From positions 12,834,001 through 12,898,000 of the forward strand of contig OX419760.1 of the NCBI GenBank assembly GCA_948567375.1: a stretch of 64,000 nucleotides of DNA, in the 5' to 3' direction. The DNA is from Lunularia cruciata (taxonomy: Eukaryota; Streptophyta; Marchantiopsida; Lunulariales; Lunulariaceae). Numbering within the stretch: the stretch's first letter is position 1; every line of letters begins with the position of its first letter. Below the pieces are notes generated by a model, which was not told where the DNA came from, did no database searches, and saw only the letters and a program-made list of their open reading frames with translations. Both the position numbers and the translations under genes were made by a program. Positions 1-64,000 of the stretch are shown here, piece by piece.

Positions 1-599
1 CCAAGGAGGTAGTTTGGACTTAGGTGGTAAAAAGAAGAAGCAAATAGCAATGATCACCATTGCAACTAACCAGCTCACTTTGGTGAAGAGTGCTTCAAGA
101 AGCAAAAAAAATAGGAAGAGGTGCTGCAAAAGGGATCTTTTGGATTGGACTAAGTGCAAATATGGTTTCAAAATTTTCAAGAGCAAGTGTTCTTCATGGC
201 ATTGTACATAATGTTAGTAGAAGAACCTTGGGGTGGATGTATTTGGTGTCTTTGAATCATATCATTTTGTTGACTATTATGTAATTTCAAGGTTACAATA
301 TATGGCTTGAGTGTTGGCCTCGGAGATGGTGATAATTATGAGGTGCAAGATGAAGGTGAAATTCATCTCTAATTTTCTATTGGTGAGATTTGGATCCTCA
401 TTTCACTTTGGTAAATATTGTGTGTGATCAATAAACTTCTAAGTGTTGGGTATCTTACATATGATAGACAAACAATAAGCTTATGTGTAAAAAAATTTAA
501 TATCATAAACTAAAATGAACATATTAAAGCCAAGAGTGATAAAAAGTGAAAAATTTATAAATTACAAGGTAGAGCTCTTGATTCAAACCCTATACTTAG
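1..599. other. Unassigned AT-rich DNA, no recognisable gene
   Basis: Short lysine/arginine-rich reading frames at the left edge (about 14-284) do not resemble any domain I know and are probably chance or decayed copia sequence, since a copia relic follows directly. I see no RNA gene or regulatory motif here. Confidence 0.4.
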
Positions 600-760
600 C
601 ACAATAATAGTTGATAATACCCTATTATGGCAAAGGAGACTTGGCCACTTGCGTCAAATCAAGATGTCCGTCCTTTGTTAAGATACATTGGTTATTGAAG
701 TCCCTTCATTATCATTTGAGTATCATTCTTGTGAGGTTTGCATTGTTGTATTTGGCCTTA
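600..760 (+). pseudogene. Ty1/copia GAG-pre-integrase relic
   Basis: The plus-strand translation shows LLWQRRLGHLRQ followed about 25 residues later by CEVCI. This matches the LWHxRLGH...CxxC signature of the pre-integrase segment that precedes the integrase core in Ty1/copia polyproteins. A TAA stop interrupts the stretch near 688 and no integrase core can be followed downstream, so it is a short non-functional fragment. The neighbours are LTR fragments, not genes. Confidence 0.6.
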
Positions 761-929
761 TTCTTTTTGGAAATACATTATATGAGCTATATATATGCTA
801 AACATTATATCATATGTTGGGTACCTAGTTGTGGAGCCTATGTGTAGGAGGTTGTTTCTAGATCTATCAAGGGTGGTAGTGCACATTTTATTCTCAACCG
901 CTAAGAACTTATATCTCAATTCTCAATCT

Positions 930-1145
930 TTCTTCTATTGGTTAGGAAAAAGGTAACCTAACCTGTCATCATAGCATGTACTTCTAGTTTGCTGGTATGA
1001 TCACTTTTAGCATGATCAAAGAGAAACATACCACTTAAAGAAAGGAAAACTAAGCGCAATGCAATGAATTGCCACATTTTTGCTTTGACTTTTCTAGCTA
1101 ATACTTGTTTAGAAGTTGAATACTTGATCCAAGAGGAGATCAAGC
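930..1145 (-). repeat. LTR family S, inverted 3'-end fragment
   Basis: The reverse complement aligns by eye with the 3' part of the 2.2-kb repeat copies at 26577-28745 and 29961-32139. The shared landmark is a conserved tract around GTGCATGTTATGATGA followed by GGTTAGGTT. It is the only S copy in the window lying in the opposite orientation. Confidence 0.55.
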
Positions 1146-2190
1146 AAACATAGTTAGTTGTTTTGCTTGTAGCAAAATTTCCTAAAGAAGTTCATGTAGC
1201 TACAATTTTAAAATAAGACCTTACCATTCCAAAGGCTATTTTGAAGGAGAATACTCCAAAGAAAACTACCTGAAAGGAGATAGCACCAAAGGAAGATGCA
1301 ACGATTGAGAAAAAAAAAGAGAAATCTTTGTCTCTCCTTTGTGTACTACAAGGTGACATTGTGGATGATTGAGCTTCCGCCAAGGAAAATGCCACCTTCA
1401 AGCAATTATTGAAAGACTATAATTTCTATGAGAAGCAATTTGCCTTTGGCAATTAAATCTGTCAAATTTATGAAGCAAAAAGAATTTCATGCTATTTACC
1501 AAATTGAGTAGGAAGGTTTAGGTTTACTAAAGATTGAAGTGGAAATTTTGGCTATATTAAAAAATCAGTCCTAATTATTCAGGAGTTGGAGTTATTATGA
1601 TTACAAAGGACATTGCTCATAGGCTAGGGTATTTTGAATTTGAACCAACTCCTTGAATCTTATGATTTGCAGATCAAACCCAAAGAGTCCAATGTGTTGA
1701 CCACCATTGGTAGAGTTTACTTTTGATTGAACCTCATTGTCCTTAGGGTAATATCCAAGTCTAAATATTGAATATTGATTTATCTTTTGTCTAATATGTT
1801 GACCACTATTGGTAGAGTTCCCTTTTGATTGAACTATGTTGTTCTTTGGGTAATATCCAAGTCCATATATCCAATATTCATCAAAAGACCTTGGATCTAA
1901 TGCATATGTGATTATTGATTGGTAGTATCACAAATTAAACTGCAAAGACCCAATAGAAGTGAACCAAAAGATGATCACAATAAGCTTGAAGAAGATACCT
2001 CATCTAGAAGAAAATTCCTTGTTAGACATGAGATATACCAATGACTCCTTGGGTTATCTTTGGACAAAGATATTATGAACTATCTAAAGTGCTATAAAGT
2101 TGATAAGGATGAAGAAAATATAGAATTTTAGGCTCAAGGCAATGATCTCAACAATGATAAGTGATTGTTAGAACTTGGCTATGTTGGAGG
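1146..2190. other. Decayed, unassigned sequence with a local tandem duplication
   Basis: No reading frame is open for more than about 70 codons and no domain is recognisable. It lies between an S fragment and a family-Z LTR, so it is probably eroded transposon sequence. Confidence 0.35.
1694..1890. repeat. Two-copy tandem duplication, period about 103 bp
   Basis: A segment beginning TGTTGACCACCATTGGTAGA at 1694 recurs as TGTTGACCACTATTGGTAGA at 1797. Both copies continue through a matching GGTAATATCCAAGTC tract. The copies differ at numerous positions, so the duplication is old. Confidence 0.7.
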
Positions 2191-2194
2191 CAAG

Positions 2195-2780
2195 TGTAAT
2201 GTTTTGAGTGCAAGAGAAACCCCAAGAGAAAAAAAGGTTTCATTCCTCAATACTCCGATGCCCCAAAGGAACACCTTGTCTTTATTATATAGCAAAGAAG
2301 ATCCACTCAAAGAGAGCTACACCCTTAGATCAAATATATGGATTGGTGACATGTTAGCAACCTCCACCTTTAGATTAGCTATATGGATTTGTGACATGTT
2401 GATTCTTGTCCTATTTGTTGGTCAAACAAGTTTGACCAAAGGGAATCTTTGGAGAATCTTCATATAAGAAGCTTAGAACAACATGGGCGAGGTACCATTG
2501 GAAAGATCTTGATGAGACAAACAAGGAGGAAAAAAAGCCAATGCCCAATATTCTCCAAGGGCAAGGAAGATTCTATTTTGAGGCCCAATTCATTTGTTTA
2601 GACCTCCAAAATTGACTCTAAATTTTCCATTTTTCTTGGCCTTTGCTCTATTAGTAGAAGTACTCTTTTGGTGACACCTCTATCTGATCTACTTAGACCA
2701 TCATATATAAAATCCCTAAAGATATTACCAAGCCAATTTACACGTCTAGATAATCTGTCTAGCTAATGGTATTATAATGA
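2195..2780 (+). repeat. LTR family Z, copy 1
   Basis: This begins TGTAATGTTTTGAG. It aligns with the reverse complement of the LTR at 42358-43115 over most of its length, including ATGCCCCAAAGGA, TTTATTATATA, GGTGACATGT, TTGGTCAAACAAG and CTATTAGTAGAAG. The TATA-like TTATTATATA near 2280 fits a promoter inside the LTR. A gypsy RT relic on the same strand starts about 280 bp downstream with no recognisable gag between, so either gag was deleted or the two are unrelated. Confidence 0.65.
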
Positions 2781-3059
2781 GCCATGTAAGTTAAATTGAG
2801 GGAATTATAAATGTAGATAATTGTCAAGATATCATTTTGGTAAAAGAGCAAAGTGCTAAAGATTTCAAAGTATGTATATTTTGATGAGTACAAAGTATAT
2901 GCTTCTCTATTTGACAAGTTCCAATTTTGTCTTTGCATGGAAGATTGAGCAAATGCCATGCATTCCTCAACAATTTGAGGAAAAAATGATTTGGTGAAGG
3001 CAGCTATACTTTTTTTGCAAAGATAATACAAATTAAACTCAAAGTTCTCCTTGTTGGTG

Positions 3060-4260
3060 AAAGACAAAATTGACAAGTATCTTTAGGTTGGATCAATTTT
3101 CAAATTCTTAGTAGCAAATGAGTCCTTCTTTTTGTAATTATACCAAAGAAGAAGACATGTAAGATCCAAAGATTTCAAGACTTCAAAAGACTAAATGAAA
3201 TCAAAAAGAAGGATCACCACTATAATTATGGATGCAATTCTAGATCAAGTGGCTAGACATACTTATTATAGCTTCATGGTTTGATTTTTTAGATACAATC
3301 AAGTATCAATTTGTGAAGAAGATAAAGATAAGAACACCTTTATGACTGATTGTGAAACTTATACATGTAACCAAATACCATTTAGTTTGTGTAAACCCAT
3401 GACATTCCAAAAGGATGATGAATGCCTTATTCAAGAATTTTCTTTGGAAGTTCATGGAGGTATGCATAGATAATTTTTGTGTCTTTGGCCAAAGGGAGGA
3501 TCACCTCCATTTCTTGTGACAAACCTTTAAACAATGCTGTGCCATAGGCTTGTCTCTTCACCTAATGAAGTGCTTCTTTGTCATGACTAAAGGAATATTG
3601 CTTGGACATCAAGTGTTTGGAAGAGGAAATGAGGTAGAAATTGAGAAGAAAAAAATCATCAAGGCCCTTGAGGTTCCAAAAACATAAGAAAACTTTGTGC
3701 ATTTCTTTGCAATGTGGAATACTGCCAAATATTTTTTGTGAATTATGCAATTATTGTGGCACACTTAAAAAGTTACTCAGGAAGTCAAAAGAATATTTAT
3801 GGAAAAAGGACTAGCAAGGAGCCTTTGTTGCATTGAAGACAAAATTGGTTGGAGTATCGGTTATGAGAGCATCTGATTGGAAATATATTTTTCAAGTGTA
3901 TATGGATACTTCATTGGTGGTTATTTAAGTTGTAGTTAGAAGGATGACTACAAGCAGAATTATCCTATATACTATGTAAATATATAGTTGTCTACTCCTA
4001 AAAGAAATTATTCCACAATAGAGAGTGAAGCTTTGAGCATGGTGTGTGCCTATAAGTAAATTTTCCATTATCTCTTGGATCACAAATTTGTATTTCACAT
4101 TGACTATCATGCCTTGTAACACTTAGTGAGGAAGGAAATTTTTTTTGGAAGAATAGCAAGATGGATTTCCTATTGCAAGAATTCACATATACAATTTAAG
4201 TAATGAAAGCAGTTCATCATGAGAATGCAGACTTCTTATAGAATCAAATCAAAAAGCAAT
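3060..4260 (+). pseudogene. Ty3/gypsy reverse transcriptase-RNase H relic
   Basis: Read across several frames, the plus strand follows the gypsy RT order. First comes a PKKKTCKIQRFQDFKRLNE-like segment (about 3140-3200). Next is ILDQVARHTYYSFM...YNQVSI (about 3240-3320), the region around the first catalytic Asp, then IPFSLCKPMTFQK (about 3380-3415), equivalent to MPFGLCNAPATFQ. A connection segment with LGHQVF follows near 3600, and RNase H-like sequence runs to about 4260. Stops and frameshifts are frequent, so the copy is dead. No integrase can be followed downstream. Only the RT signature is firm. Confidence 0.7.
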
Positions 4261-5984
4261 TTGAGGACTTGAAAGACAATTTTCTAGACAAAAATATCTT
4301 TAAACTAAAAATTTCATGAGGTACTAGTTACTTGGAAAAATAAAGATACCTTTGTCAGGTGGCATCAAGATATAATGATACAAAGAGTAGAGAAATTAGT
4401 GAGAATGGAAAAATTAATGAGATGAAAATACAATATTTTCCTCATATAGGGTTGCCCTTTGGATTGATCTAACTTGAATATTTTTAATCTTTGGTCTTGA
4501 ATTGTAGAATTTAATGGTTGATATTAGTTATAGATTCAACTTATATCAACTAAAATTAATTAGACAAACTTCATATAATATAAGTACATGATCTATAAAG
4601 ATTTTTATTACAAGTCCAAGATCCTTCTATTTATTTTTTTGTTCAATTTCTACATACTAATTTTACATCTAGTGAGATTATCAAAGGATATTCTTATTTT
4701 TTTTCTAGTATCTTTGGAGATCCTACAACATCATCCTTGTATAAAATTTAGATCCAATATGCAAGAGTAGTTTTAGATAGATAGGATAAGGAGGAAAATT
4801 TAAGATCCAATATCAACAACAAGGATTGTGTGTCACACTTAGTATATATGGATGCATCTACAAGTCACCAAGGAAGCATTAGGAATTATTACAACAAATA
4901 CAAATGACAAATTTTAGGACATGGTCTCCATAATTTTAAGAAGACTTTACCGGGAAGAATATAAAATACAATCCACAAAATGTGAATATTTATACAGTAG
5001 GCTCAATATCTCAGTGTCTCCAATGTGTTAGTTGATTTTGGTATATTTTAGAGTGTCAATCCAAATGCTGGGGGATTATCAACTCCTTTGCTTGGCAATA
5101 AAGGACAAGGTAAAAGCATGATTTGTATAAGTTAGCAACAACAAATTAATACAAGAAGCAAGTTGTAAAACATCCATATGATTGGCATTTTACCCATGGC
5201 TAAACCAAATTTTTAGACTACAACAACAGTTTTACCTAGTGTGGAATTGAGACCTATGTTTCAACCTTTAAAAAAGGTTATAAAACCTTCTTCATGCAAA
5301 TTTGGTAGTGATAGTGATTCCAAATCCTTGTAATATGACATTTCACCAAAAAATACACCTATATATGCTCTCTCCTTCTCCATCACTATATCACAAAGTC
5401 CAATGTGTTCAACAAATTTCTCCTAACATACCTTCCAGTCAAATTGAAGAAGACTTTCTCTTCAAACCAACCTGATTTTAATTCTTGCCTTCTCTTCCTC
5501 AAATTTGTGAATTTTTTTTTGTCTCTTCCAGCTCACAATTTTTGAGTTTTTCCTTTCACTTTTGCCAATGTGGCCTTGTCACGCCTCACCTTTCCTCAAG
5601 AGTGCAATTTTTTTCTATTTTCTACCTATATTAGGGAGAAAGAAGCATATTATATGTTTAGGTAAGAAACCACTCAATATATTAGTATTTAGCTTCATCC
5701 TCATGTATGCCACGTTATGAAGGGGACTGCTTTGATGAATTTTCCGCCATCAACATTCAACTTGGAATTTTGTCATCTCTCAAGAGGAATTTTGTTGCAT
5801 GCACTTCAAGGCTAATATCTTTGTGGTTATATGTCCAAATGGAGAGGTCTTTATCTTGATAGAATTGGTTTCTCAAGGGCGTTCCATTGACACCAAAAGC
5901 ATAGTGTTTCAAGGCATGTAGTAAAAGGTATGACCATATGAAGTTACAACCACATGGACTTTATACATGACCCTCATTTTGGAT
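4261..5984. other. Unassigned AT-rich DNA
   Basis: No domain, RNA gene or repeat shared with the rest of the window was found. A GCTGGGGGATTAT tract near 5070 resembles the polypurine tract plus integrase C-terminus of a plus-strand gypsy, which would fit the relic at 3060-4260, but no TG-initiated LTR follows clearly. Confidence 0.3.
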
Positions 5985-6640
5985 CTCATTTCCAACCTCG
6001 CACTAAATATACTTGTACTTGTCTCCAACCTTGTAATCCTTATAATAATATTTTTTTTTTGACCTCATATTAATTGTACTTGTACTTTTTTCCAATCTTG
6101 TACTAATTATACAAGTACTTGTTTCCAACCTTGTACTAATGATACAAGTACTTATTTCCAATCTTTTACTCATTTCCAACCTTGTACTGATTGTACTCAT
6201 ACTTGTTTCCAACCTTCTTTCTAAATTTTTACTCCTTGTATTGTACTTGTCTCAAACCTCGTACTCATATCTCATTATCTTGTACCTTGTACCTTCTACA
6301 TGGACCTCATCCTTCATACTTTGTCCTTCATTTCCCATACTCATATCTTGTCTCAAACCTCATACTCAGACCTTCTATTCAACCTTGTACTCATACTTGT
6401 CTCAAACATTGTACTCATACCTTATTTCATACCTTGTACGTGGACATCATCTCATCCTCTTGTACACAAACCTCATCTTGTTTCTTGGACCTTGTTATCT
6501 TGTTCTTTGTATCGTGGACCTCATCTCTCATACTTCATCTTTTAGATGAAGTATGAGAGATGAGGTCCACAATGTACTTCATATCTCATACCTCTTATCT
6601 CACGATGTATTTCATATCTCATACCTCTTATCTCATACAT
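5985..6640. repeat. Low-complexity minisatellite-like tract
   Basis: The tract is made of degenerate repeats of CTTGTACT, CATACTTGT, CTCAAACCT and GACCTCAT, pyrimidine-rich on the plus strand. Long open frames here are low-complexity artefacts. At its right end a 34-bp unit containing TTTCATATCTCATACCTCTT is present twice in tandem (about 6573-6640). Confidence 0.75.
6514..6570. repeat. Perfect 27-bp inverted repeat with a 3-nt loop
   Basis: Bases 6514-6540 are exactly complementary to 6544-6570, separated only by TTT at 6541-6543. Each arm contains GGACCTCATCTCTCATAC or its complement. As RNA or single-stranded DNA it would form a long uninterrupted hairpin. It lies within the low-complexity tract, where the same words occur singly, so it may have arisen by a local inverted duplication. 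Confidence 0.95.
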
Positions 6641-6759
6641 TCAAACTTGCAAAGGAATGGGTAGTTTGTCACAATGCCATGAGTTTGTATCAATGATGAG
6701 TAACAACCAAAACAACTTCATACAAAATGACAGGTGGCTAACTTTGTTAAAAAAAGTAA

Positions 6760-7134
6760 GTGTCATCTCTCATATATAGGATAGTGTAGTTTTTGTAGTT
6801 TTAGTACAAGAAATTTTGTATCTATACAAATGTTGTACAAATTTAGTTAGGATATGATACAAAGATATTGTGTTATGATTGTCACCAAACACTTGATTGA
6901 AGGTCCAATTTAATAGTACAAAGGAAATGCATGCACCATGGTAGACACAAGAAAATACATGGTTCAACTCATTGAGGCTATGTCCATGGGAACACACTAG
7001 TAGATTTATTGATAGTGAGACTAATGTGTCACAAAGAGCTTCTACTAGCTCTCTTATATAGTAGTCCAGCCCTAGTCTAACTAACCATAGTCAAACTAAC
7101 TGGAGTTACTTAAGACCTGAGTTAACTCCTAACA
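6760..7134 (-). repeat. Ty1/copia-type LTR (3' LTR, minus strand)
   Basis: On the minus strand the LTR begins TGTTAGGAGTTAACTC at 7134, directly after a polypurine tract. Within it lie a TATA-like CTATATAAGAG (about 7053-7063) and a polyadenylation-like CAATAAATC near 7000. These are followed by the CCATGGACATAG...AACCATG tract typical of copia LTR 3' halves. The TG start, polypurine tract and promoter spacing together are persuasive. The exact right-hand end in element orientation (near 6760) is uncertain. Confidence 0.7.
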
Positions 7135-7147
7135 ATCTCCTCCTTGA
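7135..7147 (-). promoter_or_regulatory. Polypurine tract of the copia LTR
   Basis: The minus strand reads TCAAGGAGGAGAT immediately before the LTR start TGTTAG. This is the classical copia plus-strand primer arrangement. Confidence 0.7.
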
Positions 7148-9217
7148 CTCATGTCTTTTGGGTCTTTCCCTTAACCTCTATAACATATATGATTACTCTA
7201 TGGGGAGTCCTAGAAGGAAACCTAAGGTCCCTTTATAAACTAGAGTTAACCAGAATTAAGCCAAAGCCTAAACATGATAGAGTAAAATCATATATAAATA
7301 ACCTAATTGCTAGTCTACTCTACTTGTACCCATATGCAACACCTGCAATTTGGCACAATGTCTCAAAATTTTTCCAAAAGAATGTGTGTGTCTACTCTTT
7401 GTATGAATCTACATACTTAGTCACTTAGTTGTGAGGAATCTTGGCATGGAGGCATAAGCACTGGAGTGAGGAAATCATTTTTTTGGAACTAGAGGATAGA
7501 TCTTTAGGTGGTCTATATAGGTAAATGATGATATTCTAATGGACCTTTATAAGCCTAGATATCATTAAGTAACACAAATTAGGAGACCAAGTAGCATGAG
7601 CAATTCTAGTCTCATATAAAGTAGTGATTTTTTGGAAAGGTGGTGCTTATGTCAATTTTTTGTCATCAGAGTGATTGGACCCTTGGAAGATCTTACTCTT
7701 TTTAGTTTGCACATTATAGGACACTATTTGGGAGACATCCTCATATTGGCAATCTAGTACAACACAAACTTTGTAATGTGATTGTGGATATACTTATAAA
7801 TGTACTTATAAATGTCTTGATGGTGGTCATTAGCAATTTTGTTGGGCAATGAGGAAGGTGAAGAAATTTTATGGTGAAGTGACCTTCATTACAAATGAAC
7901 CATCACAATCAAGAATCCTATCTTTGATTTAATCTATTGTGAATGTGATTATTGATGATTTGCAATGCACTAGTGGTGGTGACTCTACACTCTTTTGGGA
8001 ATGACTATGCCCTAGAGGTTAAATACAAAGCAATAGATTGTCTCACAATGACACAATATCTTCATTTTTAGTCATTTCCAACATGTATCATTGAGAGAAT
8101 GACTTGTTCTTACCATTTATTAGTACATTGACATTGGGTTGTCTCATGCCTGACATGAAAAAGAAGAGGAGTCAAGGCACCTTTTTTATCCATCCATTTT
8201 TGATTCTAGTTGACAATGATAAACTTGCATTTTGTTTCCTTTTTCATTGGGTGGATCTTTTGCTTTAATAGCAAGAAGTAACCACAACTCTACTAAAAAT
8301 AATACTTTTTCTCTTCTTTTTTTGATTATAAAGATAATGCCAGAGTATCACATATGGGTCTTTTTTGAATCTGAATCTTTAACACACTCCTTCCAATCAA
8401 TGAGAAGAGGAATCTTCTCCTCTACTATAAAGAGTTAGTCTATGTAAACTATATGTTTGAACCGTCTTAAGCAAAAACAAAATATCGTTGGCCAAGTCTA
8501 ATTGATAAAAAATTTACCAAAAATATATCTTAAATTAATTTGGTAAAGGCTAAAAGGGTATATTGTTCTACCAAGCTTAGTTTGAGCTTTGTAAACTCTA
8601 ACTTCCTTGCATCAAGAAGTTGTACTAAATGAAAACAAAATATACCTTACAATTTTTTATGGTATTGACAAGTCATATAAGCATTGGTGTGTACTTAATT
8701 ACTCAAGAATATAAGTATTGGGGGGTTCCAAAAATGGGTTTCCAAGTTCACACAAAAGAATGATGGGATCTCTAGAAACTACATAAAAGGCACAAGGAGT
8801 ACTTGGGTTTTACAAGCAATATCTGTAGCCCAATAAAATTTTAGAGGTTACCTTTTTCATTTCTCATAAATTTTTATGGTGGTTCATAACCTCTAGAACT
8901 CCTTTGGAAAATATAGGCCACAATTTTCCAGAAACAAAAATGATATGATATGGTGAACTTTTAGGGTTTAGTTATTAAAACACCCACTTCTTTTTATAGG
9001 TACTCATTAAATAATTTTTATGTTTTCTTTTGAGTACTCATAAATAACCCATCAATAGCATTTTTGAAATGCACAATTGGACTTCAAAGTAGGGACAATT
9101 AGTTTCCACTTAGCAACTCTAAAGCAAAGACATTACAATTAGGTAGAGACTTAAACAATAAATAATATCACCTCCAAGAGATTTATTATGGTAAACTCCT
9201 AAGATTCACATACCATA
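7148..9217. other. Unassigned sequence upstream of the copia LTR
   Basis: By position this should hold the 3' part of the copia internal region on the minus strand, but I could not recognise RT or RNase H motifs. No open frame exceeds about 95 codons. Confidence 0.3.
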
Positions 9218-9720
9218 CTAGTAGTTTATATTTGAGCACTTTTGACAAGAGTTTACACTTTGAGTAGTTCTTGATTGAGTTATAAATAATTGTGTTAAGG
9301 CAAGATGGATGACTATGATTGACAAATACAAAATTAATGATCCAACCTTTTGGATGGCAGGTAGTGCTTGTTCCATTGTCAAATTTTGAACCTTCTTTTG
9401 AAATTGGAGAATCCTTTCCTTGAAAGTTGTCTTCTCAATTATTGCAATCTTCTCTACGTTCAACTTTTCTTCTTGATGTGTGTCCAATTGCTTCAAGTCT
9501 TCATCAGGTTTTTAATTGCTTTGGATTTTGTCTTCTCCTAAAGGTATGTACTATGAAGATTGGCCAACTCTCTCTCAAGATTGGTTACCTTGAGTGTACT
9601 TTAGGGCTCATTCTTCACATGCTTTAAATTTATATTCTTCAGGGTATTTATTTCCTCTTGCAATGCGATTGATTTGGCACCTTGCTTCTTTACTCTTCTC
9701 AAAAGTAAAGAATCTTTCTC
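9218..9720 (-). pseudogene. Unknown coiled-coil-like reading frame relic
   Basis: The minus strand is open for 92 codons at 9218-9496 and continues with stops to about 9720. Its composition is rich in Lys, Glu and Gln with heptad-like spacing, for example KTTFKERILQFQKKVQNLTM. This could be part of a transposon gag or coiled-coil protein. I do not recognise a family. It lies just left of LTR X. Confidence 0.3.
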
Positions 9721-9739
9721 TTGAAAGTCTTTGCTTCCA

Positions 9740-10200
9740 TGTAAAAGATCAAGAAGAGAAATAGGAAAATGGAAGACTGGAGTGGAAGATCACATTGGTA
9801 CTCTTAAGTAAAGGAAACTCCAAATGCCTAGCATGAGCTTGGGCTTTGGTATTTATAATGAATCAACAAAAGGTTCTTAAGAAGCTTCCAAAGAAGCTTC
9901 TCCTTCTAAGCCACCTTCTTGGAGTGCAAGCTAAGCTACCCTAGAAGCTATCAAGGAAGCTTCCTACTCAAAGCCACCTACTTGGTGTACTAGCTAGCCG
10001 TCAGCTTGACATACAAGTTACTCTACCCTAGGAAATTTCATAGAATATTCTTGTTGTGTACTTCTAGAACATTCTACCCACAAGCTTTTTTGATGCTTCC
10101 ACATATTTTTAGGCTATTTATACTTCTTTTTACTATATTTAGCTTAGACTACTAACTCATTAGCTTCTACCAACTTATTTACTAACTCCATATTATTACA
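9740..10200 (-). repeat. LTR family X, copy 1 (chromovirus 3' LTR)
   Basis: On the minus strand it runs from TGTAATAATATGGAG at 10200 to TCTTTTACA at 9740, giving TG...CA ends and about 461 bp. It follows a polypurine tract and a chromodomain relic. It aligns with the copy at 60240-60749 and with both arms of the inverted repeat at 49800-50402. It contains repeated AAGCTTC words. Confidence 0.75.
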
Positions 10201-10212
10201 TATTCCCTTGTT
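10201..10212 (-). promoter_or_regulatory. Polypurine tract of LTR X
   Basis: The minus strand reads AACAAGGGAATA immediately before TGTAATAATATGG. The homologous copy at 60750-60760 has GTGAGGGAATA in the same place. Confidence 0.6.
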
Positions 10213-10665
10213 GTTAGTTGGTGATGTCCTCATCACTATGGAATATTTAAACTCCTATAGTGTTGTTTATGCATTATGGATATGAGAGAGAGGCTCCCAT
10301 GTAGCATAATGATGGGGAATCCTTTCCAAAGGACCTTATATTCAATGTGTTGTTGGTGGCCACATTGGATATCGTTATGTGCAAGTATATAATCAACTTC
10401 ATATTCCTCATGATCATTGATAAGGATAGGAAGAGGTGGAGGAGGTTAGACACAAGTAGAAAAGAAAGATATCTTAGAAACAAAGAGTTTTAAATGTGAA
10501 ACATGGAAGACAAGATGGATCTACATATGATTAGGGATAGCAAGTCAGTAGGCAATGGGAGAAATGATCTAAGTAATCTCAGATAGACCTATCCAATTGG
10601 GAGCAAGTTTACGGACTTGGGTATTGAGTGGGTCTCATGTGGGAATCATGTGGGCCAAACTAGTC
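10213..10665 (-). pseudogene. Chromovirus integrase C-terminus and chromodomain relic
   Basis: Minus-strand translation shows an integrase tail with KLAPNWIG and HLVFHVSHLKLF (about 10640-10470), then a proline-rich spacer. The chromodomain follows with EEYEVDYIL (about 10410-10385) and HIEYKVLWKGFP (about 10355-10320). After a frameshift comes ATWEPLSHI. This is the standard YEVE...YLVKWKG...TWEP chromodomain of Ty3/gypsy chromoviruses, which binds histone H3 marks. The polypurine tract and LTR X follow directly. The upstream pol has been cut off at about 10666 by repeat W. Confidence 0.8.
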
Positions 10666-10667
10666 CC

Positions 10668-11398
10668 ATAGTGGAGAGATAGTGGACTATGTGACATAAG
10701 GAAGGTGACTTATGCAGCCTTATGCACAATTGGGCTTCAATGTGGCTTGGGGAGGGGTGGTAGTTGGACTTTTGTAGTCAAGTTTTTCCTCATTGGGGAA
10801 CAAGAAATTCCCATAGACACTTACCTTGGAGATGGTTCAAGAGTCTATCACCTCCTTCAACCTTTTGTAATATCTCACTGATCCTTAGAATAGACAATGA
10901 TAAGGAGAAAGCTTATGAGGAGGGACAAGGAGTATTATTCCATAAACAAAATTACACTAACTCCAACATTGCCATACATTCAATCACCTATTTGCAACAA
11001 TCATATGAAATTCTCCTTTTTATTGCCTTTCAATGGATTGAACCTTCTTTACTACAATTATAAATATAGTGTATGTTTGATGTTTGATAGCCAATCTTGT
11101 AGTCCCTTATTACTATGTGTCCATAAAATGAGCCCAATCTCTTGGAAATTTAAGAAAACTAACATGTGCCTATGAAGTTCTATCTCTCTTAAGTATCTAC
11201 GTTACCTTTAAAAAGAATTTTAATCTAGCCTTAATTGCTTTGCCTATAGTAGGTAGCCGTTGCACTTCATGCTTCTTCTATCCCCTTCATTAGATGTTTT
11301 CCTAGATAATCATAGTCTAACATGATAGTGTACTATTGGTTCTTTTTTACAATCCTAAATTAGGACTTCTTGCTGATGGGTTCTTGCCTTTTGCTTCA
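10668..11398 (-). repeat. LTR-like repeat family W, copy 1
   Basis: The segment aligns by eye with 43120-43892. Shared landmarks are AGTGGAGAGATA, CATAAGGAAGGTGACTTA, CACTTACCTTGGAGATGGTT, TAGATGTTTTCCTAGATAATC and TCTTGCCTTTTGCT. In minus orientation both copies begin TG(A/G)AGCAAAAGGCAAGAA. Each sits inside coding sequence of another gypsy, as expected for a solo LTR, but the opposite end is not clearly CA and no target duplication was confirmed. Confidence 0.6.
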
Positions 11399-13485
11399 CA
11401 ACATAGCACTCTCTTAAGATGTTGCACTCAGGCAAGCTGCTACTTTTTCTTCTTCCATTTGTTAGTGGGAGCAAAGAATTGGGCATTCATTTGATAGAAG
11501 GTTCACATGTGATACTTCTACTGGTAGTCCCAAAAAATGGATTTTTGTACATTGATGAAGCCATCCATATGAGCTATCCCCAAGGTCATTCCAAGTCAAC
11601 AATCCCACATGTCAGCTTGCTGGACCAGATACATAAAGGTAGTATTTTGGATCTCTCGCCAAAATGGGTTGAAGGCACTTCCCTCCTTCACATCATTCTG
11701 TCCTATCCAATGATATACTTGGATTAAGACCTTGCAATATACGATTGAGTGGAAAACTATAGGATCTTTGGAGGTATACCATTGATCTCAACATTTACAT
11801 AATTTCTTGCACGATTGTAGGATGATGCCGCACATCTGGCCAATATTATGGCTTCTTCTTGTAAGAGAAATGTCAAATTCCTCATGAGCAAGGTATTTCC
11901 ACATCCAATTGTTCTTGAAATGTCTCTTTATCCTCTAGGAAGGGCCTCTAATTGGGCGGGTAAGCCCATTGTCTCCATGTTGGCATAGGTAGGAATGACC
12001 AAGGCAAGACCTTTATATTAGAGACAACCAACACAACAAAATATCTACTGGGATCATTAAGTTGGCATGGTCTTGGAATTGGACAACAACATGTGGAATT
12101 TGGTCATGTCTAAGAACATAATGGAAATCCTCATGTACTACAATGGGAAGTAAGGGACTCCTTACCTTGTTTTTCCATTATAGGTGGTATGATATAGGAA
12201 GTCCTTTTACTATGGGCTTGCTTGATTTCAGGATGTACAAGGTAGCTCTTGGGCAGTCTGATCTGCTTGAATCCTATTCCTCCTTGCTGAGATTTGCTGA
12301 GATCTTGCATTTTGTTATAACATTTGACCATGCAAGCGCTTAGGGCCTCATAAGCTAGAGAATATTTGAATTCTTGAACTAAGGAAGTCCAAACTTGCTT
12401 CTCTAATGCTCTTAGGGATGTGTCTAGCAAGTGGGAAAAGTTGGTCTAAGTCTTCTCTCCCAATTGGTCAAACAAAAACTCAACTCTTGCACCACTATAT
12501 TGATGTGCACATTTAGGGACCCAAGATTGCTTCTAATAATAGTATTGCAAGCACTCTATAATCAAGTATCCTTGTGGATATGGGCAATTCTGCATTCATT
12601 ATCCAAGCTACTTCAATGTATTCCCTCATTGGACATACATGTGGCTTCAAAGCTTAGCCTTGGTTAACCAACTTGAGGTAGTATATCAAGTACCTTAGGT
12701 GAAGTAGGATAGATGCACTACTACATAGGTCAACTCATGAAGATTTTCCTAAAAGATGTCCATCTATAGAATAGCTTTAGCTAGCACACACCTGGTTCTC
12801 TAGAGTTCCCAAAATTCCACACCAGATGCCCTCAGAGTCACACACATAGCAAGGCAAATTGTTCCATCCTTAGAGTCACTCAAAGAGAGACATGATGGGT
12901 GATTGCCACTCTTGTGATCAGTAATGCAAGATCAAATTAGTAGATCTGGTCCACCAAGATGAAGACTAACATCTCTTGCTGTAGTTGGTTGAAGGTTGTG
13001 AATATCTCCTTCTGCATATCTTGTGTAAGATCAGGTCAAGGAAGGAAGGGATACTAGGCTGATCATTCTTTATCTACCATATAGAATGCCTCCACCACCA
13101 ATTCCACTTGATTCATGTTAATGACTCATAGAGGCCAAATTGTCATGAAAATTGGGGTGGAGTAACCACTATAGGATTATAGCTGGACCCATGGTAAGGA
13201 GGAATGACCAAGGGTACCCACTCCTAAAAATCATGGGGATCTTGTGAAACCTACTTGACTTGGTCCAAGATAGCTTCTAGTGCAAGTGCTATATGGCTGT
13301 TATTGACCATGCACAACTTTCTAACCCATTGATCTTCAGCATGTGTTGAGAAATGACCACTTTTTATATGGGATCTCTAGGTTTCACAGCTTGGGAGATA
13401 GTTATGAAGTACAAGAACTCTTCCTCTAGAGTAATGGTACATTTTACTACTTTCTTCACTAGTTCTGTCACTTTTAGAGGCAAGT
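11399..13485 (-). pseudogene. Decayed minus-strand coding region of unknown type
   Basis: Minus-strand frames such as 12131-12430 (99 codons) and 13364-13485 suggest an eroded protein, but I recognise no domain. Before insertion of the element at 13491-23434 this segment was continuous with the decayed frame at 23435-26560. Joining the two flanks across one TGGTT keeps the frame open, with the end near 13364 reading AVKPRDPI then a stop. Function unknown; transposon origin is likely. Confidence 0.4.
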
Positions 13486-13490
13486 TGGTT
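13486..13490. repeat. Target-site duplication TGGTT, left copy
   Basis: TGGTT directly abuts the left end of the methyltransferase-bearing element and is repeated at 23435-23439. Five base pairs is the usual duplication for Ty3/gypsy integrases. Confidence 0.8.
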
Positions 13491-13596
13491 GTCGTGCGTA
13501 TATACATCGCTACACAACATACATCGCTGTCAACATCATACACTATAAAATCACAACTCACACATAAGTCATACATAGACTCTAAAGTGCCACAAT
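13491..13596 (-). repeat. Terminal repeat A, outer copy
   Basis: This 106-bp segment runs from GTCGTGCGTATATACATCGC to GTGCCACAAT and differs from the inner copy at 14048-14153 at only two positions. It forms the left end of the insertion, directly next to TGGTT. No copy exists at the right end. Confidence 0.9.
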
Positions 13597-14044
13597 AATC
13601 AGATTGCTTAACATTCTCAACTCAACTCAACTCAAATCAGTACTTGATCTGTCACTCTATAAACTGCCAACAACTGGGCACTGATTACAGTCAAGCCACA
13701 CCCACTCAAGCATAGAGAATCCAGGTGACGCTCGCCGGCCTCTGTCCACCATAGCCAGGAACTCGAAGGCTCAACATCAGGGAAGTGAGCTCTCTGGAGC
13801 TCACTTCAAAACTATACCCCCTGGACTTGAGCTAGCCTTGAAACCCTAACGGTCCCGCTGATGGCACACTCGACGGTGCAAATGGTGCAAAGTGACGGTG
13901 GGCCCCACCGTGAAGTCAGTACCCCGAACACAAAATCTAACCGTCGGAAAGTAGTCCTTGAGAAACTGCTAGAATAACTCTAACTACCATCACTGGAACT
14001 CCAGTGTTCGAGCATCTAGATGCGGAACTACAAATGGTGTGACA
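13596..14044 (-). repeat. Terminal repeat B, left copy (3' LTR body)
   Basis: The 449-bp segment in minus orientation begins TGTCACACC and ends CTGATTA. It matches 22986-23434 with 10 transitions. At least five of the ten sites lie in a CG dinucleotide in one copy and TG or CA in the other. That is the expected trace of deamination at methylated cytosines. Confidence 0.93.
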
Positions 14045-14047
14045 GCT

Positions 14048-14153
14048 GTCGTGCGTATACACATCGCTACACAACATACATCGCTGTCAACATCATACAC
14101 TATAAAAGCACAACTCACACATAAGTCATACATAGACTCTAAAGTGCCACAAT
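14048..14153 (-). repeat. Terminal repeat A, inner copy, probably the start of the true LTR
   Basis: In minus orientation it starts TGTGGCACTTTAGAG directly after a polypurine tract, so it is probably the U3 start of the LTR. A TATA-like TTTTATAGTG lies about 50 bp before its junction with B. Three bases (GCT on the plus strand) separate it from B. If the full LTR is A plus B, its length is about 557 bp. Confidence 0.75.
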
Positions 14154-14162
14154 CGCCCCCTA
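14152..14162 (-). promoter_or_regulatory. Polypurine tract of the methyltransferase element
   Basis: The minus strand reads TAGGGGGCGAT immediately before TGTGGCACTTTAG. Its position fixes the LTR start at the inner A repeat rather than at B. Confidence 0.65.
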
Positions 14163-14319
14163 GCTGGCGGTTAGGTCCCTCTAACTCCAGATAGCCATCT
14201 ACTCTAAGTATATGGTATACCCTCTAATGGGCAAAGATCAGGAGGCCGGGTGCTATGGAGCCCCATCGTTAGTCGCCTGTCTGCAATCTATACCATATAA
14301 AGAATGAACTAGCTATAGG

Positions 14320-14460
14320 TCAAGTACATCTAGGACATAACCACTGTCCCTGAGGAACCACCGTGAGAGGAGGAGTCATACATGCCATATGCCATCCTCT
14401 CGAACAGCTATCACACATTAACATAGTAGCAGCTCCACCAGAAGAGCCACATAACATACA
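14320..14460 (-). pseudogene. PHD finger at the C-terminus of the integrase
   Basis: The last 46 residues before the TGA stop contain CMLC, MCDSC, GWHMAC and WLCPRC. The spacing is C-x2-C-x11-C-x2-C-x4-H-x2-C-x14-C-x2-C, a textbook C4HC3 PHD finger, including the conserved Trp two residues before the seventh ligand. PHD fingers bind histone H3 tails or other chromatin marks. It sits in the same open frame as the integrase, about 40 residues after its C-terminal module, exactly where chromoviruses carry a chromodomain. The inferred role is steering integration to chromatin with a given histone state. All eight zinc ligands are intact although the polyprotein upstream is broken. Confidence 0.92.
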
Positions 14461-15660
14461 CCTCAAGCCTGCACGTACAAGTGCCAAGCTTGGGTCCATA
14501 GTACCATCAATGTTTGGAAGGTAGCATGGCGCACAATTGCGCACATGATCCTTCCAAACAACACCATCACGTCCTTCTAACACAAGGACTCTAGATGGCA
14601 AAACCTCGCGCACTCTCAAGATAGTGCGGCCTGTAGAAACATCAAGTGTCGTTGGTGCTATCTGCTGTAGATATACATAGTCGCCTAGATGAAATCGACG
14701 GATCGAGGGTCTATAACCTCCTCCTCGAATGGTAGCATAGCGTAAAGTATCTCTATGCTGAGCAATCGCCAAGTTCTCAAAGGCCATCGGCATCACTCTC
14801 TGATAGATCTCTGCCCGCTGAGAACATGTGCTCATCCATACATCGGGGTCATCCAAGTCCAAAACTACAGTAGCATCTCGACAAATGGCTGCAGGTAAAT
14901 CTGGATCCCATCCATAGAGTAGAAAGTATGGAGAGAAGGATGCTAAGGAGGCTTGCCGGCTGAACCGATAGCCCATGGCCAACCAAGGTAACTGGAGATC
15001 CCAATCTCCCAAGTGGCCTCTCTGCAAACCATACTTTCGCAATCCTCTCTTCACCGTCTGAACCACTCTTTCTGCTAAACCATCTGCCTCAGGGTGATCT
15101 CGGGATGTAGTACAATGATCAATCAAAGCCTTGTCACACAAGACCTGAAACTCTCCCAAGAACTCTGTACCCTGATCAGTCAAAACCTCAGCTGGTGCAC
15201 CAAAATGACTAAGAACTCGATCCAGGAACGAGTAAGCTGTCCCTTCACTAGACTTGTCAGGAAGTGCTACCAACTCAATCCACTTGGAGAAGTGCTCCAC
15301 CATCACCAAAACATACCGATGATGTCTCACAGTCAGCGGTAAAGGTCCGGCGAAGTCCAAACTTCAACGGTAACCCAATCCCATGATAGGTAATGGGTGT
15401 AATTGTGGCGTATGAGCATTGAATGATGCTCTAACTCGGTCACAAACCACACATCTGGCAACAAACTGCTGTACCTCGGTCTGCATACCGCTCCACCAAT
15501 AATGACTCTGGAGTAAGCTATATGTATGCTTTACTCCAAAATGTCCTAGCTCCTCATGAGCATGACGGACCAACTGTGGTCTCTGTGATGGAAGTGGTAC
15601 TACTCGCACTCTACCATCCTCCCATACATGCAAAAGGTGTCTACCCTCCAATCTGAACCG
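14461..15660 (-). pseudogene. Ty3/gypsy integrase
   Basis: An HHCC zinc-binding domain lies at about 15560-15440, with HAHEELGHFGVKH followed by CVVC. The catalytic core begins with DFAGPLP near 15357 (first Asp). It continues with LTDQGTEF near 15177 (second Asp) and HPEADGLAERV near 15070 (Glu); the last two are 35 residues apart, the DD35E spacing. A C-terminal module with GGYRPSIRRFHLGDYVYLQQ and RVREVLPSRVLVLEGRDG ends near 14580. An in-frame TGA at 15364-15366 separates the zinc domain from the core and looks like a single-base change. Integrase joins cDNA ends to host DNA with a 5-bp stagger, matching the TGGTT duplication. No chromodomain follows; a PHD finger does. Confidence 0.93.
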
Positions 15661-15969
15661 TCTGGCTCGCTGAAGAACACGGTCTCTCTCCTTGGCCCCA
15701 ACTGTGCCACCCACAACACCAGTGCGAAGATAGTCCACCACTAAGACATCATCATGAATGTCTCGCTGAACTATACCAATATCTTCACTCTTTGGATCTA
15801 TGACCTCAATAACTCCTCCTGTATGCGCTGAGAGAGATACCACCAAAGTCTCTGCAAATATACACAGAAAGGCCGATGCATGCGAACCTGGCACCATCTC
15901 CTCATCTGTCTCACCATGCCAACGTGCTCCGGTCTGATCCTGCTGGCTGGGACATGGGTTTCTACTCAA

Positions 15970-16330
15970 CCCATCTGCATCATGGTTCACCACTCCAGGT
16001 CTGTGAACAACCGTGAAATCATACTCCTGTAAAATCAGAGCCCATTGTGCAAGCTTCCCTGAAAGCTTGTCGGACTCCATCAACCATTTCAGCGGCTGAT
16101 GATCAGTGATGAGAGTGAAGGGGTTACCAAATAGGTAACATCGGAAATGTGCTACTACCCAAACTGCTGCCAAGCACTCTCCCTCATATGAACTATACTT
16201 CGCCTCCGCTGAATTGTTGGAGCGACTAGCATAGGCCACCACAAACTCCTTCTCCTCATCATCATGTTGGGTGAGCACCGCTCCAAGCCCCAACATACTC
16301 CAATCAGTGTGAACCTGAAATGGTCGTCCC
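15970..16330 (-). pseudogene. RNase H domain
   Basis: After a one-base frameshift near 16330 the frame reads VHTDWSMLGLGAVLTQ, then AYASRSNNSAEAKYSSYEGE, then ITDHQPLKWLM, and ends near VNHDADGLSR. These carry the acidic residues of the Ty3/gypsy RNase H fold (Asp in HTD, Glu in YEGE, Asp in ITDH, Asp near the end). It would degrade the RNA strand of the RNA-DNA hybrid during reverse transcription. It continues in the same frame into a spacer and the integrase zinc domain. Confidence 0.9.
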
Positions 16331-17330
16331 CTGATCGGTCCTCAAAATAGGAGCAGATGTCAACCTCTCCTTGAGCTCTACAAAAGCTCTCTCCTGCTCA
16401 TCTCCCCAACACCACTCCTCTGTAAGCTTGGTCAGCTTCGTCAAGGCTTTGGCAATGGCACTAAATCCTCTAACATAGCGGCGATAGAAGTTCGCCAACC
16501 CAAGGAATGCTCGCACTCTGCTCACATCCGTAGGCCGAGGAATACGTGCAATAGCCTCCACCTTGGTCTGCTGGACACCAAGTCCTCCGGGGTAGATAGT
16601 GTGACCCAAATACTCAACCTGCTCGTGGAAGAACCTACACTTCCCAGGATGTAATTTGAGTCCATGAGATCTCAACCTCTCAAACACCTCCAACAACTGT
16701 CTCTCATGCTCCTCCACAATAGTGCTATAAACCAAAATGTCATCAATATAGCACCAAGCAAAATCCAATCCAGCTAAGTTCCTATCCATGACCCTCTGGA
16801 ACTCAGCAGGAGCGTTCTTCAACCCAAATGGTAAGAACCTCCACTAATATAACACATCCTTGCCGTGAGGATCAAAAGCCCAAAATGCTGTCTTGGACTT
16901 ATCTTCCTCCCTGATCGGCAACTGATGATATCCTGCTCGAAGATCCAAAGTACTGAAGACCTTTGCATGCCCAATCGCATCAAAAATCTCCTCCGGTGTA
17001 GGCATGGCATACCGATCAGCCCTAGTCTATCGGTTGATAGGACGGTAATCTCCACACATCCGCCTATCTGTATAGTTGCCATGCATATCCTTCTTGGCTG
17101 GCATCACTATCGCTGATGCATACTCTCCATGTGAAATCTCCACCAAACTAGCCTCAAAAAGGTCACTACTCCGGCTCTGAATCAATGTCCTCTCCATATC
17201 ACTATATCGATAAGGACGTCGGAAAATTGGTGTGTCGCTAGTCAGCTCAATCCGTATACCAGGTCCCTTCAGAGCACCCAAATCCTTCATACTGAAGGCA
17301 AAACAACTCGTGTGACTCCTCAAGAACCTC
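16330..17330 (-). pseudogene. Ty3/gypsy reverse transcriptase
   Basis: Landmarks in one frame are GIRIELTSDTPIFRRPYRYS (near 17260), YASAIVMPAKKDMHGN, CGDYRPINR, STLDLRAGYHQLPI (motif A), WRFLPFGLKNAPAEFQRVMD (motif B), CYIDDILVYS (motif C, near 16750) and KCRFFHEQVEYLGH, followed by the connection segment. Two TAG stops at 17027-17029 and 16844-16846 sit where the family has Gln, consistent with C-to-T changes. The catalytic residues of the YIDD box are intact. The frame is shared with the methyltransferase upstream, and a frameshift at about 16330 leads to RNase H. Confidence 0.94.
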
Positions 17331-17769
17331 CAAACCCTCCGTCTTTCCTCTCCAGTAAGCTTGGGTCCAAGATCTGGCTCCCAAGTATCCTCTGTAACTG
17401 TAGTAGGAGTGGAAGACGTACTGACTGGCTGCTACACGGGGCCCTTGGGAGCAATGGTGTCATGCTCCCGACCACTAGAATTCCCAACCTCTGTGTGAAA
17501 AACTCCCTCCACTGTGGCTGCAAGCTCCATACGTCCTCTGGCTGCATCCCATGTGGACCAAGGGTGTAATCCAAGTAGCCCACGCTCACCTGGATGGACT
17601 CCAAGTAGACCACTCTCCCTAGTAGCTACTGGATGTGTCCCAAGAATACCATGTCCACTCGGTCCATCGCCCCCAGCATGTGCCTGAATCGTCTTGATAG
17701 GCACATGGCTCACAAGTGTCCGAGTGGTGATGCCTATCAAGCGCATCCTACGTTGCTCTGCCAAGCCAA
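17330..17769 (-). pseudogene. Spacer between methyltransferase and RT with a GLLGxHP repeat
   Basis: This part of the polyprotein has no recognised domain. It contains three related heptads, GILGTHP, GLLGVHP and GLLGLHP (about 17655-17565), spaced 10-13 residues apart. A TAG stop lies at 17432-17434, and the segment ends in a Thr/Glu-rich stretch before RT. It may be a flexible linker or hold a protease cleavage site; nothing stronger can be said. Confidence 0.6.
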
Positions 17770-18724
17770 GGCTCACAATCCAGGTCAAATAGTTCAGGTC
17801 CATAGCCTGACCTAACACCTGACGCCTGGATGCCTCTGACACTACTGGAACAGCGGTAATACCGGTGCAAAAACCCATTGCCCGCTCTCTCTCATCAGCA
17901 TTGGGCTCCACCAACTGCTGTAACTGTGAGTCCCAAACAAGTCCAGGTCCTCCCTCTCAAAAAGCATGAGAGCCTAGGAAACTCATGAGTGTGGGAAATG
18001 CAGCTCTAGGCTGTCCAACTAGGTTCACCACTGCCATAGGTGACCTATCAGCCACTACCACTGTCTGAGACTGACGTCCAACATCCAAGATATCATCAAC
18101 AAGAATGTGGTCTAGTCGTTGAATCCCATCATAACTACGCTGTAGAACCTCTCTGGGTAAAAGGTTCGTCCACCAAAGACGAAGATGATGAGCCCGTGAT
18201 CCCACTCTGGCTGCATCTAACAATACAGCAGGTCCCATCCATGAATAGACATGATGTGTACTCGCCACCACTCTAGTGCAAGAATCACCCATCAATGGAA
18301 CGTTCTCCAAAAGGTAAGCTGGAGAAACAGACTGATGAACCTGGAGATGTCGTAGTATCCGTAACATCTCCCAAAACACACCAAAACAAGGATCCTGAAG
18401 ACCCAAACCATGGCCTGTACGTGTATGTCCCTGACATGGCCATCCAGAAATCACCAAGTGAATAGGCCCATGTCTCTCTAGGTCATGTGCCCCCAGTAAG
18501 GAAATGTCTCATGGTAAGACCTTTTGGTAACCTCTGACTGCTGACATCGGTAATAACTCCGGATATCGATAGGCCAAGTGTGCCACATGATGTAGAGAGA
18601 CTCGCCTAGCAGTCTCATCTCTCTCTACATACAAGTACCTATGTACTCGGATACCCGCCTGTAACACCGCAGCTAGTCCGGTGCTGATCCCACCAAACAA
18701 CTCCAATAGACATATCCCCTCTAC
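17770..18724 (-). pseudogene. C5-cytosine DNA methyltransferase domain inside the pol polyprotein
   Basis: Motifs appear in the canonical order in a single frame. Motif I is LLELFGGISTG (18709-18677), followed by the acidic loop YLYVERD for S-adenosylmethionine. Motif IV is GWPCQGHTRTG (near 18440) with the catalytic Cys of PCQ. Motif VI is LLENVPL (near 18307). A motif VIII-like VGSRAHHLRLWW is near 18210. Motifs IX-X are FPTLMSFLGSHAF and RRQVLGQAMDLNYLTW (to about 17780). Two TGA stops (18509-18511, 17957-17959) replace probable Arg codons. The enzyme would transfer a methyl group to carbon 5 of cytosine. It lies between protease and RT and is free of flanking host domains. The PCQ box resembles DNMT1-like or bacterial enzymes more than the PCN of DRM/DNMT3, but I do not assign a subfamily. 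Confidence 0.92.
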
Positions 18725-19065
18725 TAGATACTGCCAAGCAATGAGTGTGGTATCCAGAGGTGTCAAAGCAATCGCCTCTGGAGGCTCATCCTCACACTCA
18801 TCCCCTGATGGTACAAAGGCTCCACTCCAAGCCTGCTGCACCAACTGATCTGCATGTTGCTGCAATGCCTCCTCTGAACTCCACAATGGAACATCCAAGG
18901 TGGATGGAACAATCCCACTTGTACTCCATAGCCGAGTGATCTCCTCTGGTACTGGAGTACCCCTCCAACAAGTCACCAGGCCAAGTAACTGCACCGCTGA
19001 AAGCCAAAACAGATGCTGCCATGGTCCCAGAGTGTAGTGATCCAAGACTGCCACTACTGAAGCGT
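18725..19065 (-). pseudogene. Polyprotein segment between protease and methyltransferase
   Basis: The methyltransferase frame is open from about 19065, starting around VVAVLDHYTLGPWQHLFWLS, and runs through an acidic stretch (SGDECEDEPPEAIALTPLD) into motif I. The Trp-rich start and acidic tail match no domain I know. The change from the protease frame occurs near 19065. Confidence 0.6.
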
Positions 19066-20606
19066 ATTGGTAGGCGACATACCCGTCCCTCACCAGACTG
19101 CCAACCAGGTCTATAAGAGGCTGTCTCCTCCCAATAGTCAATACTGAAACCCATGGGGTATAACACTGCTCCCCCAACTAGCACATCATATGACTCAGCT
19201 ATCGTCGCAATAGCCTGAGCTCTCACCACCGAGCTATCAGTCGGATGACCAGGCTGAACCTGGACAACAAGCTCTCCACGTGTGATGTACTGTGTCGAAC
19301 CACCACCAAGAGATGTTTGGATCTGAAATGGACACCTCTCCACATCGGTCTTCCGTAACTCCAGACCAACAATTGCAGCCTTCCCCAACATAAGGGGCTG
19401 CGCACCAGAGTCTAACAAGACTCTCTGTGGTGTATAGACCTTCCCTGAAGGTCCCACCAAACGAAAGATCCCCCTCTGGTTATCCAATAGGACAACACCA
19501 AGTGTAAACCGCGCTCTCTCAAAGGCCGGTCTAGCTGGCAACTCCTCCAGTCTAGCCGCTGCTGCCTGCCATAAACCACTGGTCGCTGAACGGATCCCAT
19601 GCTCATCAACCAAGTCAGCTCCACTACCAACCACCTCTGCTCTAGTAGTAGGAACTGCACCATCCCTACTCTCACACAACGTGGCAGCCAACCGGAACAC
19701 TGGGGCTGGGTCAACTCCCAATGTAAACATGTCACTGGCTGAAAATAAAGGATGCCGCATAATCAGCTGAGCCGGCCCCAACATCATGCTAGACTCAGTC
19801 TGTGTAGTAGCAGGTGGCTGACTAGCAGGTACTCCATCAGGTACTCCATCACCACCTACCACACCTGCACTGGGACGTCTAGGAACCATGGATGTCGTCT
19901 GCAATGCCTCAGATAGCGTGAAAGACTGGGGAAGTCTGACCTGTCTCCCAACCTCTCCTCTCTGTGGGTCCAACTCCACTGATGCTCCTCTAGGCTCTGG
20001 AGCATGTACTGCACTCCTAGTCACTGCTGCAGATGCATCCACCTGTGCTGCTCCGCACATGAAGTCCAAAGCATCTCTATCACCAGCATATGAGGTGGAA
20101 GCCTCAGCACCCGAATCTGATCTCCTCTGAGCAATAGCCATACTAGCCAATCTCTGCTCCAACTGCTCAATCCAACTAGCCATAGCTGTGTCAAAAGTAA
20201 GGGCAGGTACTGCACCCCTACTAGGTGTAGATCCTCTACCACCACCTCTACCACCTCGTCCTCCATGAACTGGAGCTCCTCTACTCCCTGCCATAGCAGC
20301 CCTACCACTCCGTAACTCCAGGTGTAGGTCAAAACACCGATCACTAGTGTGACCAAATCTGTGGCAATGCTCACACTGCCTCTGTGCTGGCTGTGATGCA
20401 CCAGAGGTATCAGGTCCGCTGCCCTGAGTACACTCTCTCCTATGGTGAGGTCCACCACAAGTCCAACAAGCAACACCACCACTCACTGGCTGCTGCTGAC
20501 CCAAAAATGAGGGTAAGGGTCTAACTCCACTAGGCCCTCCACTCGCTCCATAGGATCTGGGCTGTCCACCCTGTCCTCGAAAACCAACTGGGCGTGGTGC
20601 ACTCTG
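19066..20606 (-). pseudogene. Nucleocapsid zinc knuckles and aspartic protease
   Basis: Just after the TAG that ends gag, the same frame encodes two zinc knuckles. CWTCGGPHHRREC (20468-20430) has slightly unusual CX2CX3HX4C spacing; CEHCHRFGHTSDRC (about 20375-20334) is canonical CX2CX4HX4C. A Gly/Arg-rich basic tract follows (HGGRGGRGGGRG), then a long low-complexity spacer. The retropepsin has active-site RVLLDSGAQPLML with its Asp near 19412 and a flap-side SYDVLVGGAVLYPMGF near 19180. The protease would process the polyprotein. The frame is lost near 19065, where the methyltransferase frame takes over. Confidence 0.88.
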
Positions 20607-21710
20607 CTACACTCTAGAAGAAGTCACAACCGTGGATGAGGTCTCCCTACCAAATCCAGATGTCACCACTCTCTCCTCCACCATGTTGAGCTCAATACGC
20701 TCAGCCAAACCAAAGACTACTGCCAAAGTGGGTGAAGTAGCCTGCAACAACGTAGCATCACGAACTCTACGTCGCAACTCCTTGTCCAGTATCCTATACC
20801 AAAATTGGACTGCCTGGACCTCAGTAACTCCCTGAGTGAAACTGATCAGCCGCCTCATGCGAGTATATGCCTCGCGTAAGCTCTCTCCAGCCTTCCGCTG
20901 GAACTCATGCAAGCTCCTCAGCTTGTCAGTCCGCACTCCCTGGTAGTTCTGCCTCAAACATAGGAAGAACTCAACCATGGGGTTAAACCCCGGTACCACA
21001 CCACCTCCTGCAGCGGTACCTCCACTCGTAGTAGCACTATCTCCAGCTAGTGCACCTCCACTAGCTCCACCAACACTACTCGAGCTAGAACTCGTAGGTA
21101 CAGCCGATCTACTCCTGGCCACCGAGCCTAAAGTGATGGAGACATAGTGTGGAGACCAATAATGTCTCCATAACTCAATCTCCTCCAAATGAACTCTCCT
21201 GAACTCATGGTAGTCGTCCATCGGTGGACCCTCCAAGTGCTGAAACAACCCCTTCCATGCCATGAAGGGTGTGAACAAAGTCGGGTTCCGCATCTGCTGC
21301 AGATCACACCAACTATCAAACTCCTGGATGAAGTCATCCAACTTAATGGTACCCACTGTACCAGAGTAACGCCTAGGGCCTTTGGAGGCCCCATAAATCT
21401 CGTCCATGTCCCACAACAACGATGCGGACACACCAAGTGCACTCTCAACTGAATCAGCTCCTATGTCAAACTCCAACTCAGAGTCAATCTCCTCCCTCAC
21501 TTGGACCTGAGATACAGGCTGATACCGAGCACCACTCCAAGTAAACCCACTGCGTACTGCAAGGCTAACTCCTCTGGAATCTCCAAAGAACTCCGTCGTG
21601 ACCACGTAACTGCAACAGCAAACCCAAACCACCAACTGCAACCGCAAGTCACAACTGCAAGTGCCCCACCAAGTGCCAACACCAACTAGACACCACCCAC
21701 TAATGTAACT
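20607..21710 (-). pseudogene. Gag (capsid) polyprotein
   Basis: The open frame of about 368 codons (346 after the first possible alternative start) lacks an in-frame ATG near its beginning. The first internal Met reads MDEIYGASKGPRR. A Ser/Gly-rich spacer precedes a capsid-like stretch, LRSLHEFQRKAGESLREAYT then RRLISFTQGVTEVQAVQFWY, typical of retrotransposon gag. It ends at TAG 20607-20609 followed by CAG, and the same frame continues into the zinc knuckles. The stop may be a nonsense mutation or a read-through signal. The true N-terminus is unclear because frames shift near 21650. Confidence 0.8.
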
Positions 21711-22983
21711 CTAACCAAGATAACTACACTAGGGGAATGGCAACCTGTAACCTGCCATCATAACACGCACTCTCACAATCTGCAGGTCATCACTTCCTGC
21801 CTCACCGGAGAGAAACAAAGGTAGTCTGACTGGTCATCACTCCAGCCTCACCACCGAGAGCACACCAGAGCACCAACGCTCAAAAGTCAAGGCACCTCAC
21901 ACAAACGTGGTGCACAAACAAGAAGCAGAGAATGGAGGGGATCCAATCACAAGAAATCTAAATGAAAACCCTCCATTTCATAACACAACACGGGATTGAC
22001 TCTACCACCATTTGGCATTTGACATAAGAGTAGTTCGTATCTAAGTCCTAAGCTACCAGGATCACCAAGAATGGGATCAAACTGCCTCTCCTAGCCAAAG
22101 CTACATGTGTATAGATAATAGTGGCGCAGTCACTAGGACAACAAGTGAGGGTGGACCAATTGGCTAGGGCACCAGTCTAGGAACAAGAGATCTAGGGGTC
22201 AAACCCTGTTGCGCACAATCTAGCAGGAAAGGCAGATTTTGCCAACCAATGACCAAGATCTACTCTAAACTAGCTAGTCTCACGCCAGCAAGCTGGCTTG
22301 CTAGCCCTTTTGGCCCTTCTAGGCCTTCATAGCCTCTCATAGCCCACAGCCCTGTGCCTCGAAGCCTCGAAACGCCAAAATTCAGCCAAATGAGGCCTTT
22401 CTTGTTGCCACTTCGAACCTCCTCCAAAATTGGCGAAACTTCTCCAAATCTGCGAAACTCCTCCAAACTAACGAAACTTCTCCAAATCTGGCCAACAGCA
22501 AAACTCCTCCAATTCTGGCCGTAAATCTGACGTAAATCTGATGTAAAATCTGACGTAAACCCTAAAGATGGATGTCCGCCAAATCCCCCGCTAACTTTCC
22601 ACTCGAGCCAAATTGACAAAACGGGTTTTTCCAAATCATAATTTCATGAGGAGAGCTTTCCAACTCCACCTTCAATTTCACTTTCTGAGCCCAACTCGTA
22701 GCAAATTGGTCCTGCCTTCACCTCCTAAGCTCAAAATCACAACACTGCTAAAAAATTGCTCCTTCTTTGCTCAAAATTTGGCCAGCGCTTCCGCACACCG
22801 TCCGCCTAACTGCCAAATTTGCATCAACTACACGAGCTTCTGCACACTAGCTTCTGCACACTAGCTTCTGCACACGAGCTTCTGCACACTAGGGAATCGA
22901 GCTACCACGATCCACCGAGCTTGGAGATACCACCAACACTCAACGTTCCTGCACCCGATTTCCCCCTGACTTCACTTCTCTGA
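21711..22983 (-). other. 5' leader of the element with three minisatellites
   Basis: About 1.27 kb lies between the right LTR and gag. It has no recognisable domain, although 22260-22634 is open on the minus strand. It contains a roughly 20-bp unit with CGAAACTTCTCCAAATCT repeated about five times (22413-22518), an 11-bp unit GTAAATCTGAC about 3.5 times (22521-22560) and a 14-bp unit CTAGCTTCTGCACA four times (22833-22888). Confidence 0.7.
22960..22983 (-). promoter_or_regulatory. Possible primer-binding site region
   Basis: Just inside the right LTR, whose minus-strand end is GATTACA, the sequence continues TCAGAGAAGTGAAG. The ATCAGAG overlap recalls the initiator-Met tRNA primer site, but the match is too short to be sure. 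Confidence 0.3.
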
Positions 22984-23434
22984 TGTAATCAGATTGCTTA
23001 ACATTCTCAACTCAACTCAACTCAGATCAGTACTTGATCTGTCACTCTATAAACTGCCAACAACTGGGCACTGATTACAGTCAAGCCACACCCACTCAAG
23101 CATAGAGAATCCAGGTGACGCTCGCCGGCCTCTGTCCACCATAGCCAGGAACTCAAAGGCTCAACATCAGAGAAGTGAGCTCTCTGGAGCTCACTTCAAA
23201 ACTATACCCCCTGGACTCGAGCTAGCCCTAAAACCCTAACGGTCCCGCTGACGGCACACTTGACGGTGCAAATGGTGCAAAGTGACGGTGGGCCCCACCG
23301 TGAAGTCAATACCCCGAACACAAAATCTAACCGTCGGAAAGTAGTCCTTGAGAAACTGCTAGAATAACTCTAACTACCATCACTGGAACTCCAGTGTCCG
23401 AGCATCTAGATGCGGAACTACAAATGGTGTGACA
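22984..23434 (-). repeat. Terminal repeat B, right copy (5' end of the element)
   Basis: In minus orientation this 451-bp repeat starts TGTCACACC at 23434 and ends GATTACA at 22984. It directly follows the target duplication and lacks the A segment that precedes B at the other end. Confidence 0.9.
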
Positions 23435-23439
23435 TGGTT
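23435..23439. repeat. Target-site duplication TGGTT, right copy
   Basis: Identical to 13486-13490 and directly adjacent to the right end of the element. Confidence 0.8.
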
Positions 23440-26400
23440 TCTAAAGGTCCAATTGTCCTAGGATTTTGGAGGTCTTCATAGGGTAGCTTTCCCTCAAGAG
23501 AGACATAGCTTAGTGGTGGATCTCTTCCCTCAGATCTTGTGGTAGGTCCCATAGTGCCAATGGACTCTTGGTAGTCCTTGTAAGGGCTTAGCTGGCTCAT
23601 TCCTTCCTCCATCAAATCCAACATGGTGGCATCTTCAATGTGGTGTTGGTTAATCTCTTCCCCGACTAGACTGAGTATGTCCATGATACAAGTGGTAACC
23701 ATTGTACTCCAAAATTTCTGGTACTCATTAATCACCAACCTTTCTTTGCTGATGTGTCTAACATTCCTATGATTCCTTCCTTCATGGGGATGTTGTCTCT
23801 TCCTAAGGAAGCTCCACCAATAACCCCCTTGTGTATAGGACTACTTCCTATATTTCCCTTCTTAAGGGAGCTACTTTTGTCTTTTTCTTTAAGGAAGATT
23901 GAGAGGAGCTTCCTTGCCCAAAAGGAGAAGTAGCTCAATGTGAGCCAAAAGCAAGTGATGTGCCTCCTACAAAACCCCCCTTGCTTGGTGACATGGCCTC
24001 ATCATTGGAGTTGACTTTGGGTGCTCCTTTTGAGGTAGGTTATTTGGGTTTGGCATCTTTGATCTCATCCTTCTTCTACTTCAAAGTACTTGTCCACCGG
24101 GTGTACTTCCATCTTGTTATGGGCAACAAACCAAAGTAGTTGGCTCACTTGTTCTTCCAACTTTTTGTTTTGAACAATTTGTTCATTTTGGGAAGTCTAT
24201 TGAGCCTGTACTTGGCTTGCTCTTCAAGTATCTTCTCCTTATAATAAAGGAGATATTTTTTCCTACTAGTTCTTTCTTTGTTTAGCTTTTTTATGGTAAG
24301 TCATAGGGAGGCTAACTCCCCTTGACAACTTTGCCAAGCCTGCTCCCAATCACTCTTGTCTACCTTGAGGATTGAGAGTTCTGCTTGGAAGATTTTAGCT
24401 CATCAATCTCCTTTTGGGACCTCTCAAAAGCTATAGATAATTCCCACAATTTATTTTGTGCTAGCTTGGATTCTTATTTGGCGGGGTTTCTTGGTCCCAC
24501 ATCAATTGAGTTCCCGTTCATTCTTCTTGTTTTCTAATTGATCATAGGCTAGTTGGTCATCCACTGTGGCATTCTCACTCCACAAACATTGGATTTGGAC
24601 TTCTACCTCTACTAACACAATTATACCCTTGATAGCTTCCATCTACTACTTGTCTACCTTCTAGATCCATGCGAGTTGGGCTTCTTGGAACTTATGAGAC
24701 CTTTCTTATAGAAATTGTTCCTGTTCCCTTGTAATTCCACAATCTTCTCATGGGCAATCTGCCCGCTTTTCAAATTTGTCTACATGGAAACTAATCCTAG
24801 CTTCCATGCTTGGTATTCTACCCACTCCTTAAAATGCTCACCACTTTCTAGACTCTCAATTAGGTTGTCAATGATTTGGGCTAATGACCTAGTGCATCTC
24901 ATTTTGCGTGTTCTTCCTCCTACAACCTCTATGTAATTGGCATGCGATCCCATAGGCCTTTCATCATGCGGGCCTTGAAAAATAGTCAAGGCCCAAGGTA
25001 TGAGTGAGGCATTCACTTCCTCACAGTTTTTGAACAGACCCATAAGGGATCCTATGGTGCACTTTGGAGTTAGGGGAGAGTCATATTCAATTCTACCTTG
25101 CCTTGAAGGGCAATCCTTCTCTTGTAAGGGGTGGTTTGAGACTCTAGATCTTTTTGGAGCACTATAAGCACTTTCAAAGGCACTATTCATTTTTTGTAAG
25201 GCATTCTCAGTTTCCTTGTCATTATTTGAGGAAGACCAAATTCTCACCTTTAGTTTCTTTTTCTCTTGACTGGAGACATTGCCCTACCCTTCTTAGGGCT
25301 TGCCACTTTCTTCCTATTACTATAAGAAGTCTCTTCTTTTGTGGGATTGCTAAGTTCTCACCATTCCTCTTCCCATAGCATAACAATAGGGGCCATCCTT
25401 AGTTTCAATAGGTTTGCCCATTCTCTATTGGTCCACTTTGTGAAGTTAGGGAGTAGTAAGGCTACTACATGGGGATTGACATTCTGTCATGGTTACCATC
25501 TTTTGGTAACTTTTCTTAAATATGGGTAACTGCAAAGTTGGTAGCACTTCCTTGGTAAGGTTTTCATGCATTTGAATGGCTCTTAGAGCTAGATATTTCA
25601 GAATTGCCATTAGCACCAATACCATAAGGAAAGGCCTTCCTCCTTTTGCCTTCTCCATGGGGACCGCTTTCTAGAAGTTTGAATAACATTCATGTACTTT
25701 GGTGAATATTACCGATGCATAATCCAACACCTCCCCATATAACACACTTTGAATTATAGCATCAATTACCAATATGCTCAAAAATTACACATTCCCTTGC
25801 CTACCTATCAGCCAAAGAAAATTCTTCATGGCATAGAAAAGAAGTGGATGTTGGACTATAGCCATTGAGAACCCATTTTTGTTCATGGTTCCCATAGGGC
25901 CACCAACAATGTTAAAAAGTAGAAGCATGGGTAAGTGTTGTGGGCTCAAACTGAATTCCCTCCAAGCTAGGAGAATCTCTTCCATCCTTGTTCCTAATGA
26001 GAATACATCCCGTATTGTATCCTTTATGATGGCAATTGCCATAAAACTTTTGGAGTCACTTGTTATGGGAACAACTTATAGGAAGAACTTATGAGCTATA
26101 AAGTTCCAAAGCTTTCCATGCTCCATATTTATTGGAGCAAGATAACAAGATCTTAATTGGTAAAGTCACACAAGTAGCCAGAATGAATGTAGATTAGTGC
26201 CTCTTTTTTGGTGTTCTTTTGTGATGCCATGTTCTTGTTTCCCAAGATTTCTCCTTCCCTTGCTAATAACCTCTCTCTAACTTGCTTCAGGTCAGCATAA
26301 CTTTCTAATTCCTCAAAAATTCATTTGTAAATCCTTTCAAGGGTGTTGATCAGAAGCACTCCATCCTTCCAATAGTTTTCAGCTAAGAAACTCAATTCTT

Positions 26401-26560
26401 GAGTATGAGCAACAATAGGTTCGTTTGGTCTAACCAGTCTAAGAGAGCTCTTTGTATCACTCTCAAGGCAAGTTCTTGCTCACATTGCACTTATTCCCAA
26501 TTCCTCCTTTGACAAGTTTGTTCTTGTAGCTGTTCTTTTTCATCTAGTATGCTTTCCCTA
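23435..26560 (-). pseudogene. Long decayed reading frame of unknown function interrupted by the element
   Basis: Most of the minus strand follows one frame with scattered stops. It includes the stretch around NIVGGPMGTMNKNGFSMAIV and YAMKNFLWLIGRQGNV (about 25910-25790), a 155-codon piece at 24780-25247, and Lys/Glu-rich coiled-coil-like parts (about 24450-24370 and 24190-24090). It ends at 23435 with NPRTIGPLET. Removing the 9.94-kb insertion and one TGGTT continues the frame into 13485-13364. I recognise no domain. The decay, size and setting suggest a transposon protein, but a dead host gene cannot be excluded. Confidence 0.5.
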
Positions 26561-26576
26561 TTATCATGTTGTGGTT

Positions 26577-28745
26577 TGCATAGCCTATGAAAAAGTAAAC
26601 TAGTGTGGTTTATCTCCATAAAGATGGAGTAGGTTGTATGATAGATCTCACGACTGCATTCTTGCCATGTGAGCAATCTATGTGCATTTAAGTGGTTGGT
26701 ATTTTGGAGTATGATCTTATCCTTTTGAAGGGCTTTGACATATATAGGTGGTGGAAAGTTGAGTGACATGGTGTGTTTTAGGTTGAGGAGTCTCAAGCGG
26801 GAGGACTTTGGGAGTGAGAGTTGTAGTAAAGCATAAGTGTAAGGATGTCGGGGGAAAGCATTTGAGTAGGAGATGTCTCATGCTCCCAATCTACCACTTC
26901 CAAATCATTTTCCCATCATGCTTTAGATTTTACACCGTGATTGCTTACGGGATTGGATGGTAGCACATTTTGGGGTAGCATTCATGGAGTTGGTGATAGA
27001 AAATCTAGATCATGTTGTCATTTTGGTGCTTACTTATGAGCAAGTATGGGACTTGACAATATATGTACTCTTATAGATGGAAAATGACTTAATCTAGTTC
27101 AATGGCTTCAAATTGGAGTTGTGGGGTCCATTTGACAAAAAGAGAATCAACTAAATGACAAAAAAGTGCAAGTGACTAGATCCCAATAGGAGAAAGCTGG
27201 AGTTTTTTGACCATCAAAGGAATTAGGGGAAAGCATTCAAAGAGAAAAGACCACAATTTAAGAGAGGAGCTAATAGGTTAAAACTTGAAGATCAAAACCA
27301 AATGTTTTAAGCAGATTTTGTGGAAGATATGATCAATTGAATCAAGGGGGTAGAATTCATAGCTAGGATCACAAAATAGACAATTTGGAGAGCTTCATGA
27401 GACATTTTCATGATCTATTAAAGAATTTGCATCAAAGACAATGTGCTTATAGTGCTAAGTGCAAGAAATTTTAGGTTTTGATCAATCTCAAATCAGATCT
27501 GGTCAATTAAAATTGGAGCTATGGAAAGTGAGGTGTTGGAAAAGAGATGCTGATCAGGATTGGAATTTTAGTCACTCTTGAAGTTGTGATTTGAATCACC
27601 TTATGAAAATTTATAGTATTGTTGGTGGTTAAGTCTTGCACCTCTTTGCAAAGGTTTCATGTAAATTCCCCAAATAGAGAATTTAGGGTCTTGGATCAAG
27701 TTAGCCAAACTCAAGAATTGATCTATATCTAGGGATTGGGAAAGGTTAGGCTATTAAAATTTGCAAGGGATAAGACATGGGCACAACCAATTACTATTAG
27801 AATTTTGGTTAGATTTGGGTCCATGGTGAGTGAGAGCTAATGCAACAAGTTCTACTAAAAATATTGTCATAAGCTTGGTAGAGCAGTTCTATCTTCAATG
27901 ATTAAATGTCAATTCTCTTATTTTTATGACTTTGATTTACAATTCTAGGTTGTTGGAGTTTTTGTGAGAATTTAATGTATCTTTGATCCAAAAATCTGAG
28001 GAAATTTGCTAGGAACCAAGAGCAAACCCTCAATTATGGATTTCAAAATTAGCGTGAATACTTATAAAACTCTGGCCAAGTTTAAGACCTTATCAAGGAA
28101 CCTATAGTGATTAGATTGTGACTTATTTCATATCATTGGAAAAATTATCTCATAGGCTTTCTTCTGAATTCTAGGACACTTGCATCCATATCAAAAAGAA
28201 AAAGTTATGTCCATATGATTTGCATAGAGTTTTCCCCATCAGAAAGACATTGGATTTCTCCACTTGGAAGACAAATTGGTTTGAAGTTAGAGTACAAATT
28301 GAAATCAGCTTGAGGATAGGACAGGGGATTTTGAAGCTAATATTTGCAAACAGTATGGAGAGTTGTTCAATTCTTGTGGTTGAATCATCTTCATGCTTGC
28401 ATGCTTGTTTGTATGCACGATTTGCTTGGATTGGTGTGCGGGCATTGCACTTAGATTCTTTCCTTCTAGGAGTGCTATGTTTTCTCCTTGGTTATGTTGG
28501 AAGTGATAACCAGCAAACCAAGAGTGCATGTTATGATGACATGTTAGGTTGCATGTTGCTATCCTACTCGATAGCAAGAATACCAAAAACAAGAACTTTA
28601 GGCTTGTAGGTGCGCCTAATAGTGGAGGGTGGGTTAGCATGCAAGCTCAGACTATTAGTGATAGATTTGCACACAACCTTTGATCCATAAGCTCCATAGG
28701 TATGCACCCTATGTGTTCCCAGAGAGAAAAAGGAAAAGTACAACA
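26577..28745 (+). repeat. LTR family S, copy 1
   Basis: The copy is about 2.17 kb, beginning TGTTGTGGTTTGCATAGCCT and ending AGTACAACA. It aligns along its full length with 29961-32139 and with 47834-49770. Shared landmarks include GGAGTAGGTTGTATGAT, TCTCATGCTCCCAATCT, GAATTGAT(C/T)(C/T)ATATCTA and GAGTGCATGTTATGATGA. The TG...CA ends, size and multiple dispersed copies point to a long LTR, here probably solo. No flanking duplication was seen. Short frames inside it are chance. Confidence 0.65.
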
Positions 28746-29599
28746 CCGTAGTGACTTTTCTTAGGTTCTTGCATTCCAACTCATGCAAGAATCAAGATTT
28801 CACAACTCAAGATTTGTAAATGACAAACTGGTGGTGACTTGAATTACCTTGGGGAGTTTTAGCAGAATCAAGTCCTTGCCTTACATTGTACCTTCCCAAA
28901 CCAATTAAAAATTTCCATGCAAAACATATTATCTCTCAATTAGATATGAAGTGTCATATTCCAATAGGTGTTGCATCCAAAGCATTACATGTGTGATTTT
29001 GTCTTTTCCTTTTAGACATGAATGCATTATGTTAAAATTGTAATGTTCTTGTTCTTGAAGGTATCACCTCATTGTGACTTGTGGGATAGAGAAAGGTCCC
29101 ACAGAAGCTTTAGGGATGTGCATATTGTGTGTACCTCTACCGGTGTTTGAGATGTATCACGAGAATTCAAGGAAATGATTGGTACATTCAAACATGCCCA
29201 TAGAAGTTTAGGAAGGTGCCTTATCTTGGGAAGGAGTTTTCTTGTAACCAAGATTTCCTAGTATTACCCTCAATAAAAATGGCAAAATAGTGGCTCTCTT
29301 ATAGGATTCTCTTATAGGATTATAGAGTAATGTATCATGGGGGATTATAAGGTCTACACTTTGATCCATTGGTACGGGTATCCAATACTTTTCCATCCAA
29401 TGTCTCCAGCTAAACCAATCCATTGTTGAACACTTCCCGTATCCTTTATAGGCCTAGCTTCTTTCAGCAAATTTGCTAGGGAATTGGCCAACTTGGTCAT
29501 AAAATTTAAGAACTAGATCTTCCTTATAGAGTGGTACTTCCTTTGTCTTTTTATCAAAATAGGTTTTCCGTTTGGCTTGCATTGTATACTATTTATATA
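28746..29599. other. Eroded sequence downstream of a gypsy integrase
   Basis: It probably contains the integrase tail and 3' end of the minus-strand gypsy at 29600-34420. A 71-codon minus frame at 29208-29423 is Trp-rich and unassigned. No LTR boundary is visible. Confidence 0.3.
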
Positions 29600-29960
29600 A
29601 GCCCGCAATTGCTTTCTATTTAGATTATGGAGTGCCAAGGCATATTGCATTGTGGTTTCTCCTTCTTTGAAACCAAGATTTCATGTTTGAGATGCGTAAG
29701 GATGCAAAGGGAAGAGATAAGGAACTTTATAGGTAGAATTTCTTCTTGTTTATAAATAGGCGGGAAGGGAGTGTATCCCATAGTACGTTTGATGGTGGTG
29801 CGGTATGCCCATAATGCACTTGGTAATTTTTGGTCCCGATCGATAGGGTTGAGACTGAATATTTTTAAGGATGGCAAGGAAGATATCATTGACACATTCT
29901 ACTTGGCCATTTTCTTGAAGATGATACAAGGTAGACCTTTTATGTTGGATCCCGTTATCG
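29600..29960 (-). pseudogene. Gypsy integrase relic, C-terminal half
   Basis: Minus-strand translation gives GIQHKRSTLYHLQENGQVE (about 29950-29895), which holds the third catalytic residue of the DDE triad. ALWAYRTTIKRTMGYTPF follows (about 29820-29765), the usual motif after the core. It is the continuation of the integrase at 32150-32600; the two halves are separated by LTR S copy 2. Stops and frameshifts are present. Confidence 0.75.
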
Positions 29961-32139
29961 TGTTGTGGTTTGCATAGCCTAAGAAAAAGTAAATTAGCAT
30001 GGGTTATCTCCATAGTAGTGGAGTAGGTTGTATGATGGATCCCATGGTTGAGATGTTGCCATATGAGCAATCTATGCACATATATATGATTGGCCATGTG
30101 CATTATGATCCTATCCTTTTCAAGAGCTCTGATGTATATACATGGTGGAGAGTTGAGACAAGAGGGGTGTTTTTTTTAGAAGAGTCTCAAGTGGGAGGAG
30201 TACATTGAGAGTGAGAGTTGTAGCAAAGCATGGAAACCATGCATCAAAGAGAGAAGTTGAGTAAGAGATGTCCCATGCTCCCAATCTGCCACTCCCAAAT
30301 CCTTTTCTGATCAGGCTTCAGATTCTACATCATGATGGCTTACAAGGTTGGATGGTTGTACATTTTGGGACGGCATTCATGGAATTGGTGATAGGAAACC
30401 CGGATCCTATCATCATTCTGGTGCTTACTTATGAATAAGTCTGGGATTTGACAATTTTATGTGCTCTATAGATAGAGAACAAATGAATTTTTCTCATGAG
30501 CTTCAAGGTGGATTTGTGGGATCCATTTCAAGAGATTGTGTCCTAAGAGGAGAACTTGGAAGTTTTTTGACCATTAAAGCAGTTTGGAGAGGGCATTAAG
30601 GAAGTGGAGACTAAGGTTGGAGAGAAGAGTTGATAGGCTACAATTTTAAGGTAGAAAGAAGATGATTTAAGTATATTTTGTGGGGAATATGATTGATTGA
30701 AACAAGGGGGGTAGAATTCATACCTAGGAGCACAAAATAGACAATTTGGAGAGTTTTGAGACATTTTCATGATCTGTTAGTGGGGTTGGATAGTAGACAA
30801 AGTGCTTAGTGCAAGAAATTCTAATTTGGGTCAATCTGAATAAGATTTGTTTGACTGAAGTTGGTGCTTTTGGGATGTAAGGTGTTGGAGAAGAGTTTAT
30901 GATCAAGTTTGGAGTTTTGGTCACTCCTCTAGTTGTGGTTTGAGTCACATTATGAAAAGTTCTACTATTGTTGGTGGTTATATTTTTCACCCTTGTGTAA
31001 AGGTTTCATGTAAATTCCTCAGAAAGGAGATTTTAGTGTCTTGGATCAAGTATACCTGGGTTTATAGAGCTCACAAGTTAGCCTAGCTCAGGAATTGATC
31101 CATATCTAGGGCTGAGGTTGGATTAGACTATCAAACTCTGTAAAGAGTTAGACAAGGGCACAATCAGCTATTGTAGAAAATTTGGTTGGGTTTGGGTCCA
31201 TGGAGAGTGAGAGTTGATGCAACAAGTTCTACTGAAATTATGGTCGTAAGGTTGATAGAGCAATTTTATTTTCAATCATGATTGAATGGCAATTACCCTA
31301 TTTTTGTGACTATAATTGAGGATTTTAGATTGCTAGAGTGTTTGTGAGAATCAATTGTACTTCTGATTCAAAAATTTATGGAAAGTTGCTAAGAACAAGG
31401 AGCAAACCTATAAATTAAGAATTTCAAAATTAGGGTGAAAATTACAAAAAACTTGGCCAAGTTTGAGAGCTTGTTAGGGGAACTATAATAATCAGATTGT
31501 GGCTCGTTTCATATCATTGGAAAGCTTAGCTTACAAGATTTCCATTAAATTATGGAACACTTGAATCCAAGTCACCCAAAAAAATGCATCTACAAATGAG
31601 TTGCACAGATTTTTCCCCATAAAAAATACATAGAATTTCCCCACTTGGATTAGAAGTTGGTTGGAATTTAAAGAACAGATTGGAAGAGGCTTGAAGTGCA
31701 AGTTGAAATTAGCTTGATGATAGAGCAAGAAGAATTTAAAGCTCTTTCGAATAAAAAGCATAGAGAGTTATTGTCAAATTCTTGTGATCGAATCCTCTCT
31801 ATGCTCGCATGCCTATTTGTACGCCTAGTTGGCTTGGATTGGTGTGCGTGTGTTGCACTTAGGTTCCTTTCTTCTAGGTGTGATGTATTTTTTTCCTTGG
31901 TAATGTTGGAAGTGATGACCAATAGACCAGGAGTGCATGTTATGATGATAGGTTAGGTTGTCTATCACTCCCCTACTTGGTAGAAGGAATCTTATAAACA
32001 AGAGTGGAAGGTTCTACTGGTTGGTTACCACATGTGCTCAGATTAGTAGTGACAAGTCTGCACACAACCTCTGATCCATAAGCTCCATAGCTAGGCACAC
32101 TGTGTATTCCTAGAGAGAAGAAAGGCAAGAGAGAATGCA
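29961..32139 (+). repeat. LTR family S, copy 2, inserted in an integrase gene
   Basis: The copy is about 2.18 kb, beginning TGTTGTGGTTTGCATAGCC and ending GAGAATGCA. It lies between the second Asp and the Glu of an integrase relic on the opposite strand, so it is a later insertion into that element. It aligns over its whole length with copy 1, with noticeable divergence. Confidence 0.7.
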
Positions 32140-32149
32140 AAGTATGAGA

Positions 32150-34420
32150 CCATATGTGTTTATTATATCCCTTACTCCGTCATTGATGAAGTGAGACCCG
32201 TTATTTATTACAACAGACAAGGGAACACCAAATTGAGATATAATTTTAATGTGCAAAAATTGAACAACAATAATTATTGAGCTGTTAATGAAGGATTTTA
32301 CCTTTGTCTACTTAGTGATATATTCTACCACTACAATGATATAGCAATGGTGGGTTTTGCATATTGTAGGATTGATGGGTCCCATGAAGTCAAGTCCCCA
32401 TTGCTGGAATAGTTGTGCTGCTAATATTGGATGGAGGTACATGTGGTATTTGGAGGGTTTGCCAATGTGCTAGCAAGTGTTACACATAGGGGTATATTTA
32501 TTGGCATCTTGGGTGATTGAAGGCCACCACTAGCATGTCAAGTAGATTTTTTGGGAAGTTAGCTTGCCCGAGAAGTGTCTAGTTGACTCGTCAAAGTAGC
32601 ATGCTTGGAGGACTATGGGAATTTCTTTTGGGCTGATGTAACATGGAGTACTCAATCCATACCTATTTGGTTAAGGTCATCATTAGGATTGTAAAGGGAA
32701 TGAAAGCTCTTTGATAGTTGTATGGCAGATTGGACAGCACACTTCCTATAGATGTCTGATTTGATCCATGTATGTGGATTGAGAAGTGACTTGAACCCAC
32801 ATGTAGATAAGATGGAAATATATGGGATATGTATTAGAGGAGTTTGTCATTGGAGATCCAAGAGTGCAAGAAAGGAAGTCCGCATCATCATGGGACTTGC
32901 CGGGGTGATACTAATTGAAAAGGAGAATTCCTATAGTAGTAGTATCCAACACACTAAACATCATGAATATCAAGGCTTTTTGATAGGTACTTAAGGGCTT
33001 TGTGATCTACATGGAATATAAATCTATTTCCCATTAGGTAATGTTGGAACTTCTAGACATCAAAAATCATGCCAAGGCATTCCCATTTAGTGGTGGAGTA
33101 GTTTTGCTTTGTAGAACTAAGCTAAAGGCTAGCATAGTAGATGGGATGTTCCTATTGTTGGTTTTCATACTAGGCCAAGACAGCCCCTGTTGCTTTGTTG
33201 GATGTATCCATGAAAACATGAAAGGTAACTTTCTAATTTGATGTGGCCAGATTAGAGGCCGTAGCTAGTCTCATTTCAAGGTCTCAAACACCTCAATACA
33301 TTGATATGTCCAAAGAAATCCACCATGGAATGTAGTAGTGTGATCAGCTTAGATGCTATCTGCCATGTGAACATGCCAATGGTAATATCCCATATAGCCT
33401 AAGAAGCATTGAAGGTCATCCGCTATCTCAGGTATGGGCAATTGCACAATGGCTTGGATTTTTCTCAGATTGACCATGATACCATTTTGGCAAGCCAAAT
33501 TGCCAAAGAGGGTCCATAAGAAATAGCAAACAAACAATTATGAGGATTGAAGGAAATCTTGACATTGCAGCAGAGGTGTAGAGTGGCCCTCAATGCTTGG
33601 ACATGGTTGTTGTAGGAACTATGTATGTACATGTTATCAAGGTAGAGTTCTAGTTTATCCCATACTTCTCTAAAAGAATTCATCATGTATTGTTGAATGG
33701 TTGCAAGGGTGTTCCATAGTCCAAATGACATCACTCAATAGGCATAAGTCACCCACTTGGTGACAAATGTGGTTTTGTATTGATCTTTGGAGCAATAAAA
33801 ATTTGGTTGTAATTGGAATATCCATCCATAAAGGAAAATCATTGACTATGGGCTACTCTATATAGCAATGTATCTGTGTATTAATTTGGAAAGGATTGGG
33901 TATAGTCTAGGCATTCAGTTTGAGGAAATCCACGCAAATCCTTACTTTTTCCGTATCCTTTTTGCAACTACAAGGATTGGCAACACCCACTCAATTTCAC
34001 CTACAAGATAGATGAACCTACACTTCAGCAATTTGTTTATTTCCTCTTGTACCTATTGAAAATAGATGGAGTTCAATCTATATGGTTTAGATCAAACTTG
34101 AATAGCATCTAAATGCAGCAATATGTGATGCTTACATTTTTTAGGATTCATGCCCATCAGTTTTGTATAATTGTAGGCAAAGATATCTGTAACCTTGTGA
34201 AAGAATTCATGATACATTGGATGCTTGTTGGTACCCATGGTGGTACTCAACCAAAGATATCTAGGGCCTTTTCTGCACAAGAGATATCTAGATCTTTGAA
34301 TTTGTTCATGACTTGGAATTCTAGAGGGATTGTGCTTTTTGTTTGTTCTTGAGGTTTGTCTAGAAAGTAGTATGGCAATTCCAGATTGGGTATGGTTTGA
34401 TGGACTTCCCACTCTTTTAC
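32150..34420 (-). pseudogene. Ty3/gypsy RT-RNase H-integrase (N-terminal half) relic
   Basis: In minus order: DIFAYNYTKLMGMNPK (about 34180) before RT, an RT stretch near 33950, MSFGLWNTLATIQQYMMN with LELYLDNMYIHS (about 33730-33630, motifs B and C, box LDN instead of LDD), FGNLACQNGIMVNLRKIQAI then LQCFLGYMGYY (about 33510-33380), RNase H remnants to about 32700, and an integrase core GPINP...FGVPLSVVINNGSHF (about 32380-32200). The element is interrupted at about 32145 by LTR S copy 2 and resumes at 29960. Numerous stops show long inactivity. The lineage is not a chromovirus as far as can be seen. Confidence 0.75.
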
Positions 34421-36240
34421 CTTTCTCTTTGGGATGATTTGTTTGGTGGTGGAAAAAATGGTGAGGTTTGGAGAGTTTCTTGCCTCATTTGTATCTTGCA
34501 TCCCACACATTACATTCCATAAGCCATGTCTCTCCAGAACTGACTAAGGAAGTCTTGTCATCTCATAAGACCTCTATTTTGCTATCCTTGGAGGAATGAC
34601 AATATCATTTGAAATACTTCCATTGAGGTAGAGATATTCATTGGTTTCATCATCTTGACAATTGATTTCATCCTTGATGTAGAAGCAGCAAGAGGGTAAG
34701 GTAGTCTGCACATGTTCTTGCATATATTGTAATGGGAACAAAGCCAAGATTTGTTGTGAGAATTTTTTGGGACTTTCATTGAAGCTGCTAAGTAGTATTG
34801 GTGTAGCTATTCTTGACAACTAGTTTGTCAAGTACAGCTGCAAGTTTGGTAGGTGATATAGGGAGAAGGTCAGATGAGTTTATCATCATCATAACCTTGG
34901 ATACAACATAACCACTCATCTACTCCTCAGTTATAAACAAATAGTTAGTGATGGTATCCGCAATCTCCTCATCATTATCACTTCTCACACATCACTTTGC
35001 CATTGATGGAAAAGCTTGGTTTGCCTTCTTGATCTAAATTGGAATTCTGGTCAATAGGGTACATTGGATGAATCGTGTGATTTGGCTCCTTCCCAAAAGT
35101 AAGTAACTTTTTAGTTCACCAAGAATTAATCATGTCTGCATCTACCAAGCATGGTTCTCCCAACTATAGTGGAAATTGTGCAAGATAAGGAAATCCATGA
35201 CCAAGTAATCCACTAGGAAGGTTTGCTCACCAATAAGCGTTAGTACTTTGGTTAAAATCCCATAGGATGGTATCTTCTTCCATCATCTATTCAAAGAAGG
35301 GTCAAATTTTTAGTCATGCCTTGCAATTTGAATGTTTGCATAACTCTCTTTGTCATAAAGTTGATGAAGGAGCTTGAGTTGATTTGACAATTTGGGATGA
35401 CACTACCTTCAATTTTTATAGGAATATTACAGTTGTGGAGCTTTTTATACAACACTTGATGCTCATCTATCAACTCTTTGATCAGAGCGGTTTTAGGTCT
35501 TTTGATAATCAGAGATTTTCTTATGCTTAGAGGTTGTGTACTTCCTGTAGGTGAGGTTGAAGTTATGGGAGTGCAAGTTCTTGGGATAATCACTTTATTT
35601 TCCTGGTTGTTGAATGCACTATGGGATGCTCTTTCAACAAGAATGTCTAAATCTTTTGGTGCTTTGTAAGTGCTACCTTGCAAAGTTGTTTGAGAGTAAT
35701 ATTGGTCAGAGTGTTAGCTAGATCTGCTAAGATGTCATAGTTATGAATGACCAAAGTAGAAGGTTGTTTGGCCAATGTGTCAAACATGGGAACCATGGCA
35801 TTGTAAATCTCCAATATTGGTTGTGAAGTATCTTCCTATGGAGATTCATCACTAGTCTCAGTGGAGGGGTAACTTTTGGAGGATGGATTGCTTGTTGGAT
35901 CCGATAATACATAAGTGTGGGATCATGTAGTAAGAAAGATGTTTGCCTCTATGGGGGCATGATTTTCTATGAACAATGAACAATGTATCTTCCAAGGAGT
36001 TCTCTTTAACTGCAATGAAGTGCACCTTCCTATTATTGCTATGAGGATTTAGGATATGAGGATTTTGTTGTTTGTTTTGTATAGGTACTCCGTGAACCTA
36101 GGTGATGAAATTTCAAAGTCAAGCCACTATGCCATAATATGCACTCTTGCACAAAACCTTTAGTGAGAAAGCTTATTAGGACATTGATTTGCATAGTAGT
36201 TCTCACTACAAATGTGAAAATGTACATGAAAATGAAATGT
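34421..36240 (-). pseudogene. Probable gag-protease region of the same gypsy
   Basis: Minus-strand frames at 35291-35683 (130 codons) and 34574-34819 lie just upstream of the RT relic in element order, where gag and protease belong. The composition is plausible but I could not find a clear DSG/DTG box or zinc knuckle, so this is a call from position. Confidence 0.4.
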
Positions 36241-36262
36241 GAAATGTGAAAATGTTCTGGGC

Positions 36263-36952
36263 TGTAACACTCATTTGTGCATGTATGTGCTATTTTGATA
36301 TTTAGTTTGGTATTACAAGTACTTGAGAGATATTATTTATATAAAGATAAAGGATGGTTCTACATTAGTCATGATTAGCTGAAGTTAGTGATAGCTAAGA
36401 TAAAAGGGACCTTACTTGAGAAGAAGTAGAAAAGATGAGCACCACTACTTCTGATTCTAGTGTATTGACTTGGTATTAATCTTAAGTGTTTTGCTTTGAG
36501 GAAAGAATTGAGAACTCTTGACCCACAAACCTTTTTTCTTTGGATTCTTCTATAGTCCAAGAAAAAACCATGTGAAGAAATCCTTGACTTAGTTGTTGGG
36601 TCAAGATAAGAGTACATGCTTAGGAGAATGTTCCCATGAGTATGTATATTCCTTTAAACTTGAGACTTTATCTAAATTTTAGCCTAGTAACTTGAGTTAC
36701 TCTAGTAATTAGTAAATTTGGTGTGTAACTATTTCACAAGTATAAAAACTAGAGGTGAAGAGGTACTCATTGTCCTTTCATTTGCAACTATCTCTCTCTC
36801 ATTGAGTTCTCTGGTGAGCAATGGTTTGAGTCTTGAAGTGTTAGCCTTAGAGATGTATGATGAAGATGGGATTCCTTGCTTTCTTATTCCATGGTGGGCT
36901 ACCATAATAATCATTGGAGGTTCATCTTGAATGAGAGATAGGTTGGCTTGCA
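36263..36952 (+). repeat. LTR family Y, copy 1
   Basis: About 690 bp, from TGTAACACTCATTTGTGCATG to GGTTGGCTTGCA. It is homologous to 60912-61593 and, inverted, to 40336-40924. Shared landmarks are TTATTTATATAAAGATAAAG (promoter-like), GAGCACCACTA, TATTCCATGGTG(G/C)GCTACCATAATAA and TTGAGTTCTC. Gag-like relics follow on the same strand, so it may be a 5' LTR. Confidence 0.75.
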
Positions 36953-38275
36953 TTTTTTTATGTTGCCAAGACCTCTCTAGAAGGCAAGATAATGTTCCAC
37001 GTATAATTCTACATTAGACAACGGAGGCCATGAGATCTAACTTAGAGAGAACATTAGATGATGAGATAGTTAAACTCATGTAAGAGAACCAAGACCTATT
37101 TGAAGACCTTGTAGTTCATTATGATCTCTTTGAGGTGTTATTGTACATCTTGTACACATGAGAGGATTGGAGTGATTGTGGGAGATAAATTGCAGAATTA
37201 TGGAGATTATGGTCAATTTAGGAAATACTTCAAGTTCATGATCTAGACTTGGAATTTATACACATGATAGATTGGGTTATCCTTTAGTTGCAAACTTGAA
37301 ATTATTGTGAGAGCTAGTACATGCACTGAGTTAGAAGTTTTGGAAGTTGATAGGGTAAACCCAAAATTACATGCTCTCTAGACATTTATATAAAGTTTAC
37401 CATTTATCATCTTGAATTGGATTGCCATGAAACTTTTGAAAACAATGAAGTGGTAGATAGACTACCTCTTGTGTTTTAAATTAAAGAGAGATCATTCATT
37501 TAGAGAGAAGAATAAATTTTTGAAATAAAGTGGGTGGTTTTTAGACCAAATCTAGAAGATGTGTACTGAATAGAAAGGTGCCTAGACAAAATGGCTCAAT
37601 AAAAAGATCAGAAATTTTTTAAGAGAGGACATCTTGGGGTTTTATTAATTATGCAAAATTTCAAAGGATTGTGATATAAAATTGAAAGAATTTAGTGATA
37701 TTGTTTGGAGGGTCAATCTTGGAAAGTTTAGATCTCATGCATGATGAGGAGGGTTGAGAAAAACCAAAGGCATGTTTGAGTGTTTAGATTCATGTTGAGA
37801 GCATGAAGGGTCACCAAGAGTGGAATCTAAGGCTTTGCAAGATTCCACAAGGGTTTAAAGTGATTATAGAGGTTGATTTGAGGAAAACAAAGTTTAGAAT
37901 AAAATTTGAAGAGAGTGTTGAGAGGATCTAAAAACATACATTACTAAGAGGAAAGAGTGATTCTAAGTGCTTTTTATGCAGAGAGAAGGGATACAAGGCA
38001 GGTCCATGTCTAATGACTTTTGAGAGCAAGAGATTGAAGGAAAGGAGAGGCTACTTGGGATTACATGTTGGACCTTCTTCACCAAGATTAGGAGGGAGGA
38101 GATATAAGACCAAGGAGTTGTGTGAAGTTTATGGAATGGAAGGACTTCAAAAAAGACATGAATGTAGTGGAGTAATAACACTTTTGGAAACATTAGAGAG
38201 AGATTTTGGAGAGAATCCTAGCACAACTATAGAGAAACTATCACCTTTTGTAGCTAGTTCTCAAGATTAGTGATG
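36953..38275 (+). pseudogene. Gag-like relic with a degenerate zinc knuckle
   Basis: The plus strand carries scattered open stretches. Near 37965 it reads KCFLCREKGYKAGPC, a CX2CX4HX4C knuckle in which the His is replaced by Tyr, a single transition. A 85-codon frame (38013-38270) follows. This fits gag-nucleocapsid sequence behind the family-Y LTR. A second, better preserved gag starts at 38490, so two elements may be mixed here. Confidence 0.45.
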
Positions 38276-38489
38276 GAGATAATCTTTCAACTTATGGATA
38301 AACCATCCATGAGGGTTCAATTATTATGCACTATAGGATTTGATCTCACTAAAGAAACCTTGGAATAACCTGAACTTTCTGTGTTCCCTAGGATGGATTA
38401 CTCTCAAATGGTACTAGTCATGTATATACTCTATTAGTTTAAGAGTGAAAGAAAAGAAAAGAAAAAGAAATTTGAGAGAAAGGAGAAGA

Positions 38490-39560
38490 TAGTCAGGTGC
38501 TAAGATGTGGAAACTTCTAGTTTTCTTTGGCAAGGATGGAGAAGATATGAGAGAATTTGTTAGTGATTTCAAGAGAGCTTGCATAGAAAACAACAAAAGG
38601 AGGAAGAATGAGTATCTCATCATTACAAAATTTCTTTGAGGATGAAACCCTTACATGGTATGAGTCACAATACCAAAAGAGAGAGAGATGAGAGGTGGGC
38701 AAGAAGAGTCTTGAGGGAGAGTTTGACTATAACAGTTATTGAGAACTTTGTTCTAGATGAGAGTTATGAGAGTTATGAGAGATTGATGAGTGAAGTTACC
38801 TTCCTTAAGCAAGGAGATGGATAAGAAGTGAGAGTCTATGTAGAAAGAGTGGAAAAGTTAGAGTCCAAGTTTTGCATAATGTTGAGGAAGAGTGGGGACT
38901 ACTATGATTGGCATAGGAGCTATGCTCAGCATGAATTTGTGGGAGGGTTGAGACTATAGATTAGAAGCAAGGTGAGATGAAAAACCTTCTTCCAAGATTG
39001 AAGCTATCAAGATTGCAATACGTATGGGGGAGAGTTTGGAAGGAGATAAGAGTGATTTGGTGGTGAAGGAAGTTGTGCTTCCTCCTCAAGGCTGCAAGTA
39101 TGGTGGAACTTCTGATACTTTGGTGGCAAGGGTTTCACCAAAGGTAGTATTTTCTCTGGTTCTTGCACCTCTACCAAAAGATCCACTTCAAATTATCACA
39201 AAATAACTTGTAGATCTCAAGATTAGTATAGTGCAACTATGGGCAAAGAGAAAGGTGGATCAGAATGTGGGGAGAGGGCCTTGGAGTTATGGAAGTTATC
39301 CATATAGAGGAGATCAACCAACCAACAATTTCAATGATAGAAATTCTTTTGGTTGTGGAAAAAGAGGTCACATCTAAAGGAATTGCTCAAATTCCACTTA
39401 CCATGGAAGAAGGGTTTATGAGGGAGCCAATACAAGGAAAGAGGGAGGCAGTGAAATACAAGTGGCTCTTAATCCAAATAAGATGGATCCAAATAGGTTC
39501 ATCCATGTGTTTACTTTCAATTACAAGGATTTAAAGGAAGTCATTTTGGAGGAGAATTTT
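38490..39560 (+). pseudogene. Ty3/gypsy gag relic
   Basis: The translation shows FFGKDGEDMREFVSDFKRAC near 38530, then RRKNEYLIITKF, a mid-capsid SYESYERLMSEVTFLKQGDG near 38800, then VRVYVERVEKLESKF, the retrotransposon gag pattern. A nucleocapsid-like GCGKRGHI...RNC near 39355 has lost its first Cys and contains a stop. Several TAG/TGA stops make it non-functional. Confidence 0.65.
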
Positions 39561-39599
39561 AGATCTTTGTAACTAAAAGCAAATACATGGATGAACTTA

Positions 39600-40335
39600 T
39601 CAAAAATCTCTTCAAGTCTCAACTTCTAATCCTTGGTAACATTTGGACCATATATCTCACCTTCTACTCCTTGGTAACATTTGGACCATACTTGAGGGTA
39701 GATAACCTCATCTCTATCTCTTCAAGTGTCAATGGTGATTTATCTAGGTTCTTCAAAACCTTTGGCTTAGGCACAAAATCCATAGGACACAAGGGATACA
39801 CATCTAAATGAGATTTATATTCATCCTCCTCCATGGAAGTCTCTTCTTCCATGCTTGTGCCTATACATGAAGCTCTTTCTTTTGAATTTGATTCCCAATA
39901 ATCAGAAGATGGTGTATATGAATGTGAAGTGTTGGGGGTGTTAATCACAAGAACTATAACTTGATGGTTCGATGGCCCAATCTTCAAGTACCCTTTGTGC
40001 CATTGATCAATTAAGCATGTTGCTCTCAATGATGGCCTCCCAAGAAGCAAATCATAGCTTGAATCCTTCAAGACTTGGAAAGCCATGAGATTTTGAACTC
40101 CCATAATTGAAACTACCACTTTATTCATCACCCCTACATGTCTAACTTGTTATTTGTTTGTTATGCTCATGACAAATGTTGAAGGTCTAGAGGGTATCAA
40201 ACCCAACTTCTTCATCAACCTCTCTAACATGGCATTCACTATAGATCTTCCATCAACAAGTGCATCCTTGATGTTGTGATCATTCACTCTCACATCAATC
40301 TTGGAGGTATATTTACAAGTCTCTTAAGCTCAAAC
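39600..40335 (-). pseudogene. Gypsy aspartic protease relic
   Basis: On the minus strand KDALVDGRSIVNAMLERLMK (about 40265-40205) resembles the ALLDGGSGVN active-site region of plant gypsy proteases. It is followed by SSYDLLLGRPSLRATCLI (about 40055-40000), the second half of the fold. The 155-codon frame 39664-40131 is still open. It directly abuts a family-Y LTR with no gag between, so a deletion joined them. Confidence 0.65.
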
Positions 40336-40924
40336 CACCTCTACAAGGCTAACACTCAAGAATCAAACCATTTCTCACTTGAGAACTCAATGAGTGAGAG
40401 ATAGTTGCAAATGAAGGGATGATAACTACCTCCTTACCTCTAGTTTATACACTTGTGAAATAGGTTATATATCAAATTTACTAATAACTAAAGTAACTCA
40501 AGTTACTAGGGTAAAAGTCAAGTGAAGTCTAAAGTCTAAAGGAATATCATACTCATGGGAACATTCTCCTAAGCATGTAGTCTTATCTTGATCCAAACAC
40601 TAAGTCTAGGATTTCTTCACATAGGCTATCCTTGGACTATAGAAGAATCCAAAGCAAAAAGGTTTGTGGGTCAAGAGTTCTCAACTCTTTCCTCAAAGCC
40701 AAACCTAAAAATAATACCAAGTCAATACATTAGAATCCAAAATAGTGGTGCTCATCTTTTCTACTTCTTCTAAAGCAAGGTCCCCTCTATCTTAGATATG
40801 ACTAAATTTAGCTAATCATAACTAATTACAACTATTGTTTATCTTTATATAAATAATCTCTCAAGTACTTGTAATACCAAACTAAATATCACAATAGTAC
40901 ATACATGCACAAATAGGTGTTACC
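40336..40924 (-). repeat. LTR family Y, copy 2, inverted relative to copy 1
   Basis: The reverse complement aligns with 36263-36850, but the last 100 bp or so of the LTR are missing. With copy 1 it forms an inverted pair about 3.4 kb apart that encloses gag and protease relics of opposite polarity. The start is mutated (GGTAACACC instead of TGTAACAC). Confidence 0.7.
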
Positions 40925-40929
40925 GTCCT

Positions 40930-42335
40930 CATCTATTTCCTCTTCCTCCTTGGAAAGTTGGGTCTTGTAAATCTTGGTTGAAGTTGTTATGCTTAGGGAG
41001 AATGTCTATAGCATGTGTTCTCTCTTCTTGTGGTTCTAATGTCTTTGAAATGTTTTGTAGTTTGCTATAGTATGCCCATATCTCACACAATTTATGTAAA
41101 AGTTTGGAATTTTTGGTATGCCTCACTAAGTATTAGTTTGCATTCTTCCTATACAATATCAATAGGAGATTTCTCCTCTAGAAATAGTATTAATTGGATT
41201 CCTCTCAATTGTTGTTGCACTAAGTGAAGATTCTCCAAGCATTTTAGTTTTACTAGTAGTATGAGTCTCTAGTTCTCCTTCATTTTAGTAGGTGTTGTAG
41301 GAATCACATTAGCAATGGTGGGTGATGCTAGTAGTATTACAAAAAGAACTACTACCATGTGATTGTATTTGGGCATTGCTTGGAATGTTGTGTATAGGCC
41401 TGGTGCAACTCTGGGCATTCCTTATTAAAGTAGGCTGCATGCAAGAATCCTTGAGAAGCAACATAAGCATTATACATCACACTTCCCTTAAATCTTAGTA
41501 TGATAGAACATGGATCTAGTAAGGCCATATCCTATTCATTAGCTTGAGCCCAACCACATGTTTCTTCAAATGCCTATGCTAGAGTTGATGCCTTGTTGTA
41601 GACTAGAAACTTTTGAATGTTCTATGGTAGGGTATCCGTAAACCAATTGAAAGCCATCATAGGGTTTGGTGTTGGTACAATCATTCACAATATATATTGG
41701 AATCATTGGATAAACAATTGCTTGGTTTATTTTTGTCCTTTGTGGAGCCATTTTTTTTCAAAGTTGTTCTTGTTGTCTTGGAGAGATGTACACTTGTCAT
41801 CCTTTTGCTCATATCATTGGATAGCTTGTTTTTGTGGCTATGGTTAGACCCGTGTTGGGCAATATCGATGAAATATTGGCCAATTTTCCATGTCATGGTA
41901 GCATCATCTACAATATTTTGGGCTATATAGACATTTTCAAATATGCATAGGAATGAATCAAAATCTTCTTGTCCTATGAACACTATCATTTTGAGGGTAT
42001 GCAATTATTTCCTCCTCCCAAAGTCATGGTAGCTTGGGATACAAGAGTTGAAGAGGTTGCAAATAGTATTGTAGAAGAAATGTCCACCACAAAATTTGAA
42101 GTAGGAATATTTTATTGCGTAGAAGTGCTTGCTATCAATGGAAATGTTATTTGAACTTGTGACAAAAGTATTGGCTATTGCAAGAGTTATAGCTTCCCTT
42201 GATTTGAAAGCCAATGAACTTATATGCATGAGAGGTAATACTTCCCCTATATGCAGATTTTCTATGCTCTTGTTGGATGGCAAGGAGTACACATCCAAAA
42301 CATGTTGTAGAGCATAGTAGAGAGGATATACAAGA
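40930..42335 (-). pseudogene. Gypsy gag relic of the family-Z element
   Basis: The minus strand has a 107-codon open stretch (41681-42004), including MIVFIGQEDFDSFLCIFENV and a Trp-containing stretch, in the pattern of a capsid N-terminal region. It ends with a nucleocapsid-like CVRYGHTIANYK near 41080 that has lost two of its Cys. It directly follows the PBS at 42336-42353 in element order, so it belongs to the LTR at 42358-43115. Confidence 0.55.
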
Positions 42336-42353
42336 TCCCCTGTAGTGGCGCCA
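42336..42353 (-). promoter_or_regulatory. Primer-binding site (tRNA-Asp-like)
   Basis: The minus strand reads TGGCGCCACTACAGGGGA, four bases after the LTR end CACAACA. Plant Ty3/gypsy elements of the Athila/Tat type commonly use a TGGCGCC-type primer site with GGGGA at its far end. About 14 of 18 bases match the usual tRNA-Asp complement as I remember it. Confidence 0.7.
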
Positions 42354-42357
42354 AAAA

Positions 42358-43115
42358 TGTTGTGTGCGCAAAACTAGTGCAATAGTGTAATACCAAGAGT
42401 TAGCCATATGATCTAGATGTGAAATTTGGTTTGGTAACATCTAGAATGATGTTATACATGATGGTTAAAATAGATCAAATAGAAGTATCACCAAAAGAGT
42501 ACTTCTACTAATAGGGCAGAAATTGAAATAAACTTGAGAACCTTAGAACCAATAGCTAGACATATGATTTAAAGGTGAGAATTGGTTTGGTAACATCTGG
42601 AAGGATGTTACACATGATGGACTAAACAGATCAGAAAGAGATATCACCAAAAGGGGACTTCTACTAATAGAGTAGGAACCAAATAATGCCTGATCTTTGA
42701 AGGCAATTTTGGAGGTCTAAACGGATGAATTAGGCCTTGAAAATGTGCAGATCTCCCCAATAGAGGAGATGTTGGCCTTCCTCCATGCTTTCTCTCATTG
42801 AGAGCTTTCCAACGGTACCTTACTCATGTGATTCTGAGATTCCTATAGGAAGATTCCCTAAAAGATTCTCTCCGTTCAAAGCTTGTTTGACCAACCAGAT
42901 AGGACCTAGACCAGACATGTCACCCATCCAAATAAGTAATCCAAGGGTGGAGCTTGCTGACATGTCACCTATCTGTATCCCTAATCCTATGGTGGAGTTT
43001 CCTTGGAGGAGATCCTCTTTGCCTATATAATAAAGAGAAGGTGCTCCTTTGGGGCATCGAATGTTTGAGTGTGCATTCTGTGTTTTCTCTCTTCTCTTGT
43101 CCTCAAAGTATTACA
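42358..43115 (-). repeat. LTR family Z, copy 2 (5' LTR)
   Basis: Minus orientation TGTAATACTTTGAGG (43115) to TGCGCACACAACA (42358), 758 bp, with a PBS behind it. TTTATTATATAGGC near 43030 is TATA-like. The element-3' half contains an internal tandem duplication of about 150 bp (42392-42540 and 42541-42690) built on TTGGTTTGGTAACATCT and ATCACCAAAAG. Confidence 0.8.
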
Positions 43116-43119
43116 AATA

Positions 43120-43892
43120 GTGGAGAGATAATGGACTATGGGACATAAGGAAGGTGACTTACACATCCTTATGGGTGGCTGGCTGGCATTGATGTGGCTT
43201 GGAGAGGGATGGTAGTCCAAACTCCCATAGTTGGGTGTTTCATGATTAAGGAACAAGAAATACATATAGACACTTACCTTGGAGATGGTTCAAGGACCTA
43301 TCACACTCATGAATCTTTTGAACTTTTGTGATGTCTCACTCATTGTCAAACTAGCCAATTAATAAGGAGAAAGCTTCTTGTCTTCCCAATTGATTGGGGC
43401 TATAGTGCAACAACAAACAAGGAGTACTAATCCATGCACACAATTACACCGAGTCCAACATCACCATACATTCAATCACCCATTTGCAACAATCATATGG
43501 AATTCTCCTTTTCTTTTGCCTTTTTATGGCTTGAGTTGTCTTTACTACAATTGAAAATATAGTATATTTTTGATATCTGATAGCCACTCTTGTAGTCTCT
43601 TTTTACCTTGTGCTTGTAGGGAGAGGTCAACCTCTTAGATATTCAACAAAACTAACCTATGCCTATGAAGTTCTATCTCTCTTAAGTATCTAAGTTAACC
43701 CTAGAAAGAATTTTACTCTAGCCTTTATTGCTATGCTTACAATAGGCAGCCACCACCCTTTATGCTACTTCTATCTCCTTCATTAGATGTTTTCCTAGAT
43801 AATCTTAATCTAACCTAAGAGTGGACTACTAGTTCTTAATTACAATCCTAAATTGGACCTTTTTGTAGATAGATTCTTGCCTTTTGCTCCAT
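43120..43892 (-). repeat. LTR-like repeat family W, copy 2
   Basis: Homologous to 10668-11398. Its right end (TGGAGCAAAAGGCAAGAA in minus orientation) cuts the integrase of the gypsy at 43893-47780 in its C-terminal part, so it is an insertion. Its left end abuts LTR Z. Confidence 0.6.
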
Positions 43893-45040
43893 GACAATAG
43901 GAGAGGAGGTTACTGGATGAAAGTTTGACCTTCTTACCTAGTTGAAAGATAAGATCATGATAATGTTTATAAGCATACTTTTTTTTGCCAAATTTGAGCA
44001 ACAAGAAGGTGAGACTTGGCTTGGTGGATGGATTTAAATTACATGGACAGAAAAGTTGAAGTATACAAGCCTTGAGATGGGAAAGGAGAAAGAATAGAAT
44101 TTGGAACAAGTGGATCTTGCACATAATTAAGGAAGAAGGAAGAGAAGCCGATACTTGCTTGCTTGGAATTATTGTAGGCAAACTTGGCAATTAAAAGACA
44201 AGTATCCCAATTAATGTGGTGAACATTAATAAAAGCATGTAGCATCTCCTCCAAAGTGTAATTTTCTTGTTTTATTTGTCCATCAATGAGGATGATAGAC
44301 TATAAAAAATGCAAGCTTGGTACTAAGAAGTTTAAAAAGTGCTTGCAAAAATCTACCAATAAACCAAGGATCTTGATCAAAGATGAGAACCTTGGCATGC
44401 CATGGTGCTTGAAGATGATGTTAAAGTTGATTTAGGCCAATGTTGGAGTATCAAATGTATCCATGGTAGGAGCTAAATGAATCTACTTGTTGAGCTTATC
44501 AACAAACACTATGATGGCTATATGACCTTGGTCTATCTTTGGCAAGGATGTGATGAGGTCTAAGCTTACATATTCCCAATATGTGGATGGAATTGGTAGT
44601 GGTTGAAAGAGTCCACTTGGCATCTGGTTGGTTTTGTTATGTTGGTAGCTCTCACAAGATTGTGCTCAAGCATGTTGTGCCATGTTGGGCCACCACCATC
44701 AACATTGTAGGGTACTTAAGATCTTGTTCACAACCATGTGACCAATGAATAGACATTCATGGGCTTCTTGAAGCCATACAAGTTGTAGATCATCCTTGGT
44801 TGAAATATATACCTAGTTCTCATATAATAAAAGGCCTTCCTTGAAGGAGAAAGTGTTGTATCATGTGCTATCATGTGCTTATCATGTGCTTCAAGATGTT
44901 CTTGTACGAACAAAAACAAGGGATCTTGCTATGAAGTGGTCTTAAAATTGATTTCAATTTTTGAATTAACTTACATTGTTGGAATTGCTATTGTTATAAG
45001 AGATTTAAGAAGAGTCTTCAAATCAAGTTAGCATGATATG
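43893..45040 (-). pseudogene. Ty3/gypsy integrase relic
   Basis: Minus-strand motifs include RVLIFDQDPWFIGRF (about 44390-44345, second Asp), then HFGGDATCFY-like and MEEMLHAFINVHHINWD (44254-44205). FAYNNSKQASIGFSSFFLNY (about 44180-44120) is a well-preserved post-core motif. The copy is broken by stops and frameshifts and truncated at 43893 by repeat W. Confidence 0.75.
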
Positions 45041-46330
45041 GCATAGGAGATGATATGGAACTTGTTAGGTTTCTACGTAAGCTTGATGATGTTGACTCCT
45101 CATGTGGTCCAAATGTAAGGTTTGAAACAAAGGTTTGTGATTGGTTCACATGATCACTTATTTCCCTAAACAATAATGTCTCCATACTTTGTAGCATGAA
45201 CCATTGCTAGTTGTTTTTAATCCCAAGCAAAGTAATTCCTTCTTGTGGTATTTAATAGGTGAGCCATAAAGAAAATGGGATTTTATCCATTTTGAAATTC
45301 TTACTATAACATAGCTCCAATGACAAAAGTTAAAAGCATCAAAATCAATCACACAAGGTACTTGAGGATCATATAGTTGAAGGATAGGTCATGAAGATAC
45401 CATATGCTTCAATTTCTTGAATGTTTCTTTCTGCTTGGTAGTCCATTGAAAGCTTGATGTCTTTTCCAAGAGATTGGTCAATGGCGCAGCCAGATGAACA
45501 TAATAGTAGATGAATTGTTGCTAAAAACATGCAATCCACTAAATGCCCACACTTCCATAGCATTGTTAGGAGTATTCTAATTAGTAATGGCCTTGATTTT
45601 CTTCTCTTCTATCTTGATCTCCTCCAATGAGACCTTATGACCCAAGAAGGTAATTCTTGTGTTCTACCTCTATCTTATGGCAGGTTAAGATATCATCCAA
45701 GAACACTACCATGTATCAATCTAATAGCCCATCCAACACTTGATGCATTTGGTCCATGAAAATTGCCAGAGCATTAGTGCCCAAAAGGTAAAATCTTGAT
45801 TCAAAATGCCCATACCTTGTGCAAAAGGTAATCTTTTGCTTATCTTTTCTATCAATGGGAATTTGCCAATACCTAGTTCAAAGATCCAACTTGGAGAAGT
45901 ATCATGCTCCACTCAATTGATCTAACAAGTCATCAATTTGGATCAAGGGATACACATTCTTTATGTTTTTTTATTAAGGCCATGTTATTTAATAAGAAAT
46001 CAAAGTCCCCCCATCTTTCTTTGGTATAAAAATTATTTGTGTTCCCAAGGAGATTTTTTATATTGTATAAAATCTTTCCACAACAACTTGGTCATTTTTG
46101 TTCAAAGCTCTTCTACCTCTTTTAGTGAGAGCCTACAGATTGGATTACTCATAAGAGTACTACTTGGAAATAGCTCAATCTTGAAGAGCATAGGTTGATC
46201 AAAAGGTAACCCTTTTAAAAGATCATCCATAAACACATATCAAAACTCTTGCACTATCTTATCAACCATTGCTTGTTGTGCTACTTACTTGTATCAGATT
46301 CTCCTTGTGCAATTGGCTTAATCCACAGAA
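45041..46330 (-). pseudogene. Ty3/gypsy RT-RNase H relic
   Basis: MVVFLDDILTC (about 45715-45685) is the catalytic box of motif C. A connection segment QWTTKQKETFKKLKH (about 45450-45405) and PILQLYDPQVPCVIDFDAF (about 45385-45330) mark the start of RNase H. Upstream, RT remains can be followed to about 46330. Multiple frameshifts. Confidence 0.7.
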
Positions 46331-46489
46331 TAAAAATAGGATTATCTTTCTCCAAAGCTTGCTCTATAACTACTAGATTGTCAAACTTCTCATCTTGGGA
46401 TTGACTTTACTTAGGTGTTTCACTAAGAGGTGTGAGACAATATAATTGGTAATTCTTATCTTGGTGTTGTACTTGAATTTGTCATCTGG

Positions 46490-46800
46490 TCCATACAAAT
46501 TAAACCTTTTGACGTTCAAGCCAAGGCAGATCTAGAATGATATCATAATGTAGTGGAGCTACTACAAACCTCATGTACATTAAATAATCCTTCCCAATCT
46601 TGGATGTAACAAGATATGAGATACAAAATTTAGAACTCTTTCTTCCATTTGCCATCATCAATCTACTACTAAATACTAGCTTGATAAGAATATATAAATC
46701 CTTTGCTAATTTCATAGATATGCAGTTATCAAAATTCACAAAATCAACCAAAATCCCACAACAATAATCTAACATAATACCTTGCAAGTGTATCAACTTG
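46490..46800 (-). pseudogene. Gypsy aspartic protease relic
   Basis: A 98-codon open stretch contains NCISMKLAKDLYILI, equivalent to the segment after the active-site loop, a single MANGRKSS, and VAPLHYDIILDLPWLERQKV, the characteristic end of plant gypsy protease (usually DIILGLPWL). The active-site DSG itself is eroded. Confidence 0.7.
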
Positions 46801-46899
46801 TATAGGTCAAGACTTCAATCCTATTAGAACAAATTAAGCTTCAAGTAAGTGGCTCAATATTCTTATTTGGATTCTTTTTTTTCCTTCATCCTCATGTTC

Positions 46900-47780
46900 T
46901 AGGAACTCCATTTGGGCAATGGGTTGAGGTTATCCATTCCTAGTTGGACATTTAGCAATGCAATGTACTATTTGGTGACAATAAAAGAAACCACCATTTT
47001 TTCATAATATTTCTCTATTTTTAATTCCAATCGGTCTCCATTGGATAGCATTGATCTCCATCTCCATTGGCTCTTACACCTATGTGTGGTGTGTTTGTAG
47101 GTTTTGTGGAGGTCTTAATTTTGACCTAGTTGTAGCAACCAAAGAATTAAAGTGTTCAACCAACTACATGGCTTCTTCTAAGTGTTTCGGCTCTTACATG
47201 GTCATTTCTAGTTTGGTGCTTTATTTCAAGCTCCTCACAAATTGATCCAAAGCTTCACTATTGATTATCTCTAGAATTTGCATTATGGCATTTTGGAATT
47301 GAATGGTATAGCTTCTCATAGAATTAATTTGCATTAATTTTGTCAATTTATCTCATGTAGCTTGTGAACATTTATCACTAAGAATCTCCTAAATTTTGCA
47401 TTTTGAATTCTTCCCATGCAAGATTGGTGCATTAAACTACCATTAAGCTTGTCCACTCAAAATTGCAACCATATTTTTGCCACTCCAACTAATTGACTTG
47501 AAACCAAGAGAATCTATCTTTGTTCATCTTAAAGATTTGTAGCTTCACAATAATGTTCACAATCAAACACAAATTTCTCCACTTCACTTGGGAGATTCTT
47601 GCCTTCAAATACCTTTGGCTTTGGAAATCAAATTTTCTCTTCTCTTTCTTGAAATGTTATTCTCTCTACGTGCTCTTGTTATTGATGATCTCTCTTTTCC
47701 AACAATAGAATAAGGTGCTCAATTTGTTATTGCATGGCAATGATAACTTTCAGCATCATTGCCATGACTACTATTCTATC
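46900..47780 (-). pseudogene. Gypsy gag relic with a degenerate zinc knuckle
   Basis: FFYCHQIVHCIAKCPTRNG near 47000 is a nucleocapsid knuckle whose first Cys has become Phe. Gag-like fragments extend to about 47780. Its order relative to protease, RT and integrase fits one gypsy element spanning 43893-47780; its 5' LTR is not identified because LTR S copy 3 starts at 47834. Confidence 0.6.
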
Positions 47781-47833
47781 AAAATATCTACTTGCAATAT
47801 TCAAAGTTAACACATAGATGCAACATAATGTCA

Positions 47834-49770
47834 TGTTAGGGTTTATGCAGCTAATTAAAGTGTAGTTTAGTGAAGTTTATCTCTATATTATTGGAATAGG
47901 TTGTATAACGGATTCCATTGTTGAGCTACTACCAAGTGAGTTATCAATGTAAATATAAGTGACTGGCCAGATGGATTATGACTGTGTTCTCTTTGAGTGC
48001 TTTGATGTATATAAGTGGTGGAGATTTAATAGACATGATGTGTTTTAGTTTCAAAAGTCTCAAGCAAGAGAAGGACATTGAGAGTGAGAGTTGCTGCCTA
48101 GTATGGGAGCTAGAGCATCAATAGAAGAGTTAAAAAAAGAGATGTTTTGTGATCCTGATTTACCATTTCTGAATCCTTTCTCATCAAACTAAAAATTTAC
48201 ACCATGATCATTTTTGAGCTTAAATGGTAGTACATTTTGGTCTTGTGTTTATGGAGTCATTGATGGAACTCTCAGTCCTATTGTCTTTCTTGTACGTACT
48301 TATGGATAGACATGGGTATTGACAAGTTATGTGCTCTTGTATAAGGAGCAGTCATTAATTTTGCTCAAGGGTTTTTCAAGGTGGACTTATGGGTCCATGT
48401 GTCAAAAAGGAGAATGTTAAGTGACAAAATAGTAAGAACTAAATTGCAATAAGAGAAGTCAAGAGGTCTTTGACATTTTAAGGAATTCAGTGAATGACAT
48501 TTGGGGAGAAAGGACCATGATGAGAGGAAGGAGCTCATAGGCTATGGTTTGAAGACAAGAAATAAGGGATTTAAGTGAAGACTGAGTATGATATGATCAA
48601 TTGAAGCAAGGGGGTTAAATTCATACCTAAGTGCACAAATTGGAGGACTATGAGAGTTTCATCATACTTTTTCATGATATGTCAGAGGTTTTGGGGATTA
48701 GACACAGTGGTGGTCATGATGTGCTCAAGAAATTTCACTTTGGAGTTAATCTAAAATTTGATCTGATCAATTGAAATTAGAGTATTGGAAATCAAAGTGT
48801 TGGGAAGTAGATTATGATCAAGTTTGGGGTTTTGGTCATTTCCTAAGCTCTGCTTTGAATTAGGCCATGAAATGTTTCAATATTGTTGGTGATTATGTCT
48901 TGTATCTCTATGTAAAGGTATCATATAAATTCTTCAAATAAATAATTTAGGGTCTGGATCAGGTATACCTTGGTTTGTAGAGCTCAAAAGTTAGCCTAGC
49001 TTTGGAATTGATCCATATCTAAAGATTAGAGTTGAGTTCAATTTCTAGAATTCATAAAGGTTTAGATAGAAATACAACCAACTACTTTGTAAACTCTGGT
49101 TGGCTCAAGATTTATAGAGGGATCTGATCGAATGCAATAATCTATATTGCAAACACTATAATAAATTCCAAGGAATTACTCTATTTCCAGCTCCAATTAA
49201 ATGATAATTCTCTCATTAAGATCAAGGTTAAGTATTTTCAGTTTGGTGGATTGTTCTTGAGGATTTATTTGAGCCTTTCAATGACAATTCTAGTGAGATT
49301 TTGGCAAGAACTAGGGCTAGACCCTTAATTAGGGTTTCAAAATAAGGGTTTGGACTACAAACTCTAATTCAAGTTCAAGAGAGTGCCACAAGATCTATAA
49401 TAGTCCAATGGTAGCTAGACTTATATCATTGGAAATTTTACTTTACAAGCTTTCCATTGTGCCCTAAACCATTTAAATTAGAGATATATAGAGGAAAGTA
49501 TCTCAATTTGAGTCTCATAGATATTTGCCCATAAAAGGGCATAAAAGTATGACTCTTGGAAGCAACACTTGGAGTAATGGAGAATAGGTCTTGGACAAAG
49601 AAATTGTTCAAGACCTATTCTCCATGGAGAATTGTTGTCAATTTGCTTGTGTTTGGATTCTTTCCATGGTGATGGTGGAAGTGATGTCTATGACCAAGGA
49701 GTGCATGTTGTGATGGCAAGTCAGGTTGCTTTTTATTCCCCTACCCAATAGAATAAACATTAAAAACAAG
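47834..49770 (+). repeat. LTR family S, copy 3
   Basis: Begins TGTTAGGGTTTATGCAG and aligns with copies 1 and 2 through AGTGAGAGTTG, GAATTGATCCATATCTA and GGAGTGCATGTTGTGATG. It is more diverged and appears to lack the final 200 bp or so. Confidence 0.6.
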
Positions 49771-49799
49771 GATAGAAGATTTTGGTACTTAGGGCAAAC

Positions 49800-50055
49800 A
49801 AGTGGGCTCAATACCCAATGTTGATGGCCATAGATACTCATTATCCAGTAAACAAAAGGAGTTGGCCAAATATGTCTTGGTATGCATCCATGGTTACTAA
49901 AATGCATGTTCATCTTGAGCATCATAAGAAGAATATAATAATATAGAATAAGCAGACTAGTTAGTAAAAGTTAATGAGTTAGTAGTCTTAGCTAAATATA
50001 GCAAAAAGAAGTATAATAGCTTAAGAATGTGCTTTTAAGTATTGAGAAAGCTTGT
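49800..50055 (-). repeat. Large inverted repeat, left arm
   Basis: The reverse complement matches 50178-50402 through ATGCATGTTCATCTTGAGCA, GGCCAACTCCTTTTGT and AGCAAAAAGAAGTATAA. The inner part is homologous to LTR X. Differences between the arms are few but include small indels. Confidence 0.85.
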
Positions 50056-50177
50056 GGGAAGGATATTCCAAAAGTACACAAGAAGCTTCTTGGTGAGAAG
50101 CTTCAAGGAACTTTCCAAGGGTAGAGTAACTTGTATGCAAAGATGAAGGCTAGCTGAGCTTGTACACCAAGTAGGAA

Positions 50178-50402
50178 GCTTTCTCAATACTTAAAGCACA
50201 TTCTTAAGCTAGTTATACTTCTTTTTGCTATATTAGCTTAGACTACTAACTCATAACTTGTTTGCTTATTCTATATTATTATATTCCTCTTATGATGCTC
50301 AAGATGAACATGCATTTTAGTAACCATGGATGCATACCAAGACATATTTGGCCAACTCCTTTTGTACATTGGGTAATGAGTATCTAAGGCCATCATCATT
50401 GG
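50178..50402 (+). repeat. Large inverted repeat, right arm
   Basis: Partner of 49800-50055. The loop of about 120 bp (50056-50177) is also LTR X-derived, matching the minus orientation (GCTTGTGGGAAGGATATTCC and the CTTGTACACCAAGTAGGAAG tract). The structure is therefore an LTR X copy followed by an inverted partial copy plus flank. Confidence 0.85.
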
Positions 50403-52280
50403 GAATAGAATGCCATTTGTATATCAAACTTCAAACATTTCTCTGAAGACAATCTGCTCTTTCTCATTAAGTAGCCTTTTCCCTACTTCTTCATGTAAGT
50501 CAATTGGTTCTTGTGATGGCTTCACTTCTTCTCAATTATTGTCTAGAACAAGCTTTCTTCAACCTCCATTTTTGGTCCCAACTTTTGAATGTGCAGCTTC
50601 TCTTCTTTATTTGGAAGCTCACATTCAGGTGTGAGTATATGCCAATGCCCAAGATATCAATATCTTTGGTTACTTCTTCCTACCTACTTCTGATTTCTTC
50701 ATCTTCTTCACAATCCTTTTATAGACCTTCTTCTTCATCCAAATCAACCTCAAATGCTTTTGAGTGTTTCACTCCTAAGTGCTTCTTAGGTTGGTTACCT
50801 TCTTCTTTGGATTCATTATTACCTTTAAGATCCTTATGTCATTTATTTAGGAGCCTTTGCCAAAGGAGAGTTGGTGTTGAATTTGTGCTTCTTCTCCTTC
50901 TTGACCAAAGACACAAATTGCTCATTTACCCAATACTTCTCATTTACCTCCTACATGAGCTTCATCTGATGCATTCCTTTTGGGTCTTCTTCAAAGTATG
51001 ATGGGGTCACTTTATGGAATGGGAACTCTAATTTCTCCTCCTTAGTGAGTAAGTTTTGGCTGATGCAAAAGTGAATTACAAAGGGTATTAGATAATGAGG
51101 TCATGGCTCTTTGAAGACATCATACATCTTCTAAACATGCTTGTAAAAGATGTGTCTCCAATTAACAAGACTCTTTGAGAAAATGTGTTCAAAGAATGCA
51201 ACCTGAGAATTGGTCAAGTATGTGTACCTTTGAGGCTTGAAGATCTTCATCAAGCCATTTGAAATCTCTCTCCTTTTTGGGTTTTTTTAATCCATCATGA
51301 GCCATCCATTGAAGGGATACTTCTTATGTGCAAAGGCCTTTTCTATGCTTGCATGCATTTTGTCACTCAAGTTGAGCCAAGACTCAAAATTGTATTGCAT
51401 TAACTATTCCTTGATTGTTCACAATATCTTCCTCCAATGAAACAATGTCCATGCATTTACATTTTCTCTCATATTACTTGGTCCTAATTTATTCATCCCT
51501 CAAATCTCTAAGGCCAATGCTTTTGAAGTGTATTCCCAATTCCATAGAAGGAAGCTCAATTTATGACTTCTAAAGGATTGTCTTTCTAATTGCCATTTCC
51601 CATGGATCTACCATTGGGGTCTTCTAGTGAAATGTATTCTAAGCTCTCTTTTAAATAATCATCTTCACCATTGTGACTAGTTTCTATTCACAACAAATGT
51701 GCACTCAATTTGTACCCTTCTCACTTTATTGATCAATAATCTTTTGGAAATCTATGTGAAACTATAAAATTACTTGCTTCTATAGTGGTGTCAAGGTTTC
51801 TACCTCTACCCACTTGTTGGTTGCAATGGTATTCAGTCACATGTCTTTTTCCACTTGTGCAAGAAATTGTTTTTAAGTGCTCTTTCCATGACATTCAAAG
51901 TGTTGTACAACTGCTTTTTCTTCCAAAGAATCTTCGTACTCTTTCAAAGATGAGTTTTGCCTATCTTCCAAAAAATTGGCTCCCAAATTCTCTTCAAAAG
52001 ATGAGGTTACTCATCTTAAAAAGAAATGGTGTCCTTCTCTTCCAAAGAAAGTACAACACTTGTGAAGATGTTGGTCTTTTGAAGACTTGAATCTTCCAAA
52101 GAATTATATCTTCACTAGAATAGATATTTATGGAAAATTTTCTCAATAGAAGGAATTCCATTCTTCTCTCAATACAAAATACAGAAAAAAACCAAAGAAC
52201 TTATAATTTCTAATACCACATAATATTTTGCTAAAGTGTTCCCTAGTGCTTACATAACTCCTTGGGCTAAAAATATGGAA
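50403..52280. other. Decayed unassigned sequence
   Basis: The minus strand between about 51000 and 50500 has charged, Lys/Glu-rich fragments (for example KVTPSYFEEDPKGMHQMKL, EVNEKYWVNEQFVSLVKKEK) that may be an old gag or unknown transposon protein. The plus strand has an overlapping 165-codon open frame with Ser/Leu-rich content that is probably its shadow. No domain recognised. Confidence 0.35.
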
Positions 52281-52988
52281 AATTTATATAAGAAGTAGGA
52301 TTGAAGCCTTCACTAGGGTTTCAAAATTAAAGTTTGAACTACAAAATCAAGCTAAGTTTGAAATATTTCACGTTGAAATATTTCATTATAGTAGGCAGAT
52401 TAAGGCTTTCAATATTTCATTGGAAAACTTACCTTGTTAAGCATTTCATTGAGTCCAAAGAACACTTGAATTAAAGCTATAGAGTTATGCTATCTTAGTC
52501 TAAGTTTTGTAGTTATTTCTCCATCAAAAGGTATATAAATTTACTTTTTGGAGTATAAGTTGGAAGAAACTTTTCTATTGAGCAAGGATGCTTTAAGAAA
52601 ATTATATACTAGAAGCATGAAGAATAGCAACTCTTCATGAAGAGTTGCTATTAAGCTACTTGTGTTTGGATACTCTCTTTGCTCTACATGCTTGATTATA
52701 TGCCCAATTGACTTGGATTTTTGTATATTCATTGCACTTAGATTTCCTTCCCTTGGGTGTGCAATGTATTTTTCTTTGTTGATGCTAGAAATAATGACTA
52801 AGAAGCAAGAGTGCATGTTGTGATATGAGGTTAGGTTGCACTTTTTCCTACTCAATGAAATTTGAGAACTAATGTAGAAATACTTGCCGGATTACAAATA
52901 AGGACAACCATTCCTAATAGGTTTAAATTCAACCTCCCTACTTATAGACTCCACATCCACACCTTTTGTGTTCCCAATGAGAATAGCA
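52281..52988 (+). repeat. LTR family S, copy 4, 5'-truncated
   Basis: Aligns with the last 700 bp or so of copies 1 and 2 (CATTGGAAAACTTACC, TTGACTTGGATT, GAGTGCATGTTGTGATAT) and ends ATAGCA/ACA-like as the others do. Confidence 0.6.
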
Positions 52989-53559
52989 CATAGTAAGATG
53001 ACATAATCCAAAGTAAATCATCAACATCATCATTTAGGACCATCCACTAGTGCTCTTAGGTCCACTTCCTCAGATTTCCCCAGATATCATCTTTCTCAAT
53101 TGGTTTCTCAATTATCATCTTGTGAAATAAAACAAGCAACCCAAAGTACCAATTCCACTAAAGGAAAGACAAATTTAATATCTATGGTAAACCTCTACAT
53201 ACTTCAATTTCCCAATTATCAATAGTAAGATTACAAGGAGTGAAGACCACTACCTTCTTGGATTGCACTTGTCTCCTTTCTATCTTGTAATATCACTCAC
53301 AAATCAACCACCCAAAGAATCAAACCACTTTGACTGTCTTTACCTGATACAATCTTTGTCCTAATTACTCTCAACAAGATTAATAATTTGCAAAGTGAAA
53401 TCAGTCAAGAGAAATTGTGAATTTTCAGATCAAAGAGTTTTCCATTGGTCTTTAGTCATTGTCTTGTTGCCATACTCATGGGAGATATCTTCAGTAGGTG
53501 CCAACGGCCTTTGATTGCTTTTCTTTAAGCAAGACTCAATATCATTTAAGCTTACATAA
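52989..53559. other. Unassigned AT-rich DNA
   Basis: No coding or repeat signal recognised between the S fragment and the Penelope-like element. Confidence 0.3.
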
Positions 53560-53640
53560 TATATAGATAGGTATATGAGAACGGAAGCCGTTTTGGGAAC
53601 TGGTTATCCAGAACTCATGAAGTGCAAATGAGCGATAAAC
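53560..53640 (-). repeat. Penelope-associated direct repeat, distal copy
   Basis: AGGTATATGAGAACGGAAGC then TGGTTATCCAGAACTCATGA on the plus strand repeats 55150-55205, where the same tract reads AGGTATACAAGAACAATAGC then AGGTTATCCAGAACTCTTGA. Same orientation, about 1.57 kb apart. Confidence 0.75.
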
Positions 53641-55044
53641 AATATGTACATGATACTCAACACTAGGAATATGTAACCCCGAGGGTAGAATGCATGGAAG
53701 GTCAGCGACACGCAAGACTAGAGTAGTGAAATCCTGAAGTTAGAATGCATCAAAGGTAACCTGCAGCAATGGCATAATCAAAATAAACATATTGAAACAC
53801 CAACATATCTATATGAGAAACATCATCAAATGAAACACAAAATAACTGTCACGTGGAAACCATTAGATAGCAACTCGCATAGTTGAGATGCAGCCTGCAA
53901 AGAAATGGAGACAATACTCCCACATAAGTAGAAAAATAAAGACTCCATGAAGAAACGGACAGCTGAAAAGGATGGAGATGAACTGGTGGCAAGAGACAAG
54001 TAATAGTCGGTAAATATCACGGGTCAGGGAAGAGTTGAGTCAGGAAATGAAAATCGGAGAAGGTGGATGAGGCAAAGCACAGGAAGGATAAATTGCTCAA
54101 AGAACGAGGGAAGATGAGCAAAGCATCCAAGGACGTGGATATAGAGATATCACAGCAAGCGCTATGGACGCTTGAGTCCAGAGAAGCCAAACAGCTGAGG
54201 GAAGCAGAAGACGGCCATAGTACCTCCCCATGAAAACACATGCAATTTCATCAGTGCCTCACGTAGTGCCAAAGTAGTTGAGCTAGAGTCAATACCCCTC
54301 ATACCGAGTTTCTGCTCGAAAACTCATGAGTGCCAAGGCAAACTCGGTTGCTCCCCTACAATGCCGTTCAGAGGTCAAAAATAGTGAGAAATAGTGAGAT
54401 ACAATAAGCATCAACGAAAAAAACATCAATTGGAAGAAGAATGCAGTGCTGCACGGGAAGGGACCAACAAAATAAACCGAAGTAGCGAGATACATGAAGC
54501 ATCAACGAAATAAACAGTAGCGAAATCAGCAAAAGAAACATCTTTGTAGGAAAACTCAGCGCTTCTTGGGGAGGGACCTGCAAAATAAACCTTCTCGAAA
54601 GAAAGCGCAGTGCTGCAAGGGAAGGGACAAGCGGGGAGGCAAAACAACATTGCTATCCTTCACAAGCAAGGACTAGTGGGAGAGACCCAGCAAACTACAA
54701 GCAGGGAGTAAAAAACATCACTGCTGCAACAAGAAAGGACAGCGGGAGAAACCCTATCAAACCCCAACCCAGCAAACCCAGCAGGAGAAACCCTCGCGAG
54801 GAGAGAAACAAGTAAGAGTACTAAAAAGAAAGGAGGGGAACTGGCAAAAGGGCAACAGACAGAGGCAACTGTAGCCTTGTGTGAAGGGAAGAACCATGTG
54901 GGCCACGTATCCATAAGCAGTGGACACATGTCCAGCAGTCTGTGATGAAAATCCACATGGCATAAAAATCCAAAGAGTGCTATACCACATATAAAATACA
55001 TTGGAAGAGGCAAGATTTTATAAAAGTCTAAGGGAAAAACTACT
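53641..55044 (-). other. GC-richer repeat-laden tail of the Penelope-like element
   Basis: The segment differs in composition from its surroundings. It carries degenerate internal repeats: GCATCAACGAAA with a following AAACA (54411, 54500), GCAGTGCTGCA(C/A)GGGAAGGGAC (54445, 54608) with a diverged third unit (54560), and GGGAGA(A/G)ACCC (54670, 54735, 54780). A 136-codon minus frame (54660-55070) is Leu/Ser/Phe-rich and unlike any domain. I read this as untranslated or pseudo-LTR sequence. Confidence 0.5.
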
Positions 55045-55375
55045 GGTGGGCTCGAAAATAAGCTCCCCACCTGGTAGAAAGAAACACATGTTCTCAGATC
55101 TCTTTATATACTAAGCCCAATGATAGACCATAGATAGTATATATAGGTATACAAGAACAATAGCCATTCTGGGAACAGGTTATCCAGAACTCTTGAAGTG
55201 TAAATGATCATAGATAGTGTATATATGAAAAAAGAAGTCAAGTACAACTCCTGATCAAATGTATGGTATCCAGGCCTACAGTAAAAAGTACTTGTAGGTC
55301 AAACTGGAGCTACCTGTCTGGCAGAAAGAATAGATGTCCTTAAATCTCTATAGATACTAAGCCCATGATAACCAT
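55045..55375 (-). repeat. Short tandem duplication after the RT
   Basis: On the minus strand ATGGGCTTAGTATCTATAGA (ending near 55365) recurs diverged as TTGGGCTTAGTATATAAAGA near 55125. Both are followed by AGA(T/C)(T/C)T(A/G)AG(A/G)ACAT. The period is about 235 bp. It overlaps the proximal copy of the repeat at 55140-55215. Confidence 0.65.
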
Positions 55376-55384
55376 GGATATCTT

Positions 55385-56830
55385 TTTCCACTTGTAAGAC
55401 TGAGCAAAAATTTTTCTGGATCATGTGAAGGAGGTAATTCTTAGAGATAAAGCTGTTTATAAGTTTTCTACAAGCTAAAAGGTATGACTTTTTGGAATTA
55501 CAGATCCATCTATATCAAACACATTCGGATTTTATAATCCCGAGTTTACATTTAGAGGAAATGTCTGAAAGAACATGAGGGAGCAAGATTGTCTTGATGT
55601 GAGCAAAGTGAGGCAGCTCTTTCTTATCATAGATAAAGACAAAGATATTGAAGTCATCCTGAGTAATGCGATAGTCGAGATAATCACAGTGAGTGCCAAA
55701 ATGAGTTTGAACTAGCTCACACAAGAGTTTGGGATAGATCCCACCACCTCTAGCATCATCATCCATATACATAAAATCCGTAAAATGATTGAGTCCCAAG
55801 CCAACCACCACAAGATCATCAACATATCTTTGAACATGGGACAGGTCGTACAACAGAGCGACATCATTGGCATCCAGCAATCTGCAAATGAAGTCCAGTT
55901 CATAGGGAAGAGGTATAGATTAGCCACAAAGACAGCACAAGGTGTCCCCATGGGTGTCCCAATCTCTTGACGGAAGAGCTTATTTCCGAAAGTGATGTAG
56001 AGGTTATCAAAAAGGAATAACATCCAACAGATGAGACAGTCCTCATCAACCGCCATGAATTTGAGATGTTTTGCCGATTGAGAGATATTGTTTTGGTTTT
56101 TAAGCCATCTATATTTAAAGTCAAGTGTGGAGTTCTCAACCATTAACACGGTTTCCCTACACAGAGTGAACCTATAATGGAAAATAGATCTGATGAGAGT
56201 AGACAGTCTTGTCTTGAGACCATGGAGGTGAATCTTAGTATAAAGGGTGGTGAAATCAAAACTTTGAAAAAGAACCTTTTCCAAGGTGGCAAGAGTCTAT
56301 TGCAAACCAGAATCTGTAGGAGAAGAGGATCTTCTCTTGCACAGTCTTTGCACCCGCTCAAGCAAAACAAGAATGCGAGAAGAGTTGCCCAAGATCTAGC
56401 TAGAGTCGACCATCAGCCCCACTTGTAAGAACTCATGCCGCCAGAGGTCGTTTGCAGAAGGGAGCAATGCTTTGAAGAATGAGCTCAGCCAACGAGAAAG
56501 TTCAGACAAGGAAGTGGAGTAGCCTGCTGCAATGAACCGAGGAGCAATGGGAGACTTATGGAATTTCCAAGTGCAGCAGAAGTAAGAGAGTCTCTCGGAA
56601 TCCTTGGAAGCACAAAATCCTTGAGAGGTATTGAAACGGTGGTGAGAAAGTAAAAGTTGGTTTTGAGGAAGCAATGAGAGTTTATAGGTTGCTGAAGGAG
56701 AATGAAGCTCATTGAGTAAAGTTTGAATGTGAAAGTATCGGCAAACAAATACAAAATTGGTGGGACACTTGTCCATATAAGTAATAATGAAATGAGACTT
56801 GAAATGAGCAACAGTTTTTGATCATGAGGA
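55385..56830 (-). pseudogene. Penelope-type reverse transcriptase
   Basis: In element order: YMDKCPTNFVFVCR (about 56780), equivalent to the early ADKG-type motif; WKFHKSPIAPRFIAAGYS then LSRWLSSFFKAL (about 56560-56490), the K(F/L)HK...RFI...LS motif. Motif A is FDFTTLYTKI (near 56260) and motif B is FRQEIGTPMGTPCAVFVANL (near 55970). The catalytic box is QRYVDDLVVVG (near 55820). Next come CDYLDYRI and VFIYDKKELPHF (about 55680-55610), and a thumb-like tail ISKNYLLHMIQKNF to about 55400. Between A and B lie about 75 extra residues, compatible with an insertion-in-fingers-like region. Frameshifts occur near 56390 and 55900. This is a Penelope-like RT and not LTR, LINE or group II. Confidence 0.82.
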
Positions 56831-57769
56831 GAAAGAAAAATTGGATCAACAGAATTGAAATCATCATGCATGGGAGGGAGATTGAGTAAAAGTTTAACCT
56901 TTTGTAGGATGGTGACTTTCTAGTGGTCAAAAATACCTGTGGTGCCCAATATGGCTTTGTAATAAAGAACAAAATTACGAACACAAGTTTGAATTGCAAT
57001 GAAAGTAGAGGGGGGAGAGGTGGGCAAAATCCGAAACTTTGTTCTTGTAGAGAAGAGAAGTGAAAGGTTGGTGGAAGGTAAAATGTGAAGCGATGCTGTA
57101 ATGACATGCCCGTGTGAGGGGTTAATGAAACTTGGATGTTGAAGACAACTGTAGGGAGAAGGAGGAGAAGAAAAATGTGATAATTTCCATGAAAAGGAGG
57201 CAAAGTTAAAGTGTAAACGGCCTAGCGTTTTACCATACTTAAAAGCAACAATGGGGATAGTAAAAGGAGTACTTGGAGGTAAAGTTTATAAAACTTCTGG
57301 ATCTCTCAACAAAGCTTGTAAACGGACCTTGTCTATCTCCTTAGAGGTGAAAGGGAAAATGAGAAGGGTGGGACAAATGTCTGGAGTGGATCTACGATGC
57401 AAGAGGTATGGAGACAGGAAGAGAAAAAGGCATTTGAGGAGTGTAGTGATATCCGCTTCAGTCCTAAGTAAAACCACTAAAGGAGTAGTTTTACGGACGT
57501 GAATAATCCTCAACAAATTACAAATGCAAAAATGTGCGAGAGAGGAGTCAGAGAGGGTATCAGAGTCAAACAAGAAAAATAGATGAGAAATACGATGGAG
57601 GTAATCTTGATAGGCATATCTTCTAGAAATGGGAAATTTGGCCATAGGGGATGTTGAAAGAGGAGAAAGAGTCCCGGAAGAAGAAACAAAAGGGGTGACA
57701 GAAGAGAGGAGAAGTGTAGTTGCGCTCATAGTACACCGATAGTCGATGCAGATACTCTGCCATGAACGT
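56831..57769 (-). pseudogene. Linker between endonuclease and RT
   Basis: The minus strand is open for 174 codons (57286-57810). It continues through YSCLQHPSFINPSHGHVITA (about 57145-57085) and a basic stretch towards RT. In N-terminal-endonuclease Penelope-like elements a short domain with a CxC motif joins the two enzymes. Here YSC occupies a plausible site; Tyr (TAC) is one transition from Cys (TGC). That interpretation is inference. Confidence 0.55.
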
Positions 57770-58102
57770 TGTACCCACGAGGAGCTCAACAATTGAGGAG
57801 ACGGATCCAAACAAGCTCCTCCAGGTTAGCAAAATCTCTAAAACTAGTACTTGGAGGTACCTAGACCATAGGGAACAGAAGGAAGTCATTAAACCTGAAT
57901 TTGGCCATCATGGCCATCAAGGGAGTAAAGTTGAAGGCAGAAGACCAAAGAACAGAGAGAGACTTCCCCAAACGGCAGTGTTGTTGAAATCTTCAAAAAG
58001 CAGACCCGCAGTTTGGCCCACATAGCATTTGCCATTATGCAAGGAATAAATGATATAGATAACGCCCAAGTCATATAAGGGGTGAAGAAACAAAACCTGT
58101 CA
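57770..58102 (-). pseudogene. GIY-YIG endonuclease domain
   Basis: GVIYIIYSLHNGKCYVGQT (58066-58010) is a GIY-YIG signature with the spacing of about ten residues between the two halves that the superfamily shows. After a one-base frameshift near 58000, RFQQHCRLGKSLS follows. ANLEELVWIRLLN (about 57830-57795) then provides the expected metal-binding Glu, and APRGYNVHG closes the domain; a TGA separates the last two. An in-frame TGA at 58100-58102 lies just upstream, and the preceding frame is open from ATG at about 58237 (MMVLELEVELSSL). The nuclease would nick target DNA to prime reverse transcription. Confidence 0.8.
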
Positions 58103-58240
58103 TGAATGGCAAAATCTCAAAGTCCTTAAGTGCTGCAGAATGGGATCCGGTTCTGTAGAAAAATGACTGGTGAGCAAACGTGTCCTGATTGTGGGCCAAT
58201 CAATTAAGCTACTGAGCTCCACTTCCAAGACCATCATTTA

Positions 58241-58879
58241 AAAGGAGTAATGCCTTTACCATGGTAGACTCATGTGTGAATGGTGTTGCAACTAATAATC
58301 ATGTTGGTACCTCAATGGTATTTTGGGTTGGTAGAAGATGCTAAACTAGACCTTACAAGGTGAGATTTTCCAAACTTTGTTCCAGAGTGAACCCTCTTTA
58401 GTACATTGAGTTTAAAGCAATTTATGTTTTAAGTAGTATCTATGATTCATAGATATAACAAGACCTATGAAGTTGGACAAAAAAGTTCCTTAATGATATG
58501 CTTGCAATGAATACTACAACATGGAGACGATGCAAAAGGAGAAATAGAGAAAGGCAAAGAAATATGTAATTCATGAAGCACTTATTTTTATTACCATAAC
58601 AATAAGCTATCACAAAGCTAGAAAAGAGATTGTAAAAGAATGTCATACCTTGTACAATGGGTAAATTTTACTAGCTATAATGGTTACAATTTTTATGCTT
58701 TGATGCTTATACCACTAAACAAGTTCAACAAGCATGTATGAATTTCAACCAAAAAACAATGTACAATAAGGATTCTACATTGTAATAAGCTTCTTTATTG
58801 CACAATTCTACAAAAGAAGATTGAGTTTGAGAGTGGAGTAAGTGTTGGATTCCTTGGAAAGAGATGCTTGATGAGACTT
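58241..58879. other. Unassigned DNA between two retroelements
   Basis: No domain or repeat recognised; short frames only. Confidence 0.3.
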
Positions 58880-60235
58880 TCTAGGAGTTTGTCTAGACAA
58901 TTTTCCCTGATCTTTTTCATCTTAGAATGTTTGGCTACAAAGCATATGTGCATGTTTTTAGAACTTATGCAACAAGCTTGATGAATTTTCTAAAGCCTGC
59001 AACTTCATTGGTTACTTAAAATAGACCAAAGGCTATAGGTAAAAAGGTCCACTAAAGCAGATCTTCACTAGTTGAGATGTAAATTTTGATGAGGTTAAGA
59101 TTGGATCCCAATGCCTAGTCTAAAGAAGGAAAAAAGAGCCTCTAATATCACATCATGTGGTCAGTTTGAGTTCCAAAGCAATCAATCTAGATGTCTCAAT
59201 TCCAAAGGAGGATTTTACACAAGGGACCAATACTCATGTTCAACTTGGATCAAAAAGCCTTTAGCTAGACTTGCTTGTATGTGTTGTGTAACTTATGGAT
59301 GCTTGAGGTGACTGACAACAAAGAACCTTGTAGCATTCAATAACCTTTGGGATTTAAGATTGATTCAAAGCAATGAATGAGGAATATAATATAGGAGGGG
59401 GTGGTTGAGGTGATAGCCAATGAAGAACCTTGCAACATTCAATAAGCTTTGGGATTTTTGATTGATTAAAGCAATCAAGGAGGAATATAATATGGGAGGA
59501 GGGTGATTCAGGGAGGTTTATTGGTCAATTCTATGGATTTTTTAAGTCATATACCTATAACTTTTAAGGTACCTATAAAAAGAATCAGGCTTGTTTATGA
59601 ATGTTGTTTTAAAACTTTAGGCTTTCATGAAAAAATTTTACATGTAAAATTCTATATGGCTATAGAAAATTTCTTGTTAAATTCAAGTACTTCATGCATT
59701 GCTACCCGTAACACTTTTATGAATTACTTGTAAGATATTTTATAGCAAATTACAAGTACCCTTAAACTCCTAAGTGAAATTCTCAAATGTGTTAATAGAA
59801 AATAAGACTTGGTCACTCATCTCTCTACCTCTTGACCTCTTGAGATGAAGCCAAAAAGCGCCAAGTTGGTATTAAAGACTAATTACCTACTTGATGATTT
59901 GATAATTAGGTACAAATCAAGACTTGTTGCAAATATTGTAATCCTCACTTCTTGCAAAAAAAAGTGAGGATTATGATGATAACTTTAACTTTGTTGTCAA
60001 GATGAATTTTATCACAGTGGTCCTGGTTGTTGCATAATTTCAAGAGTAGAAGGTTTGGCAACTACATATCAAGAATGCACTTTTTAATGGTTATGTCCAA
60101 GAAAAGGTTTATATTTTGCAACCAAAAGGATTTTAAAAGGAAAGGAAGAGCAAGTTTGAAAATTTCACAAAGTGCTCTATGGACTAAAATAGCTCCTAGA
60201 GCTTATTTTATAAGAAACAACACCTTTCTAAAGGA
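58880..60235 (+). pseudogene. Ty1/copia integrase tail and reverse transcriptase relic
   Basis: An integrase C-terminal motif LRMFGYKAYVHVFR (about 58920-58965) is followed by the EPxxxxQAL...W..A...EY region, present twice in tandem (59316-59400 and 59420-59500: EPC(S/N)IQ and LGF). From 59950 the copia RT start is clear: YDDNFNFVVKMNFI, then KVWQLHIKNALFNGYVQEKV and YILQPKGF (about 60050-60130). The frame then continues to CSMD and the RT is cut at about 60235 by LTR X copy 2. Stops are frequent; the element is dead. Confidence 0.75.
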
Positions 60236-60239
60236 TAGA

Positions 60240-60749
60240 TCTAAAAGACCAAGACCAAGACCAAGACCAAGACCAAGGAGAGAAATAGAAGAATGGAAGT
60301 CTTGACTAGGAGATTACATGGGAACACTTGAATGAGGGAAACTCCAAATGCCTAGTATGAACATGGGCTTTGGTATTTATAGAGAAATATATAAGGGTCT
60401 TGAGAAGCTTCCTCAAAGCCACTCCCTTAGAGTGCAAGTCAAGTTAACCCAGAAGCTTCTCAAGAAGTTTTTTTCTACAAGCCACCTCCTTGGTGTGCAA
60501 GCTAAGCTAGCCAGTAAGGGTCCCAAGAAGCTTCCTTCTAGAAGCTATCTAGTTGGCGTGCAAGCTAAGCTAGCCTGGAAGCTTCTCAAGAAGTTTTCTG
60601 CTATAAGTCATCACTTGACATGCACATTACCCAATACTTGGAAGGTACCAAGTAGCTTCTAGATGCTTATAGAATATTCTAGGCTAATTAAGCCTCTTTG
60701 CTACTTAATTAGTCTTGATTAACTTGTTGGTAAACTCCATATTGTTACA
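60240..60749 (-). repeat. LTR family X, copy 2
   Basis: In minus orientation it begins TGTAACAATATGGAG at 60749 after a polypurine tract and a chromodomain relic, as in copy 1. It contains five or more AAGCTTC words in an imperfect tandem arrangement (CAAGAAGCTTCC, GTGCAAGCTAAGCTAGCC). Its distal end holds an (AAGACC)n tract at 60247-60277. Confidence 0.75.
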
Positions 60750-60911
60750 TATTCCCTCACCGCAAGTTGGTGACGTCTTTGTCACCATTGAAGCTTCAAA
60801 CTCCTAAATAGCCATTTTTGGATTCTGGAGATGAGAAAGAGATTCCCAAGTGGCATCATGAAGGGGATACCCTTTCCAAAGGATCATGTACTCAATATAT
60901 TGTTAGCAACC
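60750..60911 (-). pseudogene. Chromodomain relic (chromovirus integrase end)
   Basis: Minus-strand translation reads QYIEYMILWKGYPLHDATWE then SLSHLQNP, the second half of a chromodomain (YLVKWKGY...TWEP). The polypurine tract GTGAGGGAATA (60750-60760) and LTR X follow. The first half of the domain was displaced by the family-Y element inserted at 60911/60912. Confidence 0.75.
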
Positions 60912-61593
60912 TGTGAGCCGGCATGTCTCTCACTTAGGATGAACCTCTAATTGTTATTATGGTAGCGCACCATGGAATAAGAAGGCAAGGAACCCCAACT
61001 CCATTATACTCCTCCAAAGTTAACACTCCAAGACTCAAACCATTGCTTATTAGAGAACTCAATGAGAGAAAGATAGTTTCAAATGAAAGGATGATGAGTA
61101 CCTCCTCACACCTAGTTTATATACTTGTGAAATAGTTATGCACCAAAGTTACTTATTACTAGAGTAACTCAATTTACTAAGCTTTAAAGTCAAATAAAGT
61201 CAAAAAGCTAAACAAATATCTATACTCATGGGAATATTCTTTTAAGCATGTGGTCTTATCTTGACCGAAACATTAAGTCAAGGATTCTTTCACATGGGCT
61301 ATCCTTGGACTATAGAAGAATCCAAAACAAAAAGGCTTGTGGATCCAAGAGTTCTCAACTCTTTCCTCAAAGCCAAACACCTAGGAATAATACCAAGTCA
61401 ATACACTAGAATCCAAAATAGTGGTGCTCATCTTTTCCACTTCCTCTAAAGGAAGGTCCCATCTATGTTAGCTATGACTAACTTAAGCTAATCATGACTA
61501 ATCCTTTATCTCTATATAAATAATAGCTCTCAAGTATTTGTAATACCAAGCTAAATATCATAATACCACACACATGCACAAATGGATTTTACA
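60912..61593 (-). repeat. LTR family Y, copy 3 (3' LTR)
   Basis: Minus orientation TGTAAAATCCATTTGTGCATG (61593) to GCCGGCTCACA (60912), 682 bp, TG...CA. It is the 3' LTR of the gypsy that fills the rest of the window and is inserted into an older chromovirus. Confidence 0.85.
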
Positions 61594-61604
61594 TTTACCC
61601 CCGG
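61594..61604 (-). promoter_or_regulatory. Polypurine tract of the family-Y element
   Basis: The minus strand reads CCGGGGGTAAA directly before the LTR start TGTAAAATCC. Confidence 0.75.
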
Positions 61605-62754
61605 ATTAAATTTTCACTTTGTCCTCAAAGTGAAGGTCTCTCTATTTTCTATGATATATCTTCAACTTATCATGGTTAATCATACCAAAGTGTCTTCCTC
61701 CCAACTCCTTGAGATCATAAGTGTAATTGCCTCACACCTTCTCCATTATGAAAGGTCCAAAGTACTTAGGCAAAAACTTCTTTTGCACTCTCTTGAATCA
61801 AATGGAATCTAACAACATTACCCAATCACCTTCTTTGAAAGGCTCCACCTTCTTCTTGCCTTGCCTCTTGTCATAGCTCTCCTTTTGTTTCCTTTGGGCT
61901 TGCTCCACTCAAACCATAGCAACTGCTCTTGCATCTTCCAATTCCATGAGTTGATCTTTCCTTGACTTCTTTGCATCACCTCCTTGTGCTTTCTTCAATC
62001 TCCTATTGATGTTTTGGAAGGTAGGAAGATCAAAGTGAATAGGTAAGGTAGACTCAATACCATATACCAATTGAAATGCATAATATCTGGTGGAAGTCTT
62101 CATGGTTGTCCTATACTCCCACAAAACTGCATGAATCCTCTTATCTCAATGATGTTTAGCCCTCTCCATTTCTGCATCATTGGCCAACATCATGCACAAA
62201 GTTTGATTGGTTCTCTCTGCCAAGCCATTGGAATTTGGCTTATAGGATGTGGTTACACTATGTGTGATAGGGAAATGTCATAGCATGGCTGTAGTGATGA
62301 TTCTTGTAAACTCTCCTCCTCTGTCTGAAATTGACTCCAAAGAGCATCCAAACCTAGTGATATTGTGTTCATAAAGAAATCTACCAACTACATTTTCATT
62401 CTTGCTCCTCAATGGTCTAGCCTCAACCCACTTGGTAAGGTAATCAGTAACTACCATAATGTACCAATTGTTCCTTGGGGTTCTATTGAGAGGACCTACA
62501 AAATTAATTCCCCACTTCTCAAGGTGTCCTAGCAATGGAATTGTTCTAAGTGGTGGAGTGGAAGTAGACTTTCTAGCAAAAGCTTGAAAAACATGACAAG
62601 TTTTGCAATAATCAAGATTATCCTTGAAAATCCTTCTCTTATGGTAACCTGCATCTAGAATCTTGAAAGCAATCACCTTTCCTGCAAAGTGTTCTCCACA
62701 CAATAAACCTTCATGAAACTCCTTTATGAGTAGGATACACTCTTCCTTACCCAC
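61605..62754 (-). pseudogene. Ty3/gypsy integrase, family Y
   Basis: The HHCC domain (FHEGLLCGEHFAG...CKTCH, about 62720-62580) and the catalytic core WGINFVGPLNRTPRNNWYIM (first Asp replaced by Asn in this copy) with VVTDYLTKWVEA are open in a 158-codon frame. SDRGGEFTR holds the second Asp (near 62325). WEYRTTMKTSTRYYAFQLVYG (62120-62060, quoted here in part) follows the core. The C-terminal module with FLPKYFGPFIMEKV and a final INHDKLKIYH ends near 61650. No chromodomain is present, so it is a non-chromovirus lineage. Confidence 0.85.
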
Positions 62755-63461
62755 TGCTCTTTGAAGTAGACCATTTGCTCCTTAGTAAAAAGAATATCCT
62801 CCACCATTGTGTAAGGTCTAGATCTTGCTGCAAGGGCCTTCCTCTCCCTAGCATGCATCCCTTCTGGACAGTTACCTCTTGTCACAAAATTCACAATCTC
62901 CTTATACTCCATTGGAACTTCTTGAGTGATTGAGATTATCATGAGCTCCTCATTTGGGAAGGAATCATCCACTGGATCATCTCCATCATGATCATAGGCC
63001 CTAGATAACAAATAAGCATTTTCATGTTTCTTTCTTGGCCTATCCTCAATGGTGTAGTCATACTTAGACAAGAGTATCATCCACCTTGCTAACCTCCCTT
63101 CCATATTAGGCTTGTTGAAGATGTACTTCAAAGCCTTTTGATCTATGATAATTATGGCTTTCCCTCCAATCAAGTAGTATCTAAACTTCTTGAGATCAAA
63201 GATCAATGCCAACCCTTCTCTTTTTGTGATAGAGTAGTTCTTTTCTGCTGAAACCATCTGCCTACTAGCATAAGCTATTGGATGATCATGCCCATCTTGG
63301 TCTAATTGACTAAGAGTCAATCTGATAGTTACATAAGAAGCATCAGTGTAGAGGATGAAAGACTTACTCCAATTAGGTTTAGCAAGAATTGGAGCTACAA
63401 TAAGGGATTGCTTGAGCTCCTCAAAAGCTTTGAGAGCCTCCTTGTCTTCCAAAATGACCAT
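62755..63461 (-). pseudogene. RT connection and RNase H, family Y
   Basis: A 245-codon open frame (62724-63461) contains EALKAFEELKQSLIVAPILA, then FILYTDASYVTIRLTLSQLD, AYASRQMVSAEKNY, ITKREGLALIF, IIDQKALKYIF and ENAYLLSRA. These are the Ty3/gypsy RNase H landmarks in order. The HENAYLLSR ending matches NxxADxLSR with the final Asp changed. It is among the best preserved gypsy genes in the window outside the methyltransferase element. Confidence 0.88.
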
Positions 63462-64000
63462 CTAATCTACATCCTTCTTTATGTAGATGGTCAATGCATA
63501 AGCCTTGTTGGAAAATGAGAAGATGAACCTCTTATAGTACCCAACCATCCCCAAGAATTGTCGTAACTTTGTCAAGCTTGAAGGGAATAGAAGGTCTAAG
63601 ATTTTCCTGAACTTCTCAAGATCAACAGCTATTCCATCCTTGGAGATGATGTGCCCTAAAAGTAGACCTTCTTCATATCCAAAAATGTACTTCTCTGGGT
63701 TGAGTGATGCATTTGCCTCATCCAAGCATTGAAAGACCTTGATTAGGTGCTCAAAGTGCTCCTCCTTGCTCCTATAGACACAAAAGTCATCAATGAAGTC
63801 TCTCACAAATTTCCCAATGAAAGATTCAAATACTTTTTCATGAACCATTGGAATGTGCTTGGAGCATTGCAAAGCCCAAAAGGCATGACCTTGAAAGCAT
63901 AAGTTCTCCAAGGTGTGCTGAATGTGGTGAGTTGTTGATGCTCTGGTGCAATCTTGATTTGGTTATACCCACTATAACCATCTCCAAAATTGTACCTCTC
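63462..64000 (-). pseudogene. Reverse transcriptase, family Y, cut by the window edge
   Basis: RDFIDDFCVYRSKEEHFEHL (about 63800-63740) is motif C with the box FIDD. FGYEEGLLLGHIISKDGIAV and LRQFLGMVGYYKRFI follow. Motif B and the region before it (YSGYNQIKIAPEHQ) are readable at 63970-63880 after a frameshift. The rest of pol and the 5' LTR lie beyond 64000. Confidence 0.85.

Follow-up and report, generated by a model that had tools for sequence, protein, structure and literature searches.

The 64,000-nt stretch of Lunularia cruciata DNA analyzed here (the window) raises the question of whether a DNA methyltransferase (MTase) and a PHD finger found in one retrotransposon belong to a real lineage or were brought together by chance. 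We found that a lineage carrying both modules, in the order proposed by a first-pass annotation, is real. The element spans positions 13490 to 23434 on the minus strand, as do all features below within these limits, starts with TGTCAC and ends with CGACA. It is a frame-broken member of a high-copy Ty3/gypsy-type retrotransposon family. Pfam searches with the window's own reading frames, together with motifs, bore out the claimed order from gag to PHD: Gag, protease (recognized by LLDSGAQPL), DNMT3-type MTase, reverse transcriptase (RT), RNase H, integrase and PHD. The RT-RNase H-integrase order with a DDE integrase is a Ty3/gypsy feature. The window copy itself is not translatable from end to end: besides a conserved UAG at 17432-17434, it has six in-frame stops (20607-20609, 18509-18511, 17957-17959, 17027-17029, 16844-16846 and 15364-15366), and its frame shifts twice, once between 18801 and 19177 and once near 16.3 kb.

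In the first open reading frame (ORF1), the gag frame (20610 to 21710) gave a weak Retrotrans_gag match (0.036, below cut-off). The frame at 18801 to 20606 contains zinc knuckles (20468 and 20375) and the LLDSGAQPL stretch (about 19418), with no protease match in Pfam among the window frames, and its end is not in register with the frame of the MTase. The MTase, with approximate limits 17761 to 18721, is broken in the window copy and keeps all the annotated C5-methyltransferase motifs in canonical order (I, about 18709; PCQ, about 18448; ENV, about 18313; VIII, about 18199; IX/X, 17896-17827). Its DNA_methylase match was just above cut-off (6.9e-5). A structure model of the MTase (pLDDT 93) found its best PDB folds in DNMT3A/3B (target TM about 0.8), and DRM2 matched with an E value of only 0.025. 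Motif order and modeled catalytic fold thus assign the enzyme to the DNMT3 type. Animal DNMT3A/3B are alike in both respects and share the logic of reader plus writer; unlike in these enzymes, neither ADD nor PWWP was seen beside the window MTase, and the reader is on the integrase.

ORF2 begins with RT pieces (16307 to 17431, YIDD about 16750), followed by RNase H and the integrase zinc-binding H2C2 domain (15367 to 16341) and by the integrase core and C-terminal part (14323 to 15363), which ends in the PHD finger. Pfam matches were RVT_1, 8.5e-21; RT_RNaseH, 8.2e-36; Integrase_H2C2, 2.8e-18; rve, 5.5e-12; and PHD, 2.1e-11, and the best PDB relative across RT-RNase H was Ty3 (E 2.5e-96). The integrase had been annotated as DD35E; the catalytic triad was confirmed, with the spacing D(59)D(34)E, so that the D-E distance is 34 and not 35 when hand-counted to the glutamate of GLAER. 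The C4HC3 PHD finger was recovered at 14323 to 14466. No chromodomain was found after the integrase, since 14323 to 15363 yielded, besides rve, only PHD-type matches with E values up to 0.1. The best solved PHD relatives by sequence include CHD4, KDM5, KMT2D, PHF12, PHF21A and ATXR5. PHD fingers that read methyl-lysine carry a cage tryptophan at a motif position that is occupied here by G, and by sequence the finger would be of the type that binds unmodified H3. By eye, it lacks the acidic stretch that algal-type relatives have ahead of the second cysteine pair, so its ligand is unsure. The integrase-PHD structure model was weak (pLDDT 67.5).

These domains had been described as lying between matching terminal repeats, which failed for ordinary LTRs: repeat comparison showed no identical LTR at both ends. 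The 5' terminal repeat consists entirely of A1 (449 nt, 22986 to 23434), with no B ahead of it. The 3' end is B-A-B, made up of B1 (107 nt, 14047 to 14153), a GC spacer (14045-14046) within the palindrome GACAGCTGTC, A2 (449 nt, 13596 to 14044) and B2 (107 nt, 13490 to 13596, ending in CGCACGACA). Repeats split as A-coding-B-A-B set it apart from plain LTR elements. A plain LTR pair was excluded by the absence of B before A1 in 19 copies whose 5' piece included the start of A, namely ten of one set (the window and nine others, among them L021, of whose A only 74 nt were present; L033, the eleventh copy, lacked A) and nine from a second set of twelve pieces (of the other three, two were without A and one started inside it). 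TG...CA ends and a short target duplication are present, as in Ty3/gypsy LTR retrotransposons; in the window, ACCA stands at 23435-23438 on the 5' side and at 13486-13489 on the 3' side. A 4-bp duplication was observed in 8/9 copies of a separate comparison and, among the 12 pairs of the second set, in six of the nine copies whose A1 start was in the piece; one more had a duplication with a mismatch, and two had a damaged B2. Split direct repeats of the same plan occur in DIRS/PAT elements, which have a tyrosine recombinase and no target duplications. In contrast, the window element has a DDE integrase, 4-bp target duplications and TG...CA ends; no tyrosine recombinase was among the Pfam matches of the frames searched.

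We also asked whether the reciprocal isomer (A-B-A-coding-B) occurs, since a freely cut two-LTR circle predicts both forms at equal rates. B-A-B was present at 29 of the 31 3' ends examined; this strong bias counts against a freely cut circle. The 3' piece of L065 breaks off within A2. L034 stops precisely at the CA of B, and no A follows; such an end is expected of the reciprocal isomer or of a single-repeat form, but the 5' part of this copy is missing and its element sequence begins inside gag-protease, so that the copy is not decisive.

Immediately after A1 lies a primer-binding site (PBS), CATCAGAGAAGTG (22973 to 22985), whose complement stands in the leader of the element itself, a feature missed by the first-pass annotation. 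Its reverse complement, CACTTCTCTGATG (23165 to 23177), is the predicted transcript start and self-primer in A1, and a TATA-like GGGTATAG (23202 to 23209) of putative promoter function stands ~29 nt ahead of it. Of 8820 interior 13-mers, only two are complementary to a stretch of A1, and both lie at its boundary; the transcript start is a prediction only. A tRNA-primed start was rejected, as the boundary site matches the leader instead; we take it to resemble only part of the initiator-Met primer site. At the other end, a polypurine-tract-like CTAGGGGGCGA (PPT; 14153 to 14163) precedes B1 and shares its last base with B1 as bounded.

Equally overlooked was the UAG-CAG-CCA stop that parts Gag-protease-MTase from RT-integrase-PHD. 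The MTase does lie between protease and RT, as annotated, but on the Gag side of this conserved stop. TAG was found in 29/30 aligned stretches and CAGCCA after the stop in 28/30; the six following bases fit CARYYA in 29/30, the misfit being a TAG row (L040). In two copies (L011 and L012), nothing but TAG separates the two ORFs, which share a frame. UAG followed by CARYYA is a readthrough-type context, and readthrough itself would be expected here. The overall plan is A1-PBS-[Gag-protease-MTase]-UAG-[RT-RNase H-integrase-PHD]-PPT-B1-GC-A2-B2.

Our preferred reading, held tentatively and a little short of probable, is a DNMT3-encoding, PHD-carrying Ty3/gypsy-type element of an old green-plant lineage whose packaged enzyme marks the cDNA and whose PHD steers integration. 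Ribosomes would mostly halt at the UAG, leaving Gag-protease-MTase in excess over the readthrough product RT-integrase-PHD, and many MTase copies would therefore be built into the particle. The first strand would be primed from the element's own leader, and newly made cDNA would be methylated by the MTase no later than at integration; retrotransposon DNMTs are reported to be capable of de novo CG methylation (PMC5890265). The PHD would then guide the integration complex towards chromatin that lacks H3K4 methylation, so that new copies would land in silent chromatin with their mark in place; this would spare host genes and let the element persist. MTase and PHD together would do the job of the ADD and catalytic domains within one DNMT3. 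We infer enzyme activity, readthrough and PHD targeting from the sequence; self-methylation and PHD-guided integration are plausible on the same basis. Counted in favor of this reading are the copy decay given below and pooled pN/pS among copies, a rough guide only as the copies are related, which was 0.32 for protease, 0.46 for MTase, 0.61 for integrase and 0.43 for the integrase C terminus plus PHD; the RT value (five mixed rows, 0.61) was unusable.

The enzyme might instead serve a host-element truce in trans, silencing older copies after expression and not its own particle cDNA. The DNMT3 type of the enzyme would suit this role, as would the decay of copies by C-to-T change, which reached 6.8% in CG and 6.2% in CHG versus 1.4% in CHH (A/T transitions, 0.7%) and suggests that copies are methylated. 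Ordinary plant host methylation would give the same decay, and a DRM-like host gene (L016) is present in the genome. As host enzymes can explain the footprint, and as encoding the enzyme with Gag before the UAG favors packaging, we regard a role in trans as unlikely.

Still less likely, in our view, is that the MTase acts on element RNA or as a nucleic-acid-binding or DNA-protecting factor, DNA methylation not being its role. Its Gag-proximal place in the polyprotein would agree with this, as would a catalytic motif that varies among relatives (WECQ, PECK and WECN): the Closterium and Mesostigma relatives have WECQ instead of WPCQ, and by eye the PC motif is gone in Volvox P0113. Against this, the window copy keeps all motifs, and PCQ is kept in 15/19 rows with the MTase before RT (PCV, PCL and ECQ once each, and one gene model without the stretch).

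Relatives with MTase, PHD or both were found in Marchantia, Sphagnum, Closterium, Mesostigma, Klebsormidium, Haematococcus and Volvox, and none among the IMG/VR contigs searched. Both modules are conserved among relatives, and the MTase sits at two alternative places in the polyprotein. The trees of the MTase and of the integrase have one deep split in common, and it corresponds to this position. Over 60 MTase rows, which took in nine of twelve newly found proteins and P0113 and left out P0006, P0013, P0042, P0043, P0045, P0046 and the DNMT3A outgroup, the position types separated with 100/100 support. The integrase-PHD tree gave a matching 47-row clade (SH-aLRT 100); as misfits, P0042 (MTase inside) and the long-branched P0046 fell within this before-RT clade, and P0043 (before RT) and P0092, P0102 and P0125 (no inner MTase) outside it. 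These results speak against separate, repeated capture of MTase and PHD by unrelated elements, with the pairing a convergence, which we consider improbable to the same degree as a non-methylating role. In its favor are the two MTase places, trees built without plant host DNMT3 sequences and a split supported by only 66/47 in an earlier MTase tree with other rows, although all 200 bootstrap trees checked there showed one change. An acquisition of this convergent type, in the K. nitens lineage, was proposed for the Klebsormidium MTase of KnitGypsy-Dnmt3 in the parts of PMC5890265 consulted. The K. nitens integrase-PHD protein P0053 is kin, matching 75% of the query at 55% identity; P0053 is not in the integrase tree, and P0070 (84% to P0053) falls within the 47-row clade, with no K. 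nitens row among the MTases. The occurrence of relatives in mosses, liverworts and green algae points to a very old MTase-PHD pairing.

In the Lunularia genome, 123 places were scored in a DNA_methylase profile search with 2161 first-look candidates (profile spans mostly near 48-120), and 40 places, all at 98-100%, in a search with the MTase-stop-RT junction that had 1944 candidates. At least one stop lay within the MTase match in 18/20 further copies. The chance that the window is a chimera or an assembly join is vanishingly small: nothing but the broken frames favors it, and integrase and PHD stand downstream of the MTase in 20/20 of these copies on seven contigs, with 4-bp target duplications and homologues in other genera. 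Other copies without PHD, named in the first-pass annotation as evidence against a lineage, were thus not observed in this sample, which was found by its MTase and so covers only copies that carry one.

The closest known system is KnitGypsy-Dnmt3 of Klebsormidium nitens, whose description in the main text of PMC5890265 the window element fits in its gypsy polyprotein, its non-rearranged DNMT3-type enzyme and its odd, DIRS-like A-coding-B-A-B plan. Relative to that description, the PHD, the readthrough-type UAG, the self-priming site and the TG...CA ends with target duplications appear to be new. The window element and its relatives probably form a single old family of the green lineage, with KnitGypsy-Dnmt3, known here from its description, among the members. 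SymbioDIRS-Dnmt3 and SymbioLINE-Dnmt also carry DNMTs, in other retrotransposon classes and dinoflagellate hosts (same source, as consulted). According to the main text of PMC6317226, in which the words PHD, methyltransferase and Marchantia do not appear, chromoviruses (Tf1/Sushi, Tcn1, Chlamyvir and CRM) bear a chromatin-reading domain at the integrase C terminus, as here, and Tf1/Sushi and Tcn1 self-prime, which is predicted here from complementarity; the window element differs by a PHD in place of the chromodomain, an added MTase and split repeats. Ginger1-9_HM, as described in the consulted part of PMC2836005, likewise has a PHD finger after a gypsy-type integrase but is a Hydra DNA transposon with a Ulp1 domain and without MTase. 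In the literature searched, with subscription journals and preprints mostly outside, we found no retrotransposon described with both modules.

For the end structure, one joint reading, possible but rather doubtful, is that the ends made by RT (PPT/B ... A/PBS, with the LTR being B-GC-A) differ from those used by integrase (TG of A1 and CA of B2), and that integrase cuts the internal palindrome CA-GC-TG in PHD-steered cDNA already methylated by packaged DNMT3, on a plan as old as green plants. The substrate would be circular or end-joined cDNA with the RT-made ends joined precisely (A/B). The split ends cast doubt on the rule that the ends left by reverse transcription are those on which integrase acts. 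A readthrough-set enzyme dose would allow a clear test of whether the element methylates its own cDNA, and relatives in Marchantia, a laboratory plant, make such tests practicable. If the preferred reading is true, a writer of DNA methylation and a reader of histones would have traveled together in retrotransposons for much of the history of green plants, and element-borne DNMT3 would thus be an old strategy and not a Klebsormidium one-off.

The element lies on the minus strand of the window, from 23434 down to 13490. Pfam analysis of the window frames gave the order gag (weak), DNA_methylase, RVT_1, RNase H, integrase H2C2, rve and PHD, bearing out the module order with both a methyltransferase (MTase) and a PHD finger that the first-pass annotation had claimed. 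The window copy is interrupted by 6 stops and 2 frame changes; two other loci of the same genome, L009 and L010, each hold 1428 open codons from gag to past the MTase. In the 566-Mb assembly (74 contigs), a search for the MTase family scored at least 123 places (2161 first-look candidates), at least one of which is a host gene (L016, which reads as DRM-like by its rearranged motifs). The MTase-stop-RT junction scored in at least 40 places at 98-100% (1944 first-look candidates). Twenty further copies were then picked down the MTase-search list; since the MTase is present by selection, this set tests the integrase and PHD only. Both accompanied the MTase in all 20, and 18 had at least one stop within the MTase match. 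A chance chimera, which other copies without the PHD would have indicated, was thus rejected for these MTase-selected copies: the element is a lineage. Elsewhere in the window, a 245-aa ORF (62724-63461, minus strand) encodes the RNase H of a different retroelement (PF17917, 2.3e-33).

The plan in element orientation is A1 (449 nt), primer-binding site (PBS), ORFs, polypurine tract (PPT), B1 (107 nt), 2 nt, A2 and B2, with termini TGTCAC...CGACA. Repeats are present at both ends, as had been proposed, but they do not form an identical pair: the 5' end has A alone, the 3' end B-A-B. Just one interior site, directly following A1, has a 13-nt complement within A1 (2 overlapping 13-mers of 8820); it pairs with an A1 stretch ~29 nt downstream of a TATA-like box. 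A perfect 11-bp inverted repeat, GAAGTGAGCTC/GAGCTCACTTC, lies at the predicted transcript start (A1, 23172-23197; A2, 13782-13807). Of 22 readable A|B joints, 21 were identical; the B|A spacer was GC in 16 of 22. By these joints, the spacer and the termini, the LTR set by PPT and PBS is B-GC-A, yet integration uses A...B. The single deviating A|B joint (A2-B2 of locus L069) carries an additional G; the PPT has this G ahead of B1 as well, a pattern suggestive of a shift in plus-strand priming. Four-bp duplications, read by eye, flank eight of nine copies in a first set (window included); the exception, L027/L028, is the most diverged. In a second set of 12 pairs, duplications were found in six of the nine copies with the A1 start inside the piece, the rest being one copy with a single mismatch in the duplication and two with damaged B2. 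L037/L038, one of the eight, has inserted into a sister copy, within the 3' portion, and is flanked by duplicated TCTT; this nesting accounts for its repeated 3' unit. The end structure is solid.

If a two-LTR circle were cut at its palindrome, GACAGCTGTC, such that both ends share two bases, the observed form would result, and the reciprocal form would be equally frequent. Among 31 copies, the 3' end was B-A-B in 29 and cut off within A2 in 1; the remaining one, L034 (519-625, reverse strand), stops precisely at the CA of B and lacks a following A2-B2. As its 5' part is missing, L034 may represent the reciprocal form, a form with a single repeat or some other structure.

ORF1 (Gag-protease-MTase) is separated from ORF2 (RT-RNase H-integrase-PHD) by TAG followed by CAGCCA. 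TAG was found in 29 of 30 aligned stretches and CAGCCA in 28. Two stretches deviate: L040 has CAGCAA after TAG, and in L059 a second copy (87%) reads GTG followed by CAACCA. ORF1 and ORF2 share a frame in L011 and L012, where TAG is the sole interruption. UAG-CARYYA is the tobacco-mosaic-type readthrough context. ORF1 continues for 111 residues past the MTase in the element and for 82 in the Marchantia proteins P0003 and P0004. The MTase runs into RT as a single protein in Closterium (P0166, P0172, P0176) and metagenome proteins (P0165, P0168), some of which are gene models in which an intron or a skipped stop may account for the continuity.

The best PDB sequence match of the MTase was DNMT3A (2.6e-10; DRM2, 0.025), and the best 50 folds listed for its domain model (pLDDT 93) were all DNMT3A, 3B or 3C structures. 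The PHD is nearest by sequence to fingers of CHD4, KDM5, KMT2D, PHF12, PHF21A and others, including ATXR5. PHDs that read H3K4me3 carry a cage tryptophan; the element's PHD has none, but it also lacks the acidic stretch of algal-type relatives, so that any ligand would be a guess. Pooled pN/pS was 0.32 for the protease (26 rows), 0.46 for the MTase (28 rows), 0.61 for the integrase (25 rows) and 0.43 for the C terminus with the PHD (28 rows). A1-A2 divergence was 0.9-2.7% in eight of nine copies and 11.8% in the ninth. Relative to the majority base in 20 copies, C-to-T changes reached 6.8% in CG, 6.2% in CHG and 1.4% in CHH, beside 0.7% for A/T transitions, which looks like a plant-type methylation footprint on the copies. 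CpG observed/expected was 0.12 in window 1-12000 and 30001-64000 versus 0.48 in the element's inner piece.

Around the domain order, stop, priming match, ends and conservation documented here, we propose that the UAG is read through and that the MTase would be packaged and would methylate the cDNA; the PHD would steer integration, and the element could benefit from arriving silent.

Three protein searches gave 44, 398 (120 listed) and 14 matches. Among those listed, Marchantia MTases were 56-73% identical, and the nearest named integrase was from Riccia sorocarpa (91% over 51% of the query). These similarities point to a marchantiopsid liverwort as the probable host. The searches recovered the MTase in Marchantia (P0064 having MTase pieces and a PHD), Closterium and a Mesvir1 protein, taken to be from Mesostigma viride; MTase pieces and integrase in Sphagnum fallax; integrase with nothing else in the gene model in Riccia; integrase-PHD in Klebsormidium, Haematococcus and Volvox, one Volvox protein with a degenerate MTase; and many metagenome relatives. 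In P0113 (Volvox reticuliferus), the MTase has neither PC nor EN motifs by eye and is likely inactive, still standing ahead of integrase-PHD. The catalytic PCQ is replaced by WECQ, WECN or PECK in many relatives, Closterium and Mesostigma included (for example P0027-P0033, P0129, P0139, P0157, P0166 and P0173). The algal-type P0026, P0042 and P0025 carry an extra stretch past the PHD (DPWAGTG ... NDLN ... TSPWF in P0026) that by eye resembles a second SAM-dependent methyltransferase; Pfam gave no match on this stretch of P0026 and P0042.

Among 164 gathered proteins, the MTase occupies one of two places: before RT (18 GAG-PR-MT, 5 MT-RT-RNH-IN with or without PHD, others) or between RNase H and integrase (17 RT-RNH-MT-IN-PHD, 24 MT-IN-PHD, others). 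The integrase tree (130 rows, some misfitting) contains a 47-row clade (SH-aLRT 100) with 40 rows without an inner MTase, 4 with the MTase before RT, 2 fragments and 1 with the MTase inside. A 60-row MTase tree separates the two positions with support of 100/100 (66/47 with other rows); the before-RT side holds the named streptophyte rows, and a long-branched Volvox row falls on the opposite side. Both trees were built without host DNMT3s, so the MTase may also have been captured twice, out of a single host gene line. We read the pattern as one old MTase acquisition and one change of place. For KnitGypsy-Dnmt3, the closest known element, the published account gives the Klebsormidium nitens lineage as the place of MTase acquisition (PMC5890265), a statement that a single old acquisition would revise.
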